NCBI GenBank assembly: GCA_029204225.1
Contig: CM055106.1
Coordinates: 20,899,285-20,963,284, forward strand
DNA from: Diphasiastrum complanatum
Lineage: Eukaryota; Streptophyta; Lycopodiopsida; Lycopodiales; Lycopodiaceae
DNA length: 64,000 nucleotides
Reading direction: 5' to 3'
Shown: positions 1 to 64,000 of the stretch, piece by piece
Numbering within the stretch: the stretch's first letter is position 1
How the letters are laid out: each line of letters starts with the position of its first letter
Position numbers and translations under genes: made by a program
Notes under the pieces: generated by a model
What the model saw: only the letters and a program-made list of their open reading frames with translations
Databases searched by the model: none
What the model was told of the DNA's origin: nothing

Positions 1-587
1 ATGGGTTTGAAAAGACATTAAGAAATTAGTCTCCAAACTTATAGAATGAGATAGTCATTACTCTGTAAGTTGTGTAAAAAAAGCTTCTACAATACTCTGA
101 CATCACTCCTTTGTCCACACCGGACGCCGTTGCCGCTTGAACCCCCTGTTACATTAGTTCCGGCACTGCACATCTTCTGCACCCGGCTGCAGAATAACAC
201 GCGATTCTCTGTCCTGACAGAGCCAAATAGCAAACACGACATTCTCTCTCCATCCCCAACGCCACCTTCCTCCTTCAGACCTGAACCGAACCCCCACTCC
301 TTCGCTCCTCAACCTGACAGAATCGCATAGCAAGCACACGCCTCCTACCCCCGATCTGACCGAGCCATCTTCACGCTCTCTGCACTCCTCAGGATCTCGA
401 CCGAAACAAAAGCCAGCTCTTCAAACGCGCCCTATACGCAGCAAGCAACCAACGGCCATCACGACGAAAAGTTAAAATAACTCTAGGCCTATTTTCCAAG
501 ACTTCAGAAAACGAGGCCCTCCAAAAGCAACTTGAGGAGGAGCCTCAAGGACAACAATAAGTAGAAAAATTTAAGAAGAGAGATAGG
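1..587. other. No gene seen; left flank of copia remnant
   Basis: I see no convincing protein or RNA gene here. The 5' part is rich in C and T and has short frames without family resemblance. From about 555 onward the sequence can be read weakly into the copia gag that becomes clear at 588, so the last tens of bases are probably eroded gag. No LTR or primer-binding site is recognisable. Confidence 0.4.
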
Positions 588-1836
588 ATGGCTCTTCACT
601 TCATTAAAATGAATGTCTCTAATGAGATCTTAAGAGAAATTGGCTCTTGTACCTCGGCCAAAGAAGCTTGGGATGCACTCAAATCAATCTATGAGGCCAA
701 GAACACCTCTAGAATACTCACTCTTAGGAATAAATTTTTTCAAAGTTTCCAAAGAAGTGAGAAAAGTGCTTCTAATTATGTGTTGAGAATTAAAGATCTT
801 CATAGAGAGCTTACTTGTGTTGGAGTCACAATCAATCAAGATGCGCTAGCTCAAGTCATCCTTAATGGCTTGAAAGAAGATTAGGACAACCTTGTCCAAT
901 CCTATGCTACCAAGGAGCAGTTACCAAACCTTGAGACTCTTCAAGGAATTCTAATTTCTGAGGAATCAAGACAAAAGTACAAGATTTTGAGGATGGACAA
1001 GCTATCTCTCAAACATATTGAAGATGGAAAAGCTCTCTTTGTCAAAGACAAGCACAAAGGGAGGAGCAAGAACCAAAATTATCAAGCCTTCACCAAAGAC
1101 AAAGCAAAGGACAAAGACAAAGATGGAGAAGAAGATGATTCAACACATCCTTCTACCTCCAAATTCAAGAAGAAGAAGATCAAGTGTTTCTTTTGTGGCA
1201 AGAAGGGGCATTATGCCACTAATTACTTCAAGAAGGAAAATCAACTTAAGCAAGCCAACATCATCAATGAGAAAGAAGAAGATTCCATTTCAAGTGAAGG
1301 AGAGGGATCCCTTACGGTATCATGTTTCTCCTCTACACCCTTCAAAAAGGATGGATCATGGTGTATTGATAGTGGTGCTTCATTACACGTGTTGCTCCAA
1401 GAATTCTTTTGATTCTATTGTACCTTATCATGGATTTAAGAAATCAAAATACACAGCAAATGATCATGAATGTACTATTGATGGAATTGGGAGTATTCTC
1501 TTAAAGCTTGCATCTTTTAAAGTTTTATCTCTTTCCAAAGTTCTTTTTGTTCCTAGACTCACAAAGAACCTTATAAGTGTTGGAAAATTGCTTGATAATG
1601 GCCTTGATGTGAAATTCAACATCAATACTTGTATTATTAAGAAAGGTGATGAGATCCTTTCACATGGATCTAGATATGGTGGCATTTTCAAGTTAGATCC
1701 ACATGAAAATGCAAATTCTTGTGATGTTGCTTTTATGACTAATATTTCCAAGGAAGAGTTATGGCATAGGAGATTGGGACATCCGAATTTCAAATCTATG
1801 CTTTCTATGGTCAAAGATGCAAAAGCCATTGGCTAA
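588..1836 (+). pseudogene. Truncated Ty1/copia gag-protease fragment
   Basis: Remnant of a copia polyprotein. The gag (UBN2-like) part matches the gag of the copia element at 17577-20862, sharing phrases such as ALHxIKMNVSN and SLKSIYE. A zinc knuckle follows (CFFCGKKGHYATNY), whose last cysteine is replaced by tyrosine. Then come the aspartic protease motif DSGAS and the pre-integrase phrase LWHRRLGHPNFKS. There is a stop at 882-884, a frame change near 1400 inside the protease, and coding similarity ends abruptly at 1836. Integrase, reverse transcriptase and RNase H are absent. It is a dead fragment of a family also present at 16.9-22.1 kb. Confidence 0.85.
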
Positions 1837-2355
1837 GAATTTAGGGTGAACTCTCCATGTCAAAATCTCAGCCACCCAAATAAAAAACTCCATCAGATCA
1901 GCATCTTGGCACTTCTCAAGGGCAAAGCCAGACTCAGGGGTGGGCTTCTCACCTCCGAAGTAATCCTTCAGAACCTTTGCTTCCTTGGCATAATGAAGGC
2001 ACTTTTTTACAACTTTACCACACATAGGTAGTTTCAAGGATTCTGAAACCCACTCATTGGTAAGATCTAGCGTCCGCACATCAAAAGTGTGCATTGTCCA
2101 ATTGTGTTGGATTTCTCTTAAACCTGAAAAAATGGCAATTATGACAAAACTGCCTATTTTGAAAAATTTCTCTGTTGCACACAGATTTCCGACTTCGAAG
2201 ATTTTTATATCAACGCGTAGGCAATTGCACCGAGATAGCTCTCGTCTCATCAAATCTGCAAAACAGTCACGTTCTCCATGCTCAAATGACACCAGTGGAC
2301 AGGGTCCTAAAGAGATAAGGACATCCCTCCAAAATATGGAGAAAGTTGGATCCCT
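1759..2355 (-). pseudogene. Unassigned coding-like antisense frame
   Basis: On the minus strand the frame is open from 2355 (just after a stop at 2358-2356) to 1759, about 198 codons. Its composition is protein-like (for example SIFWRDVLISLG, then ERDCFADLMRRE and KVLKDYFGGEKPTPESG). There is no ATG near its 5' end, so it is probably an internal exon or a fragment. The last 25-30 codons run antisense through the copia remnant and are not real coding. I do not recognise the family. A formin FH2 tail was considered and not supported. Confidence 0.3.
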
Positions 2356-3269
2356 TCAAAATGAAGATTTTTAATGAAGAATTCCAATTTTGGCCCTTCA
2401 GTCCTTTGTAGGCTGCACTTCATAGTCTAAAAATGAAATTTTGTAACTTTTGATCTAAACCACATATTTGGGCCCACGAGACTCAATCTCCACCGTCGAA
2501 TTTTTTTTTTAACTCAAAGCCTAAGGTCAAAAACCTTTTTATTGCTCCAAACTTTACTAGTGTATGGAGGAGACCACACTTCAATACGCAAACTCAAAAA
2601 CTTGACTCAACTCCTGAACATGACAAAAAGTGAGAAAGAGAGAGAAAAAAAAAAGAAAAAAAAAAGAAAGAGAAATAGAGATATCTCTCTTATTTCTCCA
2701 CCAAATCTGGATCTGTTTCTTCATGCCTCCCCTATGGCTGAGGGCACCCCCTACTAGACTCCCTTGCAAGATTTCTTTCACAAGAAATGATGCACCATAA
2801 CTTTAACTAGAAGCTCTTCTCAAAAACTTCAAAAAGCTAATTTTTTTTTACATAAATGTTCATTCTCCATGCATGTTGAATATTTGTCAATTTTATGACA
2901 CTTTTTCTTCACAGAAAATCACCTACTTTGTGTGCTTGGTGCACTCACACCGTTGTCTTTCCACAACTGCTTCACAACTGCTTTCTTGATGTTATATATA
3001 TATATATTGTTGAAGCTTTACAACACTTCGTTTGGTTGAGATGAGTGAAATTAGTTCCTCAAAGTATGATAGCTGAAAAAGCTCAAAAACTATCAAAGCA
3101 AGTAATTTTGACAATTTTGCATCATTTTTCTTCTTGTTTGAGCCAACCAAACATTTTCTCCTTCCTCTAAACTCACAATAATGTTCCCCACAACATTAAC
3201 AAGCTGCAAAATGCTCAAAAGACAGTTTTCTTCCACACTCGTCGTCTCTCTTGAATCACTTCCTATGAA
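2356..3269. other. Non-coding stretch with simple repeats
   Basis: No gene seen. It holds a purine-rich, A-rich tract at about 2632-2684 and a short TA run at about 2994-3008. Nothing else stands out. Confidence 0.4.
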
Positions 3270-3445
3270 AGAATTTCTCACTTCATTTCGGAGCCTCTGA
3301 CAAGCCAAGTCCAACAAGCAAACACTCAGGATCAGTGAATAATGAAGAGTACAATAAACCCTAAATATAGAGAGAGAATTACAGCTGGTAACAACTGTCA
3401 ACAGTAAATCATAAACAATAATAAGTTTATCATTGAATTCTAACA
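3270..3445 (-). mobile_element. TRIM-like LTR and leader fragment
   Basis: Read on the minus strand from 3445, the sequence starts TGTTAGAATTCAATGATAAA, close to the start of the 264-bp LTRs at 33477 and 47207. Further in, about 3270-3305 matches the sequence just after the primer-binding site of the 33477 element (a stretch reading as RLRNEVRN). The LTR portion is shorter than 264 bp, so it is deleted or diverged. The right end is not resolved. Confidence 0.45.
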
Positions 3446-3656
3446 AGGATGGTGAGTAGAAATATGCACAAAACAAAGCAAAATTTAAGATGGCAAACAG
3501 AAAAATTGATAGGACATAACTCTCTTGATGTAAGTCAAGTCTTGGAAGAAAATAAATTGAGATGGAATCTACATGCCAAGGTAACTAGGAAAAGGTATAA
3601 CAAAAGGAACTAAAAATAAATAACTATATCCATTTTGAATTGCTTCTAGCATCGTC

Positions 3657-3680
3657 TCCCCGACAACGACACCCAAAAAT
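3657..3680 (-). other. Gypsy primer-binding site remnant
   Basis: The minus strand reads ATTTTTGGGTGTCGTTGTCG followed by GGGA. This resembles the LTR/PBS junction of many plant gypsy elements, which prime with tRNA-Asp (TGGCGCCGTTGCCGGGGA). The LTR would lie to the right from 3681. No pol coding was seen nearby, so this is a decayed minus-strand 5' end. Confidence 0.45.
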
Positions 3681-4554
3681 TGTATTTTCTTTTCTACACC
3701 CCCTTGTATCCTATGTTTTCAAGGGTTAGAAAAGGAAGATGGATCGACTACCGGTTGAGGATGAGGTCGTAGTACTAGTTTCGATCTAAGAGAAGGTAGA
3801 AGATATGCTGAAGGGAAGGGGATTTAGGCTGCTCAAAGTGTCACGGGTATGGGTATGAATAAGTGGTTGGGTGGCGTGATTGAGCACTCTGGTGCTATTA
3901 GTAAAACTGAGGAACAAACAGTCATAGAAACTGAGGATACAACATCATTTCCATTCTCTGCAACAACGATGGACAAGAAATAATTCATACTTAACCGATT
4001 TCAATCACACTTCTTAGACATACTAACTGCATGTACAAATAAGAATGGACTAGCTTTTTATGATAGATGTGAAACAAAAGGTGATTTATGTCACATAGGT
4101 ATAAAGTGCACTCTTCTTGTGTGGTAAACAGCCTTAGTAAAACTCTGGATATGCACTGAATGGTGGACATTTCTCATGTTATACAAACTCCATAAATCAA
4201 CAACTGACATTTATACCATTAATGAGACAACAGGCCCTAGTTATATTCACCACAAATCTCACAGATATGAAGTGCAAACCAATCTTTTTTGAGAAAAGCT
4301 TAATATTCTCATGTTCAAAACAAAGCTGAAGCCTCTTAATAACTAAAATATAATTGATTATCCGAAACAGCAAGAGAATCTCCTTTGCTATTTGTAAGTT
4401 CAAAAGGCCAACAGCTATGAAACAAACGCAAATAGAAATCCAACAGACCAAACACAAGCAGTATATTATCAAGCAAACAATTTCTAATCTGTTGATGCTT
4501 TTCTGTTTGCCTTCCATGTTAAAACCTGTGGCCAATAGTCACATTAACCATGCA
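3681..4554. other. No gene seen; possible decayed gypsy LTR
   Basis: AT-rich sequence without a convincing frame. The left portion may be the LTR belonging to the primer-binding site at 3657-3680, but I cannot define its far end. Confidence 0.3.
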
Positions 4555-5010
4555 TTATATTTAAATTCCAGTTTGTTCTGCAAAAAAACGCAGGAACCTA
4601 TCCACAGTAGTAGGACGTAGACATGCACTGCAGAGCATAAAATAAACTTCCACTTTATAATATAATATTAAGCATCGAATATTGGTATAAGAATTTCCAC
4701 CAACACCAATGGATCTTTGCTTCTTTTGGTGCATGTCTGGGTGAGGATTACTAGCTTGAAGCAGTTAAGTTGGCGTTTGCCAAGGCCATGGCAGAACCTG
4801 CAGATGCATTGACAGCCGCTGCATTTCCTTGCTACGAAGCCCTCATCAATGAATGAATTATACTTGAACACTTGTTGCTTGAACACTTTTTGGCACATTT
4901 TAGATAGAAAACCAAGAAAGCATAAAAAATGCCAGTCAAAGAGCCCTATGATACATGGCTGTCAATCTCTCTGTGCTACCACAGTCACTTTTAAAAAACC
5001 TTGAAGCCTG
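4555..5010 (-). pseudogene. Partial tandem duplicate of the PAT1 3' end
   Basis: This stretch aligns by eye with 5040-5470, the last part of PAT1 exon 4 and its 3' flank. Shared blocks include CCATGGCAGAA.CTGCAGATG followed by CATTGACAGCC, and GCCCTAT followed by T.TATGG. Many substitutions and small indels break the frame, so it cannot encode the PAT1 C terminus. It lies directly downstream of the gene in the same orientation. It is an old partial duplication, not a second gene. Confidence 0.75.
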
Positions 5011-5093
5011 TGGTCCACAGCCAATGATAAACAATATTTACCTTCCAATTTATTCTGCAAGAAAAAGCTTCCAGGAACTTAATACACATGCTT

Positions 5094-7204
5094 TCAGCTT
5101 CGTACTGCTGTAACATTAGCATGACTATCAGTATGAGAGCATGTTGCACCAACAGCAATAGATCTTCGAGCTAACTCCAGAAGTTGCTTCCTCTGGTGCT
5201 CATCTGTGTGAGGAATACTAGCTCGAAGGAGTTCAATTGGCATTTCCCTGGCCATGGCAGAAGCTGCAGATGCATTGACAGCCACTACATTTCCTTGCAA
5301 AGCCATCATTAATGAATGAAATATACTCTCATACTTGTTGGTACAATATCTTGATAAAAGAACAAAGAAATTATCAAAAGATGCCTGCCAAATAGCCCTA
5401 TTTTGTATGGGATACTGTGAGTTGTGGTCTTTCAAAAGAGTTGTAGCTTGTTCAAGAACTGCCTGCAGCATCACTGTAGCTCCATCACCCGCAGGATTAC
5501 CAATCGGACGTAGAGGTGGGGGCTCAGATGCCAAAACTACTGTAGCCAAACAAGAACTAAGAGATGGCAGATCCATACTCAGAACCAAGCAAGCCACCGC
5601 ATTTGCCAGATTATTTGATGAGATTATCACACTTGGATCAGTTTGGAAACCTCCAAATAAAAAACGCAGGTGGCGGAAGACTGCAATTGCCACAATCCGG
5701 CCTAGTTCACTGCCTGGCACAATAAGACGCAGATACTTGGCTACCAATTTCCTTCCTTTGGGAAGGGATACAAGACGCAAAAATATAAGGTCATCTTTGC
5801 CAGCAAGTCCAAAACGTCCCCTGCCTGTGTCACCCCTGCTGGCAGTGGCCAAAGCTAGGGGATCTACCATGTGGAGAGATACAGCCAATCCCTCAAGCAA
5901 TATCTGTCGCCTACGTTGTAACTGCAGCCCACTATCGGATGCTTGTGGAAGCTTGAGGAGCCGATCTATATCATCAACATCAAGCAGAAGGTACAAGCCA
6001 TCTTCAATAGCAATCCTGGCTGCTAACATAGGCTCCTGTTTTAAACGCCTTTGAGATGACACTATATCAAGAGACTCATCATTAGACAAAGCGCCCATTC
6101 CTCCACTCACCCTAGACAATGTATCCATTTCCAAAAGAGGCCGAGGTGTTCGAAAGGACGAAAATGGGATCCTACCCAATGCATCCACCTGTAAGAACGC
6201 ATGAGGTTCAGCTGCTGCTCGAGTATGAGATGGAAGATCACGAAGATGGGATGGTGCAAAGTGACATCTTCCAGAAGGAGTACCTCCTGCTAGCTTTGCT
6301 TGGACTGCTTGATGATAGTAATCATCTACATAGGGATCACTGTTATGAGTCGCAGCCCACTGAATTCGAACTATATTTTCAACTTCTTCAACAGTCATAT
6401 ATTTGGAACTCATTTGAGGCAACCCATCACTGCTCCTTATAATGTAATCATTTGACTCTACTGAAGATTGCTGATATCCTTTTGCCCGTCTTCCTCGAGG
6501 ATCATGTTGCTGCGCTCTAAATTCTCCAGCTGCACCATTTTCAGTGAATTTCTGAATCCCTTTTAATGGAGGAGGTTTACAGCTGTACCCTTGTTGATGA
6601 TGCACCTGTGTGTAGGGTGGCGCTATCAACACTGGAGGAAAAATCTGCGGCCTCTGGTACTGAGGCAAAACTTGTGGCGACATCAGTGAACCATGCTGAG
6701 GCATGGGATGTCGTGTCATGCCAGAAACAAATCCAGCTAGGGCTTCATCACCTAGATTCGGTGGAGCCATCCACTGCCTTGACTGAGGTGAAGGAATCAG
6801 TGACCCTTGGGTGCCAAACCTAGGAGTTCTACCATATTGCAGTGAAGAAGGCAGAACTCCACCATATTGGTGTTGAGAACCAGAAAATGACGGTTTATAT
6901 TGACCAGGCGGAGCAACACGTAGTGCAGAAGAATGTATTGTAGGATACTCTGCTTGTCCATGCCAATATTGTGGCTTGTCTATTGGAGATGTTCCAAGAA
7001 AATGCAAGGGATTCGACTCCAAACCCCACCTGTGCTGCTGTTGATGAGAAAGAGGAGCTGTCGAGAAGAGACCAGCATCTGATTCGGGAAGCAGGTGTTT
7101 CTTTTGAAGCCGGCCTGTTTTCCTTTCTGCCAGATCATACTGATTTTCATCAATATGCTTATTACGCCAATTGAGTGCAACTGAATTGGATGAAGTATCC
7201 CCAG
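5094..7204 (-). CDS. PAT1: PAT1 homologue, main coding exon (exon 4)
   Basis: Codes for about residues 106-808 of a plant PAT1 protein, an activator of mRNA decapping that in known family members acts with the LSM1-7 ring and DCP proteins in P-bodies. The N-terminal half is low-complexity and rich in Pro, Gln and Gly. The conserved central motifs follow: VEEVENIVRIQWAATH (near residue 380), DPYVDDYYHQA (near 400) and LGRIPFSSFRTPRPLLE (near 450). The alpha-helical C-terminal domain comes next, with LAARIAIEDGLYLLLDVDDI (about 500), FLRLVSLPKGRKL (about 590) and MPIELLRASIPH (about 760). The frame is uninterrupted to the stop at 5094. The acceptor is read as TTGCAG ending at 7205, leaving a phase-1 junction. 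The coding frame runs upstream of 7022 without an ATG, so translation starts in exon 1. Total length fits the family (Arabidopsis PAT1 is about 790 residues). Confidence 0.93.
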
Positions 7205-7440
7205 CTGCAATGCAGGGTGGTGCATGTTCTTAGAAGTATTTTTACTCATATAAACAACAATTATAAAATATGTCTGGTGATGAATTTAACTGGTAAATGC
7301 TCAAAAACGTCACGAAATAGAAATAAGACTCACCATTTTGACCTAGTTCTGCATCCAAGTGACCATAAAAATCCTTCGAGCCATCAACCATCGTGTTTAC
7401 CTGAAGTGGCACTCAAACAAGGATACAGCTATTTACGCTC

Positions 7441-7475
7441 CCTCCCTCCCTCCCTCCCTCCCTCTCTCTCTCTCT
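7441..7475. repeat. CCCT/CT microsatellite
   Basis: A run of CCCT units passing into CT units lies inside PAT1 intron 3. On the gene's strand it is GA-rich. Confidence 0.9.
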
Positions 7476-7863
7476 CAACAGGACAAATTCATCAAGCATT
7501 CAAAGATCTACCTACCAAGTACTAACATTGTCCCACATTACACACTAAATACAAAGGTATAGACAAGCCCTTATGCAAAGTGCAGAAAAATCCTTTGCTG
7601 AAAGCAATTGACGCCCTCAAGCAACATTGAGGTGACTACATGGTTCCAACAAGCCAAACAACTGAATGAGTTAAGAGAAGACAACTATGATGTATATCCA
7701 AAATTCGACCTCTTCAAAAGTTTTGTATTTGCTCTAACTTAAAAACCCATGCCTATTGTCACTGCTTAAATGTACCTTGTAAAGCAAGTTCCATACCATT
7801 TCAAAATCTATTCCATTATTGCAATCCACAATTACAAAATTCAATTATTCCACATCAATTCCA

Positions 7864-10098
7864 ATGGATTGGAATTATGAACAAGAGTATGACAATCAGT
7901 CATACTGTGATGACAGTTATGACAATGATGTGGAGGAATATTGGGATCAAGGTGACGATTACATCGAAGATTATGACCAAGGTGATGACATCGCTGATGA
8001 CAATCAGTATCAAGACCAGAACGACGCTTTTGCTAATGATGATCAATATTAGGACTACAACGATACTTCTAACTTGACAATTACTCTGAAGATTTCAACA
8101 ATGATCACAAAGCGAAGAACAACACGAACCAATCATTGACAATAGCTATGTAGATGAAGCAGTTAAACCATTCGATGGTCAAGATGAACTAGAGTTCAAT
8201 GATGGTAATTATCAAAGCCAAGATCAATTCCAATTTACTATTGAAGATCAGTCTGAAGCGATAAGCGTGAACGTAGGTGCAATGTGGAATAGAAGATCGC
8301 TACGAGCCCATGGATCAATTCTATGATCTTGAAAAACTCAAAAGACGACATCACCAGGGTGCAAAACAACATTTCAATCATAATGAAGATGATAATGTTG
8401 ATTATGAGGCCTATGAAGATGCCTATGAGTGAAGGAATTGACGGAAATGAAGGATGTTCATGCCACTACAGGCATGATTGATCCTTCCCTAATGGGTACA
8501 TCATTTCCTGACGCAAATGATTTTAAGGAGGAAAAAAATATTATTGTGGCAATTGGAGCGACAATTTCTAGTCCTTATGTCAATTTTGTGGGGTGGGAAG
8601 TTTAACGCCATCAACTCAACCACAGTGGGTCAACATTCATGGAAGATCAAGTAATATGGTAGACCCTACTTCCAGTAAAGTGACAAGTGGAACAAAGGAA
8701 ATATTGGATAAACTTTTAACTACCCTACAGGATAGTGCCGAACAAAGGAAACAAACATGGCAACAGTTACAAGAAAGGTCAGAGCGAAGATGGAAAGAAA
8801 TGTACGACAAGATAGTCACTCGTCTTGACTCTATCTTGCAATTGGCTGGTATTCCACAACAGCCAACAATTGTTCCAACTACTAAACTTGCACTATGTAC
8901 CACTGTTGATGTCTATGAAGCAACGTTTCCTCTAGTCCAAGGGCAAATTTATAAGCCAAAATCAGATAACGATCAAGATGTATTGAGCAAACAAGATCAT
9001 GAATGTTCTGATGAAGCTGATGGTTTCGAGGAAGAAAGCAAAATTCTTAATATCGATCTATCTTCCACAGAGACAAATCAATATCAGCAAAGCACCAATG
9101 GACAAGTGGATGAAGATCAATTTGAGAATCCAAATCAACTATTGTCAGCTGTAATGATCAAGTCAAAGGTCAAAATAAAGAGGTATATTATGAGCACAAC
9201 AAACTTCTACAACTGCAGTTAAATCATGGAGTACAATCCAATTGTCAAGAATTACACTCTACTCCACAAATCAGTGGTTATGACCATATTATTGACAATG
9301 ATCTATTTGGAATAATTTCTGAATATGGATCAAGAGATACATCTCAAGATCTGAAGCAAGTTCGTACTAGGCTACCAACCAATGAATCTAATGTGATATT
9401 AACGGAAGGAGTTGGTGCAAAATCATCCAATATTCTTGCGTTAAAAGATGTCATCAATCCTATCAACAAGGAAAATAGGTTGCCATGGGAATTGAATTCG
9501 AGACTGTCAAATTCCTTGTGTACAGATGACCAAAAAGATCCCTTCATTGCATGGGATTTGATGCATCTGAATGTGGAATATGTGGATTTATTGAATGCAA
9601 TGGAGCTTCAAAATGAAATCAAAATCATTCATTATGAAGCAATAAATAAGGCAACAACACCAGATGAAGAGACAAAGAAGGATGCATCAGGAATTGGGTA
9701 GCCTGCCCGATTGAGGTAGATACTGAGGAAGAAGACTATCGAATGTCTGTTGCTTGGATCCTGTCAACCCATTGAGAACTAATGCAACTTGAGGCAATCA
9801 TGTGTCTCATCCTCTCTTCTTCAGTGATCTTATCAAACCTATGAAATCAGTTGGTAGATCAAAGGTTTTTCTTAAGAAATCCCACTGTAACTTTGTTCTA
9901 CAACAAAAAGCTGGAAGCTGAACCTGAGGCAATAAAATCTGATGAACAAAAGATGGCCATAATACATGGAAAGATGTCTCTTACTCAAGGTGGCCAAATA
10001 TTTTTTGACTTCCGCCAAAGGATTCACGAAGCATGGCACTCAACAAAGGACTACATGGTCTTCATTTTTTAGGGCAAAAATGCTTAAAGTAGAGGGAG
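7864..10098 (+). pseudogene. Degenerate internal region of an LTR element
   Basis: Several short frames in the same direction end at a clear LTR (10099). From an ATG at 7864 there is a 62-codon Asp/Tyr/Gln-rich acidic peptide. From an ATG at 8656 to 9222 there is a 188-codon frame with a likely coiled coil (many Gln, Glu, Arg; SAEQRKQTWQQLQERSERRW). Further frames lie at 9393-9701 and 9851-10072. No zinc knuckle, protease, RT or integrase is seen, so this is either a non-autonomous element or one that lost gag-pol. A purine tract, AAAGTAGAGGGAG, sits directly before the LTR and is the likely polypurine tract. No 5' LTR was found. Confidence 0.5.
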
Positions 10099-10659
10099 TG
10101 TCATGTGCTGCATGTAATTAGCCCATGAGCTTACTAATGAATTGTCAAATATGGCCATGGAGCTAAATTAGACTAGAATTAGTCATTAGGATTGTTAACA
10201 AAGAGGCTCGAACAACTCGCTATATTTGTGAATAGCAGATTTGTAATAATGGTTGTAAGGCCCAAATTAGCCAAAAGGCCCCAAACTTGTAGTAGAGGCA
10301 CAAATGACCACTATAAATAGCTAAGGTCGTGCTAAATTTGGAGGCTATTGTTCATTTTTTGAAATTTGGTTTCTAAGAGATCTTGGAGCTTCTCTTTTGA
10401 GAGCTTTCTTGATGGAAATGGTGGTTCATGTGCCTACAATCACATGAGAGCATTGATCATGCTCTAGCTACAAGCCCTATCTTGTGAATGATCTTCTATC
10501 ATTAATAATAATACCTTACTTTGCCTAATTTGGTGAAGTTTTGCTACTTTTAACTATCTTCTTGATTTTTGACTAGTTTTTTTGATTTCTTGTATTTCCA
10601 TTGTAATTTGATGTCTATGAATGGATTAGATGTTTTAATGCTAAGGTTGGCACATGACA
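10099..10659 (+). mobile_element. LTR (3' copy), 561 bp
   Basis: Starts TGTCATGTGC and ends GCACATGACA, a perfect 10-base terminal inversion, after a polypurine tract. A TATA box (CTATAAATAG at 10311-10320) lies in the middle, as expected for an LTR promoter. No matching 5' copy was seen, so the element is truncated on its left. It lies antisense to PAT1 inside intron 3. Confidence 0.7.
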
Positions 10660-12387
10660 TGCAATTGCTCACAAATGCTATGGGAGAATTTCAAGGAGTT
10701 ATTTTAGATAATATAAGAGCCCTCCACAAAATTTTGCACCTCAAAAATATAAGAGCCTCAAAGCTTCATTGTTTACACAAAGAAGTCATACTGCAGTCTT
10801 TGATAGAAACAACATGATTTAGTTGTTCTTGAGCTAGCCTAGTTACCCACATACAAAACATTATAGTGCTATCATTGCGTTGTTTCATTTGGCCCCATGG
10901 ATTGATGGTCTCAGTGCACATTGATAAAGATACTCTCCACCATCCCCCCTCCCTCTCGCTCTAAACTTTGGTTTGATGTGAGTGTGAAAGAGGCAAGATG
11001 AATCATCAAAAAAGTGATGTAGATAAAAATTTCAGTACACAAAAGATCAACTACATATTAAGTGTCGAAGCATTTGCACAACATCCAACTTGAGGCATGC
11101 AATCATTATACTATACAATCAGTTGTATGAAGTGCAAGGAAACATGTGGAGCTCTTCACCTACTTAAGGTGGGAGATGATGATCATAATGCCCAAGAAAA
11201 AGAATGTAGTAAGATTTTAAAAATGCACAAAGAACAAATGGTTGTGAACTTTTTTTTTTAGTAGAAAACAAACAAGCTTTGAGAGCGGCTTTTTTGAAGA
11301 CGGATCAAAAGTGTAGGGCTTTAGCTATTGATTGTGTGTGATGTCATTGACCATTTTTCATAGCAGAATGCTATTTGATTGCCATTTCCATTCTTTTATG
11401 CTTCATTGATATCAAAACCTAGGATTGTGTTCATAACACACGTTAATACAATACGCATAAAATCTTGCTCTATGAAGATGGTCGTTCTTTGGGCCACCAC
11501 AATACAAAGCCTTCAACAATATCTTGGGGCCTTCATCGGCTTTCAAGTGTCTCAGGCAGTTTCGATAAGATGTTAAAAAAATAAAAAGTTTCTCGGTTGA
11601 CTTGGCTAAAAAGAGAGTACAAGTTTGGAGGGGTGGTATTGAGACTTTTAAGTGAACTACATATTTAAACAAAACCTTGGTGGTATATGAAAACCCGTCC
11701 ATGCCTTGAAGTTGTTAGAGGAATAATGTATAGATGAAAGTCTTGGTCTATATTACCATTAGCTATATGTAATTATGGTCAATTGGGGCACATTATGTCT
11801 TGTTTATCAACAATGTAATGGCTGCCAAAGTCATTACAATACATTGATTGATGTGGAACTCCCCCCATTCTCTCACCAACTCAAGATCCTAATGTTGAGA
11901 TAAAAACCTATTTTACCCCTTTAGGCTCTGTATATTTGTAGCTTTTAAAGTTGTGCATATGCCATGGGGTTATTAATTGAATACATTGTGAACCCTCTTA
12001 TGCACATGCTCCTATTGATATGGGGGATAAGTCCACTTTTTGAAATGTGCTTACCCCCCCGTGTTTGAAACTAGCCTTACTAGTTCCAATTGAGTTCCTT
12101 TGATCCAATATCTATCCTTGCAAACTCGACTTCTTCCAATTTAATCCAACCCAAGCTCAAATCATGTAGAGTGAATCTCATTTTGGCAAGTGAAGTATAG
12201 CATTAACTTCCGATTGTATATGCACGACCCTCATCCATCAATATGTTATAGGATAGTCTAATGAATAGATAAACGATCTTTTGATAGTGCCTATTCACAC
12301 CATGGCCCCAATATATTAACTCATCCCCACAATCTTCTTGCTGCGAGTTACTTCAAGTCTTCCACCCACCTATCATCGATTTGACTA
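10660..12387. other. Intron sequence, nothing recognised
   Basis: I see no coherent frame, LTR end or RNA gene in this stretch of PAT1 intron 3. Isolated short frames here look like chance. Confidence 0.4.
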
Positions 12388-12395
12388 CTTTGAAG

Positions 12396-13110
12396 CATAG
12401 TTGCAGCGCGATTCCCGAATCGCGATTCCGATTCGCGATTCGGGATTTTCCCAGAATCGTGTAGAATCGATTTTTTTTTTTTTTTTGAAATTTTTTTAGG
12501 CAATATGGGTATCAGATGAAAGCTCTGATCGAGGGGATTATGATTGTGTAGTTTGCCGACTGTTTCGGGTGCGAAACACCAAAAAGTGTGTTTTCACTCG
12601 GGGAGTTGGAAGGCCAAATCATGAAGAGGCCTTACCGTCGGGGCCGAGGTCTACCGGCAGCCCTCGGACCCCGCCGTTGGGGGGCGTTGCCACCCAAACC
12701 CCCCACCAGGGGGCTACCGCCCCCCGAACCCCCCGTTTCCCAGGGGGCTACTGTCCCCCGAACCCCCTAGAGCTTCTTGCTATATAGACATTGTAGATAA
12801 AAATGCCACCGCCCCCCTGTAGATAAAAATGGGGTCCAAATGCGCGCCGAGAAGGGCCCAATATTTATGCCCCCAACTGTATGTACATTGCACTCACATC
12901 TCTAGTGAACCAATTGCAAAAGTGATCATCATCCATACAGTTGATAGTCCAAACTGTAGCATTAACATTTACTGAAAACCAGAGCAAATGACAACCGGAT
13001 AGCTACTGAAAATAAGATCTGTTTGTGCCTCATCTACTGCACTTATGAGAGGCAAAACGCTGGTTTGACCATTGATCCCCTAAAAAAATTTCAGCAATAA
13101 GCTATTTTTT

Positions 13111-13165
<55 letters not shown>

Positions 13166-13219
13166 CGATTCTGGGTCGCGAATCGCAGACCCAGCGAATC
13201 GAGATTCGCTGCAACTATG
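12396..13219. mobile_element. Non-autonomous hAT-type transposon, 824 bp
   Basis: Both ends read CATAGTTGCAGCG inward (13-base terminal inverted repeat), and the element is flanked by an identical 8-bp duplication CTTTGAAG (12388-12395 and 13220-13227). An 8-bp target duplication and a short TIR starting CA are typical of the hAT superfamily. The subterminal regions are packed with copies of GAATCG/CGATTC, as hAT transposases bind subterminal repeats. Inside are a very GC-rich block at about 12605-12775 with repeated CCCCCCGAACCCCC-type units, and an AT microsatellite. No transposase frame exists, so it must have been moved by another element. Confidence 0.85.
13112..13162. repeat. AT dinucleotide microsatellite
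   Basis: About 25 uninterrupted AT units inside the hAT-type element, near its right end. The tract abuts the subterminal GATTC-rich part. Confidence 0.95.
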
Positions 13220-13355
13220 CTTTGAAGATGTACAAGGAATTCCATTTACAAGGGTATTAGTGCATTTGTCCCCTCAATTTTATATTCCTATATTTGAAAC
13301 CTACAAATCAAGTGGACACATATCTATCACCAATCAGATCCAACATAAGTGCCAC

Positions 13356-13461
13356 CCATCTGCGTTAATATATCATGAATATAGCTATCTAATACCTTCA
13401 TAAAAGAGCTTGCAAGGTCATTGATTTCATTTCCGATTGAACCTGCTTCCAAGCTTCCTAT
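13356..13461 (-). CDS. PAT1: PAT1 homologue, exon 3
   Basis: Follows TTTTGCAG and codes for IGSLEAGSIGNEINDLASSF, the counterpart of the SLSDIDDLASTFSKLN stretch of plant PAT1. I end it at 13356, before GTGGC, because this leaves phase 1 and joins exon 4 in frame. The full model is then 2427 nt, exactly 809 codons with the stop. A better-looking donor, AAG|GTATTA after 13396, would end it in phase 0 and would require one more exon. The conserved part is certain; the 3' edge is not. Confidence 0.75.
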
Positions 13462-13779
13462 CTGCAAAAAACATAAATCATGTTCCTATAAAAAGTTGAG
13501 AAATTCTTCAAAACACAGACACAAATAAGTGTACATACATATTTTCTAGTTAATAATTTGCTTCGAAACAAAACAACATGGTGAAATTTCAAATACCAAC
13601 ATAGGAATAGTACACCATAACTTAGCTTGATGAAGACAAAGCATACGAAATACTTTGCTAAACTTGCATTTTTTCCAAAATAAATCACAAAGAAAACAAA
13701 CTCAATTTAACTTATAAAGTCACTTTGATAACAATAAATGTTACCATTTTTCACACAAAAGAGGTGGGAAAATCCAAAC

Positions 13780-13910
13780 CTCTTCTGCTTCTCCAACTTC
13801 TTCTGCAAAATCTAATTCTCCAACATTGTCATCTTCATCCAACCCTCCAAGTTCCACTTCTTCAGCTCTCCCAAAAAAAGAATACTGTGAAGCATCAAAG
13901 CATTCCTTCG
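13780..13910 (-). CDS. PAT1: PAT1 homologue, exon 2
   Basis: Bounded by TTTTGCAG and GAAGAG|GTTTGG. It codes for KECFDASQYSFFGRAEEVEL and GGLDEDD, the hallmark N-terminal motif of plant PAT1 proteins (FDASQYxFFG then EELELGGL-type sequence), followed by an acidic tail. It begins in phase 1 and ends in phase 0, matching exons 1 and 3. Confidence 0.9.
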
Positions 13911-14238
13911 CTGCAAAATAAGTCATTAATTAATCAAAATGACAACGCATTATGCTACAATGGCAATCGATAAATGAAATCCAATTTGAGAAAACCAGTC
14001 ATCATATTTCTGAATTCAACATCCTTTTTTCATTTCAAAGTTACTGCCAAGTAAAGGGTGGCAGAGTCCTAAAGTCAAGCATTAAAACTGCTAGCTTATA
14101 GAATTCTGGATACAAGAAAAGATGAAAATCTTCCCACACGTTCAAAACACAGATGATTAAGTTAATAGAGAACACTGCAGATTGTTTAATCAAAATAGAG
14201 CAACAAATGAAAGTTCAAAGTCTTAGAATAAGTCAGAC

Positions 14239-14317
14239 CTCCAAATGCTTCCAAGTCCTTGGAATAAGGAAGAAGGTCCAAAAGAGCATCCGGTTCGCTA
14301 TCTCTGAGAGTTTCCAT
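14239..14317 (-). CDS. PAT1: PAT1 homologue, exon 1 with start codon
   Basis: The ATG at 14317 opens 26 codons (METLRDSEPDALLDLLPYSK and six more) ending FG before a GG|GTCTGA donor. The one leftover base completes an Ala codon with exon 2, giving FGA-KECFDASQY. Short acidic N-terminal leaders before FDASQY occur in plant PAT1 proteins, which supports this start. Upstream sequence has no in-frame competitor that I can see. Confidence 0.75.
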
Positions 14318-14824
14318 GCGCGTAAAATCGCCACAGCACTTCTAATAGTTTTCAGTTTTATACAAGATAAGAAATTTCAAGAAACACGGCTCCTTAAAAT
14401 CTTGTGATTTATATTCTTCAGATTGTTAGCCTACCGTAGCCCCACCTCGATGATGGAAGAGAGACGACAAGTTATAATGTGACATGAGCAATCTTTATCA
14501 ATGCTTCCAATTCATTAAAGTTCATACGAGTAAAAGGATCATGGAAGAGGAAACCTAATAAATAGCTTTGATGTGACTCGATCTTTAACGACTAAAATGA
14601 GTTTTTTCTTGCTGTCCGGAATTTGCAAAACCCGCATGATGGTAACCATTTCAAAGATGGAGTAATAAATAAGAAGGAAACAGTTTACAAATCTTGCTAT
14701 ACGTCGCGTTTGTGAAAAGCGGGTGCAAACCAACTACACACACTGAAGAAGTTTAATATGGACCGCTAATTGAAAAAAGCTAAACCATATCTCTCCCAAA
14801 AGCCAGATGAAATAACAGTGTTTG

Positions 14825-14975
14825 CTGTGACCTGTGACCTCGAATACGCGGGCTCTAATCCCAGTTGCTGCAGAAAAGGAAGATCTAGGAGCCTTGTGTT
14901 CCAGTCATGGCTATGCCTGTGCATGTGCAGTGTAAATATTGGGCATATTGAGGCTAGTGCTATGAAAAACATGCA
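14825..14975 (+). repeat. SINE-like fragment (B-box-like motif)
   Basis: Contains GGGCTCTAATCCCAGTTGCTG, close to a pol III B-box (GGTTCGANNCC), followed by a short stretch with GTCATGGCTATGCC. A second piece at 15555-15660 has the same order of motifs. This is the sort of similarity left by a tRNA-derived SINE, but I found no clean A-box or target duplication. Confidence 0.25.
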
Positions 14976-15554
14976 AAAATAAAAACAAAATCTAAACCAC
15001 AAGACCTGATAATGGCATCCTTGCAAAGATAGATACTGTTCCAAACTGGACAGAAAGAAATAAGGCAAGAGGGACGATGAGGAAATAATTTTCAAGCCGA
15101 ATATATAGATCTGTTGCTTAAGAAATTGCTATTTATTCTAAGCTAAGCTCATATGCATATCATTTCATATGTATACCGTCCTCAATCGATAATGTTTTCC
15201 TCGGGCCTCCAAATTTGCTGTTCAATGGATCAAAATGAGCTCCAAAAACGAGAGAACATGAATATTGGCATCAGATCACTGTGCGTTTAGCAGCAGCAGA
15301 TGCGAGAATGATAAAAACCCAGCATCGGAGCTCTTCGCGATCCAGAAACAATAAGCGAAGAATGAGGATGAAGGAAACGTAATGGATAATCCATCGAGAG
15401 TTGGAAGAAGGTCATGTGGCCGGACATTTTAGACCAGGCTGCCAAATCTAGCGGCAGCGGACCAGTGCAGGACCATTATTTTCTTAAGCCAAATATAAAT
15501 GTTTGGCTAAGGTAAGTAAAAATTTTGTATAGCAATTGCAACGGGGTATATGGG

Positions 15555-15660
15555 TAGATTTGTAAACTTTGACTGACTAGGCGCAGGCTCGATTCCCAAC
15601 TGCTGTGAAGTGACATATTAGCCATGCCCAAATAGTTGTGTATATGTTGTATATAACTAA
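15555..15660 (+). repeat. SINE-like fragment, second copy
   Basis: Has GGCTCGATTCCCAACTGCTG, a good B-box-like motif, then TTAGCCATGCCC, paralleling the piece at 14825-14975. It ends near an A-rich run at about 15679-15690. Confidence 0.3.
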
Positions 15661-16059
15661 CCACTATTTTAACACGTTAAAAAAAAAAATTGTATGTTAA
15701 TTTATGAATGTGTTTTTTATGGATCTTTTATTAATATATAGCGTTTTTTAAACTATCACAGTGGATTTTGCAATAACCATTACTGGTTACTTAGTGGTGG
15801 GCTCCCAAAGATCTAAGGGTGAGAAAATATCATACGATCTTTAAAAGATGGTGGCATCACACGAGTTTCACCATTAGATGATTGTTACAATCATGGTACA
15901 AAATACACTCATACTAGTATTGGTACTTAATAGGGTAACAACATGGGTACTGGCTAGCTCTGAATCCATGTTCTTTTATAAAAGTTTACTAGAAAATATA
16001 CGCATCAAGTCCATGTATCTATAGCGTACTAATAAACTTTGATCAGAAACTAACTTATA

Positions 16060-16445
16060 CTTGAAGCTTGGCATTTGCAAGCTATAATGCATGTGGAAGG
16101 CCTTGAAACTGCCTAATAAAGAGAGTCAAAAAAATTTAGCATGATGTTGTTTCTCTTCTAGTGTGATGCTTTCATTTACCGGTGAATTGAATATCAATTC
16201 TCATGGTGTACTTGTCGATTGAGTCGAAGAAAGAACATGATAGCTTGAATCCACACTGGTTAGATACTTTTATTGGCTTATCATGATCCTTCTATTCGCT
16301 TTGTCTTTGGTTATCTCCATGCCAAGAAGATAGTGCATTGGGCCGAAATCAATCATGTCGATTTTCTTCGACAATAGAGACTTCGTCGCTTGCAGTAGTT
16401 GTTTCGAATTGCTGATGATTAGATAATCATCAATGTATAATGCTA
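16060..16445 (-). pseudogene. Copia reverse transcriptase fragment
   Basis: On the minus strand from 16445 it reads as copia RT: YIDDYLIISNSKQLL, then KIDMIDFGPMHYLLGMEI, the YxDD active-site and MxDLG-xxYxLGxEI motifs. Stops and frame changes follow. It lies on the 3' side of the intact copia element and in the same orientation as the integrase piece at 22180-22915. The two may be halves of one older copia split by the younger insertion, though 16446-16931 is unexplained. Confidence 0.75.
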
Positions 16446-16496
16446 TTATAACATAGCTTGAATTTTGGATCCATGGGCGAGTCTATGGACTTGGTG

Positions 16497-16740
16497 TATG
16501 TGTGTGTGTGTGTCAAAAAAAAAAAAAGATCCATCGATGACGGGCCGACGATCTAGGCGGCGGGTGTGAAGTGGGTCTATGTGAATGTGTGCATGTGTGT
16601 GTGCATGTGCAAAGTGTGTGAAGTGTGCAAAGTGTGTGTGCATGTGTGTACCATCAAATTCACCATCAAACTCACACACCACAAGCCAGATAAAGCTAGA
16701 TCCATCAAGATTCAGCCAGATCTAGCGAGATCAGCGATGG
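16497..16740. repeat. TG-rich simple repeats and gypsy tail scrap
   Basis: TG runs at 16497-16513 and 16580-16650 (GTGTGCATG and AAGTGTG units) flank an A run. At 16680-16725 a stretch reading KARSIKIQPDLARS matches the end of the gypsy pol frame at about 62010-62055, so a piece of that gypsy family's 3' end is present. Confidence 0.6.
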
Positions 16741-16931
16741 ATTGGATGAAGTCTTTTTCATTTTGGCAGTGAACTAATGAGTTTATACAAACTCTATTAT
16801 ATATTGAAATCATACAAATGTACTTCTTTTTTAAATTCAATAGAAGGAGAAAGTCTGCATTCCAAAAGCAGAATGAGGCTTTTCTAGCCTATTAAGCTAT
16901 TTGGCTGGATAAGGGGGGATCCCCACCAATG

Positions 16932-17576
16932 TGAAAAGTACAGTACTAAGGACCATAAATGGATCTTTGAATGATCCACAAGGTGATTGTATGCTTGTTA
17001 AACAATCTATCAGAAACTAGTCATTAGAAAACAAGATTTAGTTTAACAGCTTGATAGGAAACAAGAAGAGACAATCAAAGCATTGATCAATTAGTATAAT
17101 CCAACTCCACACGTGTGGAAATAAGGCTGTAGTACGGCCTGTAGACAGTGTTTACAAAGTGCCAAAGCTGGGTTTCATTGGAAATCAAGAGTAATCACCA
17201 TACAATGAGAGGAAACTCGAGTTTCTCCTTGAGGCTCCAAAAAGTTTCTATCTTCTCACTATGGAGAATGGGAATACATAGTAAAACACACTTATTTTGC
17301 AAAGTTAGGTGAAAATCCAGCATGTAATAAGGAAGTAGACTCCACTTTCTTGCCCTAATGTGAAAACCCTAGCCTAGATCCAAGAGTCATGCTTGGTAGG
17401 TGCATGGTAGGTACAAATCTCATCATAAATCATGGTCTAGATCCTACAAAGTAGGAATCACTACCAAATGGACACAACCACTCCTCTTGACTCGTGGTAA
17501 CCTACTTTAGGTGTGTATGTACAAGTGGCACTTTGGCCATTCAAGTAACCAACAAACAATATTGACAAAATGTACA
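16932..17576 (-). mobile_element. Copia element, 3' LTR (645 bp)
   Basis: Starts TGAAAAGTACAG and ends AAAATGTACA on the plus strand. It is the partner of 21495-22139, with about 16 differences over 645 bp by eye. The five bases outside it (CAATG) do not match those outside the other LTR (ATATT). It carries the palindrome CCACACGTGTGG at 17108-17119. Confidence 0.92.
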
Positions 17577-20500
17577 ATAATAATGTGATGTCCTCAAAGG
17601 ATGCTTCATCACAACCAATAGATGCTTTTACATGTTGCTCCATTGGTGTCTCAATGCCTTTACAATTCTTCATTCCAAATCTATCTAGGATGGATGCAGC
17701 ATATTTAGATTGACAAATGAAGCTAAAATCACATCCTCTAATAACCTCTATTCCAAGAATGAAGCTCAATAGGCCGAGATCTACCATCTTAGACTCTTTT
17801 GCTAAAGTAATTTTTACATCTCTAATTCCATCTAGATTATTACCACTCAAGATAATGTCATCTACATACAAAACAAGAATAATGATCATGCCATCATGAA
17901 AACTTATATACAATGATGGATCATAGGCACTCATTACAAAATTGATGGAAATGAGAAAAGAGTTTAGCCTAGAGTACCCTGCTCTAGGTGCTTGCTTGAG
18001 TCCATAAAGGCTATTCTTCAAAAAACACACCTTTCCTTTATGCTTTGCCTTGATGAAGCCCTCGGGTTGCCTCATGTAGATCTCTTCCTCCAAATAACCA
18101 TTGAGGAATGCATTTGTGAAGTCAAGTTGGAATAGCTCCCAATTGAAGGTTGTAGCAAGACTAATGATCAACCTGATAGTAACAAGCTTAGCCACAGGAG
18201 CAAAAGTCTCATCATAATCAATGCCTTTGGTTTGTAAAAAACCTTTGGCAACAAGCCTAGCTTTATGCTTGCTTATTGATCCATCTTGATTATACTTCAA
18301 TCTAAATACCCACTTACAATCAAGAGGTTTCTTCCCTTGAGGAAGATCCACAAGATCCCAATTATGATTCTCAATGAGAGCATCATACTCTACTTGCATA
18401 GCATCCATCCAAATTTTAGACTTACAAGCATCTTCATAGCATGTTGGCTCATCTAACATTGAAGTAAGAAAGGTGTAAGATGTGAAAGATGATGAGCCTT
18501 CCCTTTGACCACCTTGACCATCATAGGTGAGCCTCAATGGCTCGGATCTTGCCCTTGTAGATCTTCTTGGAGTTCTTGGAGTTCTTGCATCTTGAGGTGG
18601 ATCCTCAAGTTCTTCTTCACTTGGAAGCTCCTCCTCCATCCTAGCATGATCCTTGGCATCAAGATGATTAGTAGCATTATCATCCAAATCACAAGCATGT
18701 CCTTCATAAAAAATAACATCCCTACTCACTATCACCTTGCTAGTGATGGGATTGAAGACTCTATAACCTTTGCTATTCTCACCATATCCCACAAAGATGC
18801 CTTTGATGGATGTTGCATCATCCTTCCTTCTCTTATCCAAGGACTGGTGTACATAGCAAGTGGATCCAAAAACTTTGAGATCCTTAAGATTGGGCTTCTC
18901 TCCAAATAGAGCTTCAAATGGTGTGATTCTTCCAATGGCTTGGTTTGGCAATCTATTGCACAAATAGTTAGCACAAGTTATTGCTTCACCCCAAAATGGT
19001 TTGGATAGAGAAGCATCTAGCCTTAAGGCCTTAGCACACTCACAAAGAGATCTATTTCTTCTCTCACTCACTCCATTTTGTTGAGGGGTGTATGGACATG
19101 ACAACTCCCTCTTTATGCCATTAGAACTATAAAAGTCAATCAACTTATTGGAGATATATTCACCTCCATTATCACTCCTTAATACCTTAATCTTGGTACT
19201 AAGTTGATTTTCTACCAAAGTCTTGAACTTTACAAAAGAATCAAACACCATTGATTTGCTAGACAAGAGGTACATCCAACAAAATCTAGAAAAGTCATCA
19301 ATGAAGATTACATAGTACTTGGCACCACCATTAGACTCATGTGAGAAACTATGAACATCCGAATGGAGGAGTTCAAGAGGAGAGTTTGATCTTGATGTAG
19401 ATCTTGAGAAGGGTAATTTGTGAGCCTTTGAGAGGCTGCATGCTTCACATCTCTTCCCACACTTTGACAAATGCTTGGGGAGTCCAACTGCAAGCTCCTT
19501 TGCGACCATAGATTCCATGGCTTTGTAGTTGGGGTGGCCCGACCTTTTGTGCCATAGTTCCACCTTTGCCAGTTTAACACTCTCCACTGCAACATTAGCA
19601 TCAAGCTTAAACAATCTACCTTGCTTAAAGCCTTTGGCTATACATTCATCATTTCTAAGGATGGAACAAATTCCATGCTTAAATTGTACATCTAGGCCAT
19701 TATCCATTAACTGGCCAACACTAAGCAAATTCTTGGTTAACTTAGAAACATAAAGAACATTATCAAGATTCATCCTTTTGGATGATCCCACATACAAGGG
19801 AATTGTTCCTATTCCACTTATCTTACATTCTTGACTACTTGCAATATAGATTGATCTATGTAAATCATTGTAAGAAAGTAAGGTGGAGAATATGTCCTTT
19901 TGATATGTCATGTGGGAACTTGCCCCACTATCAATCCACCAAGAATCATTGGTGTTGCTCTTGGATGATGGTGGTTTGTTGGAAACCATCAAGGATGACT
20001 CTTCATCCTCTTCCTCCTCCTCCTGATGTGCAATGTTGCTTTGTTTGCTCTCTGGTGTATTCTTCTTCTTGAGACATTTTGATGCAAAATGTCCTTTCTT
20101 TCCACAGAAAAAACATTTGTACTTGGACTTGTCTTTGATCTTGCCCTTTGAGCTTGAAGCCTCATCCTCCTCCTTGGTCTCCTTGAAGTGCTTCTTCTTG
20201 CCATTGGTCTTCTTCTTGCTTTTGAATGAGAAATTAGCTTTCTCATCACCATCCTGCAGAGAAATAGCATTCATTCTTACATTGGTATGCAACATCCTAC
20301 ACTCTTTAGCTACTAATACACTGTGTAGCTTTTCTATAGTAGGCAAAGTGTCTTGGATTGCAAAGCTTTGGACCAAATTTGTAAAGCCACTCCCTAGACC
20401 ATTGAGGACAATCTGAACAAGCTCACTATCTTGAATCTTCTCTCCAATGGAAGCTAACTCCCTATTGAAAGACTTGATTCTTAGCACATAATCTTGTGCA

Positions 20501-20862
20501 CTCTCATAACTCCTCTTCATGCTTTGTAGAATCTGATTCCTAAGCATGAGAACCCTCGAAGTGTTACTAGACTCATAGATAGATTTTAAAGATTCCCAAG
20601 CCTCTTTAACACTCTTACATAATGATACTTCCCTTAAAAGGTCATTGCTTACATTCATCTTAATACAGTGAAGTGCAAGCCTAGACCTCTTCTTGTATCT
20701 CACTAATTCATGTCCACCTAGAGGTTCACCTTCATCATCTATTAGAAACTCATAAAGATCCTGGAGCACCATTAGTGACTCCATCCTAACTTTCCAAATA
20801 GCATAATTGGTAGAATTTAACCTCTCACTAGCTTCTAGAAGGTAGGCTCCCACTGATCCCAT
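17461..20862 (-). CDS. Copia gag-pol polyprotein, lacking RNase H
   Basis: One uninterrupted frame of 1133 codons from an ATG at 20862. In order: UBN2-like gag (about 1-200), zinc knuckle CFFCGKKGHFASKC (250-263), aspartic protease WWIDSGASSHM (D311), pre-integrase LWHKRSGHPN (about 436-445), integrase with D502, D564 and E600 in D-D-35-E spacing, and reverse transcriptase with LDFTNAFLNG (D914) and YVDD (999-1002). After FEDI (about 1092) the frame runs straight into the 3' LTR at 17576, so the last 39 residues are LTR read-through. The whole RNase H domain and the polypurine tract are missing. Everything upstream looks intact, so it is a young element crippled by one deletion. A Trp-to-Gly change in QAPRAGYSRL (usually QAPRAWY) may also harm RT. 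Confidence 0.93.
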   Translation of the reverse strand: MGSVGAYLLEASERLNSTNYAIWKVRMESLMVLQDLYEFLIDDEGEPLGGHELVRYKKRSRLALHCIKMNVSNDLLREVSLCKSVKEAWESLKSIYESSNTSRVLMLRNQILQSMKRSYESAQDYVLRIKSFNRELASIGEKIQDSELVQIVLNGLGSGFTNLVQSFAIQDTLPTIEKLHSVLVAKECRMLHTNVRMNAISLQDGDEKANFSFKSKKKTNGKKKHFKETKEEDEASSSKGKIKDKSKYKCFFCGKKGHFASKCLKKKNTPESKQSNIAHQEEEEEDEESSLMVSNKPPSSKSNTNDSWWIDSGASSHMTYQKDIFSTLLSYNDLHRSIYIASSQECKISGIGTIPLYVGSSKRMNLDNVLYVSKLTKNLLSVGQLMDNGLDVQFKHGICSILRNDECIAKGFKQGRLFKLDANVAVESVKLAKVELWHKRSGHPNYKAMESMVAKELAVGLPKHLSKCGKRCEACSLSKAHKLPFSRSTSRSNSPLELLHSDVHSFSHESNGGAKYYVIFIDDFSRFCWMYLLSSKSMVFDSFVKFKTLVENQLSTKIKVLRSDNGGEYISNKLIDFYSSNGIKRELSCPYTPQQNGVSERRNRSLCECAKALRLDASLSKPFWGEAITCANYLCNRLPNQAIGRITPFEALFGEKPNLKDLKVFGSTCYVHQSLDKRRKDDATSIKGIFVGYGENSKGYRVFNPITSKVIVSRDVIFYEGHACDLDDNATNHLDAKDHARMEEELPSEEELEDPPQDARTPRTPRRSTRARSEPLRLTYDGQGGQREGSSSFTSYTFLTSMLDEPTCYEDACKSKIWMDAMQVEYDALIENHNWDLVDLPQGKKPLDCKWVFRLKYNQDGSISKHKARLVAKGFLQTKGIDYDETFAPVAKLVTIRLIISLATTFNWELFQLDFTNAFLNGYLEEEIYMRQPEGFIKAKHKGKVCFLKNSLYGLKQAPRAGYSRLNSFLISINFVMSAYDPSLYISFHDGMIIILVLYVDDIILSGNNLDGIRDVKITLAKESKMVDLGLLSFILGIEVIRGCDFSFICQSKYAASILDRFGMKNCKGIETPMEQHVKASIGCDEASFEDITLLLYILSILFVGYLNGQSATCTYTPKVGYHESRGVVVSIW

Positions 20863-21494
20863 CTTACTAGCAAGATTCTACACACAAGATATAGATTTGT
20901 TTGGACGTGAAACTCACAAAGGTTTCTAACTTGCAGTGTTTCACTCAAATGTTGACTTCTAATCCAACAGATGGATTTGTAATCACAATTCTATCACTCC
21001 CTCACAAAGCTGGAATGAAGATAAGATGAGATGAAAACTACACTCAAGCAAATCTTGCCAATCTTGGCTATTCTTGGACAAAAACTGACTCTATCTCTCT
21101 CATTCACTTTGTACTTTCAAGACCTGGTTTTCACTTTAAGAAGGTCTAAAATCAGCCTAGATTAATTAGTTTTCATGAAACAAATTCAAAACTAATCAAT
21201 GGCAAGTGATCTTGGTAGCTTATCCTAGGATTTGCACCAAAAATTACATCAAACTGACACCAGATGAATTTTCTATGATCCAATGAATATGGGTTATTAA
21301 ATGCTGGTTCAGAGATGCCCACACGTGTGAATAGTACGGATTTTGATCTTGAAAAAAGTTTGGGATCAAATCCCCTCACCAAAACTTGGATACCAGCTCG
21401 CCCTTCCAATACTAGCTTTTTGCACCAAAACCTGTTAAAACTGGATTAGATTCAGACACAGATCAATGGCCTTCTACTTGGCTCAGATACCATT
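20863..21494 (-). other. Copia 5' leader
   Basis: Non-coding region between the primer-binding site and the gag ATG, about 630 bp. It includes another CACACGTGTG palindrome near 21321-21330. The element's genomic RNA leader would lie here. Confidence 0.7.
21481..21492 (-). other. Primer-binding site, initiator tRNA-Met type
   Basis: The minus strand reads TGGTATCTGAGCC two bases inside the 5' LTR. The usual plant copia site complementary to the 3' end of initiator tRNA-Met is TGGTATCAGAGCC, so there is one mismatch. Confidence 0.85.
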
Positions 21495-22139
21495 TGAAAA
21501 GTACAGTACTAAGGACCATAAATGGATCTTTGAATGATCCACAAGGTGATTGTATGCTTGTTAAACAATCTATCAGAAATTAGTCATCAGAAAACAAGAT
21601 CTAGTTTAGCAGCTTGATAGGAAACAAGTAGAGACAATCAAAGCATTGATCAATTAGTATAATCCAACCCCACACGTGTGGAAATAAGGCTGTAGTATGA
21701 CCTGTAGACAGTGTTTACAAAGTGCCAAAGCTGGGTTTCATTGGAAATCAAGAGAAATCACCATACAATGAAAGGAAACTCGAGTTTCTCTTTGAGGCTC
21801 CAAAAAGTTTCTATCTTCTCACTATGGAGAATGGGAATACATAGTAAAACACACTTCCTTTGCAAAGTTAGGTGAAAATCTAGCATGTAATAAGGAAGTA
21901 GACTCCACTTTCTTGCCCTAATGTGAAAACCCTAGCCTAGATCCAAGAGTCATGCTTGGTAGGTGCATGGTAGGTACAAATCTCATCATAAATTATGGTC
22001 TAGATCCTACAAAGTAGGAATCACTACCAAATGGACACAACCACTCCTCTTGACTCGTGGTAACCTACTTTAGGTGTGTATGTACAAGTGGCACTTTGGC
22101 CATTCAAGTAACCAACAAACACTATTGACAAAATGTACA
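21495..22139 (-). mobile_element. Copia element, 5' LTR (645 bp)
   Basis: Same length and boundaries as 16932-17576 (TGAAAAG...TGTACA), about 97.5% identical by eye. The primer-binding site on its inner side shows that this is the 5' end of a minus-strand element. To its right lies an older copia integrase on the same strand. Confidence 0.92.
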
Positions 22140-22179
22140 ATATTCTACATGGCTAGATTTGCCAATGTAGGCAATTTTT

Positions 22180-22915
22180 CACAACCAACACTTATTGAGG
22201 TCCCATTAGCTAGCTGATAACGGATTCAATCAGTGCTAACTGAGTAGGTGCAGCCCCACCTATAGTTAGTAAAAGCTATGAGGACGTTTGATAGCAATGA
22301 TTGTGCTGCATCGAGTAATGTTCAATTCTTCTTCTCAGCTACTCCATTTTGTTGTGGCGTGTAATTGGTGGTGAATTGATGATGTATTCTGCATGATGAT
22401 AGATAGTCAAACATTTCGTCTAACATGTATTCTCCCCCACAATCTATGCATAAGGTCTTGAGCTTTCGACCAGTCTGTGTCTCAGCAAACTGCTTGAAAT
22501 CTTTGAAGCAGTTGAATGCCTAGACTTGTTCTTGATAAACATAGTCCCGGTGAATCTCGAATAATCATCAATAAAAGTGACGAAATACAATGTAGAACCC
22601 AGAGATGGAATACTCATAGGGCCACATAGATCACTATGTATCAACTCTAGAATGGGCTTAGCTCTTGGAGTGGCTTGTCCCTTTGGGAATCTTGATCTAG
22701 GTTGTTTGCCTAGTAAGCACATCTCACAAACATTTCTAAGGTCTATGGAGGTAGCATTTAAGTTTAAATCCTTAACCATGTTGTTGCGATGCACGTACAA
22801 GATTGCTCTCATGTTTAGATGTCCTAATCTTTGATGCCATAAATGGGCATTAGAAATACTCACATGGGTAGAAATTGCATAATCATGTTTCAAGATAAAC
22901 ACTAACCCCACATGC
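22180..22915 (-). pseudogene. Older copia integrase fragment
   Basis: On the minus strand: LWHQRLGHLNMRAIL (pre-integrase), CEMCLLGKQPRSRFPKG, ELIHSDLCGPM with the first catalytic Asp, YFVTFIDDYSRFT, then after a frameshift near 22445 KLKTLCIDCGGEYM (Asp changed to Cys-Gly context) and TPQQNGVAEKKN. A stop follows and similarity fades near 22200. It differs from the element inserted beside it and is clearly dead. Confidence 0.85.
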
Positions 22916-22988
22916 CATTGAAAATAGTGGTGAAATAGATGAAGGAGAGAAGAGTTAGAGGGAGGTATCTCATTAGCTATTGTTTTAA

Positions 22989-23895
22989 CACTAGAGTCAC
23001 CACAAAATGCACACAAAAGTGTGCATTTCAAGCACTTATTCAAAGAATCATATCTCATAAACTATGACGAATCACATCAAATCCTTTCACATGTGTGTTT
23101 TTCATATATACATTTACTAATGAAAAAATTTGATACCTTCATTTTGAGCAATTTATATGTAAGATATGATATGTCAAACATGTGGAAGTCCTGATGAAAC
23201 TTCAATATTTTCATATATGGGATTACATTGCTGTGAATTTTACATTCAATTTTTGCCTATCTACTATTTAAAATCCTATATGATTATAGAAACATGCCTA
23301 TTAAAAAAAGTTTGAATTTTGAGATCTATTAAGATAGATACATGCATCCAAAGTTATCCATTTATGTGTTGATGAAAATCACCAAAATTGAAATTATCAT
23401 ATTTGAGTGTATAACACCATGATTATAACAATAGTTTTTTGGGTTGTCTACTTTCAAAAGTATTATATGACCATAGAAACATGTCTCTTAAAAAAAAATT
23501 CAATTTGGAGTTATGTAGAGATAAATATGTGCATCTAAAGTTACCCATGTCAAGTGTTGAAAATTATTGAAAGGTGCTAGAAAGTTGTAGCTCTTTTGGA
23601 GGTACTTTTTACGACCCTTTCTCTGGCTATCTATTTTCAAAAATCCTTTATGACTATAGAAACATGTTTATAGAAAAAAAATTAATTTGGAATCCTATAG
23701 AGATATCTACGTGCACCTAAAGCTACCCTGGTGAAGTGCTGAAAAGTGCTAAAAACTGAAGGTTTTTGGTGGCAAATTGCCATCAATTGAGGAAAAAAAA
23801 TTAAAGTCTTCCATTATGACTCGTCAAGTGACCAAGGGTTTTATGCGCACTTTTGTGCGCATGTGCACAAAAATGTGCTGAAAACAACTCTAGTG
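22989..23895. mobile_element. TTAA-flanked MITE, piggyBac-like, 907 bp
   Basis: Terminal inverted repeat CACTAGAGT at both ends, bounded by TTAA on each side (22985-22988 and 23896-23899). Subterminal parts also mirror each other loosely, with repeated GCAC/GTGC and GTGTGCAT or GTGCGCAT blocks. TTAA target duplication is the mark of piggyBac. No transposase is encoded. The centre is three tandem units of about 185 bp. A CACTA assignment would need a 3-bp duplication, and the flanks fit TTAA better. Confidence 0.6.
23256..23800. repeat. Three tandem units of about 185 bp
   Basis: Units begin near 23256, 23444 and 23625. Each has CTA(T/C)TTTAAAAT-like sequence, then ATGA.(T/C)ATAGAAACATG, an A run, GTGCATC(T/C)AAAGTTA-like sequence and a GTGTTGAAAAT-like end. 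They are diverged from each other. They make up most of the TTAA-flanked element. Confidence 0.75.
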
Positions 23896-24438
23896 TTAAT
23901 TTAATGGAGAAATATTAAAAAGCATCAGCCATGGAAATAGCAAAGCATAGAAAAATAGAAACCTTCAATGAAAAGCATTAGACAAGAAAGCAAAAGCTCA
24001 TGAGAGGATGCTTGAATCACAAAGCGATAGAGTTTTCTCCTCTCTATTAACATATAAAATGGAGTACAAGAGGTGCCTTTTTATTCTTGGGGAGGCCCTT
24101 GCCCTTTGCTTCTATTGGCTACTTCATTGAGGGAAGGATTGAAATCCTAACCCTTCAAAAGAAACAAAACTAAATTTATGGTGCACAAAGAAGCACACTC
24201 CACCTACCACCACTGACTTTGACTAGTACTTAGGACTTAAACAAAACTTAATCAACTTAGACTTTGGGCCTTTTACATTATTTTATTCACATGGCCCAAG
24301 TCTATTTTATTCCATAATACAATAATTTACATGTGCTCATTGGGCTATGGGCTTACGCACGCAAGATGCCATGGCCCTCACACCTATTTTTCTATTTATT
24401 GGCCAAAATTTATTTATTTACAAGAAATGTCCTCAACA

Positions 24439-25283
24439 GGGCCCCTAACTTGAAATAGTGTCGATCCCTCGACAGTATGGCGCTAATATGGTCCGCGTGT
24501 TCGTCGTCGACGCCTTATTAAGAAATCGGTAACTTGCTCCTTAAACTCAACTTGAGCGAAGCTTTGTTTGTCGGCCGTTGAGAAAACTATTGTGTGGATG
24601 CCCTCCAACCAAAATTGGATGATCCACTTTTGAGACTTAATCGGCCAGGGAGGGCCTAACATGACTGCATCTGGCCATCGGTAACAGGTCCTCGAGTTTG
24701 TCAGACGCCATAGCTTTATTTGGATCAAAGAATAGTGGTGGCAAAAAATCATCCCATTTGGTGGGGACCCATAGCAAAAATTCCAGATCATGGGCGAATT
24801 CAGCAACCGCGCGAACTGTAGGATCTGAGCACTTGAAATATTGCTTATGAAACTGGACTAGAGCCATTTTGGTGTCTACGTACGTTCCCCACCCATGCTC
24901 TAAGTGAATCTTTGGCCAGTTTAGTGTTTTGATCATAATTTGGTCCAAAGTCATCTTGCACTGCATCCATTTGTGTCTGCATGAAATGCGGACGGAGTGG
25001 GAGTTGATCCGCTATTGCCTTGGACTGGGGACATGTACGCTCTGATTGTCCAAGGAGTTTTTTCAAAGATATGATGCCGCCATGCAGGTTTTGATTCCAG
25101 AGTCGGAAGACATGTGATCTCATTCTCTTTTATTTCCTTTGCAGTAAATGTAATTTACCACTCATCGCGTGAGGACTCGTGGGGATGCTGCACGAGGAAT
25201 TCATTGATTTTTTCCTCCACACTCTTGGGTTTGCGGAACGCTTGGCTGGCCGATATTGAGCGAGAGCCCTGGGAGGTTGAAGT
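24439..25283 (-). pseudogene. ORFx copy 1, C-terminal half
   Basis: Read on the minus strand it is homologous to the C-terminal part of the frame at 56237-57060. Shared features include AFRKPKSVEEKINEFL with PHESSR (here) against AFRRPKSMEENINEFL with PHESSR (there), then W(P)KI or W(P)II with GWGT or GWTT, CSDPTVRA or CPDPTVRA, KWDDFLPPLFFDPNK or KWDDFFPSIFFDPNK, and a basic end RRRRTRG or QRRSKRT. Several frameshifts are present. The LTR starts directly after its stop. I do not recognise the protein family. The rest of this copy lies at 28454-29400, across a younger insertion. Confidence 0.7.
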
Positions 25284-26073
25284 TGTGGAAAAAGTACAAA
25301 AAAGACCAAGATTGGATCCTAATCTGATCCTCAAAAGGGATTGGTTGTCAGATTACTTGATCTATCAATCTACTTGAGATTAAGATCAATCTAGATCAAT
25401 TCTAGACACAAAATCCTAACAAGAACAATCATTAATTGAAGGGAGGTGTACTTTCTGGTTTCACACGTGTTAAAAACTTTCTGAGTACGGACTCCAACAT
25501 GAAAATCAAGTACACATTGATAGAACCTCAAAACAATCAAAACAAATGTAGACAAATGGAGAGAATCACTCAAAATTGCTTCCAAAACCAAGATTGGTGT
25601 CTCACACTGATTACGGCCAAATGTGGCTCTATATATACAATAAGTGGGAGCTTGTGGTACTGATCATCTCTCTGATCCCACATGTGTGAAGGTGCTTTGT
25701 CATATGATGATTCATCATGCAAAACTGACACTTGGACAAAACCTTCTATTTTGAGCACTTTTGGTCCATTTTCCTTCTATATGGAGATCTACTTGGAAAT
25801 CTTCTAGAAGTCAAAATTCGCCTACTTCAGCTTATTCCACACATGTGAGCTGTCTTCTACACATGTGATATGACACCTAACCAAAGGATGTGGCTCATGC
25901 AATCAATAGATTGATGCCATGTGCCATATGTCTAGAAAACTAGTTTTTGGCCTTTTTAGCCACTAGAACTTGAATTAAATCATATGTACAACCTATATGA
26001 TTATGGTACATGAAAAGTACACTATTTTCACATGTGGGAACAGGCTCCACACATGTGTGTTTATCTATATACA
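25284..26073 (-). mobile_element. Non-autonomous copia-like element, 3' LTR
   Basis: Starts TGTGGAAAAAGTAC and ends CTATATACA on the plus strand, 790 bp, nearly identical to 27665-28453. Its left end resembles the start of the 645-bp copia LTR (GAAAAGTACAG..., GGATC), so the two families are related. It contains several CACATGTG and CACACGTG palindromes. Confidence 0.85.
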
Positions 26074-27651
26074 AGATTTTGAACATCTTCAATAATCTAG
26101 AATGATGTACAAAAGATTTAGCTCACAAACCTAAGAATCAATCTTCACACTAATGACTAGTCACTTGAAAACTTTGCTTTGATCACTAAGACAAAAGCAC
26201 ACAATCTTTGAATCAAATCACAAAAGAAATTAGATCCAATCTCCTATTGGACTCATCAAATACCAATGACTCTTTCTTTTGAAAATTGAAATGGATATGA
26301 AAAGATTTGACACCTAGATTTTTCTTTTCACTTGACTAGTTCTCTCAACACTTGAGATTCTTGAACAAAAGATGGGTTTTGTTTCAAACACATGAAAATC
26401 AAACTTAATCACTTATTTTGGACTCACTCTTGACCCAAATAATCTCACTCTTGAGATTTAGAATGAATTTGATTTGATTTGACAACAAACTATACCATCA
26501 ATTTTTCACAAAGCTTAAAAAATTTAAACAACTAGAGATTCACAAAGATCTCAACCATGCATGAATACTCAAATATAGACTCCTCATTCTAGACATCCAA
26601 TGGGATCACAAATTGACCCTCACACTCTCACAAAGAAAGTTGAATAGAACTAATTTGAGTTTCACACATTCTATGTCAATATTTGCTCAACATATTGAAT
26701 TCAATCACTCCTATTGGATTCCACCAATTACTCTACTTTTTAAGACTTGGAATGAAATTCAAAATCAAAAGTTGTGATTTTTCTCACTAAGATATTGTGC
26801 TTCAAAGAGCTAATACCACTTAGAAAGATTTGATCACATAGGAGAAGACACATTCGTCACCAATAACAACACATAATGAGCTTCTAGATCTTGCCCTCTA
26901 CAAAAAGAAGGAACTCTTAGAAAATTGGATCTCTCTCTACACATTTGCCATAGACACCTTAATGACTCTCTTCAAACCTTACAATCACTCAAACAAATTG
27001 AGTAGGGTTGAACAATGTGACTTGGATCTCAATCTCTTTTCTAGAACTCTCAATTTAAGCCAATCTATGTCAAATTCTACAAAAGATTTGCATAGATGCT
27101 CTATATGCACTAGAAACTCTCAAAGGTTTCACTTGGAGGACAGATCCAAAGACGTTTTCTAGCAAATTGATGCTTCTAAACTTGACCCTATCACTCTTGA
27201 ACAAATATAGAGTGATGGTACAATGGATTTCAACCTCTCACCTTGCATATCACTCCTTAATCTATGATTTTTAGCAAAATCTCTCTCAACTTCAACATAC
27301 ACTCAAAAAATCAGAGAAGGTCAATTAATGCACCTATTTCAAGGTTAAATTTTAATTTTTTGGCTGATCTAATCCAAGAATTAATCAAGGGATTAGATTC
27401 ACTATAGAACATGCTTGATTTTGCACCAAAAATCACTCAAATTGGGTATGTGAGTCAAATTGTACAAATTTTTGAATTTTCTCAGCCAAAATTGAAGCTG
27501 TATGGCCTCACACGTGTGAAAAGAGTTCCTACAGCCCACAACAAGATCTGCACGAAAAAATTTGAGGATAGCTATCAAATCCAACTCGCTACACAAAATT
27601 TGGTTTTGAATTGGATTAACCCTATCAATTTCAACAAAATCTCTTGTACTA
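26074..27651 (-). other. Interior of non-autonomous copia-like element
   Basis: About 1.6 kb of AT-rich DNA without coding capacity and without any gag, integrase or RT motif. Many words such as CACTCTTGA, TTGAATC and CTCACTC recur. With its two LTRs the element is about 3.17 kb and must have used proteins from another copia, plausibly a relative of the element at 16932-22139. Confidence 0.7.
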
Positions 27652-27664
27652 GGCTCTGATACCA
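27652..27664 (-). other. Primer-binding site, initiator tRNA-Met type
   Basis: The minus strand reads TGGTATCAGAGCC directly against the LTR that starts at 27665, a perfect match to the plant copia site. It sets the element's orientation. Confidence 0.9.
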
Positions 27665-28453
27665 TGTGGAAAAAGTACAAAAAGGACCAAGAGTGGATCC
27701 TAATCTGATCCTCAAGAGGGATTGGTTGTCAGATTACTTGATTTATCAATCTACTTGAGATTAAGATCAATCTAGATCAACCCTAGACACAAAATCCTAA
27801 CAAGAACAATCATTAATTGAAGGTAGGTGTACTTTCTAGTTTCACACGTGTGAAAAACTGTCTGAGTATGGACTCCAACCTGAAAATCAAGTACACATTG
27901 ATAGAACCTCAAAACAATCAAAACAAATGTAGACAAATGGAGAGAATCACTCAAAATTGCTTCCAAAACCAAGATTGGTGTCTCACACTGATTATGGCCA
28001 AATGTGGCTCTATATATACAATAAGTGAGACTCGTGGTACTGATCATCCCTCTGATCCCACATGTGTGAAGGTGCGTTGTCATACAATGATTCATCATGC
28101 AAAACTGACACTTGGACAAAACCTTCTATTTTGAGCACTTTCGGTCCATTTTCCTTCTATATGGAGATCTACTTGGAAATCTTCTAGAAGTCAAAATTCG
28201 CCTACTTCAGCTTATTCCACACATGTGAGTTTTCCTCTACACATGTGATATGACACCTAACCAAAGGATGTGGCTCATGCAATCAATAGATTGATGCCAT
28301 GTGTCATATGTCTAGAAAACTAGTTTTTGGCCTTTTTAGCCACTAGAACTTGAATTAAATCATATGTACAACCTATATGATTATGGTACATGAAAAGTAC
28401 ACTATTTTCACATGTGAGAACAGGCTCCACACATGTGTGTTTATCTATATACA
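27665..28453 (-). mobile_element. Non-autonomous copia-like element, 5' LTR
   Basis: 789 bp, the partner of 25284-26073, next to the primer-binding site. The flanking five bases outside the two LTRs (GAAGT and AGATT) do not match, so I cannot show a target duplication. The ORFx homology continues on both sides, which proves that the element inserted into ORFx copy 1. Confidence 0.85.
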
Positions 28454-29400
28454 AGATTTTTTGTCTCTACCAAGCTTATTTTTGCATTTTGCACAGAAGT
28501 TTATTGCTCCTTCGTCGATCTTGCTAGCTCCATCCCTAGGCCTTGATTTGTTCCTTAGCCTTGATCTACTCCTCAGTCTTGTATGATTGTCAGCCCCGCT
28601 GCATCTGATCTTTGATCGAGGCCTATGTCTGCCTATGCAGCTTCAAGTTGGGGTGGCAGTAAAATTACCATGGGGGCCGGTGGTGGCTACTGAGTTGTGT
28701 GCTGTTGCGAATCTTTGAGGACAACCTTGGCTTGTGAGAGCTCATTGTGGGCCCTGAGGTCGATACCCATCAAAGGTGGCTTGGTTGCAAGCCAGTGTTT
28801 GCCGAATAGCTACACCTGCTGGGTCAAGAAGTTTGCCTCATGTTGGGTGAGCGGTCTATTTGTAGGCACTGACTAGATAAGCCACTCTGTTTTCTCTCTT
28901 TGGAGGGCTTGTACCTCCACTTCAAGGTGTTGATTCTCGGTTTCGGCCACTAATAACCGGACAAGCTATAGTTGTGCAGACTGTTGGGCTTCTTGGACCT
29001 TGGCGGCCCTAGAAACTTGTCTCGTTCTTTTATAGCTTCTCTAGACCTGAGCTTTCTCTACTTGCTCGTGCTGTTGCGCCACTTGTAGGTCCTATTGGAG
29101 CTATGTGAGCTCTACATGCAACTTGGTGTTGTTGGTTTTGAGTTCCACCACCCGGCTGTCCAAGGTAGATTCGGCTCTTACGAGCCCCCGGAGCACTATG
29201 CCCAAATGTTGATAGGCTGTAGTTACGTCCTGAGGAGCAACCGATGTTGAGATTCTGACTAGGCTTGGTTGAGATATGGCCCTTGGTGCATATCGTCGTC
29301 GTCATCAACTTCTATCAAAATTCTTGGAGGTACCAAGTCCTCAAGTGCGGTGGGGTCAACACACAGACGTCAGGCTATAAACCCGTTGTTCAGAATGCGT
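28454..29400 (-). pseudogene. ORFx copy 1, N-terminal/coiled-coil half
   Basis: Continues the frame broken at 25284. Minus-strand reading aligns with 57100-57940: DPTA..., LIEVDDDDD against LIEDNDDG, STLDSRVVELKTNNTKL against ILESRVLQLATSNTQL, QVAQQHEQ against ILAQQHEQ, TNRPLTQHEANFL against DTRPLSQSETNLL, and PMVILLPP against AMVIPLPP. The pattern of spaced Leu, Glu and Gln is that of a long coiled coil. Stops and frameshifts are common. The N-terminal domain seen in copy 2 (58403-57963) is missing; homology stops near 29400 where a gypsy integrase begins. Confidence 0.65.
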
Positions 29401-30165
29401 CATTATCCAATGGTTTATCACTAAGGATGCCAATTCGAAAACTGTCACGCATTTTTTTAATGAAAACATTTTGGTTGTCCTATCGAGCTTGTTAGTGATA
29501 GAGGATCAGACTTCTTAAATGAAGTGGTTGATAATCTTTTATGCCATTACCTTGTTGTCCATCGAACCCTTGGTGTAATGGCCAAGCCAAATCCATTAAC
29601 AAGACTATCTGCAAGATTCTGACGAAGATAGTTGAGACAAGTAGATCAGATTGGAAAACCAAGCTGTTCTCAGCTATCTGGACATATCGTACAACTCCAA
29701 AGAAAGTCACTAGATGGATCACACCATTCCATCTTGTTTATGGTCAAGAGGCAGTAATGCTTGTTGAATTCTTAATATGTTCTTTGAGAGTCATGCAAAC
29801 CTTCTCCACTGATCTATGTGAGAATGTTGTGATTGAATATGAGATTCAAAACAGGCTATTTATGTTAGCTCAATTGTGCGAGACTCGACTCATCTCTTAT
29901 CACGCACAACTCGTTAACAAACGATGCCAAAAGTCCTAGCATGATAGACACCTACGCAATAAAGACTTACATCAAGGTGATCATGTGCTTTTTTATACCT
30001 CCAGAAAGCACCCCTAGAAATCAAAATTCAGAATTGAAAGACCATATGTCATCCATAAAATCTTTCCCAGTGGAGCCGTCGAAGTAGAGACACTTGATGG
30101 AGTACTCCTAGACATTGTCGTCAATAGCGTTTGTCTACGGTGGTACTACAAAGAGCTGTTTTTTA
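29401..30165 (+). pseudogene. Gypsy integrase fragment
   Basis: Plus strand with frameshifts: CPIELVSDRGSDFLNEVVDN (second catalytic Asp), then a jump to NGQAKSINKTICKIL (E of NGQAE replaced by Lys), SDWKTKLFSAIWTYRTTPKK, PFHLVYGQEAVMLVEFLICS, and the C-terminal GDHVLFYTS and GAVEVETLDG-like sequence. It matches the integrase at 61238-61900 in layout but is a different family. RT and RNase H are absent. Confidence 0.8.
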
Positions 30166-30539
30166 TTGACCCTATACACCCCTCATTTTGTATATAATTT
30201 GTTTTTGTTTACTATTTCATTATTTTTGTACTTCTTGATTTCTTCTGTCTGTCTTTACTGAATTTTTTTTTCTCATAATTATTCTTTCATTGATGTTTTT
30301 TTTCCATCACCAAGAGTATTCCACATCAATATCATATGGTATTGCTTTAGAAGATAGATTTTAAAACTTTTAGGGTGCATTTTCCTTCTGACATTTTGAG
30401 ATCTCATTTTTTTGACAAGGATAAATCTGGTAACTGAGACCACATGTCCAACTGAGAACTGCCTCATACTTCTATAGTTGTCATTTTATGGCATTTAGTA
30501 AGTTCTCCAACAGAGTAAGTTTGTATTAGCACTCAACTG

Positions 30540-30925
30540 AGTCTCCACTTGACATCTCGAACGATCCAATTGCTACATCAGCTGACCGAGTATTTTTGGT
30601 TGTGATTTCGATCGAGTCCTCTGGTTTTCATCTCGACTGAGTCCTCCGGTTGTCATCTTGACCAATTCCTCTAGTTGTCATCTCGACCGAGTGCTTTGGT
30701 TGTCATCTAGACCAAGTCCTCAGGTTGTGATCTTGACCGAGTCTTCTGGTTGTGATCTCGACCGAGTCCTCTGGTTGTGATCTCGATTGAGTCCTCTGGT
30801 TGTCATCTCGACCGAGTCCTCTGGTTATAATCTCGATCGAGTCCTCTAGTCCACTCTCGACTGAGTCCTCTGGTCAATTGAGTCTTCCTAGCTCAATCTC
30901 AACCGAGTTGAGCCTATCTTCAGAG
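30540..30925. repeat. 25-bp tandem array, GACCGAGTCCTCTGGTTG
   Basis: At least ten imperfect copies of a 25-bp unit, core ATCTCGACCGAGTCCTCTGG plus TTGTG, running head to tail and ending in shorter, diverged copies. It follows the gypsy integrase remnant and sits where a 3' untranslated region is expected. More scattered copies of CTCGACTGA and CTCAACCGAG occur to about 31680. Confidence 0.85.
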
Positions 30926-31779
30926 CCTAGCTTAAATGGCTATAAAATAACCCCGGACGAAGTCATTTTTACCTCAGCGACGTACAAGCTTTTTTGATAT
31001 TTCTAGTGATAGTTGTGGTGATTGTTGTGCATACCAGCTCTATTGTGACGATCTTCAACTCATTATGATCTCGTTCCATGACTCTCTCACATACTTGAAA
31101 ACCATCTACAGTCATCCACCACAGAACCAGAGCGCCACCATCATCCATTTCTATTAAAGACAACTAAACCTAATGTGCCAAAAGTTTGCCAAAAGGATCA
31201 TCATATCTTGCACAAACAACATGCTGAAGAATAGTACTGTTGGAGCTAGCACCCACACATATTTGCAATCTCTAGTATACTATTGAAATGGACGCATCAT
31301 TTGAGACACACAAACACGAGCTATCTTCCACCATTTATTTCCATATCATCCGACGGACTGTTTCTCTTTACAAACCTATCACCTGACGGTCCTATGAAGA
31401 AAAACTGTGCTTCCAGATTGGCCGCGCTCTATAGAACATCCAATTTTTCTTTTTGAACATGCAAAAGCCTTCAAAAATTTTCCAAATTTTTTTTTTGTCT
31501 GTGTCAGATCTCGACTGAACCAATCCTTAGTCCCCTGTGTCGAGAGTCAAGCCTCAACCCAGTACACTCTTGACCGACACCTTGTCCATTGCAGTCTCAA
31601 CTCGAACTGAGTCTCAGTCCTCTGCTTCCAGTCTCAATCAAGTCTTCTGTACACTATCTGGACTGAGCTGTGTCTACAATAGAACCAGCAACAGAAACAA
31701 AACACGTCTGCCATAACATCTTCCGATTTTGATGGTCTAGATTCAAATAAAATTGAAATCAACAGGGTAGCCTTGATCT
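30926..31779. other. Probable gypsy LTR/UTR debris, no gene
   Basis: No frame with family resemblance. Scattered diverged copies of the preceding array motif occur near 31505-31670. The rest is undefined. Confidence 0.3.
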
Positions 31780-32470
31780 ATTTGAGATGAACAACTGGTA
31801 CCAAGAGGCACATCAGTTTCTGACACACATCAAGTTCTAGATGCCTCCCTTGAGTGGATATCAGAGCTCGTTCCTATTGCATATTGCTTATGCCTCTTAT
31901 AACCACAGTAATGGATCTTTTTGGTTTATATTACCTTCGAAGAAGACTATGATTTATATCATCCCTATCTCTGGAGTTGAACTACATGCATTTGGCTTCC
32001 CTAGGAGACCCAACATAGTCAATCGAACACTCCAAAAGATCAAATCCACAACATATTACAAGTTCATAGATCCTTCAATGGATAAGTGGAAGAACAAATA
32101 TGGCTATCGTGTCGACACAATCAATGATAAACCCTTAGCTACTGCATGTGCCTATCTGACAAAGTACACACAACGTTATAGGTCCAAGATTTCGCGTATC
32201 CCGATGACACTCTTTCACATGATGGCAGGATCTAGACTCCACAATCAAAACTTGTATGACTGGGCCCAATTTGTTTCAAACTGCCTTCATGAGTGTATCA
32301 AGAACAAAAACAGCCCTCCACTTTATTGGGCTATCTTTTGACAAATGTTATACCACAGCAGCTGAGTCATCGATCAAAGATTCGAGACATGCTGATGTTC
32401 GCCGATAAAGCTTGGGAGACTCCAATAGCACCAGCCAAGAAGACAAAGTCTCCATCCAAGCATACGACAT
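31780..32470 (+). pseudogene. Unassigned coding-like frame, ORFx-like?
   Basis: A plus-strand frame with protein-like composition: NWYQEAHQFLTHIKF, a stop at about 31840, then about 165 codons including SFLLHIAYASYNHSNGSFWF, NRTLQKIKSTTYYKFIDPSM and DKPLATACAYLTKYTQRYRS to a stop at 32341 and some further codons beyond. The pattern W...LLHxxY followed by SFxF resembles the N-terminal domain of ORFx copy 2 (W...LALHTYATWDEDKARFHF), but similarity is weak. It may be an extra gene of a gypsy-type element. No ATG-to-stop gene can be defended. Confidence 0.3.
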
Positions 32471-33476
32471 AAGCTTTGTAATAGGCAAAAACTATAACCG
32501 CCAAGTATTAAGGTGCCAAACTGTAATAGTTCTATGGAATCAACACATCGATAATGAGAATCAGTAAACAAAAATATGTACATCTCAAAATTGCTAAGAG
32601 AATTACTGGAGCTACTATCAATCTCGCTATAACACCTCCCCTTGACCGATGATTTTTGCCAGTAGGTGCAGCAGAAACGCCTGCACACGGAAGACCAAAA
32701 AGTAAGTCTCTGACAGTGGGCATTCCATCTAAAATTTCTATTTGCACTAGTCGTATACATGAAACTTCTCCTGTAGATATATCAAAACATCAAACAAACA
32801 GTAGATTGCTTGTAACGAAGACCTCCCTTGAATCTGCCATCAATGCATTCATCGTTTGTTTGAAGGCTGGAGCCTAAACTCTCTGCTATTTTAAACATTG
32901 ACAAAAAGTTGTCGGTACCTCGATCTCTACCCACACTTGATCTAGAATTTGGAATGATGGAGCCAATTCCCAGAAGAGTTGATTGACCTAGCATTTTGGA
33001 CAAGAATATTTTGATACAAAAATATGGATGATACTGAGTAGTTTGCAAAGCTATAGTAATATGTGTGGTTGATCTTTAATGGTATAATTTGAAAACCATT
33101 GAATGCACACAAAATTATGTTGATCCTGAGTAGTCATCATGTGTGTTTTGCATAAATTACAGCATACACTTAGTAAATCTTGATTAATCAGCTGCATGTA
33201 TATTCCTAAATACCCATAGAAATATGATTTATCTTCTCAATCGATGATCTTTGCATTTACTTTCTACAATGCTGGAAAATGCTATCATATAAGACATCAA
33301 AGTTCACTTCAGCTCTGTCATAGTTGATGATGAACTGCATATGATCTGCTTCCAAAATTGTGTGGTATCTAAAAGAGAAAGCCTTTTGTAAGATTCTGAG
33401 TCATCCGTTGTAATTTGATAGAATTAGCATAAATATAACTGGAAAAGGCAACTCCTCAAAAAGGGAAGGTTAAAAA
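32471..33476. other. No gene seen
   Basis: Short frames on both strands without resemblance to known families; no LTR ends or repeats stand out until the LTR at 33477. Confidence 0.4.
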
Positions 33477-33740
33477 TGTTAGAAATCAATGATAAACTTC
33501 ATTGTTACACTTCCTAGTTACTGTTTATGATGTACTTTATTACTAGTTGTAACTAGCCATAGGATAGTCTAGTAGTCTACTCCTAGGTTCTCCCTCTCTA
33601 TTAGGGATTAGCGTTTATATGTACATTTTACATTCAGTATGAGTTAGTGTGATAGAGGGATATTGCGTGTTCTTCTTCCGCCTCCCTACTTGGTGATTGC
33701 TTATGGTGAATGCTTGGTGTTGCATATCTGATTCTTAACA
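33477..33740 (+). mobile_element. 264-bp LTR, 5' copy (TRIM or small copia)
   Basis: Starts TGTTAGAAATCAATG, ends ATTCTTAACA and is followed at once by a tRNA-Met-type primer-binding site. Its partner of equal length is 47207-47470, with about 14 differences by eye (about 95% identical). The five bases before it (AAAAA) nearly match those after the partner (AAAAC). A TATA-like TTTATATGTA lies near 33614. Confidence 0.9.
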
Positions 33741-33752
33741 TGGTATTAGAGC
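33741..33752 (+). other. Primer-binding site, tRNA-Met type
   Basis: TGGTATTAGAGC directly abuts the LTR and differs by one base from the usual plant copia site TGGTATCAGAGC. About 70 bp of leader follow before unrelated gypsy sequence takes over near 33826. Confidence 0.9.
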
Positions 33753-33825
33753 TACGATAGTCATGCATGTCTGATCAGTGGATACAACTTGTCACAGGCT
33801 TCGCAACGAAGTGAGAAACACAGGA

Positions 33826-34566
33826 GGTAAAGGCTTGGAGAGACAAAAACGGCTGGAAGAACGCCTTCCAAGATGGATTAGAGGCGAGCTTAAATCCAAT
33901 GATGAATATATGAGCCTAAAGTTAGCTATGTCTAATGCCATCAAGGAAGAAGACGAAGGATCAGATGTTAACGAATCCAAGGAAAGGCAAGCTCCACGTG
34001 CTCCTGTCCATGAGTCGAAACCGATCGAGGACACCCGAGATCAGCTTTGGAAATCCCAGTTGGAGTTGCTTAATAAGCAACATCAACTACAGATGGAGAA
34101 ACTCACCAATGAGTTTCAAGCTACCCTGAAGTCTATCCAAAGTAGTATGTCTGGTCAGTCAAACCCTACACAGGTACCTTATAGACGAAAAACAATATGG
34201 TGTCCACACTGCCGGGCTACACATCCTGTTGATGCTTGTCCTTCATATCGACCTATCCAAGCACATACAGTTCAACAATATGAAGAACACCCATCCCGAT
34301 CTGGAAATGCCTTGTCTTATCCTGACTATCCATCAGAAAGTCCAGACCCACTAGCCATACAAGATGGCTATGCAGTTATACAAGGGCCACTGCACACTAG
34401 ATGCTTCATCTGTGGTGAAACTGGCCACTTCATGGTTGATTGTCCAGTCAAGACCAAGTACCATCCTAAGTGTCCTGACTGTATCAGAAAACACAGTTTC
34501 AAAGACTGTCCAAAACAACCGACCAAGATCCTACCTTCTCGTCACGTCAGTTATGAATCACAATAG
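33826..34566 (+). pseudogene. Gypsy gag C-terminal part
   Basis: An open plus-strand frame. It starts with the end of the gag capsid (AMSNAIKEEDEGSD, matching AMEEAIREDDEGSD at 54680) and continues with a coiled-coil stretch (LELLNKQHQLQMEKLTNEF) and a cysteine-rich tail: CPHCRATHPVDACP, CFICGETGHFMVDCP and CPDCIRKHSFKDCP. These three zinc-knuckle-like motifs parallel the gag at 54960-55530. The capsid N terminus is missing, and no in-frame ATG opens it. It lies inside the 264-bp LTR pair as an intruder. Confidence 0.75.
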
Positions 34567-38044
<3,478 letters not shown>

Positions 38045-39850
38045 GAGCAGAGGATCTGTCAACAACAACAGTCAAAGAGGCACTCAACCAACCAGACTCT
38101 GATCTTTGGAGAGAAGTTATGGACAGAGAGTATTCCTCTCTGATCAAGAACTAGACGTGGCCAATGGTTGAAGCTCCTATTGGCTGCAATATCATTGATT
38201 GCAAATGGATCTTCAAGATCAATACAATGCCAATGGAGCCCACAAGGTATACTCATGAGTCTACATGTCTCTTGATACAGGAACCGACAACAGTCAAAGA
38301 GGCACTCAACCAACTAGACTCTGATCTCTAGAGAGAAGCTATGGACAGAGAGTGTTCCTCTCTAATCAAGAACTAGATGTGGTCGATAGTCGAAGCTCCT
38401 ATTGGCTGCAATATCATTGATTGCACATGGATCTTCAAGATCAAATACAATGCCAATGGAGCAATTGACCAAAGGAAGGCATGACTGGTAGCACGAGGAT
38501 TCACTCAGATCCCCAACATCGACTACAACAAGACTTTTACTCCAATAGTCAAGCATTTGTCGATCTGAGCCCTCCTGTCTTATGCTGCAGCTGCTGACCT
38601 TGAAGTACATCAACTTGATGTACAAACAACTTATCTGAATGGAGTTATACAAGAAGACATCTACATGATCCAGACCGAAGGATACGTTCTGGAAGGTATG
38701 AAGAATCATGTCTGTAAACTCCACAACGCACTTTACTGCTTGAAACAGTCTGCCAGAGCTTGGTTTCAGAGGATCAACACATTCATCATTGAACAAGGTT
38801 TCCAACCAAGCACTGTTGATTGCAACATCTATTTCAAGTCAGTGTGACAATTCTTCATTATCATCACCTTATACATGGATGATACGTTGCTCTTCAACAA
38901 CAATACCAATTTGATCAAAGATTCTAAGCAGATGTTGTTTTCAGAGTTTGACATGATTGATCTGGGTGAAGCTCACTTCTGTCTGGGCATTTAGATCCAT
39001 AGAGACAGAGCGAGACGACTGATTTACATCACTCAACAAAGGTATCTTCACAATGTTCTTAACATATACAATCTAATGAATTATAAATCAGCTCACTCAC
39101 CGATGGATCCAAGCCTGCATTTGTCAAAGGACCACTGTCCCCAGACCCAACAAGAAGAGGAGCAAATGAGAGAGTATCCTTATCGATCGATACTTGGATC
39201 TCTCATGTACACAATGGTCTGTACAAGACCAGATATCTCTTTTGCAGTAAGCTCACTCAGCCAATATATGGCTAATACTGACATTACCTAGTGGAAGGCT
39301 CTCATAAGAGTCAAGAGGTATATTCGAGCTACCATGGACCAGTGCATTTGCTATGGAGATGTCAACAACGACAATCTTCATCAGCTCAGTGGATATTCTG
39401 ATGCAAGCTGGGGAGGAGATGTAGACAATCGTAAGTCCACATCTGGATTTACATTCTTCTTCAACGACGGTCCTATCTCATGGAACAGTCGTAAGCAAAC
39501 CTCTATCTCACTTTCTTCTACTGAAGCAGAATACATTGCTACTTCTCAATCTATTAAGGAAGCGTTTTGGTTAAAAAATTACTGTCAAATATTAATCTGT
39601 ATCAGTACAACCCTACAATTTTATTCTGTGATAATTAGAGTGCTATTGCCTTATCGGCCAACCCTAGATTTCACTCTAGGAGTAAGCACATTGAAATCAG
39701 ATATCACTACATTAGGGGCAAGGTTCTCAACAAGGAGGTGAGCTTAACGTACTGCAGAATGCAGGACATGGTTGCAGATATATTCAATGAAAGCATTAAG
39801 TATTAATGCACACAACAAATTTTGTGCATTGTTTAGTCTGAAGATCAAGG
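38045..39850 (+). pseudogene. Copia RT-RNase H fragment (copy A)
   Basis: Plus strand, same family as 50130-52876. RT: CKWIFKI, LDVQTTYLNGVIQEDIYM, then LYMDDTLLF in place of YVDD (Val to Met), and HFCLGI. RNase H: SGYSDASWGGD, STSGFTFF, SLSSTEAEYIA. Stops include TGA near 38480 and 38568 and TAG near 38993, and a frameshift near 39570 destroys the end. Integrase and gag are missing on the left. The start is scrambled by a local duplication. Confidence 0.88.
38060..38445 (+). repeat. Local tandem duplication in copia RT
   Basis: About 160 bp at 38060-38220 (reading VKEALNQPDSDLWREVM...) recurs at 38287-38445 with few changes, offset by about 227 bp. The duplication covers the start of the RT domain. 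Confidence 0.85.
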
Positions 39851-39867
39851 CATTCTGGATCCAGATT

Positions 39868-39884
39868 GGGGGGGGGGGGGGGGG
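39868..39884 (+). repeat. 17-G run at the polypurine tract
   Basis: The family's polypurine tract (AGATTAAGGGGGG in the copy at 52875) is here expanded to 17 Gs, directly before an LTR. It is either slippage of the tract or an assembly uncertainty. Confidence 0.85.
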
Positions 39885-40458
39885 TTGTAGAGCACACGAT
39901 TTTGCCGCTATTGTCTTGTGCTCAACAATATTATTGACATGTATATTTTGCTATACTTAATCTAATAACAGTTCTGTCTTGTTCTGCGTTTAGATTTGTG
40001 TCAATATTGCTATGTTTTTCTACATTATGTCTGACTCTCTTATTGCTCAATTTGGTAATCTGTTCTTAGCAAATTATTAGTCTAACTGTTGGCGACTAAT
40101 ATTTAGTCTTGCCTTTCGCGACTAATTCGCGACTGATTATCAGTCGAGCTTAGTCTAGCTCTTCGCGAATCATTTGTGAGCAATAATTTGTCTAGCTGTT
40201 CGTGACAAATTATCTTTCTGACATTTTTTTGTTGCTTAACATTTGGCTACGTAATCAGATAGACCATGATTTCTATCACCAACATTCTGTTCATTTCTGA
40301 TAGGCGTAGTCATGCTTAGGAAAAGAGTAATATAGCATATTCCGCTGCACACAAACACTTTTCGTTCGAGTTTGTTTCTCGTTCAAGTTTCGAGTTCGTT
40401 TCTTTTCGTGTTTGTTTCTTGTTGAGCTAATTTAGTTTCTCACACTCTCACACCCCCA
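39885..40458 (+). mobile_element. Copia 3' LTR, lacking its first half
   Basis: Aligns with about 53490-54010, the second half of the LTR at 52884-54016. Shared parts include ATTATTGACATGTATA, TTATCAGTCGAGC, GCTCTTCGCGAATCAT and GATAGGCGTAGTCATGC. The first 600 bp or so of the 1.13-kb LTR are missing, with the break exactly at the polypurine tract. Confidence 0.75.
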
Positions 40459-40648
40459 GTAATGTTCGAATCAGCTAATGTTTTACCACTGAAATGAAGG
40501 TCTCAGTGTAGTCAATCTCGTAAACTTGTTCATGGCCTTTTGTTTTTCAATTTGATAATGGAAGCACATGGAAGACATTTTAATTCTGCATTCTATTTCT
40601 CCATATGATCTTTTGTCCCAGCCTTCATCCATAAGTTCAAATAATAAA

Positions 40649-41164
40649 CTATCTGATAAATTTTTGCATACAAATATCGTTGGGGTCTTGTGTACATTGA
40701 CACTTGGAAAAGAAATCCACAAATATATTCAAGGAAATAAACCAACTCAATCTGACTGTTTTTGACCCCGTGCTCATTTTTAATGAATTTTTTACATCAT
40801 TATATATTTTGCAACGAAATGATTCTGAAACTGTAGCATCAGGTGCAATCCATTCATCACTTTCAAAGCTAGTTAATGGAATTGGTACTATTTGTCCAAA
40901 ATTTCCTTTTGTATCAAGAATGTACATTGATTCATAAAAAAAAAATCCACCATCAGCTAGATCTTTTGCAGTTCTACCTCGATATTGTACCTGTCCAATA
41001 TCAGTGTGAATAACATCTAACACACTTGCTAAATATCCACTCGACTCCCATTCATTTATGTTGGATGGATATAAATCTGCAAGAGAAAAATGATCAGATT
41101 GGCAAGTTACTATTAGATATTTATGAATGACAAAAATCAAAGTATCAAAAATATCAATACTCAC
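40649..41164 (-). pseudogene. Unassigned coding-like frame (antisense)
   Basis: Minus-strand open frame of 171 codons with protein-like content: ADLYPSNINEWESSGYLASV, VQYRGRTAKDLADGGFFFYE, PIPLTSFESDEWIAPD. The spacing W...G.L...L followed later by GFFFY resembles ORFx copy 2 (WLQIVGPLLEAL...RFHFMY), so it may be a distant relative. No family is recognised and the 3' end runs into lower-quality sequence. Confidence 0.3.
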
Positions 41165-41949
41165 AATTGTTTTTTTTTGTGATCCTAACGGTTGAATCCT
41201 TGCACATTTATCTCTAAATGCATATATACATGTTGGACTAGAATTTCAGAAATAGATTTTCTCCTGATGATGTTCTGAAATCCAGAATTTTGGCCTTCCA
41301 ATAAGATCGAAATGATAGTTTTGACTTTTTTTTTTTTTTTCAAAATGCTCCTCTTGATGATGGATGCATCAAAACCCAAGAGTTTTTTGAATATTTTCTT
41401 GGCACCCATAATCCATTATCATTTGTCTCGTTGAATAGAAACACAGAGTCGATTGAGGAGTACGGCTTCCTTGATGGCGGCATTTGTAATTTGCATGCAA
41501 AAACTGAAACAATGAACTATGAATCTAAAAATTTGCGTGGACAAAAGGCCATGAATCTGAGAAAAAGTGTTGGCAAAAATTTGAAACATTGATCTATTTG
41601 GCGCCACAAATTAACTCTGGTTATCCCTGTTAATCATGGTTTGACAATGCATATACATTAATCGTACATCGATTTTCTCATCTCGACCATCTGTCATATT
41701 CATTTTCAATATTTTTGGGTCTCTTCGGACAGTGATGAGCTGGAAGGGCAGGCCTCATCAATCAATAGTATTTCCACATGCTGCCCGACGAAACATCAAT
41801 ATATTTAAAAAGTTTTTATTTTATTTATATTTGGAAAATTCTACGTTACGTAGAATCCCAAAGCTAAGGTTTCAATTGGTCCACATGGCAACGAAAATAA
41901 GAAAAAAGATAGAAAAGCATCTTTTTCAAAGGCCCTCGTTGGGCTCTAA

Positions 41950-42265
41950 GTTTCTCTAATGTAGCTCTAACACAGTTGGAGAAGGATCGTCATTTAGCAT
42001 TGATAGAAACTTAACGGGTGACAGAATGAAATAAAAAAAAATTTTGATCAATCCATTAGAAAGATCAAAATTAAACGTGGAGACTATGTGCTTTTATATG
42101 ACAATGGACACTTGTTGTTTCCAAAAAAAATCCACACAAGATGGATGGGACCCTATAAGGTCATTGAAGTCTTTAATAATGGAATCTTTACAGTTAGCTG
42201 ATCTCGAGGGACATTTACTCGATACTAGAACAAATGGATCAAGGGTGAAGCGATACTATGACTGA
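41950..42265 (+). pseudogene. Gypsy integrase C-terminal fragment
   Basis: Plus strand over two frames: TQLEKDRHLALIE, KIKRGDYVLLYDNG, TRWMGPYKVIEVFNNGIF, then LEGHLLDTRTNGSRVKRYYD and a stop. This is the end of a gypsy integrase (GDxVLxYD, KxxxxWxGPYxV, NGSRxKxY), as in 61730-61920. The catalytic core is missing. Confidence 0.75.
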
Positions 42266-42309
42266 TTTCTGAACAAAACAAGCAAGTTAAGCTTTGCGAC
42301 TTTTGCAAG

Positions 42310-42745
42310 GAATGCAAAAAGTGTGACACTATTCGTATTCAATGTTCCATATGCCAGTACCAGTTCTCATGAAGTAAAAAATTGCCGACGCTATTCTGTT
42401 TCATTATATTTTTACAAGGGCCACCGTTTTACGTTTTTCAAAAAATACGGCAATATTGTTCCTTTGTATTGTATTTTCTAGAGTTCACACTTTGCCAAAA
42501 AAATGTGACACTCTTCCTTAATTATTTTTGTTGTTACTTTCGCCAGAAATAATTTGCAAAAAACCCGACACTTTTTGTTAGTAAGTATTGCATCCACTTT
42601 TCACATCCACTTGCTATTTTGATTTCTCAAAAATGTCGACACTTGTACAAGCACTTCCATTTTTTGTTTATTTACTATTTTTGCCAGAGCGAAAAGTGTG
42701 ACACCCGTAAAATGCATACTGTGAAAAAGCCGACACGTTGTATTT
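42310..42745. repeat. Motif array AAAARTGTGACAC after gypsy pol
   Basis: About eight copies of AAAAAGTGTGACACT or the variant AAAAAxxCCGACAC at roughly 42318, 42378, 42438, 42490, 42557, 42629, 42690 and 42723, so 30-70 bp apart. The sequence between copies is not conserved. It follows the end of the gypsy integrase directly, that is, in its 3' untranslated region. Confidence 0.7.
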
Positions 42746-43469
42746 TGTTATTAGGACTAATTATTAGACTTGTATCTTCAAAATGAAAAGGTCACTTCTA
42801 ATTAATGCTTGTCCAGCCCGCCGATATACCATTAATATCGCAAACGCTTCAAATGTTTCTGCTTTTTCGTTCATTCTCCTTAGTACAATTTCTTGATACT
42901 TGAAAGGTTCGATATTGTCGGTCTAAAATCTAATACAACGAATTCACATTGAATGTCCGCCTACATCGTACATACAGTTATAGTTATGAGGCGGTAACCA
43001 TAGAAGAAGTATTTGTAGATATTTTGAGTATATTAAACCTAGAATCTTCATCGAAAAGCTACTTTTGAAATCTCCAATCTTCGGATCCTCTGATATCTAA
43101 AAACATCTAATAATTGTATCTATCAATTCATTCAGATAGTTCCATTGCATGTGTTATCACACACAACGATCAGAGTTTTCAATATGTAGCCAGCTGAGTT
43201 TTCACTTCATGCAATTGTACTCGTTGATATTAATCAGAGTACATTTTGTCTCCACTCGGTTGTGTTCCATTGCACATTTTTTATTCATTCATTTTGAACA
43301 TTCTATTGCTAACTGTGGCGCTTCCGATCACACACACCAAGCTCGCTCAGTCTTTCGTTGCAAATACCACCGATTTTCGACATTCTACAAGGTTTTACTA
43401 TACTCTTTCTCCTACTCTTTGAAGAATCAAGCAAGACCTGAAATTCAACTTTGAAGACTTATTTTGAAA
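42746..43469. other. Probable gypsy LTR debris, no gene
   Basis: No frame with family resemblance. TGTGGCGCTTCCGATC near 43313 could be a gypsy-type primer-binding site after an LTR that would start near 42760, but neither end is convincing. Confidence 0.3.
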
Positions 43470-43996
43470 GCCACAAAGACTAATTTGATGATCCACAATC
43501 GAATCTCAAATTTGGTTTTTGATTCTTGATGCATTTCCTTCAACTTGCATCAAAAATTTCATCTACAAGAGTTAGCTTGTTATTTTGAGGATCAAACAAA
43601 GAATGGAAGTTCAAAGCTGGTCTAGCCAGTGCCACTCTCACATAGGTGAAAAAGGACACTTACAACCCACATTCAAATCTGAATCAAAATTAACCAAGCA
43701 ATCACCTTCATCAAACTTGCACTCTCAGAAATAGTTGATTAGCACTAAAACTTGCTAAATTTGGAGGTGTGTATAGATCAAGCACCTCTTTCTCTTGTAC
43801 AAGGATCTAATACCATGTTAAAATTAAAGAAGAAAGAACCTTAAATGCATGTTTTCAATCCTCAAGGGTGATTTATTGCATATTTAAATCTATTACATTG
43901 ATCACCTACCTCCAATTCATTGAGATAAAGTTACAATTTTGATCATTACTACCAATAACAATCAAAAGAAGGTAAAAATACACAAAGGGGACTTCA
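43470..43996 (-). mobile_element. Copia leader, PBS and LTR fragment
   Basis: The minus strand reads TGGTATTAGATCC at 43815-43803, a tRNA-Met-type site next to an LTR starting TGTTAAAATTAAAG at 43816. The LTR runs right to 43996, where the 1126-bp LTR of another copia cuts in. The leader (43470-43802) is only loosely like other copia leaders here. Confidence 0.6.
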
Positions 43997-45122
43997 TGTT
44001 GGAAAGAGGTGATAAGACAAATTTTTTTTTTTTGACAAAGTCGAAGTAGGTATACGACTTCATCTAGCGCGTAGTCTAGCGCGGCGGAAGAAACCTTCTT
44101 TCCTGTGCATGACTACGCCTATCAATTTTGAACAAAAAGTAGTGATAGGAATTACGTTCAATCTTTAGCAACTAAGTGATTACCTAGCCAAACATAAAGC
44201 ATTGAATTATAAGACAAATAATAAGAGATTATCAGTTACAAAAGAATTACAGAGATGCATACATACATATATGATACTGAACGCAATAAAAGATAGACTG
44301 ATTCAATGAAAGAAACAAATCAAAATGGAAATGAGCACAAAGGAATTGTGGATCAAAGCCGCGTGCTCTGAGCTATCTCAGAGTAACTATAACTTTGTCT
44401 GAATTAAGCACTTCTACTAATAAGCAATAAGCACAATAGCAAACTCTAAATCAACTCTAAAGAACTGAGCTAGAATGCTCAAGAGTGTTCAAGCTTGAAA
44501 GCTTGAGAGAGATGCTAACTATGCTTCAATCTATTATGATAACAATGAATTTGATGTAGAAGTATGATCAGGTATTTATACTAAAAAATTAGGCTATAAA
44601 TTGAACCATCCAATTGGCTATGATGTGCTAGCACTTGTTCAATTAGGACTTCCCGGAAATTCACTTGTTGATAAATTAATACAAGTCGGTGGCTTTTAAT
44701 TTCAAACGGAATTGTAAACAGTCTGTCTATAGATTTGAACGTAAACTATAACTCTACAGAAATGAACGTAAATTGTCATGCAAAAAATATGATAGCCAAA
44801 AAATGCGAAAAATGTGACAATAAAAAAATGTGAAAATCTCAAAAGCTTCGCTAACGTCATTTCCTTAGCATTTTAGACACCCCGCCATTTTGCGAAAAAC
44901 CAAAGTGTTCGAAGTCTTTGAAGTGTCTGAAGTGTCTGAAGTTTTCAAAGTGTCTGAAGTGGCCAAAGTCTTCAAAGTGGCTGAAGTGACAATAACCACC
45001 CGTGAACCATTTTCGACTAGTTCTGCAGATTGTGTAAAAACATGAAGAAAATTGTAGGTCAGGATAATCAATTGGATGAAGATTAAAAGTCGATTAGTCG
45101 ATTTGTAGGAGAATATCCAACA
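43997..45122 (-). mobile_element. Copia 3' LTR, 1126 bp, minus strand
   Basis: On the minus strand starts TGTTGGATATTCTCC after ATTAAGGGGGAG (polypurine tract) and ends TTTCCAACA at 43997. It matches the 1133-bp LTR at 52884-54016 in length, ends and internal blocks (GATAGGCGTAGTCATGC). An imperfect GAAGTGTCT microsatellite lies at 44900-44990. It has inserted into the LTR fragment at 43816-43996. Confidence 0.85.
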
Positions 45123-45263
45123 CTCCCCCTTAATCTGAATCCATGAATGCCTTAACCTTCAAAGTTATTTCTACATAGAACTTTCTGTGTGTACCCGACC
45201 TTAATGCTTTGGTAAAAATATTTGCTGTCATATCTTGCGTTTGATACTACTACAAGTTAACTT

Positions 45264-46290
45264 CTAATTTGTTGAGAAATTTGCTTCTGACTTAGTGATA
45301 CTTGATTTCAACGTGCTTACTCCTGGAATGAAATCTAGGTTGGCTAATAAGGCAATGGAACTTTGATTATCACAAAATAAAATCATCGAAGCATATTGAT
45401 TCAGACTGATATCTGAGAGTAAGTTCCTCAACCAAATTGCTTCATTTGTAGCTTGAGAGACTGCGATATACTCTGATTCAGTGGAAGATAGAGCTATCGA
45501 TGATTGCTTGCGACTATTCCATGAAATAGGACCATTGTTGAGGAAGAATGTAAATCCAAAAGTGGATTTACAAGTGTCCACATCTCCTGCCCAACTTGCA
45601 TCTATGTAACCACTAAGAATATTGAGTTTGTCGTTGTCCACTACTCCATAACAAATGCAAAAATTCATAGTAGCTCAAAGATATCTTATAACTCTAACAA
45701 GATCTTTCCAATGTGTTATACCAGGATTAGTCCTAAACTGACTTAGGGTGCTGACTACAAAAGCTATGTCTGGTCTAGTATAGATCATGGCATACATAAG
45801 AGATCCTATAATAGAATGATAAAGATACTCACACATCTGCTCCTTCTCTTGAATTGTTTGAGGACTCTGATCCTTTGACAATTTGAGGCTTGATTCCATT
45901 GGTGAGAGAGCTAACTTGCAATTAACCACATTATATCTGACTAACATATTGTAGATGTACCTTTGCTAAGTAATGTAGATAAACTTTTGATTTCTATCTA
46001 TTTGGATTTGAATACCAAGGCATAAATGAGTTTCGCTCAGATCGGTGATGTCGAATTTGGAAGATAGCATTGTCTTGGCTTCTTTTATCAGATCAATACT
46101 GTTGCTGAAAATAATGTGTCATCCACATACAAAGTGATGATGATAAAAGACTGATGCACTGTCTTGAAGTAAACATTAGAATCTGAAGAGCTTGGTGTGT
46201 AGCTGTGATCAATAAGGAAAGTATTGACTCTTTGAAATCACGCTCGAACAGATTGCTTCAAGCCATAAAGTATATCTGAATGAACAACAT
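45264..46290 (-). pseudogene. Copia RT-RNase H fragment (minus strand)
   Basis: On the minus strand: LYGLKQSVRA, LYVDDTLFS (YVDD kept), then YHSIIGSLMYAMIYTRPDIA, SGYIDASWAGD, STFGFTFF, ALSSTESEYIA and FCDNQSSIAL, the RT tail and RNase H of the family whose 3' LTR follows at 45122. Stops and frameshifts occur near 46000-46100. The front half (gag, integrase, first RT motifs) is missing beyond 46290. Confidence 0.88.
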
Positions 46291-47206
46291 CTAATAGACA
46301 GAATTGATTGTGAGAAGGGTTTAGGGTTTAAAAGTGTTTTGCATTATTGTGAGAGTTTACAATTTAGAATTATAATTATAGCATATTTAAGTTTTTGATC
46401 TTTTAAGCTAATGAAACCTACATTTTTAATCTTGTATATTGTATTCATTGTTGATGATAACAAAGGACAAATGTACCATCAAATCGAGAAAGCAAATGCT
46501 TGAAAATAGACTTATGCATGACACATATACACCACACAAGCATCATCCATTAGGGCCCTTTTTAAACTCAAAAAGGGCCTCTTCCTTGCCTAAACAAGTT
46601 TCTTACTCATAATTACTGTAATGCTAATCCATCATACATGGCACCTTTACCATGGGTTACACATAAAGTGAGCATGAGTTAAGAGCTAACTCTAAAATCT
46701 ATTTTCATAGACTTTAGTAGGTTTGTTACATAGAATATACTAGGATAACCTTAGAGTAGGACAAATCCTTTTATTGAATGCCATCCCAAAAGTACAACAC
46801 ACAGGACCTAGGCATGACACAATATCATCTAACTTAACATAACGTGGGGGGGAAGGCCCTGCCTCGAGGGCCTTCCATGCTGGAAGGGCCCTTGCCCGAG
46901 GGCGGGAGCCTGAGGGTAGGGCCAGACCTGCATAGAAGGCCCAAGGGGTAGGGGTCTTCCCCTGCGAAATGACTTGTTTGGAATTTTTTTCTTTCCTACA
47001 TTTTGCACAGAATCAGTGATGCGTTTACTCAAGAATTAGAATTTTGGAAATATCAACAAATTTCACATGATGCAATCAAATTCCACCTCTGGAGGTGAAT
47101 TGAAGACTTGGCATTACATATAGGTGCTGGTGGGACCACAATTCTATTCAGCCAGTTTTGTACTCTACTAGGAATAGAAGAATGTAATTTTATCATTGAG
47201 GGAGAG
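46291..47206. other. Non-coding tail before the 264-bp LTR
   Basis: No gene. It holds a GC-rich, hairpin-prone block at 46845-46975 (GGAAGGCCCTGCCTCGAGGG and its inverted echoes). From about 47040 to 47206 it ends in a polypurine tract, ATTGAGGGAGAG, which belongs to the 264-bp-LTR element. Confidence 0.5.
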
Positions 47207-47470
47207 TGTTAGAAATCAATGATAAACTTCATTGTTACACTTCCTAGTTACTGTTTATGATGTACTTTATTACTACCTATAACTAGTTGTAGGATAGTCT
47301 AGTAGTCTACTCCTAGGTTCTCCCTCTCTATTAGGGTTCAGGATTTATATGTACATTTTACATTTAGTATGAGTTAGTGTGATAGAGTGATATTGTGTGT
47401 TCTTCTTCCGCCTCCCTACTTGGTGATTGCTTATGGTGAATGCTTGATGTTGCATATCTGATTCTTAACA
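47207..47470 (+). mobile_element. 264-bp LTR, 3' copy
   Basis: Same ends and length as 33477-33740 and preceded by a polypurine tract, so it closes that element. The two LTRs now stand about 13.5 kb apart because gypsy and copia pieces have collected between them. Confidence 0.9.
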
Positions 47471-48142
47471 AAAACAATGTTTTTTTTTTTCTAGTTGTGA
47501 TACATTCAAGTGCATTTTAAGATGATCTCCATATGCCTAGAATTTGGCCATCCTTGAGATTTGGCTTAAGTGTGACATTTGGATGAGAGCTGGGAAGGTG
47601 TGGATATAACATGGAGATGGTGTTCAGAGCCCCATCATTGTCCTCCCAATCTTCATCCCTGCAAACAGTTTTGACTGAAATTTGGTAAGATTGTGTTCAC
47701 CAAGGAGCTCAAATTTCTGCATACCCCATATGCAGGTAGATAAGAGAATGACTTGCCTGTATCCCTCATAAGGAGGAGAAGTTGTTGAAGGGTGACACCA
47801 AAAGCTCATTTGCAATGCTCCAATTCAGAGTATTGGATGAATATTAGATAAATTTGACGGAACTGTCTGACCAAACAGTTTTGTGGTTTTCTTGGTTGCA
47901 TAACTGTTTGGAAAAGAGCACACCATGTTTTCTTTTTTAGTGAAAAAGAAGGAAATCAACAAAAGATTTGTTGGGTGTTAAATGAATTAATGTAACAAAA
48001 ATGAAAATTTATATATTTGATGAAGCTGAGAAATCTTCTAAATAGAAGATTTACAAAAGCTAGGCTCTACATAATTTACGCTCATGAATTGGTTCCTTCA
48101 CAAATGACATGATGGTATATGAAAGTATTGAAATCTAGATCT
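47471..48142. other. No gene seen
   Basis: AT-rich flank between two elements. Short antisense frames here show no family resemblance. Confidence 0.4.
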
Positions 48143-48515
48143 TGTCGGAAATAGGTTAGATAATAGTAGCCGAAACTTCCTACTTCCAGTGCATGACTAC
48201 GCCTATCAAAATTGAACAAAGCAGTAGTGATGGGAATCACGTTCAATCTTTAGCAACTAACTTTGAAATCGCTAGATACTAACTGATTACGTAGCCAAAC
48301 ATGAAGTATTGAATTCTTAGCAATTTCTATTAGTTACAAAAGCAATACAGAGATGCATGCATTCTGACATATACTGAACGCAACAAAGGATAGTATTCAT
48401 TCAGAAAAATAAAATCAGATGCTAATGAGCGCAAAACAATAGCAGATAGAAACCGCACATTCTAAGTTGTCTCTGAGTAACTGAGGATGAGTCTAATAAT
48501 AAGCAGCTATGCTGA
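48143..48515 (-). mobile_element. Copia LTR fragment (1.13-kb family)
   Basis: Starts TGTCGGAAATAGG and includes GCATGACTACGCCTATCAA and the following 250 bp, matching 43997-44410. There is no primer-binding site or coding on its left, so it is a solo or truncated LTR. The gypsy LTR at 48516 cuts it. Confidence 0.75.
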
Positions 48516-49166
48516 TGTTGGGGGTATTCCTGACGAATTGTAAATAAATAAAATCGACCAGTAAAATGTGTTGCGAGGGCATGGCATCCTACGCGTATAA
48601 GCTCGTGGCCCAATGAGCACGCAAGCTAAGCTGTAAATAAAAAAATAGGCTTGGGCCCTTTGTAATTAAAATAAAACTTGAGGCCCAAAGTCAATTTTAA
48701 ACTTAGAGATTACTTTTAGAGTTGGGTCCAATTTGGGACTCACATGAATCTTGTGAATTTCAATGTACTTTTTGTGGACAATCACTCTTGCTTATGCTAT
48801 TGTTGTGGATTGCTTGTTATTTCCATTTCCCATGTTTTTTGTTTATGCTAGTTAAGGTTTTTCCATAAGCAATGAAATTGAGCATTTGAGCTAACCTCTA
48901 TCTCATCTCTCTCACTCTCTCTTACCCTCTTTCCCTCTTTTCCTCTTCTCTTCTTCTCTACTTCTCTTCTCATTCACCCTCAATCATGATGAATGTTAGT
49001 TTAGTAGAGTAGAGTTAGTGGGAGTAGTTTTAGTGGTGGTAGAGTTAGATGAAAAGTAGGGAACTAACTAAAAGTAGCATCTGTGCATAGTTAGGTGCCT
49101 ATCCAATGAACTAGCCCTTGTTGACAGGCGGGAGGGCTATTACTACGTCGGATCAAAGACCCTACA
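48516..49166 (+). mobile_element. Gypsy 5' LTR, 651 bp
   Basis: Starts TGTTGGGGGTATTCC and ends CCCTACA before a tRNA-Asp-type primer-binding site. It is about 170 bp shorter than the related LTR at 62756-63576 because the part with TATA and transcription-start region is deleted after TTTTTGTGGACA. It inserted in a copia LTR; the five bases before it are GCTGA. Confidence 0.85.
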
Positions 49167-49167
49167 G

Positions 49168-49185
49168 TGGCACTGTTGCCGGGGA
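49168..49185 (+). other. Gypsy primer-binding site, tRNA-Asp type
   Basis: TGGCACTGTTGCCGGGGA, one base outside the LTR, close to the plant gypsy site TGGCGCCGTTGCCGGGGA. Confidence 0.85.
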
Positions 49186-50125
49186 TAGGTTTCCACTAAC
49201 TAGTGTAGTTGCATTTTAGCTATTTCTTGCTTTTTAGAGTAGTTTTAGGTAGATTTTTGGGAGTTTAGAGTTAGTTTTCTGTATTTTTTGTGTTTGGACT
49301 ATTCACAGCTAGCGGAGGAGATGTGAGAGGCCGGTAGAGGAGGTCTTGAACATCTTCTAAGGGCTTGAAACTCAAACCAACCAACCAAAAACCCCAAAAA
49401 CACACCAATCTGCATTTTGGAGAGAAAAAGAGCCTAAATTCTCATCAGATTTTAGTATCTCCAAAACCAGTAAGAGTTAATCCTTGCATGACTGGCAGCA
49501 GCTCTAGGGTACTGTCCCAGACCTACATAGAATCCTGCGAGAGTTAATTCCAAGTAGATTGCAAAAATTAGAAAAAAATCATAAAAAATTCAAAAATCTT
49601 TGAAAAAATCCAAAAAAAATACAAATCTTCACCAGAACTCTCGCAAAGCCCTCTGAAGTTCCATCTTAGTGAGACCAGGACACAGAAGAGCCTACGAGAC
49701 TTAGTTTGATTCCAATGAGCAAAAAATTGGGTTTAAGTGCTAAAAAATCACTAAAAAGTGAAGATCCAGCAAATCCTTCCAGTAAGAACTCTCGCAGACC
49801 ACCTCAATTGATTTAGAATGTCAATTTCCATCAATGAAGAATCCTGTGAGACTTAGTATAGAGATTTGGTGAAGATCAAGCCAAAATAGTGGTTATGAAC
49901 CCTCGCATATAGTGAAATTTTCACTTGGTGCGAGAGTTAACTCTCGCAGAGCATTCCATAGTGAGATCTGACCCAGATTCAACTATTGTGATCCTTGCGA
50001 GAGTTACTTCCAAAAGATCTAAGAGATATCAAGTTTTTTATCTGCAAAAACAGCTAAAGAACCCTTGCACAGGCAACCCTCGCACAAGAGAACCCTCGTA
50101 GACTAGATCAGTGGGGAGATAAGTC
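49186..50125 (+). other. Gypsy leader with GCGAGAGTT motif array
   Basis: Non-coding leader. From 49537 it carries repeated GCGAGAGTT and its complement AACTCTCGC, for example at 49537, 49636, 49787 and 49997, plus a perfect 18-bp palindrome GCGAGAGTTAACTCTCGC at 49930-49947. The same motifs occur in the element's 3' non-coding region at 62360-62640. The leader is cut near 50125 by copia sequence. Confidence 0.75.
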
Positions 50126-50129
50126 ATTG

Positions 50130-52876
50130 TTTTTCTGCCTCTACTCAAGCTCTCAGTACTTCAATTCATTCAAATAAAGGTTTACTTTGGCATTATAGAC
50201 TTGGTCATTTAAATCATGCTACTGTACAATGAATATCTAGACAATCTATTATTCTTGATCTCGACTATCCTCACGAAAAAGTCGAGTTGCCTGTCTGTCA
50301 AGACTGTCTAGTTGGTAAACAGACTAGGAAACCATTTAAGTCAAGCCATCAGCATGTTGCTAGAGGATTGCTAGATGTTTTACATTCAGATATTTGTGGC
50401 CCGATGAAAAATCCTTCATTGAAGGATGCCAAGTATTTTATAATCTTTATTGATGAATTCTCCAAAAGGACGATGGTGTATTTCATAAAGAAAAAACCAG
50501 AAGTCTTCAACTGCTTCAGAATCTTCAAGGAGCATGCAGAAAAGGAGACTGGACGGACGATCAAGGCCCTAAGGTCAGACAAGGTGGAGAATACATCTCT
50601 GTTGAGTTTAAGGAGTACTACCAAAGCCAAGACATTGGGTAGCAATTCATCACTCCTTACGTCCTCAGTCTAATGGCTTAGTTGAGAGGAAGAACCATAC
50701 TCTGGTCGAATCTGCTAAGTGTATGCTATCGCATGCATCGTTGTCCAAGAGATTCTGGGCTAAAGCTGTCTCCACTACAGCTTATCTCCAGAATAGATAT
50801 TCAACCAAGGTCCTCTCAGACAAGACACCCCATGAGGTGTGGACAGGCTCTAAGCCTTCTTTGAAGAACCTAAGAGTGTTTGGGTGCATTTCCTACGCGC
50901 AGATCCCAAAAGACACAAGGAAGAAATTAGACTTCCAAGGTCTCAAGACCGTCCTGATCGGATATATTTTGTCTGATAACACGTACAAGGTATACGATCC
51001 TGATACCCAGCAAATCTTGTATAGCCGAAATACAGTCTTTATCAAGGATCAATTTGTCGACCTCAAAGACAAGGATATTGCTCAAGAAGAACCTATATCT
51101 CCTGCCATTGACACGACAGTCCGAGCTTCTGGCTCAGGTGTGTCTATCGTCAACCCACTTCGAGACAGCGAATTAGATGAAGACGTTGCTGCTACCCAGC
51201 AACAAGTCCCAGAAGCGGTTCATCAGTCGAATCATCCCAAAAGATCAAGCCGAGTGCGCACACAACCCACAAGGTATACTCCTGAGTTTGTCTATCTCTT
51301 AATGTAGGAACCGACGATAGTCGAAGAGACACTCAGCCAACCAGACTCTGATCTCTGGAGAGAAGCCATGGACATAGAGTATTCCTCTCTGATCAAGAAT
51401 CAAACATGGTCATTAGTCGAAGCTCCTATTGGCTGCAATATTAGTGATTGCAAATGGATCTTTAAGATCAAATATAATGCCAAGGGAGCAATTGATTGAA
51501 GGAAGGCTAGACTAGTAGCATGAGGATTCACCCAGATCCCGAATGTCGACTATAGTGAGACTTTTAGTCCAGTCATCAAACATTCGTCGATCTGAATGCT
51601 CTTGTCTTATGCTATAGCTGCCGACCTCGAAGTACATCAACTTGATGTACAAACAGCCTATCTGAACGGAGTCATACAAGAAGATATCTACATGATCCAG
51701 CCCGAAGGATACATTTTGGAAGGCATGAAGAATCATGTCTGTAAACTCCACAAATCACTGTACAGCTTGAAACACTCTGCCAGAGCTTGGTTTCAGAGGA
51801 TCAACACCTTCCTGATTGAATAAAAATTCAAACCAAGTGCAACGTTTATTCAAGATCAATGCAGCAATCCTTCATTATCATCACCTTGTACGTTGATGAT
51901 ACATTGCTCTTCAGCAACAATACTAAAATGGTCAATGATGCAAAACAGATGTTGTTCTTAGAATTTGACATGACTGATCTGGATGAAGCTCACTTTTGTC
52001 TTGGAATTCAAATCCATAGAGATAGATCAAATCGACTGATTTACATTACTCAACAAAGGTATCTTCACAATGTTCTTAACAGATACAATTTGATGAATTG
52101 TAAATTAGCCCACTCACCAATAGATCCAGGTCTGTATTTGTCAAAGGACCAATGTCCCCAGACCAAGCAGGAACAGGAGCAGATGAGAGAATATCTGTAT
52201 CGATCGATACTTGTACGCAATGGTCTATACAAGACCAGATATCTCTTTTGTTGTAAGCTCACTCAACCAATATATGGCTAATCCTGGCATTACCCATTGG
52301 AAGGCTCTTATTCGAGTCATGAGATATATTCGAGCTACCATGGACCAGTGCATCTGCTATGGAGATGTTAGCAACAACAATCTTCATCAGCTCAGTGGCT
52401 ATTCTGATGCAAGCTGGGGAGGAGATGCAGACAATCGTAAATCCACATATGGATTTACATTCTTCTTCAACGGTGGTCCTATTTCATGGAACAGTCGTAA
52501 GCAACCCTCTATCGCACTTTCTTCTACTGAAGCAGAATACATTGTTGTTTCTCAATCTATTAAGGAAATAGTTTGGTTGAAAAATTTGCTGTCAGACATC
52601 AATCTGTATCAATACAACCCTACAATTTTATTTTGTGATAATCAAAGTGCTATTGCCTTATCGGCCAACCCTAGATTTCATTCTAGGAGTAAGCACATTG
52701 AGATCAAATATCACTACATCAGGGTCAAGGTTTTCGATAGAGAGGTAAGCTTAACGTACTGTAGAACGCAAGACATGGTTGCAAACATCTTCATGAAAGC
52801 ACTCAGTGTTAATGCACACAACAGATTTTGTGCATTGCTCAGTCTGAAGATCAAGGCATTCACGGATCCAGATTAA
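50130..52876 (+). pseudogene. Copia integrase-RT-RNase H (copy B)
   Basis: Plus strand, the 3' two-thirds of a copia polyprotein. Pre-integrase: LWHYRLGHLNHATVQ. Integrase: CQDCLVGKQTRKPF, LHSDICGPM, FIDEFSKRT, GLVERKNHTLVESAKCMLSH, WTGSKPSLKNLRVFGC. RT: CKWIFKIKYN, LDVQTAYLNGVIQEDIYM, LYVDDTLLF, HFCLGIQIHRD. RNase H: SGYSDASWGGD, ALSSTEAEYIV, FCDNQSAIAL, and a good C terminus ending FTDPD. There is a frameshift near 50590 and another near 51830, a small deletion near 52205 (part of SILGSLMYAMV lost), and several TGA stops that look like former CGA. Gag, protease and 5' LTR are missing. Confidence 0.9.
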
Positions 52877-52883
52877 GGGGGGC

Positions 52884-54016
52884 TGTTGGATTTACTCCTT
52901 CTATTCTCCTAAATCCCATTTTTAATCTGCCTCCATACTTGCTGCATATTTACTAACATTGTCACGCAGCTTGCATGTTTACACGCAAATTCGCATAGAT
53001 GAATAAAAGGTGCAAAAATTGCGACATTGTGTTTTTACATAGGTTATGATGACAGGCGAAAAGGGAACACTATCCTACAGAATGTCGAAGGTGCCCTAAA
53101 AGCTAAGGCACCCTGTAAATCTTATCCTAAGGCCATTCGTAAGAGTGACGCACTTTTCGCATCATCACCAACGTTCACTTCAGCACTAGCTGACGTCGCA
53201 CCCTTTTTAGTTCACCCCATGCAGTTGCACTAACAGATTGGACAACGATTGTAGCCACCAACGATCTCCTATAGACAGCACATCCACTCTGTACTTTCAC
53301 ATCTGCACACCTGTAATATTATGTATATATATGCATATACTGGACACCATTAAAAAAAAAAAGATGAGATGAATAGATGATGAAGAGAGCAAAAGAAGAT
53401 GACATAAACGAAGTAGATCCCCTGAGCATTGATTCTTCACTTTGTCAGAATTAAGGTTTAATTTTTTTTTTACAGATTGAAATAAGCTTTTTAGGACATG
53501 CGGTTTCGTCCGCTACTGTATTATGTTCTACCGCATTATTGACATGTATACATGATATACTTAATCTGATACAGTTCATTGTTCTGCGTTCAGATCTATG
53601 GTAATATTGCTATGCTTATCTTTCATTCTGTCTGATCTTTCTAGTTGTTCTTGTTGGTAATAGACGATTAACATTTAGTCTTGTCTTTTGCGAATCATTT
53701 GCGACTAATTATCAGTCGAGCATAATCTAGCTCTTCGCGAATCATTCGCGACATATAATTTGTCTTGCTATTCACAACAAATTATTCTTCTGGCGTTTCA
53801 TTTATTAATGTTTGGCTACATAATCTAGAATGACCATGATTTCTATCACTAAAGTTCAGGCATTCTGATAGGCGTAGTCATGCTTTCGGAGAGAGTCGTA
53901 TAGTTCATTCCGCTGCGCACGAACATTTTCTGTTCGAGTTCATTTCTCGTTCGCTTCTTGTTCGAGTTCGTTTCTCATTCATGTTTGTCATTTATTCTCC
54001 CTCTCTCTCTCCAACA
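52884..54016 (+). mobile_element. Copia 3' LTR, 1133 bp
   Basis: Starts TGTTGGATTTACTCC right after the polypurine tract ATTAAGGGGGGC and ends CTCTCCAACA, with a matched TGTTGGA/TCCAACA pair at its ends. Gypsy gag starts a few bases further on. The related LTRs are 43997-45122 and, in part, 39885-40458 and 48143-48515. Confidence 0.88.
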
Positions 54017-54049
54017 GACTGCATCCCACTATACAATCAAGATTCAACT

Positions 54050-55833
54050 ACTTTGGAACCCACCATCGGATGAATCTGAGATCTAGATGATCAATAGCAA
54101 GAAGGATAGCAAATCAAGCACCACACCTTCCCAGATTAGCAGCTACGCAACAAGAGACAGAGCCGAAACTGGCACCAATGGATCCAATGGGCCAACCCGT
54201 ACATGTCGCTCCCTTGCAAGCAGTCTGCAAAGCACCACGGATGGAAATACCAAAATATGACGGATCATTAGATCCCGTCCACTTCCTCCAGATCTACGAG
54301 CAAGCTTGCGAAATCTACCGTGAACGGACACCTGCAGAAAAGTTTCTGTTGTTTCCTATGTCCTTATTAGCAATGGCTTAGGATTGGTTTTTCAACCTGT
54401 CAGAAGAAGAAAAATCTATATGGGAAGTGGTTAAAGCGGCTCTCATTACGCACTTTAAACCAAGGAAGTTTTTGGAAGACCGGTTTCTCCTGCTTAGCAA
54501 AGTCAAGATGGGAAAATGAGAAAGGGTCATGGACTATATTAAATGGGTCAAACATCTATGATCCGAGTGCAGTGTAGCCCTAACTCCCGATCATGTGGTA
54601 ATCATGTAGTTCTTAGCAGGATTACCACGAAGCATCAGAAGAGAACTGAAACAACGGGAGTAGTATGCTACTTTGCAAGAAGCTATGGAAGAAGCCATCA
54701 GGGAAGATGATGAGGGATCTGACGATGAATATCCATCCACCCATACTCCTACCCCCTCGATAGCATCATCATCATCAAACCATCTGTTCTATCCACTGAA
54801 CTGTTGTTGGATCAACTGACAAAATTACACAAACAGCAGATGGAGCAACTTACGGCATAATTTGATCAGAAACTGAAAGCCTTACATGGAGTTGTAGCAG
54901 CAACGCCACATCAACCGAAACTAAACCGACTACAATATCCTCGACAGGAGAATGTATGGTGTTCAGTATGCACACAAAACCATACAACGAACGAGTGTCC
55001 AGTCCTAAAGCAAAATCTGAGATTGACACATAGATTTTGTCATCTGTGCAATGTAACATCGCACGATACAACATTTTGCCCGTTTAACCCCTGGATTGTT
55101 CAACAGAAGAGAAGTCCTTATTAGCCTTCTTATCCATATCATCAAGGGGCACCTAACATGGCACCGAGGTACGGCTCATCGAATCAGCAACAACGTATGG
55201 CCTTACCTGCACCACTGGGGCCAGCCAATCAGCAAGTGGTCCATGTAAACCTGACAGCAGCGGACCCAAAGATGCAAGTACTACCTCAACCTGAGCAGCA
55301 CCAATGGTATGGACCGGAGGAGCCATTTATGGATCTTGCCATAAATGAGTATTTTGCGGCCTATGCAGCTCAAACTCAACATCAAGGCGGAAGAAATTAC
55401 GGTTGCTATGGATGCGATGAAGGACACAGGATTGCGGAATGTCGTTACAAAAGAAAACATACATCTTTTTGCCAAGAATGTGGTTATGGACACTGCTTTA
55501 AGAATTGTCCATTGAGACCTGGAACCAGTGCACCACTAAACTTCATTACAATACAACAACCAGTAGTTCCAGCGGGGATGTCACCGGAAAGGCAACAACT
55601 CCATGCTCCTATTTTAGTCGTTACGCGAACATAGAAGAGAAAGGAAGTGGCTCCCTCACCAGCACCATCGGTCACTGATGACCAACCCTCGACTTCAACG
55701 CCATATCCGAACATGAGGGAAGAGAGAAGACAATATCAAAAAATACAACATTGGGTATAGAGAGCACAAGCGGAGGAAAAAGAGCAAGAAGGAGAAAATC
55801 CTACGGAATGTCTAGTTGACGACGGTGTCTTTT
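54050..55833 (+). pseudogene. Gypsy gag
   Basis: Plus strand. Retrotransposon gag capsid: EIPKYDGSLDPVHFLQIYEQ, DWFFNLSEEEKSIW, ALITHFKPRKFLEDRF, then LAGLPRSIRREL. Next come an acidic stretch, a coiled coil and a Cys-rich tail (CSVCTQNHTTNECP, CHLCNVTSHDTTFCP, CYGCDEGHRIAEC, CQECGYGHCFKNCP), an unusual series of zinc-knuckle-like motifs. In-frame stops at 54379, 54517, 54559, 54607 and 54661 are each one C-to-T change from CAG or CGA. A frameshift lies near 54780. The frame ends at 55833 (PTECLVDDG), where the inverted ORFx element cuts in and removes the protease. Confidence 0.88.
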
Positions 55834-55835
55834 TG

Positions 55836-56191
55836 TAAAATGGGAAAGGCCCTTGCCCCTCAATCTTATTGGCTAATATTCACAATGATCCTAACCATTC
55901 ATCTTGGACCCAACTTGATCCAAGGGTCCACAAAAAGTACATTAGAAATCACAAGATTCATGTGAGTCCCAATTTGGACCCAACTCTAAAAAGTGATCTC
56001 TAAGTTTAAAAAAGACATTAGGCCTCTAGTTTTATTTTGATTACAAGGCCCAAGTCAAGTTTATTTTATTTACAACTTCAATTGCGTGCTCATTAGGCCA
56101 TGGGCTTATACACGCAGGATGCCATGCCCTCGCAACACATTTTATTGGAGGATTTTATTTATTTACACTTTGTTGGGAATACCCCCGACAG
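55836..56191 (-). mobile_element. Inverted ORFx element, start of 3' LTR
   Basis: Read from 56191 on the minus strand: TGTCGGGGGTATTCCCAACA and on, matching the first 364 bp of the LTR at 62756 almost throughout. It stops at 55836 in the TATA-box region (TTTTATAAAAAGACAC in the intact LTR). The stop codon of ORFx and a GTCGTGGGTCC tract precede it. Confidence 0.85.
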
Positions 56192-58403
56192 GACCCACGA
56201 CCTGAAGTAGTGCCGGTCCCTCGGCACTCTGCCGATTTAGTAGAGCGTTCTCTTGGACCGCCTCTGGTGGATGGGATATCCCGTAACGTCTTCCATGAAG
56301 TTGAGATGGTCCAGTTTCTTTGAGTCCTTTGGCGTGTGGAAGGACTTGTGGACTCCTGTCAGCCATTCCTGATCCACCAATGCTTGGAATCGTTTCGTCC
56401 AGGGATCAGCTCGGTAATATATGCGAGCGACTAACAGCTGGTCTTCGACTTTGTCAGAAGCGAGCGTCTTATTTGGATCAAAAAATATGGAGGGAAAGAA
56501 ATCATCCCATTTTGTTTCAATGCCCATTAAATATTTTAAGTCCCGGGAATAAGTGGCTGTCGCGCGGACTGTTGGATCGGGACAATTGATGTAGTGACTG
56601 GCGAATGCAGAGAGAGCCCTTCTGGCATCTACATCCGTTGTCCACCCATATTCGGATTTGATGATTGGCCAGTTGAAATTGTTGAGTGTGATCTGGGCCA
56701 GAGGAGTGCGGCATTCTGCCCATTTGGATCTTCTTGGACATGGCAGGAAGTGCGCGTTCACCCGTAACTGTTGCGGACTCGTCACCTAACCCCTGATGGT
56801 CGCAGGGTCTCTCTCAAATAAATGCTGTCACCACTCCGGTTGTGGTTGGCGGGCAGGTAAGGCTTGTAGTTCTTTTCCCTTGATGGTCTGAGCTGAGAAT
56901 GATATCTGCCAACCACCTCTTGATGACTCGTGGGGATATTTGGATAAAAATTCATTGATGTTCTCCTCCATGGATTTCGGTCTTCGAAAGGCTCGACTGG
57001 CAGATATCGTTCGTGACCCTCAAGATGATGTTGTTTGGCCCTGGTTGATGGTTGCGCCTTGGCTCTGGTCTTGCATCTCAACGGCCGCTTCTGTCTGCCC
57101 TTGGTCTTGGCCTTCGGACCCTTGATCTGGTTGAAATCCCCCTGCTGCCTACTGGCTCTGATCTTGGCTGGTACTAGCTTGTGCAGCGTCAAAATTAGGT
57201 GGCAGTGGAATTACCATGGCGGTGGGCTAGGCCTTCGTTTTCATGTATTTCTGGCATGCCTTGAGGGCTTGCTTGGCCTGGGCGAGCTCTTGCGTTGCGC
57301 TTTCCCGATACTTATTGAACTCTGTCTGGTAGCTGTTCAGGGTTTGGCTATAAATCTGCACCTGATGCTGTAGAAGATTTGTCTCTGATTGGGAAAGCGG
57401 CCTTGTGTCCGGTGCAGATTGAGCTAACCAGGTGAGTTTCTCGTCTTGTAAGGCTTTAATCTCCGTCCCCATGCGCGTGTTCTCTGCTTCCAAAAGTGTA
57501 AGTTGCGCCTAGATGGGGGCAAGCCATTGGGATGCTTCAGCTTGAAACTCTCGCACCTTTGTGGAGGCCTCAGTCAGCGCTTTGGAGAGGCTTTGAATAT
57601 ATTTGTTTAGGCCCTCCTCCTTCTGCTGCAGCTTGGCAATCTCCTAGTGCCATGATTGTTCATGTTGTTGAGCCAGAATCAGCTCTTGCTACAGATTGGT
57701 GGGGTCTTGTCGCAGTTGTGTATTACTCGTTGCCAACTGTAGTACCCTGCTTTCCAGAATAGCTTTGGCTGCTATCGCATCCAGAATATATTTTCCTAGG
57801 GTTTGGTACACTGTCGTTAGATCCGTGGGAGCAGCTGGTACACTGGCACTGGTAGGGGCTGGTGTTGTATCGGCCCCGATGACTTGTGAAATTCCGTCGT
57901 CATTGTCTTCGATCAGATTTTCATTTGTCCTGATGCAGTAGGGTCAGTCCGATCTGGTGATGCTACAAAAACTGTTTGTACAAATGCGTCATCAGGCAGT
58001 GGTTGGCTGCTCTCAACAACCTTTGGCGAAGCGGGTGGGGTGTGAGAAACAACTGTGGAAACAGAGGTGATGACGGTTTGTCCGAACGATCACCAGATAT
58101 AATGCCAGTGGTGATCATCGAGTCGGCGTTAATCCTAACCTTGTACGTGGTACCTTGGTACATGAAGTGGAAACGAGCCTTGTCCTCATCCCAGGTGGCG
58201 TAAGTGTGAAGGGCGAGGCCCAAGTTAATCTCAGAATGGAAGAGCGCCAAGTAAAAACCCAATGCTTCAAGGAGTGGGCCGACTATCTGCAACCATGGTT
58301 GGACCAAAGTGTCAGAGGGTAGAGGCCAAGTCTGCGTGGCCTCGGGGATGTCACACTGGATCACCTGTTTGGTGCCAGAGTCTTCAAAGGATGAGGAGGC
58401 CAT
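56192..58403 (-). pseudogene. ORFx copy 2: coiled-coil protein of a gypsy-type element
   Basis: Begins at an ATG (58403, MASSSFEDSGTKQVIQCDIP). An N-terminal domain of about 145 residues (QIVGPLLEALGFYLALFHSE, DEDKARFHFMYQGTTYKVRI) ends in a stop at 57963. After a frame change, about 57900-57240 is a long coiled coil (ILESRVLQLATSNTQL, SLSKALTEASTKVREFQAEA, KALQDEKLTWLAQ). A Gln/Gly-rich linker follows, then a C-terminal domain (AFRRPKSMEENINEFL, KWDDFFPSIFFDPNKTLASD) ending KRTLY at about 56237. The seven or so stops after the frame change look like former CAG or CGA codons, so the original protein had about 720 residues. It starts about 260 bp after its 5' LTR and ends beside its 3' LTR, leaving no room for gag-pol. 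I do not recognise the family. Confidence 0.75.
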
Positions 58404-58666
58404 GTTAACAATGATGATTAGTGTTCAAAAAAGTCGAAAAAGTAGAAAAAACGATGGAAAATGGAAAAAGATGTGGAAACAATAGAAAACTAAGAATAAT
58501 GAGTGTTGGATGAGAATGATTGTAGTTCAGAACGCAGATCGGTGTTTAATATAAGCAGATGACAGCTGGTAGGAAGTTTGGTTGAAAACAGAAAACTTGG
58601 TATTTTTAATGGAAATTTTGACAGAGCTTCACTAGCAAAGGTGACAAATGACTCGAATTTAGCCCT

Positions 58667-58895
58667 TTGTAGGGTCGAGGATCTTTCGTAGTATAGCCCT
58701 TCCGCCTGTCAACAAAGGTTAGATCACTAGATAGGTGCCTAACTATGCATAGATGCTACTTTTAGTTAATTTCCTACTTTCTCCCTTAACTCTACTCACC
58801 ACTAAACTACTCCTCTTTAACTCTACTCCTCTACACTAACATTCATCATAGTTTTGGTTGAAGGGAAGGGATGGAGAAGAAGAGAGGGCAAAAAG
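58667..58895 (-). mobile_element. Inverted ORFx element, end of 5' LTR
   Basis: Minus-strand match to the last 220 bp or so of the gypsy LTR at 62756 (AACCTTTGTTGACAGGCGGA, AGATCCTCGACCCTACA). After CTACA the tRNA-Asp site is replaced by AAGGGCTAAATTCGAG, so the normal primer-binding site is missing. The outer part of the LTR is absent, as in its partner at 55836-56191. Confidence 0.75.
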
Positions 58896-58899
58896 AAGG

Positions 58900-61800
58900 T
58901 GTTAGATTCCTTGAAGTTAAACAAGTTGGACTCAGATACAACGTCATCTTCTACACAGGTGACAAAAAATAAAAAAATGACCAGTCAGGCCAAGATCAAT
59001 ATGCTGAAAGAGGAATTTTGACGAGCTCCAGTTCATGAGATGCCTGATACTTTCAAGAATTATACATTGGACAACGTGGTAATCATGATGTCGCAAGCCC
59101 AACGAGAACCTGATCAAAGTCAGGCACCAGCGGAACAAGTCTTTGAGGGACCTACGCGAACACAGTCGATGAATCTTGTGGAACCAGGAGAAGAAGAAAG
59201 GATAGTGCATGTGGGAGAGCAATTAACACCCATGCAGTTCAAGAGACTACGATCTTTGTTGGTGGAATATAAAGACTGTTTTGGCTGGAGCTATAGTGAT
59301 CTAAAGGGCATTCCGCCAACAGTAGTCCAACACACCATACCTTTGGTGGACGAAGCAGTCCCCAAGGTAAGCCGTTACTACCGCTGCAATCCGAATTATA
59401 CAGAACTGATCAAGCAAGAGTTGCAAAAACTTATGGATGCAGATTTCATTTACGAAATCGAGCACACGGAATGGATATCGCCGATAGTTATAGTACCCAA
59501 GAAGAATGGCAAAATGCGTATCTGTGTAAATCTGAAGGCGCTTAATGCAGTCACCAAAAAGGACCATTTTTCTTTACCATCTATGAAAAGTGTCCTCGAT
59601 AGAGTAGCTGGCGACGAAGCCTATAGTTTTCTGGACGGCTTCAACGGCTATAACCAGGTGAAAATAGCCCTCTAGGACTAGCAAAAGACAACATTCGCCA
59701 CAGAATGGGGAAGTTATGCCTATAAAGTGATGCCATTCGGACTTTGCAATGCCCCAAGCACTTTTCAGCGACTCATGTAAGCGGCATTCAAAGATTATTT
59801 GCAAAATTTTTTGAGATTTTTTTTGGATGATATGTGCGTGCATGGACCAGATCCAGAACACTTATCCAATTTGGAGAAGGTGCTACAAAAATTTCGCGAA
59901 TACCAGATCTCCCTGAATCCAAAAAAATGTCAATTCTAGGTGACGCATGGCTTGATACTCGTCCATATAGTGTCTAAACAAGGGATTGCCATAGATCTAT
60001 CAAAGATCAGGACCATTGTTGATCTACCACCACCGGGGATGATCCGCGAGGTCTACATTTTCATGGGTCATGCTAACTACTATAGGATCTTCATTCTTGA
60101 TTTTGCGGAGTTAGCCAGACCAATTTACAAGCTCACAACGGATCCACATTGGAATGAGGAAGCTTTAAAGGCTTTCCAGAAGATTAAGTATGCATTGGTC
60201 TCAGCACCAATCCTACGACCACCCAATTGGTCCATTGAGTTCCACGTGCATACGGACGCATCGAAGTATGCAGTTGGAGCAGACTTGACCCAGCCAGGTG
60301 AACACAAAAAGGATTTTCCAATCCGATTTGTAAGTTGACAGCTCAGTGATACCGAAATGAATTATTCAACCACAGAGTGAGAAGCACTGGCAATGATCTA
60401 TGCGGTTAAGAAGTTTCGACACTATTTAATGGCCACACATTTGCTTTTTATACGGACCATCAACCCTTGCTATATTTTGTTAATAAAACTTGCAACATCG
60501 GGAGAATCACCAGATGGCTCCTTTTGTTGTTGGAATTTAATTTTCGGATAGTAGTTCGCAAGGGAAAACAACACTACATGGCAGATCATGTGTCAAGAAT
60601 CAAGGGAAAGGAGATTGCAACTCAACCCGACGATGAGCTGGCAGATGTTGCCTTATTTTACATGGATACAGTACCAGAATGGGATGCCGATATTGTTGAA
60701 TATCTAATGCGGGGCCAACCAGACAAATCACTACCAAAGGCGAAAAAACAGAAATTGATCTTGAAGGCTAGACCTTATCAGCTAATTGCCGACCAGTTGT
60801 ACCGAAGAAGTCCAGACAAAATTCTTCGACGGTGTATTCTTCCTCATGAGACCACCCAGATCATTTCGCTTTCACATGAAGGCATGGGTGGAGGTCATTT
60901 TGCATCTGACATTACAGTTTGCAAGGTCCTGCAATCAGGATGTTGGTGGCCAACGATTCATAAAGACACGGAGGAATACTTGAAAAAGTGTGATGTGTGC
61001 CAAAGGGCAAGGAGACCAACGAGATTGAACTATGATCTACTGCACCCAGTCTTAGCCCAAGCACCGTTCAAAAAATGGGCATTGGATTATATTGGTCCAA
61101 TTCACCCTGTAGCAAGGAGTTCCCAGGCTCGATACGTAATCGTAGCCACAGACTACCTCACCAAATGGGTCTAAGCCAAGGCAATAAGAGTAGCTGATGC
61201 TAGGACCACTGCCAAGTTCCTTCATGAAAATATCATTGTGCGCTTCAGGTGCTCGGTGGAACTAGTCAGTGATCATGGAAGCCATTTCATTAACGAGACC
61301 ATCAAGGTCCTGTTGGAGGAATTCTTCGTGATCCACAGAACCAGTATGTCTTATTATTCTCGTGGTAATGGGCAAGCAGAATCATCCAATAAGATCCTGT
61401 GTAGCGTGCTCACGAAAACAGGTGAAGCTAGCAGATCAGATTGGGAACACAAGTTGCATGCTGCATTGTGGGCATTCAGAACAGCATATAAATGGAGCAC
61501 TGATCAAACACCCTTCCAATTGGTATATGGTCAGGATGTTGTGATGCTAGTAGAGTTTTTAGTTCCTTCATTAAGGATTGCCACCGCGCAACGTCTTAAT
61601 GAGTCCAAATCTCTACAGCTACACCACGAAGCTCTACATAAACTCTGTGAAACATGCTTACTAGCTGTGCATGCACTGGCAGCTGAAAAGGAAAGACGCA
61701 AAGCTTGACATGATCGTAGATTACAAAAGAAGGATCTTCGTTCAGGAGATTTGGTCCTGATGTATAAAACCAAGGTGATCAAGGAAAAGTTAAATTCACG

Positions 61801-62055
61801 GACGAAGGTCCTTATAGAGTCAAGAAAATTCTTAATCATGGGACCGTGAACTTAGAACAGCTTGATGGGACGCCCTTCGATACACCCATCAATGGTAGCC
61901 GGTTGCACAAGTACTGGCCACCAGAGAAAGACAGATCTATATTGGGGGTGGCACGTTACAAAAAGCTAATTTGCTCAGCCATCATCGCTAGATCTAAGGA
62001 GATCAAGCCAAATCAAGCTAAATCCATCAAGATTCAGCCAGATCTGGCAAGATAA
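58900..62055 (+). pseudogene. Gypsy pol: RT, RNase H, integrase
   Basis: Plus strand. [96 protein letters not shown] (FLDD active site). RNase H: FHVHTDASKYAVGADL. Integrase: H-H-C-C zinc finger (SHEGMGGGHFAS, CDVCQRARR), ALDYIGPI, VSDHGSHF, GNGQAESSNK (D-D-E complete), and C-terminal GDLVLMYKTKV, then NGSRLHKYWPP. In-frame stops at 59673, 59679, 59778, 59937, 60336, 60378, 61172 and 61706 are mostly former CAG, CAA or CGA. There are frameshifts near 60440 and 61790. Protease is missing. The RT resembles the Tat/Athila side of plant gypsy (FxWSYxDLxGIPP). Confidence 0.9.
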
Positions 62056-62755
62056 AAAAAATCCACCAAAATCCAAGGAGGACCCAGATCCTGATAGGGT
62101 AAATAAAGAAGCAGATCATCAGATTGACTGAGGGTTCTTCTACCAAGAATCCATCAGAACTTCCAGAGCACTACCAACAGTCAGATCAAGCCTGGATGAA
62201 GCTGATTACCAGGTTACAAAAGTTAAAAATAAGAAAATCTCGATATCTTGTTAAAAAACACTCTGAAGGAGCACTTTTTTCATGATTTTTTGAGATCCCC
62301 TGGGAGATAGCTCTTGAAAATTGGACAGTCACCAATACTGACCTAGATGCATCCATGAAAATCTTTGCGAGAGTTCATGATGGAGAAATCATCATTTTTT
62401 AGTGTATGCGAGAGTTCCCAGAAGCAGAATTTTTAGAACCCTCGTAGAGCATCAAGATCAACTTATCAACTCTCGCAAGGTGTCTAAATGAAATTAGAGC
62501 AGTGAAATTAGCCTGCCTGCATGGTCTGATCTTGAAAATCCAATCACATGAACAAGTTGTGCAAGAGATCACTTCCTGCGAGAGTTGAACCCTCGTAGAA
62601 CATTCGTATGATAGTCAAATCACCTTCTGAACTCTCGCAGACTTCCCTGAGGTCTTAGAATTTTGTGAAGAAGGTGCCTGTCAAAATTTGGGTGGAACTG
62701 AATAAGGGAAAGTGAATTTCACCTAATACACACTCTAAATTCCTCTATATAAGGG
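62056..62755 (+). other. Gypsy 3' non-coding region with motif array
   Basis: After the pol stop. From 62360 to 62640 it carries GCGAGAGTT or AACTCTCGC near 62367, 62408, 62468, 62578 and 62631 with AACCCTCGTAGA variants near 62438 and 62590, as in the leader of the same family. The end, CTCTATATAAGGG, directly precedes the LTR and is a poor polypurine tract. Confidence 0.7.
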
Positions 62756-63576
62756 TGTTGGGGGTATTCCCAACAAAGTGTAAATAAATAAAATCCTCCA
62801 ATAAAATGTGTTGCGAGGGCATGACATCCTGCGTGTATAAGCCCATGGCCCAATGAGCACGCAATTGAAGTTGTAAATAAAATAAACTTGACTTGGCCCT
62901 TGTAATTAAAATAAAACTAGAGGCCCAATGTCATTTTTAAACTTAGAGATCACTTTTTAGAGTTGGGTCCAAATTGGGACTCACATGAATCTTGTGATTT
63001 CTAATGTACTTTTTGTGGACCCTTGGATCAAGTTGGGTCCAAGATGAATGGTTAGGATCATTGTGAATATTAGCCAATAAGATTGAGGGGCAAGGGCCTT
63101 CCCCATTTTATAAAAAGACACCATTTGTACACTATTTTCATGCTTAATAAAAAGGAGGAAACTCTACCATTTTTGGAAGAGAAGCATCTTCTTTTGCTAT
63201 TCACTACTTGCTATTGCTCTTGGTTGTGTTTTCTATTGCTTTCTATTTCCATGTTTTATTGTTTGCCATAGTGATGTTTTTCCATTAGCAAGCATAAGGA
63301 GCATTTGAGCTAACCTCCACCCTCACTCTCTTGCTCTCTCTTTCTCTTCTCTTCTCAATCTCTTCTTCTCCATCCCTTCCCTTCAACCGAAACTATGATG
63401 AATGTTAGTGTAGAGGAGTAGAGTTAAAGAGGAGTAGTATAGTGGTGAGTAGAGTTAAGGGAGAAAGTAGGAAATTAACTAAAAGTAGCATCTATGCATA
63501 GTTAGGCACCTATCTAGTGATCTAACCTTTGTTGACAGGCGGAAGGGCTATACTACGAAAGATCCTCGACACTACA
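62756..63576 (+). mobile_element. Gypsy LTR, 821 bp, the fullest copy
   Basis: Starts TGTTGGGGGTATTCC and ends CACTACA. It has a TATA box (TTTTATAAAAAG at about 63106) and a pyrimidine-rich stretch at 63310-63385 downstream of it. It follows the pol 3' region, as a 3' LTR would, but is itself followed by a PBS and leader, as a 5' LTR would be. It may therefore be shared by two tandem elements. Confidence 0.88.
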
Positions 63577-63577
63577 G

Positions 63578-63595
63578 TGGCGCTGTTGCCGAGGA
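63578..63595 (+). other. Gypsy primer-binding site, tRNA-Asp type
   Basis: TGGCGCTGTTGCCGAGGA follows the LTR by one base, close to the canonical tRNA-Asp site. It marks the start of a further element that runs out of the window. Confidence 0.85.
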
Positions 63596-64000
63596 TAGGG
63601 TGACACTAACTAGTTTAGTTGTATTTTAGTTATTTTCTTGTTTTTTAGAGTAGTTTAGGTAGAGTTTTGGGAGTTTAGAGTTAGTTTTTTCTATTTTTTT
63701 GTGTTTGGACTGTTCACAGCTAGCAAAGGAGGTGTGAGAGGGTAGAGGAGGCCCTAAACAATCTCTAAGGGTTTGAAACCCAAACCAATCATCCAAAAAA
63801 CTCAAAAAACACACCAATCTACATTTTGGAGAGAAAAAGAGCCAAAAAAACTCATCAGATTTTTATATCTCCAAAATCAATGGGAATTAACCCTTGCATG
63901 ACTAGCAATAGCTCCAGGGTACTGTCCCAGACCTGCATAGAAGCCTGCGAGAGTTAGTTTCAAGCAGATTGTAAAAATCAGAGAAAAATCATAAAAAATT
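63596..64000 (+). other. Gypsy leader, truncated by window end
   Basis: Matches 49186-49590 closely, including CACACCAATCTxCATTTTGG, GGGTACTGTCCCAGACCT and the first GCGAGAGTT motif near 63947. No coding begins before the window ends. Confidence 0.85.

What the first reader, a model, noticed from the sequence alone, without database searches (positions are those of the whole stretch)
56192..58403. An unrecognised coiled-coil protein (ORFx) replaces gag-pol in a gypsy-type LTR element
Seen: a decayed frame of about 720 codons lies between LTR pieces of the local gypsy family, starting about 260 bp after one LTR end and stopping beside the other. A second copy (24439-25283 plus 28454-29400) has the same domain order and also abuts a related LTR. 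Conservation of blocks such as KPKSxEExINEFL, DPTVRA and KWDDF between diverged copies implies that the protein was once selected. Known: some non-autonomous elements carry only gag or an unrelated frame and borrow enzymes. Inference: this may be an undescribed accessory protein of a non-autonomous partner to the gypsy element at 48.5-63.6 kb.
Basis: partly seen in the sequence, partly recalled or inferred. Interest (0 to 1): 0.72.

Follow-up and report, generated by a model that had tools for sequence, protein, structure and literature searches.

The report
Retrotransposon's third gene, displaced by rearrangement
The puzzling gene is the third gene of a repeated plant-type jumping element that also carries gag and pol; a nested insertion and a later rearrangement made it look like a separate element, although the protein itself matched nothing in the databases searched.

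Summary
In detail: a decayed minus-strand frame (ORFx, 58403-56237) lies between LTR pieces of the local gypsy family, and a diverged copy exists. "Replaces gag-pol in a non-autonomous element" does not hold. The window's own genome has at least 39 other copies. Of 18 whose upstream 10 kb I fetched, 12 have pol directly before ORFx on the same strand. Four of four elements tested at both ends have paired LTRs and 5-bp duplications (three perfect, one with a mismatch) around gag, pol and ORFx. ORFx is thus a sense extra ORF between pol and the 3' LTR. The LTR piece before ORFx belongs to a same-family element that inserted at the pol/ORFx boundary (duplication AAGGG); a later rearrangement moved the ORFx side, inverted, between gag and pol. 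The window copy lacks about 900 bp; complete ORFx spans about 1,030-1,040 codons. ORFx was selected as protein: between two families differences concentrate at third codon positions, also in a protein-blind alignment, unlike in the LTR. No Pfam or PDB sequence match; AlphaFold models are unusable. A regulatory accessory role is inference.

The parts
56237..58403 (-). ORFx, decayed third ORF (sense extra ORF 3' of pol) of a family-A gypsy element; about 900 bp missing inside at 58086-58089
58404..58662 (-). ORFx leader; in 11 other copies continuous with pol-side sequence
58663..58667 (-). AAGGG, one copy of the 5-bp target duplication of the nested element
   Evidence: unbroken site with AAGGGCT in 8 of 8 printed copies; over 11 copies the site is unbroken in all and reads AAGGG in 9 (L024 and L026 differ)
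58668..58898 (-). End of the nested element's 3' LTR (LTR positions 591-821)
   Evidence: K2P 0.0355 to 63346-63576
55824..56190 (-). First 367 bp of the older element's own 3' LTR, after ORFx
58899..62755 (+). Older element's pol and region 3' of pol, ending in TATATAAGGG
62751..62755 (+). AAGGG, other copy of the 5-bp target duplication
62756..63576 (+). 5' LTR of the nested same-family element, which runs beyond the window and breaks off in the region between gag and RT
48516..49166 (+). LTR of a diverged subfamily (K2P 0.26 to the 62756 LTR)
54000..55823 (+). gag region of the diverged subfamily (80-87% to other copies, while pol is mostly 91-94%); the following gag-RT interval of about 1.35 kb is absent
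24439..25283 (-). Second, older ORFx copy, C-terminal part
28461..29435 (-). Second ORFx copy, coiled-coil part; N-terminal part lost, abuts an integrase fragment on the other strand (about 29440-29939)
23930..24438 (-). Related LTR beginning directly after ORFx copy 2 (alignable part)

Best explanation
[quoted passage not shown] about 13.3 kb). Shown: its place in the element, its past selection as protein, and the nested insertion that separated it from pol in this window. Inferred: the protein has two terminal parts joined by S/T/P-rich, coiled-coil-like and Q-rich stretches, is not an evident membrane protein, and may be made from its own RNA started at a conserved TATATAA block at the pol/ORFx boundary. 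Its most likely role is an oligomeric regulatory accessory protein acting on the element's RNA or DNA (RNA export, nuclear import or relief from silencing), not an envelope protein. I put the structural part at about 0.95 and the accessory-regulator role at about 0.4.
For: Position: 12 of 18 fetched upstream stretches have pol directly before ORFx on the same strand; L004 has pol-side sequence before a shortened ORFx in its own flank. Unity: 4 of 4 elements fetched at both ends have LTR pairs (K2P 0.019-0.042) and flanks AACAT/AACAT, GGCCT/GGCCT, CACAC/CACAC, CATGT/CATAT. Nested insertion: TATATAAGGG|LTR at 62755/62756 and LTR|AAGGGCTAAATTC at 58668/58667, against the unbroken site in 8 of 8 printed copies. 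Selection: family A against copy 2, nine overlapping blocks, pS 0.71-0.96, pN 0.27-0.44, third-position excess in all nine and not in shifted frames; in protein-blind DNA alignments of the C-terminal part third positions differ at 0.45-0.52 against 0.14-0.30 at first and second, while the LTR control is even, 0.18-0.25. Membrane: best 19-residue hydropathy 1.64 over five natural frames, 1.53 over the window's N-terminal frame, first 30 residues at most -0.18. TATATAA at the boundary in 10 of 11 copies and in an older copy beside L005.
Against: Within-family dN/dS is no test: ORFx 0.44-0.58, gag and pol 0.45-0.49, noncoding controls 0.48-0.67. The coiled-coil part of copy 2 gave no match in the protein-blind test, so there selection rests on protein-guided blocks only. 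Function is untested; both AlphaFold models are poor (pLDDT 40.6 and 40.9). The region upstream of the TATA block is also well conserved in the older copy (84%), so the promoter reading is weak. The 18 copies are among the best-scoring, not a random sample, and in 4 of them (L014, L018, L023, L027) the original upstream sequence lies beyond an interruption and was not seen.
Confidence: 0.85

Rival explanations
1. One reading: a non-autonomous LTR-ORFx-LTR element in which ORFx replaces gag-pol and which borrows enzymes from the gypsy element.
For: Window layout alone; L008/L016 is an insertion with duplication ATGAT whose gag is fused to ORFx with pol missing.
Against: In the 11 copies where the start of the ORFx leader can be read, the sequence before it is from the pol side in all 11 and never an LTR end. 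After the LTR end at 58668 there is no TGG-type primer site, while two intact 5' LTRs (C4, C15b) are followed by GTGGCGCC and GTGGGCGC and both + strand LTRs of the window by GTGGC. The AAGGG duplication explains the junction. L008/L016 has also lost its LTR end and primer site, so its deletions are probably later than insertion.
Confidence: 0.03
2. ORFx is an envelope-like gene, as proposed for sense ORFs in the same place in Athila-type elements.
For: Same position and orientation; the review PMC7264820 describes such ORFs. Two stretches reach hydropathy 1.62-1.64, near the customary limit (limit recalled).
Against: No hydrophobic N-terminus, the borderline stretches contain several polar residues, long coiled-coil-like and low-complexity linkers.
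Confidence: 0.08
3. ORFx is a second structural or RNA-binding protein (particle assembly) rather than a regulator.
For: Size; heptad-like periodicity in part of the L003 frame; basic clusters; weak, below cut-off Pfam hits of the coiled-coil part to Retrotrans_gag (E 0.1 and 4.9).
Against: Those hits fall among many equally weak coiled-coil hits; the element already has a gag with Retrotrans_gag and Ty3_capsid matches above cut-off.
Confidence: 0.25
4. ORFx is a captured host gene without function in the element.
For: No transposon-family match above cut-off.
Against: Selected as protein between two families and linked to the LTR in both.
Confidence: 0.1

Closest known systems
Extra ORF 3' forward (eORF-3'F) of OTA-type plant Ty3/gypsy elements (nomenclature of PMC6317226)
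   Same: Sense ORF over 250 codons between pol and 3' LTR; most eORF proteins there match no known domain
   Different: The domains named there (plant mobile domain, Transposase_28, Athila ORF-1) are not matched by ORFx pieces
Antisense TRP28 ORFs of Retand elements (PMC11963269)
   Same: Extra ORF between pol and 3' LTR; some carry Smc-type matches, which I read as coiled coil
   Different: ORFx is sense and has no TRP28 match; no second RNase H was found in the parts of pol scanned
Athila-type env-like ORF (PMC7264820)
   Same: Position and orientation
   Different: No evident signal peptide or membrane span
[not shown]
   Same: RT, RNase H and integrase without an additional RNase H (inference)
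   Different: Lineage not tested by a tree; the passages of that paper that I read mention no such ORF

Membership tests
eORF-3'F of a plant Ty3/gypsy element | ORF of at least 250 codons between pol and 3' LTR | tested here: met
   Position. Natural open frames of 451 (L002) and 617 codons (L003, the first part of which is out of the ORFx frame)
eORF-3'F of a plant Ty3/gypsy element | Same orientation as gag-pol, within one LTR pair | tested here: met
   4 of 4 elements; C3 and C1 carry all probed parts, C4 and C15b have internal deletions
Non-autonomous element with an unrelated frame | LTR, primer site, ORFx, LTR with target duplication and without gag-pol | tested here: not met
Envelope-like ORF | Signal peptide and membrane-spanning segment | tested here: inconclusive
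   no hydrophobic N-terminus, best hydropathy 1.64; a simple scan of broken frames only
Retand TRP28 / Ogre plant mobile domain / Athila ORF-1 | Match to PF04195, PF10536 or PF03078 | tested here: not met
   none listed at E up to 10 (HMMER filters drop most weak matches)
Tat with additional RNase H | Second, archaeal-type RNase H | tested here: inconclusive
   no second RNase H family in six natural frames covering gag to integrase in pieces; a diverged one could be missed
OTA (Ogre/Tat/Athila) superclade | RT-RH-IN phylogenetic placement | not testable with these tools
   no plant reference set at hand; the placement rests on recalled resemblance
Ty3/gypsy | Domain order gag, RT, RNase H, integrase | tested here: met
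   a protease family was not detected in the gag-RT interval

The most novel reading that the evidence does not exclude
A large, ancient, selected accessory protein family, unrelated to the described eORF families, carried in sense by a gypsy lineage without additional RNase H and expressed from its own internal promoter at the pol/ORFx boundary: a retroviral-accessory-like gene in plant retrotransposons that is neither envelope nor TRP28.
Probability: 0.25. Interest if true: 0.5.

Novelty: new member of a known kind. Interest (0 to 1): 0.27.

Why it matters
Extra ORFs in plant gypsy elements are common but their roles are undetermined (PMC7264820, PMC6317226). This family offers many natural copies and a diverged relative that shows selection on the protein, so it is a usable case for asking what such genes do. 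It also warns that nested same-family insertions plus rearrangement can imitate a new non-autonomous element.

Tried and rejected
Non-autonomous LTR-ORFx-LTR element: rejected for this copy. Splicing as the cause of the LTR/ORFx junction or of the 900-bp gap: rejected, neither has GT-AG ends; the gap has 4-bp microhomology. Within-family dN/dS: uninformative, because noncoding controls give similar ratios. Structure: two AlphaFold jobs gave pLDDT 40.6 and 40.9, so no fold search was made. PDB and Pfam sequence searches: nothing above cut-off. Plasmid collection: no match, of little relevance. The viral, genome-contig and phage collections were not searched. The nested element's far end: it stops in the gag-RT interval in L030; none of the element's probed parts was found in L031 or L029. 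The order of the later rearrangement is not resolved: two inversions or a copied, inverted fragment both fit. A census of junctions and of diverged ORFx families could not be run: the genome search answered once. The species was not identified; a clubmoss was considered from genome and contig sizes, by recall only, and one paper search did not help.

Full report
Observation. By my reading of the three frames it changes frame twice, the first time at an internal gap, and it holds eight in-frame stops before the last one in its third stretch. LTR pieces of the local family flank it: 58668-58898, whose inner end is the LTR's 3' end, and 55824-56190, whose inner end is the LTR's 5' end. Both lack their outer parts. 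The second copy at 24439-25283 and 28461-29435 is homologous at the protein level and is split by an unrelated LTR-flanked insertion. The DNA match between the copies runs through the ORFx/LTR junction (24259-24482 to 56013-56234, 70%), so ORFx next to a 3' LTR is the older state.

Copies in the genome. The window lies in a 1.74 Gb assembly. A DNA search gave 6,581 first-look candidates, of which 40 were scored: the window itself and 39 others at 89-91%. All 39 match the query only from 1 to 1890-1898. In all 18 copies fetched further upstream at least part of a middle region of about 900 bp is present, which the window copy lacks, and in most of them the ORFx start lies beyond it. At that gap the window shows a 4-bp microhomology and no GT-AG ends. 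By genome coordinates, and taking the window's 46 bp between stop and LTR, ORFx spans about 3.08 kb in the copy on C19 and 3.13 kb in the copy on C3, about 1,030-1,040 codons (my arithmetic).

Place in the element. I fetched 10 kb upstream of ORFx for 18 copies: 6 of the 7 other loci and 12 further scored places, all high in the list. In 12 of 18 pol-side sequence lies directly upstream on the same strand (L009, L011, L013, L015, L017, L019, L020, L021, L022, L024, L025, L026). Pol is complete or nearly so over my probes in L013, L017, L024, L025 and L026; in the other seven it is shortened, interrupted or rearranged, and L022 also lacks the ORFx leader. Of the remaining six, L014 and L018 are cut by copia-type sequence with repeats, L027 by an 8.7-kb interruption that holds an LTR-like repeat pair, L023 by sequence with weak copia-like stretches; what lay before these four interruptions was not seen. 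L016 and L028 have gag or gag-RT sequence fused to ORFx by internal deletion. In the 11 copies with a readable leader start, the sequence before it is pol-side in all. For four elements I fetched both ends: LTR pairs differ by K2P 0.0209 (C3), 0.0342 (C4), 0.0415 (C15b) and 0.019 (C1), and the flanks are AACAT/AACAT, GGCCT/GGCCT, CACAC/CACAC and CATGT/CATAT. C3 and C1 carry LTR, leader, gag, gag-RT interval, pol, ORFx and LTR; C4 and C15b have internal deletions. The C3 element spans about 13.3 kb. Pfam finds Retrotrans_gag and Ty3_capsid in gag and RVT_1, RT_RNaseH, Integrase_H2C2 and rve in pol; in the gag-RT interval, which I call PR region by position only in some notes, it finds nothing, not even a protease.

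How the window came to look as it does. In other copies the boundary between pol's 3' region and the ORFx leader reads CTATAT-AAGGG-CTGAATTC (8 printed, AAGGGCT in all; L015 has CTATAC, L013 CTAAATTC; among the further copies, L024 and L026 vary within AAGGG). In the window the left half, CTATATAAGGG, is followed at 62756 by an LTR start, and the right half, AAGGGCTAAATTC, is preceded at 58668 by an LTR end. AAGGG is therefore the 5-bp duplication of a second same-family element inserted exactly there. Its two LTR ends differ by K2P 0.0355 over 231 bp. Its body runs right of the window through leader and gag and breaks off in the gag-RT interval. The ORFx side, with the tail of the nested 3' LTR and the head of the older 3' LTR, now lies inverted between 55823 and 58899. 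The gag to its left is of a diverged subfamily (80-87% to other copies, against mostly 91-94% for pol, lowest 86.8% in the pieces before ORFx), and about 1.35 kb between gag and RT is missing. So gag and pol here are not clearly of one element. The order of the rearrangement is not resolved.

Selection. Within the family, pairwise dN/dS is 0.58 for the N-terminal part, 0.53 and 0.44 for the C-terminal parts, 0.45-0.49 for gag and pol, but 0.48-0.67 for noncoding controls read in all three frames; the test says nothing. Between family A and copy 2, nine protein-guided blocks (four natural frames, overlapping) give pS 0.71-0.96 and pN 0.27-0.44 with third-position excess in all nine; in shifted frames pS is 0.20-0.61 and pN 0.36-0.59, without that excess. 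Because protein-guided alignment favours the coding frame, I repeated the count on plain DNA alignments: for the C-terminal part, four alignments give third-position differences of 0.45-0.52 against 0.17-0.30 and 0.14-0.20 at first and second positions, while two LTR alignments between the same families are even (0.18-0.25). The coiled-coil part gave no plain DNA match, so for it only the protein-guided result stands. ORFx was selected as protein along the lineages that separate the two families.

Protein. No Pfam family reaches its cut-off; the weak hits are mostly to coiled-coil families, with Retrotrans_gag among them at E 0.1 and 4.9. PDB sequence search gives nothing meaningful. Heptad-like periodicity is below 0.02 (400 shuffles, uncorrected) in windows covering about residues 267-360 of the L003 frame, and also in windows without helix character, so it is only suggestive. 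Hydropathy reaches 1.64 at most, and the N-terminal 30 residues are polar. Charges are near balance, with short basic clusters. AlphaFold models from 8 and 7 sequences are poor.

Possible promoter. TATATAA sits at the pol/ORFx boundary in 10 of 11 aligned copies (not L015), in the window's left half and in an older copy beside L005. Against that older copy a 67-bp block around it is 89.5% alike, the leader after it 60%, the region before it 84%. An internal promoter is a plausible but weak inference.

Compared with what is known. PMC6317226 (passages and section 9 read) names such ORFs eORF-3'F; it sorts the eORF proteins of Ty3/gypsy into 314 groups and finds known domains in 21.4% of eORF proteins, so an unmatched extra ORF is usual. 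PMC7264820 (abstract, first of three parts of the text, sections 7 and 8 read) reviews sense env-like and antisense ORFs and suggests accessory roles. PMC11963269 (abstract, first of two parts of section 11 read) describes antisense TRP28 ORFs in Retand. PMC10508981 (abstract, first of two parts of section 4, passages read) describes Tat lineages without the additional RNase H. In the listings, which cover open-licence papers only, I saw no description of this protein family; supplementary files could not be read, so it may well be among the ORFs listed there.

Verdict. Ordinary in kind: a new, unmatched member of the known class of 3' sense extra ORFs. The claim of a replacement for gag-pol is an artefact of nesting and rearrangement.

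Noticed in passing
window 49536-50084, 62366-62639, 63946: TGCGAGAGTT recurs on both strands in the gypsy leader and in the region 3' of pol: 16 matches with up to one mismatch in the window against 3.27 expected, largest of 100 shuffles 8; two of the 16 (46348, 57546) lie elsewhere. Purpose unknown.
   Followed up: partly
window 16929-22142: A copia-type element (type by recall) with LTRs 97.4% alike (16929-17579, 21492-22142) and a 1138-codon open frame on the minus strand.
   Followed up: no
L016/L008: An insertion with duplication ATGAT whose gag is fused to the middle of ORFx and whose 5' LTR end and primer site are gone; a deletion derivative.
   Followed up: partly
window 29470-29939: Integrase fragment (45-55% to the 61 kb integrase) on the strand opposite to ORFx copy 2 and abutting it.
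   Followed up: no
window 5094-7229: 711-codon open frame on the minus strand that looks like a plant PAT1-type host gene, by recall only.
   Followed up: no
window 30573-30896: Tandem array with a 25-bp period.
   Followed up: no
window 62751-62755: The nested element landed inside the TATATAAGGG block, the candidate core promoter of ORFx.
   Followed up: no
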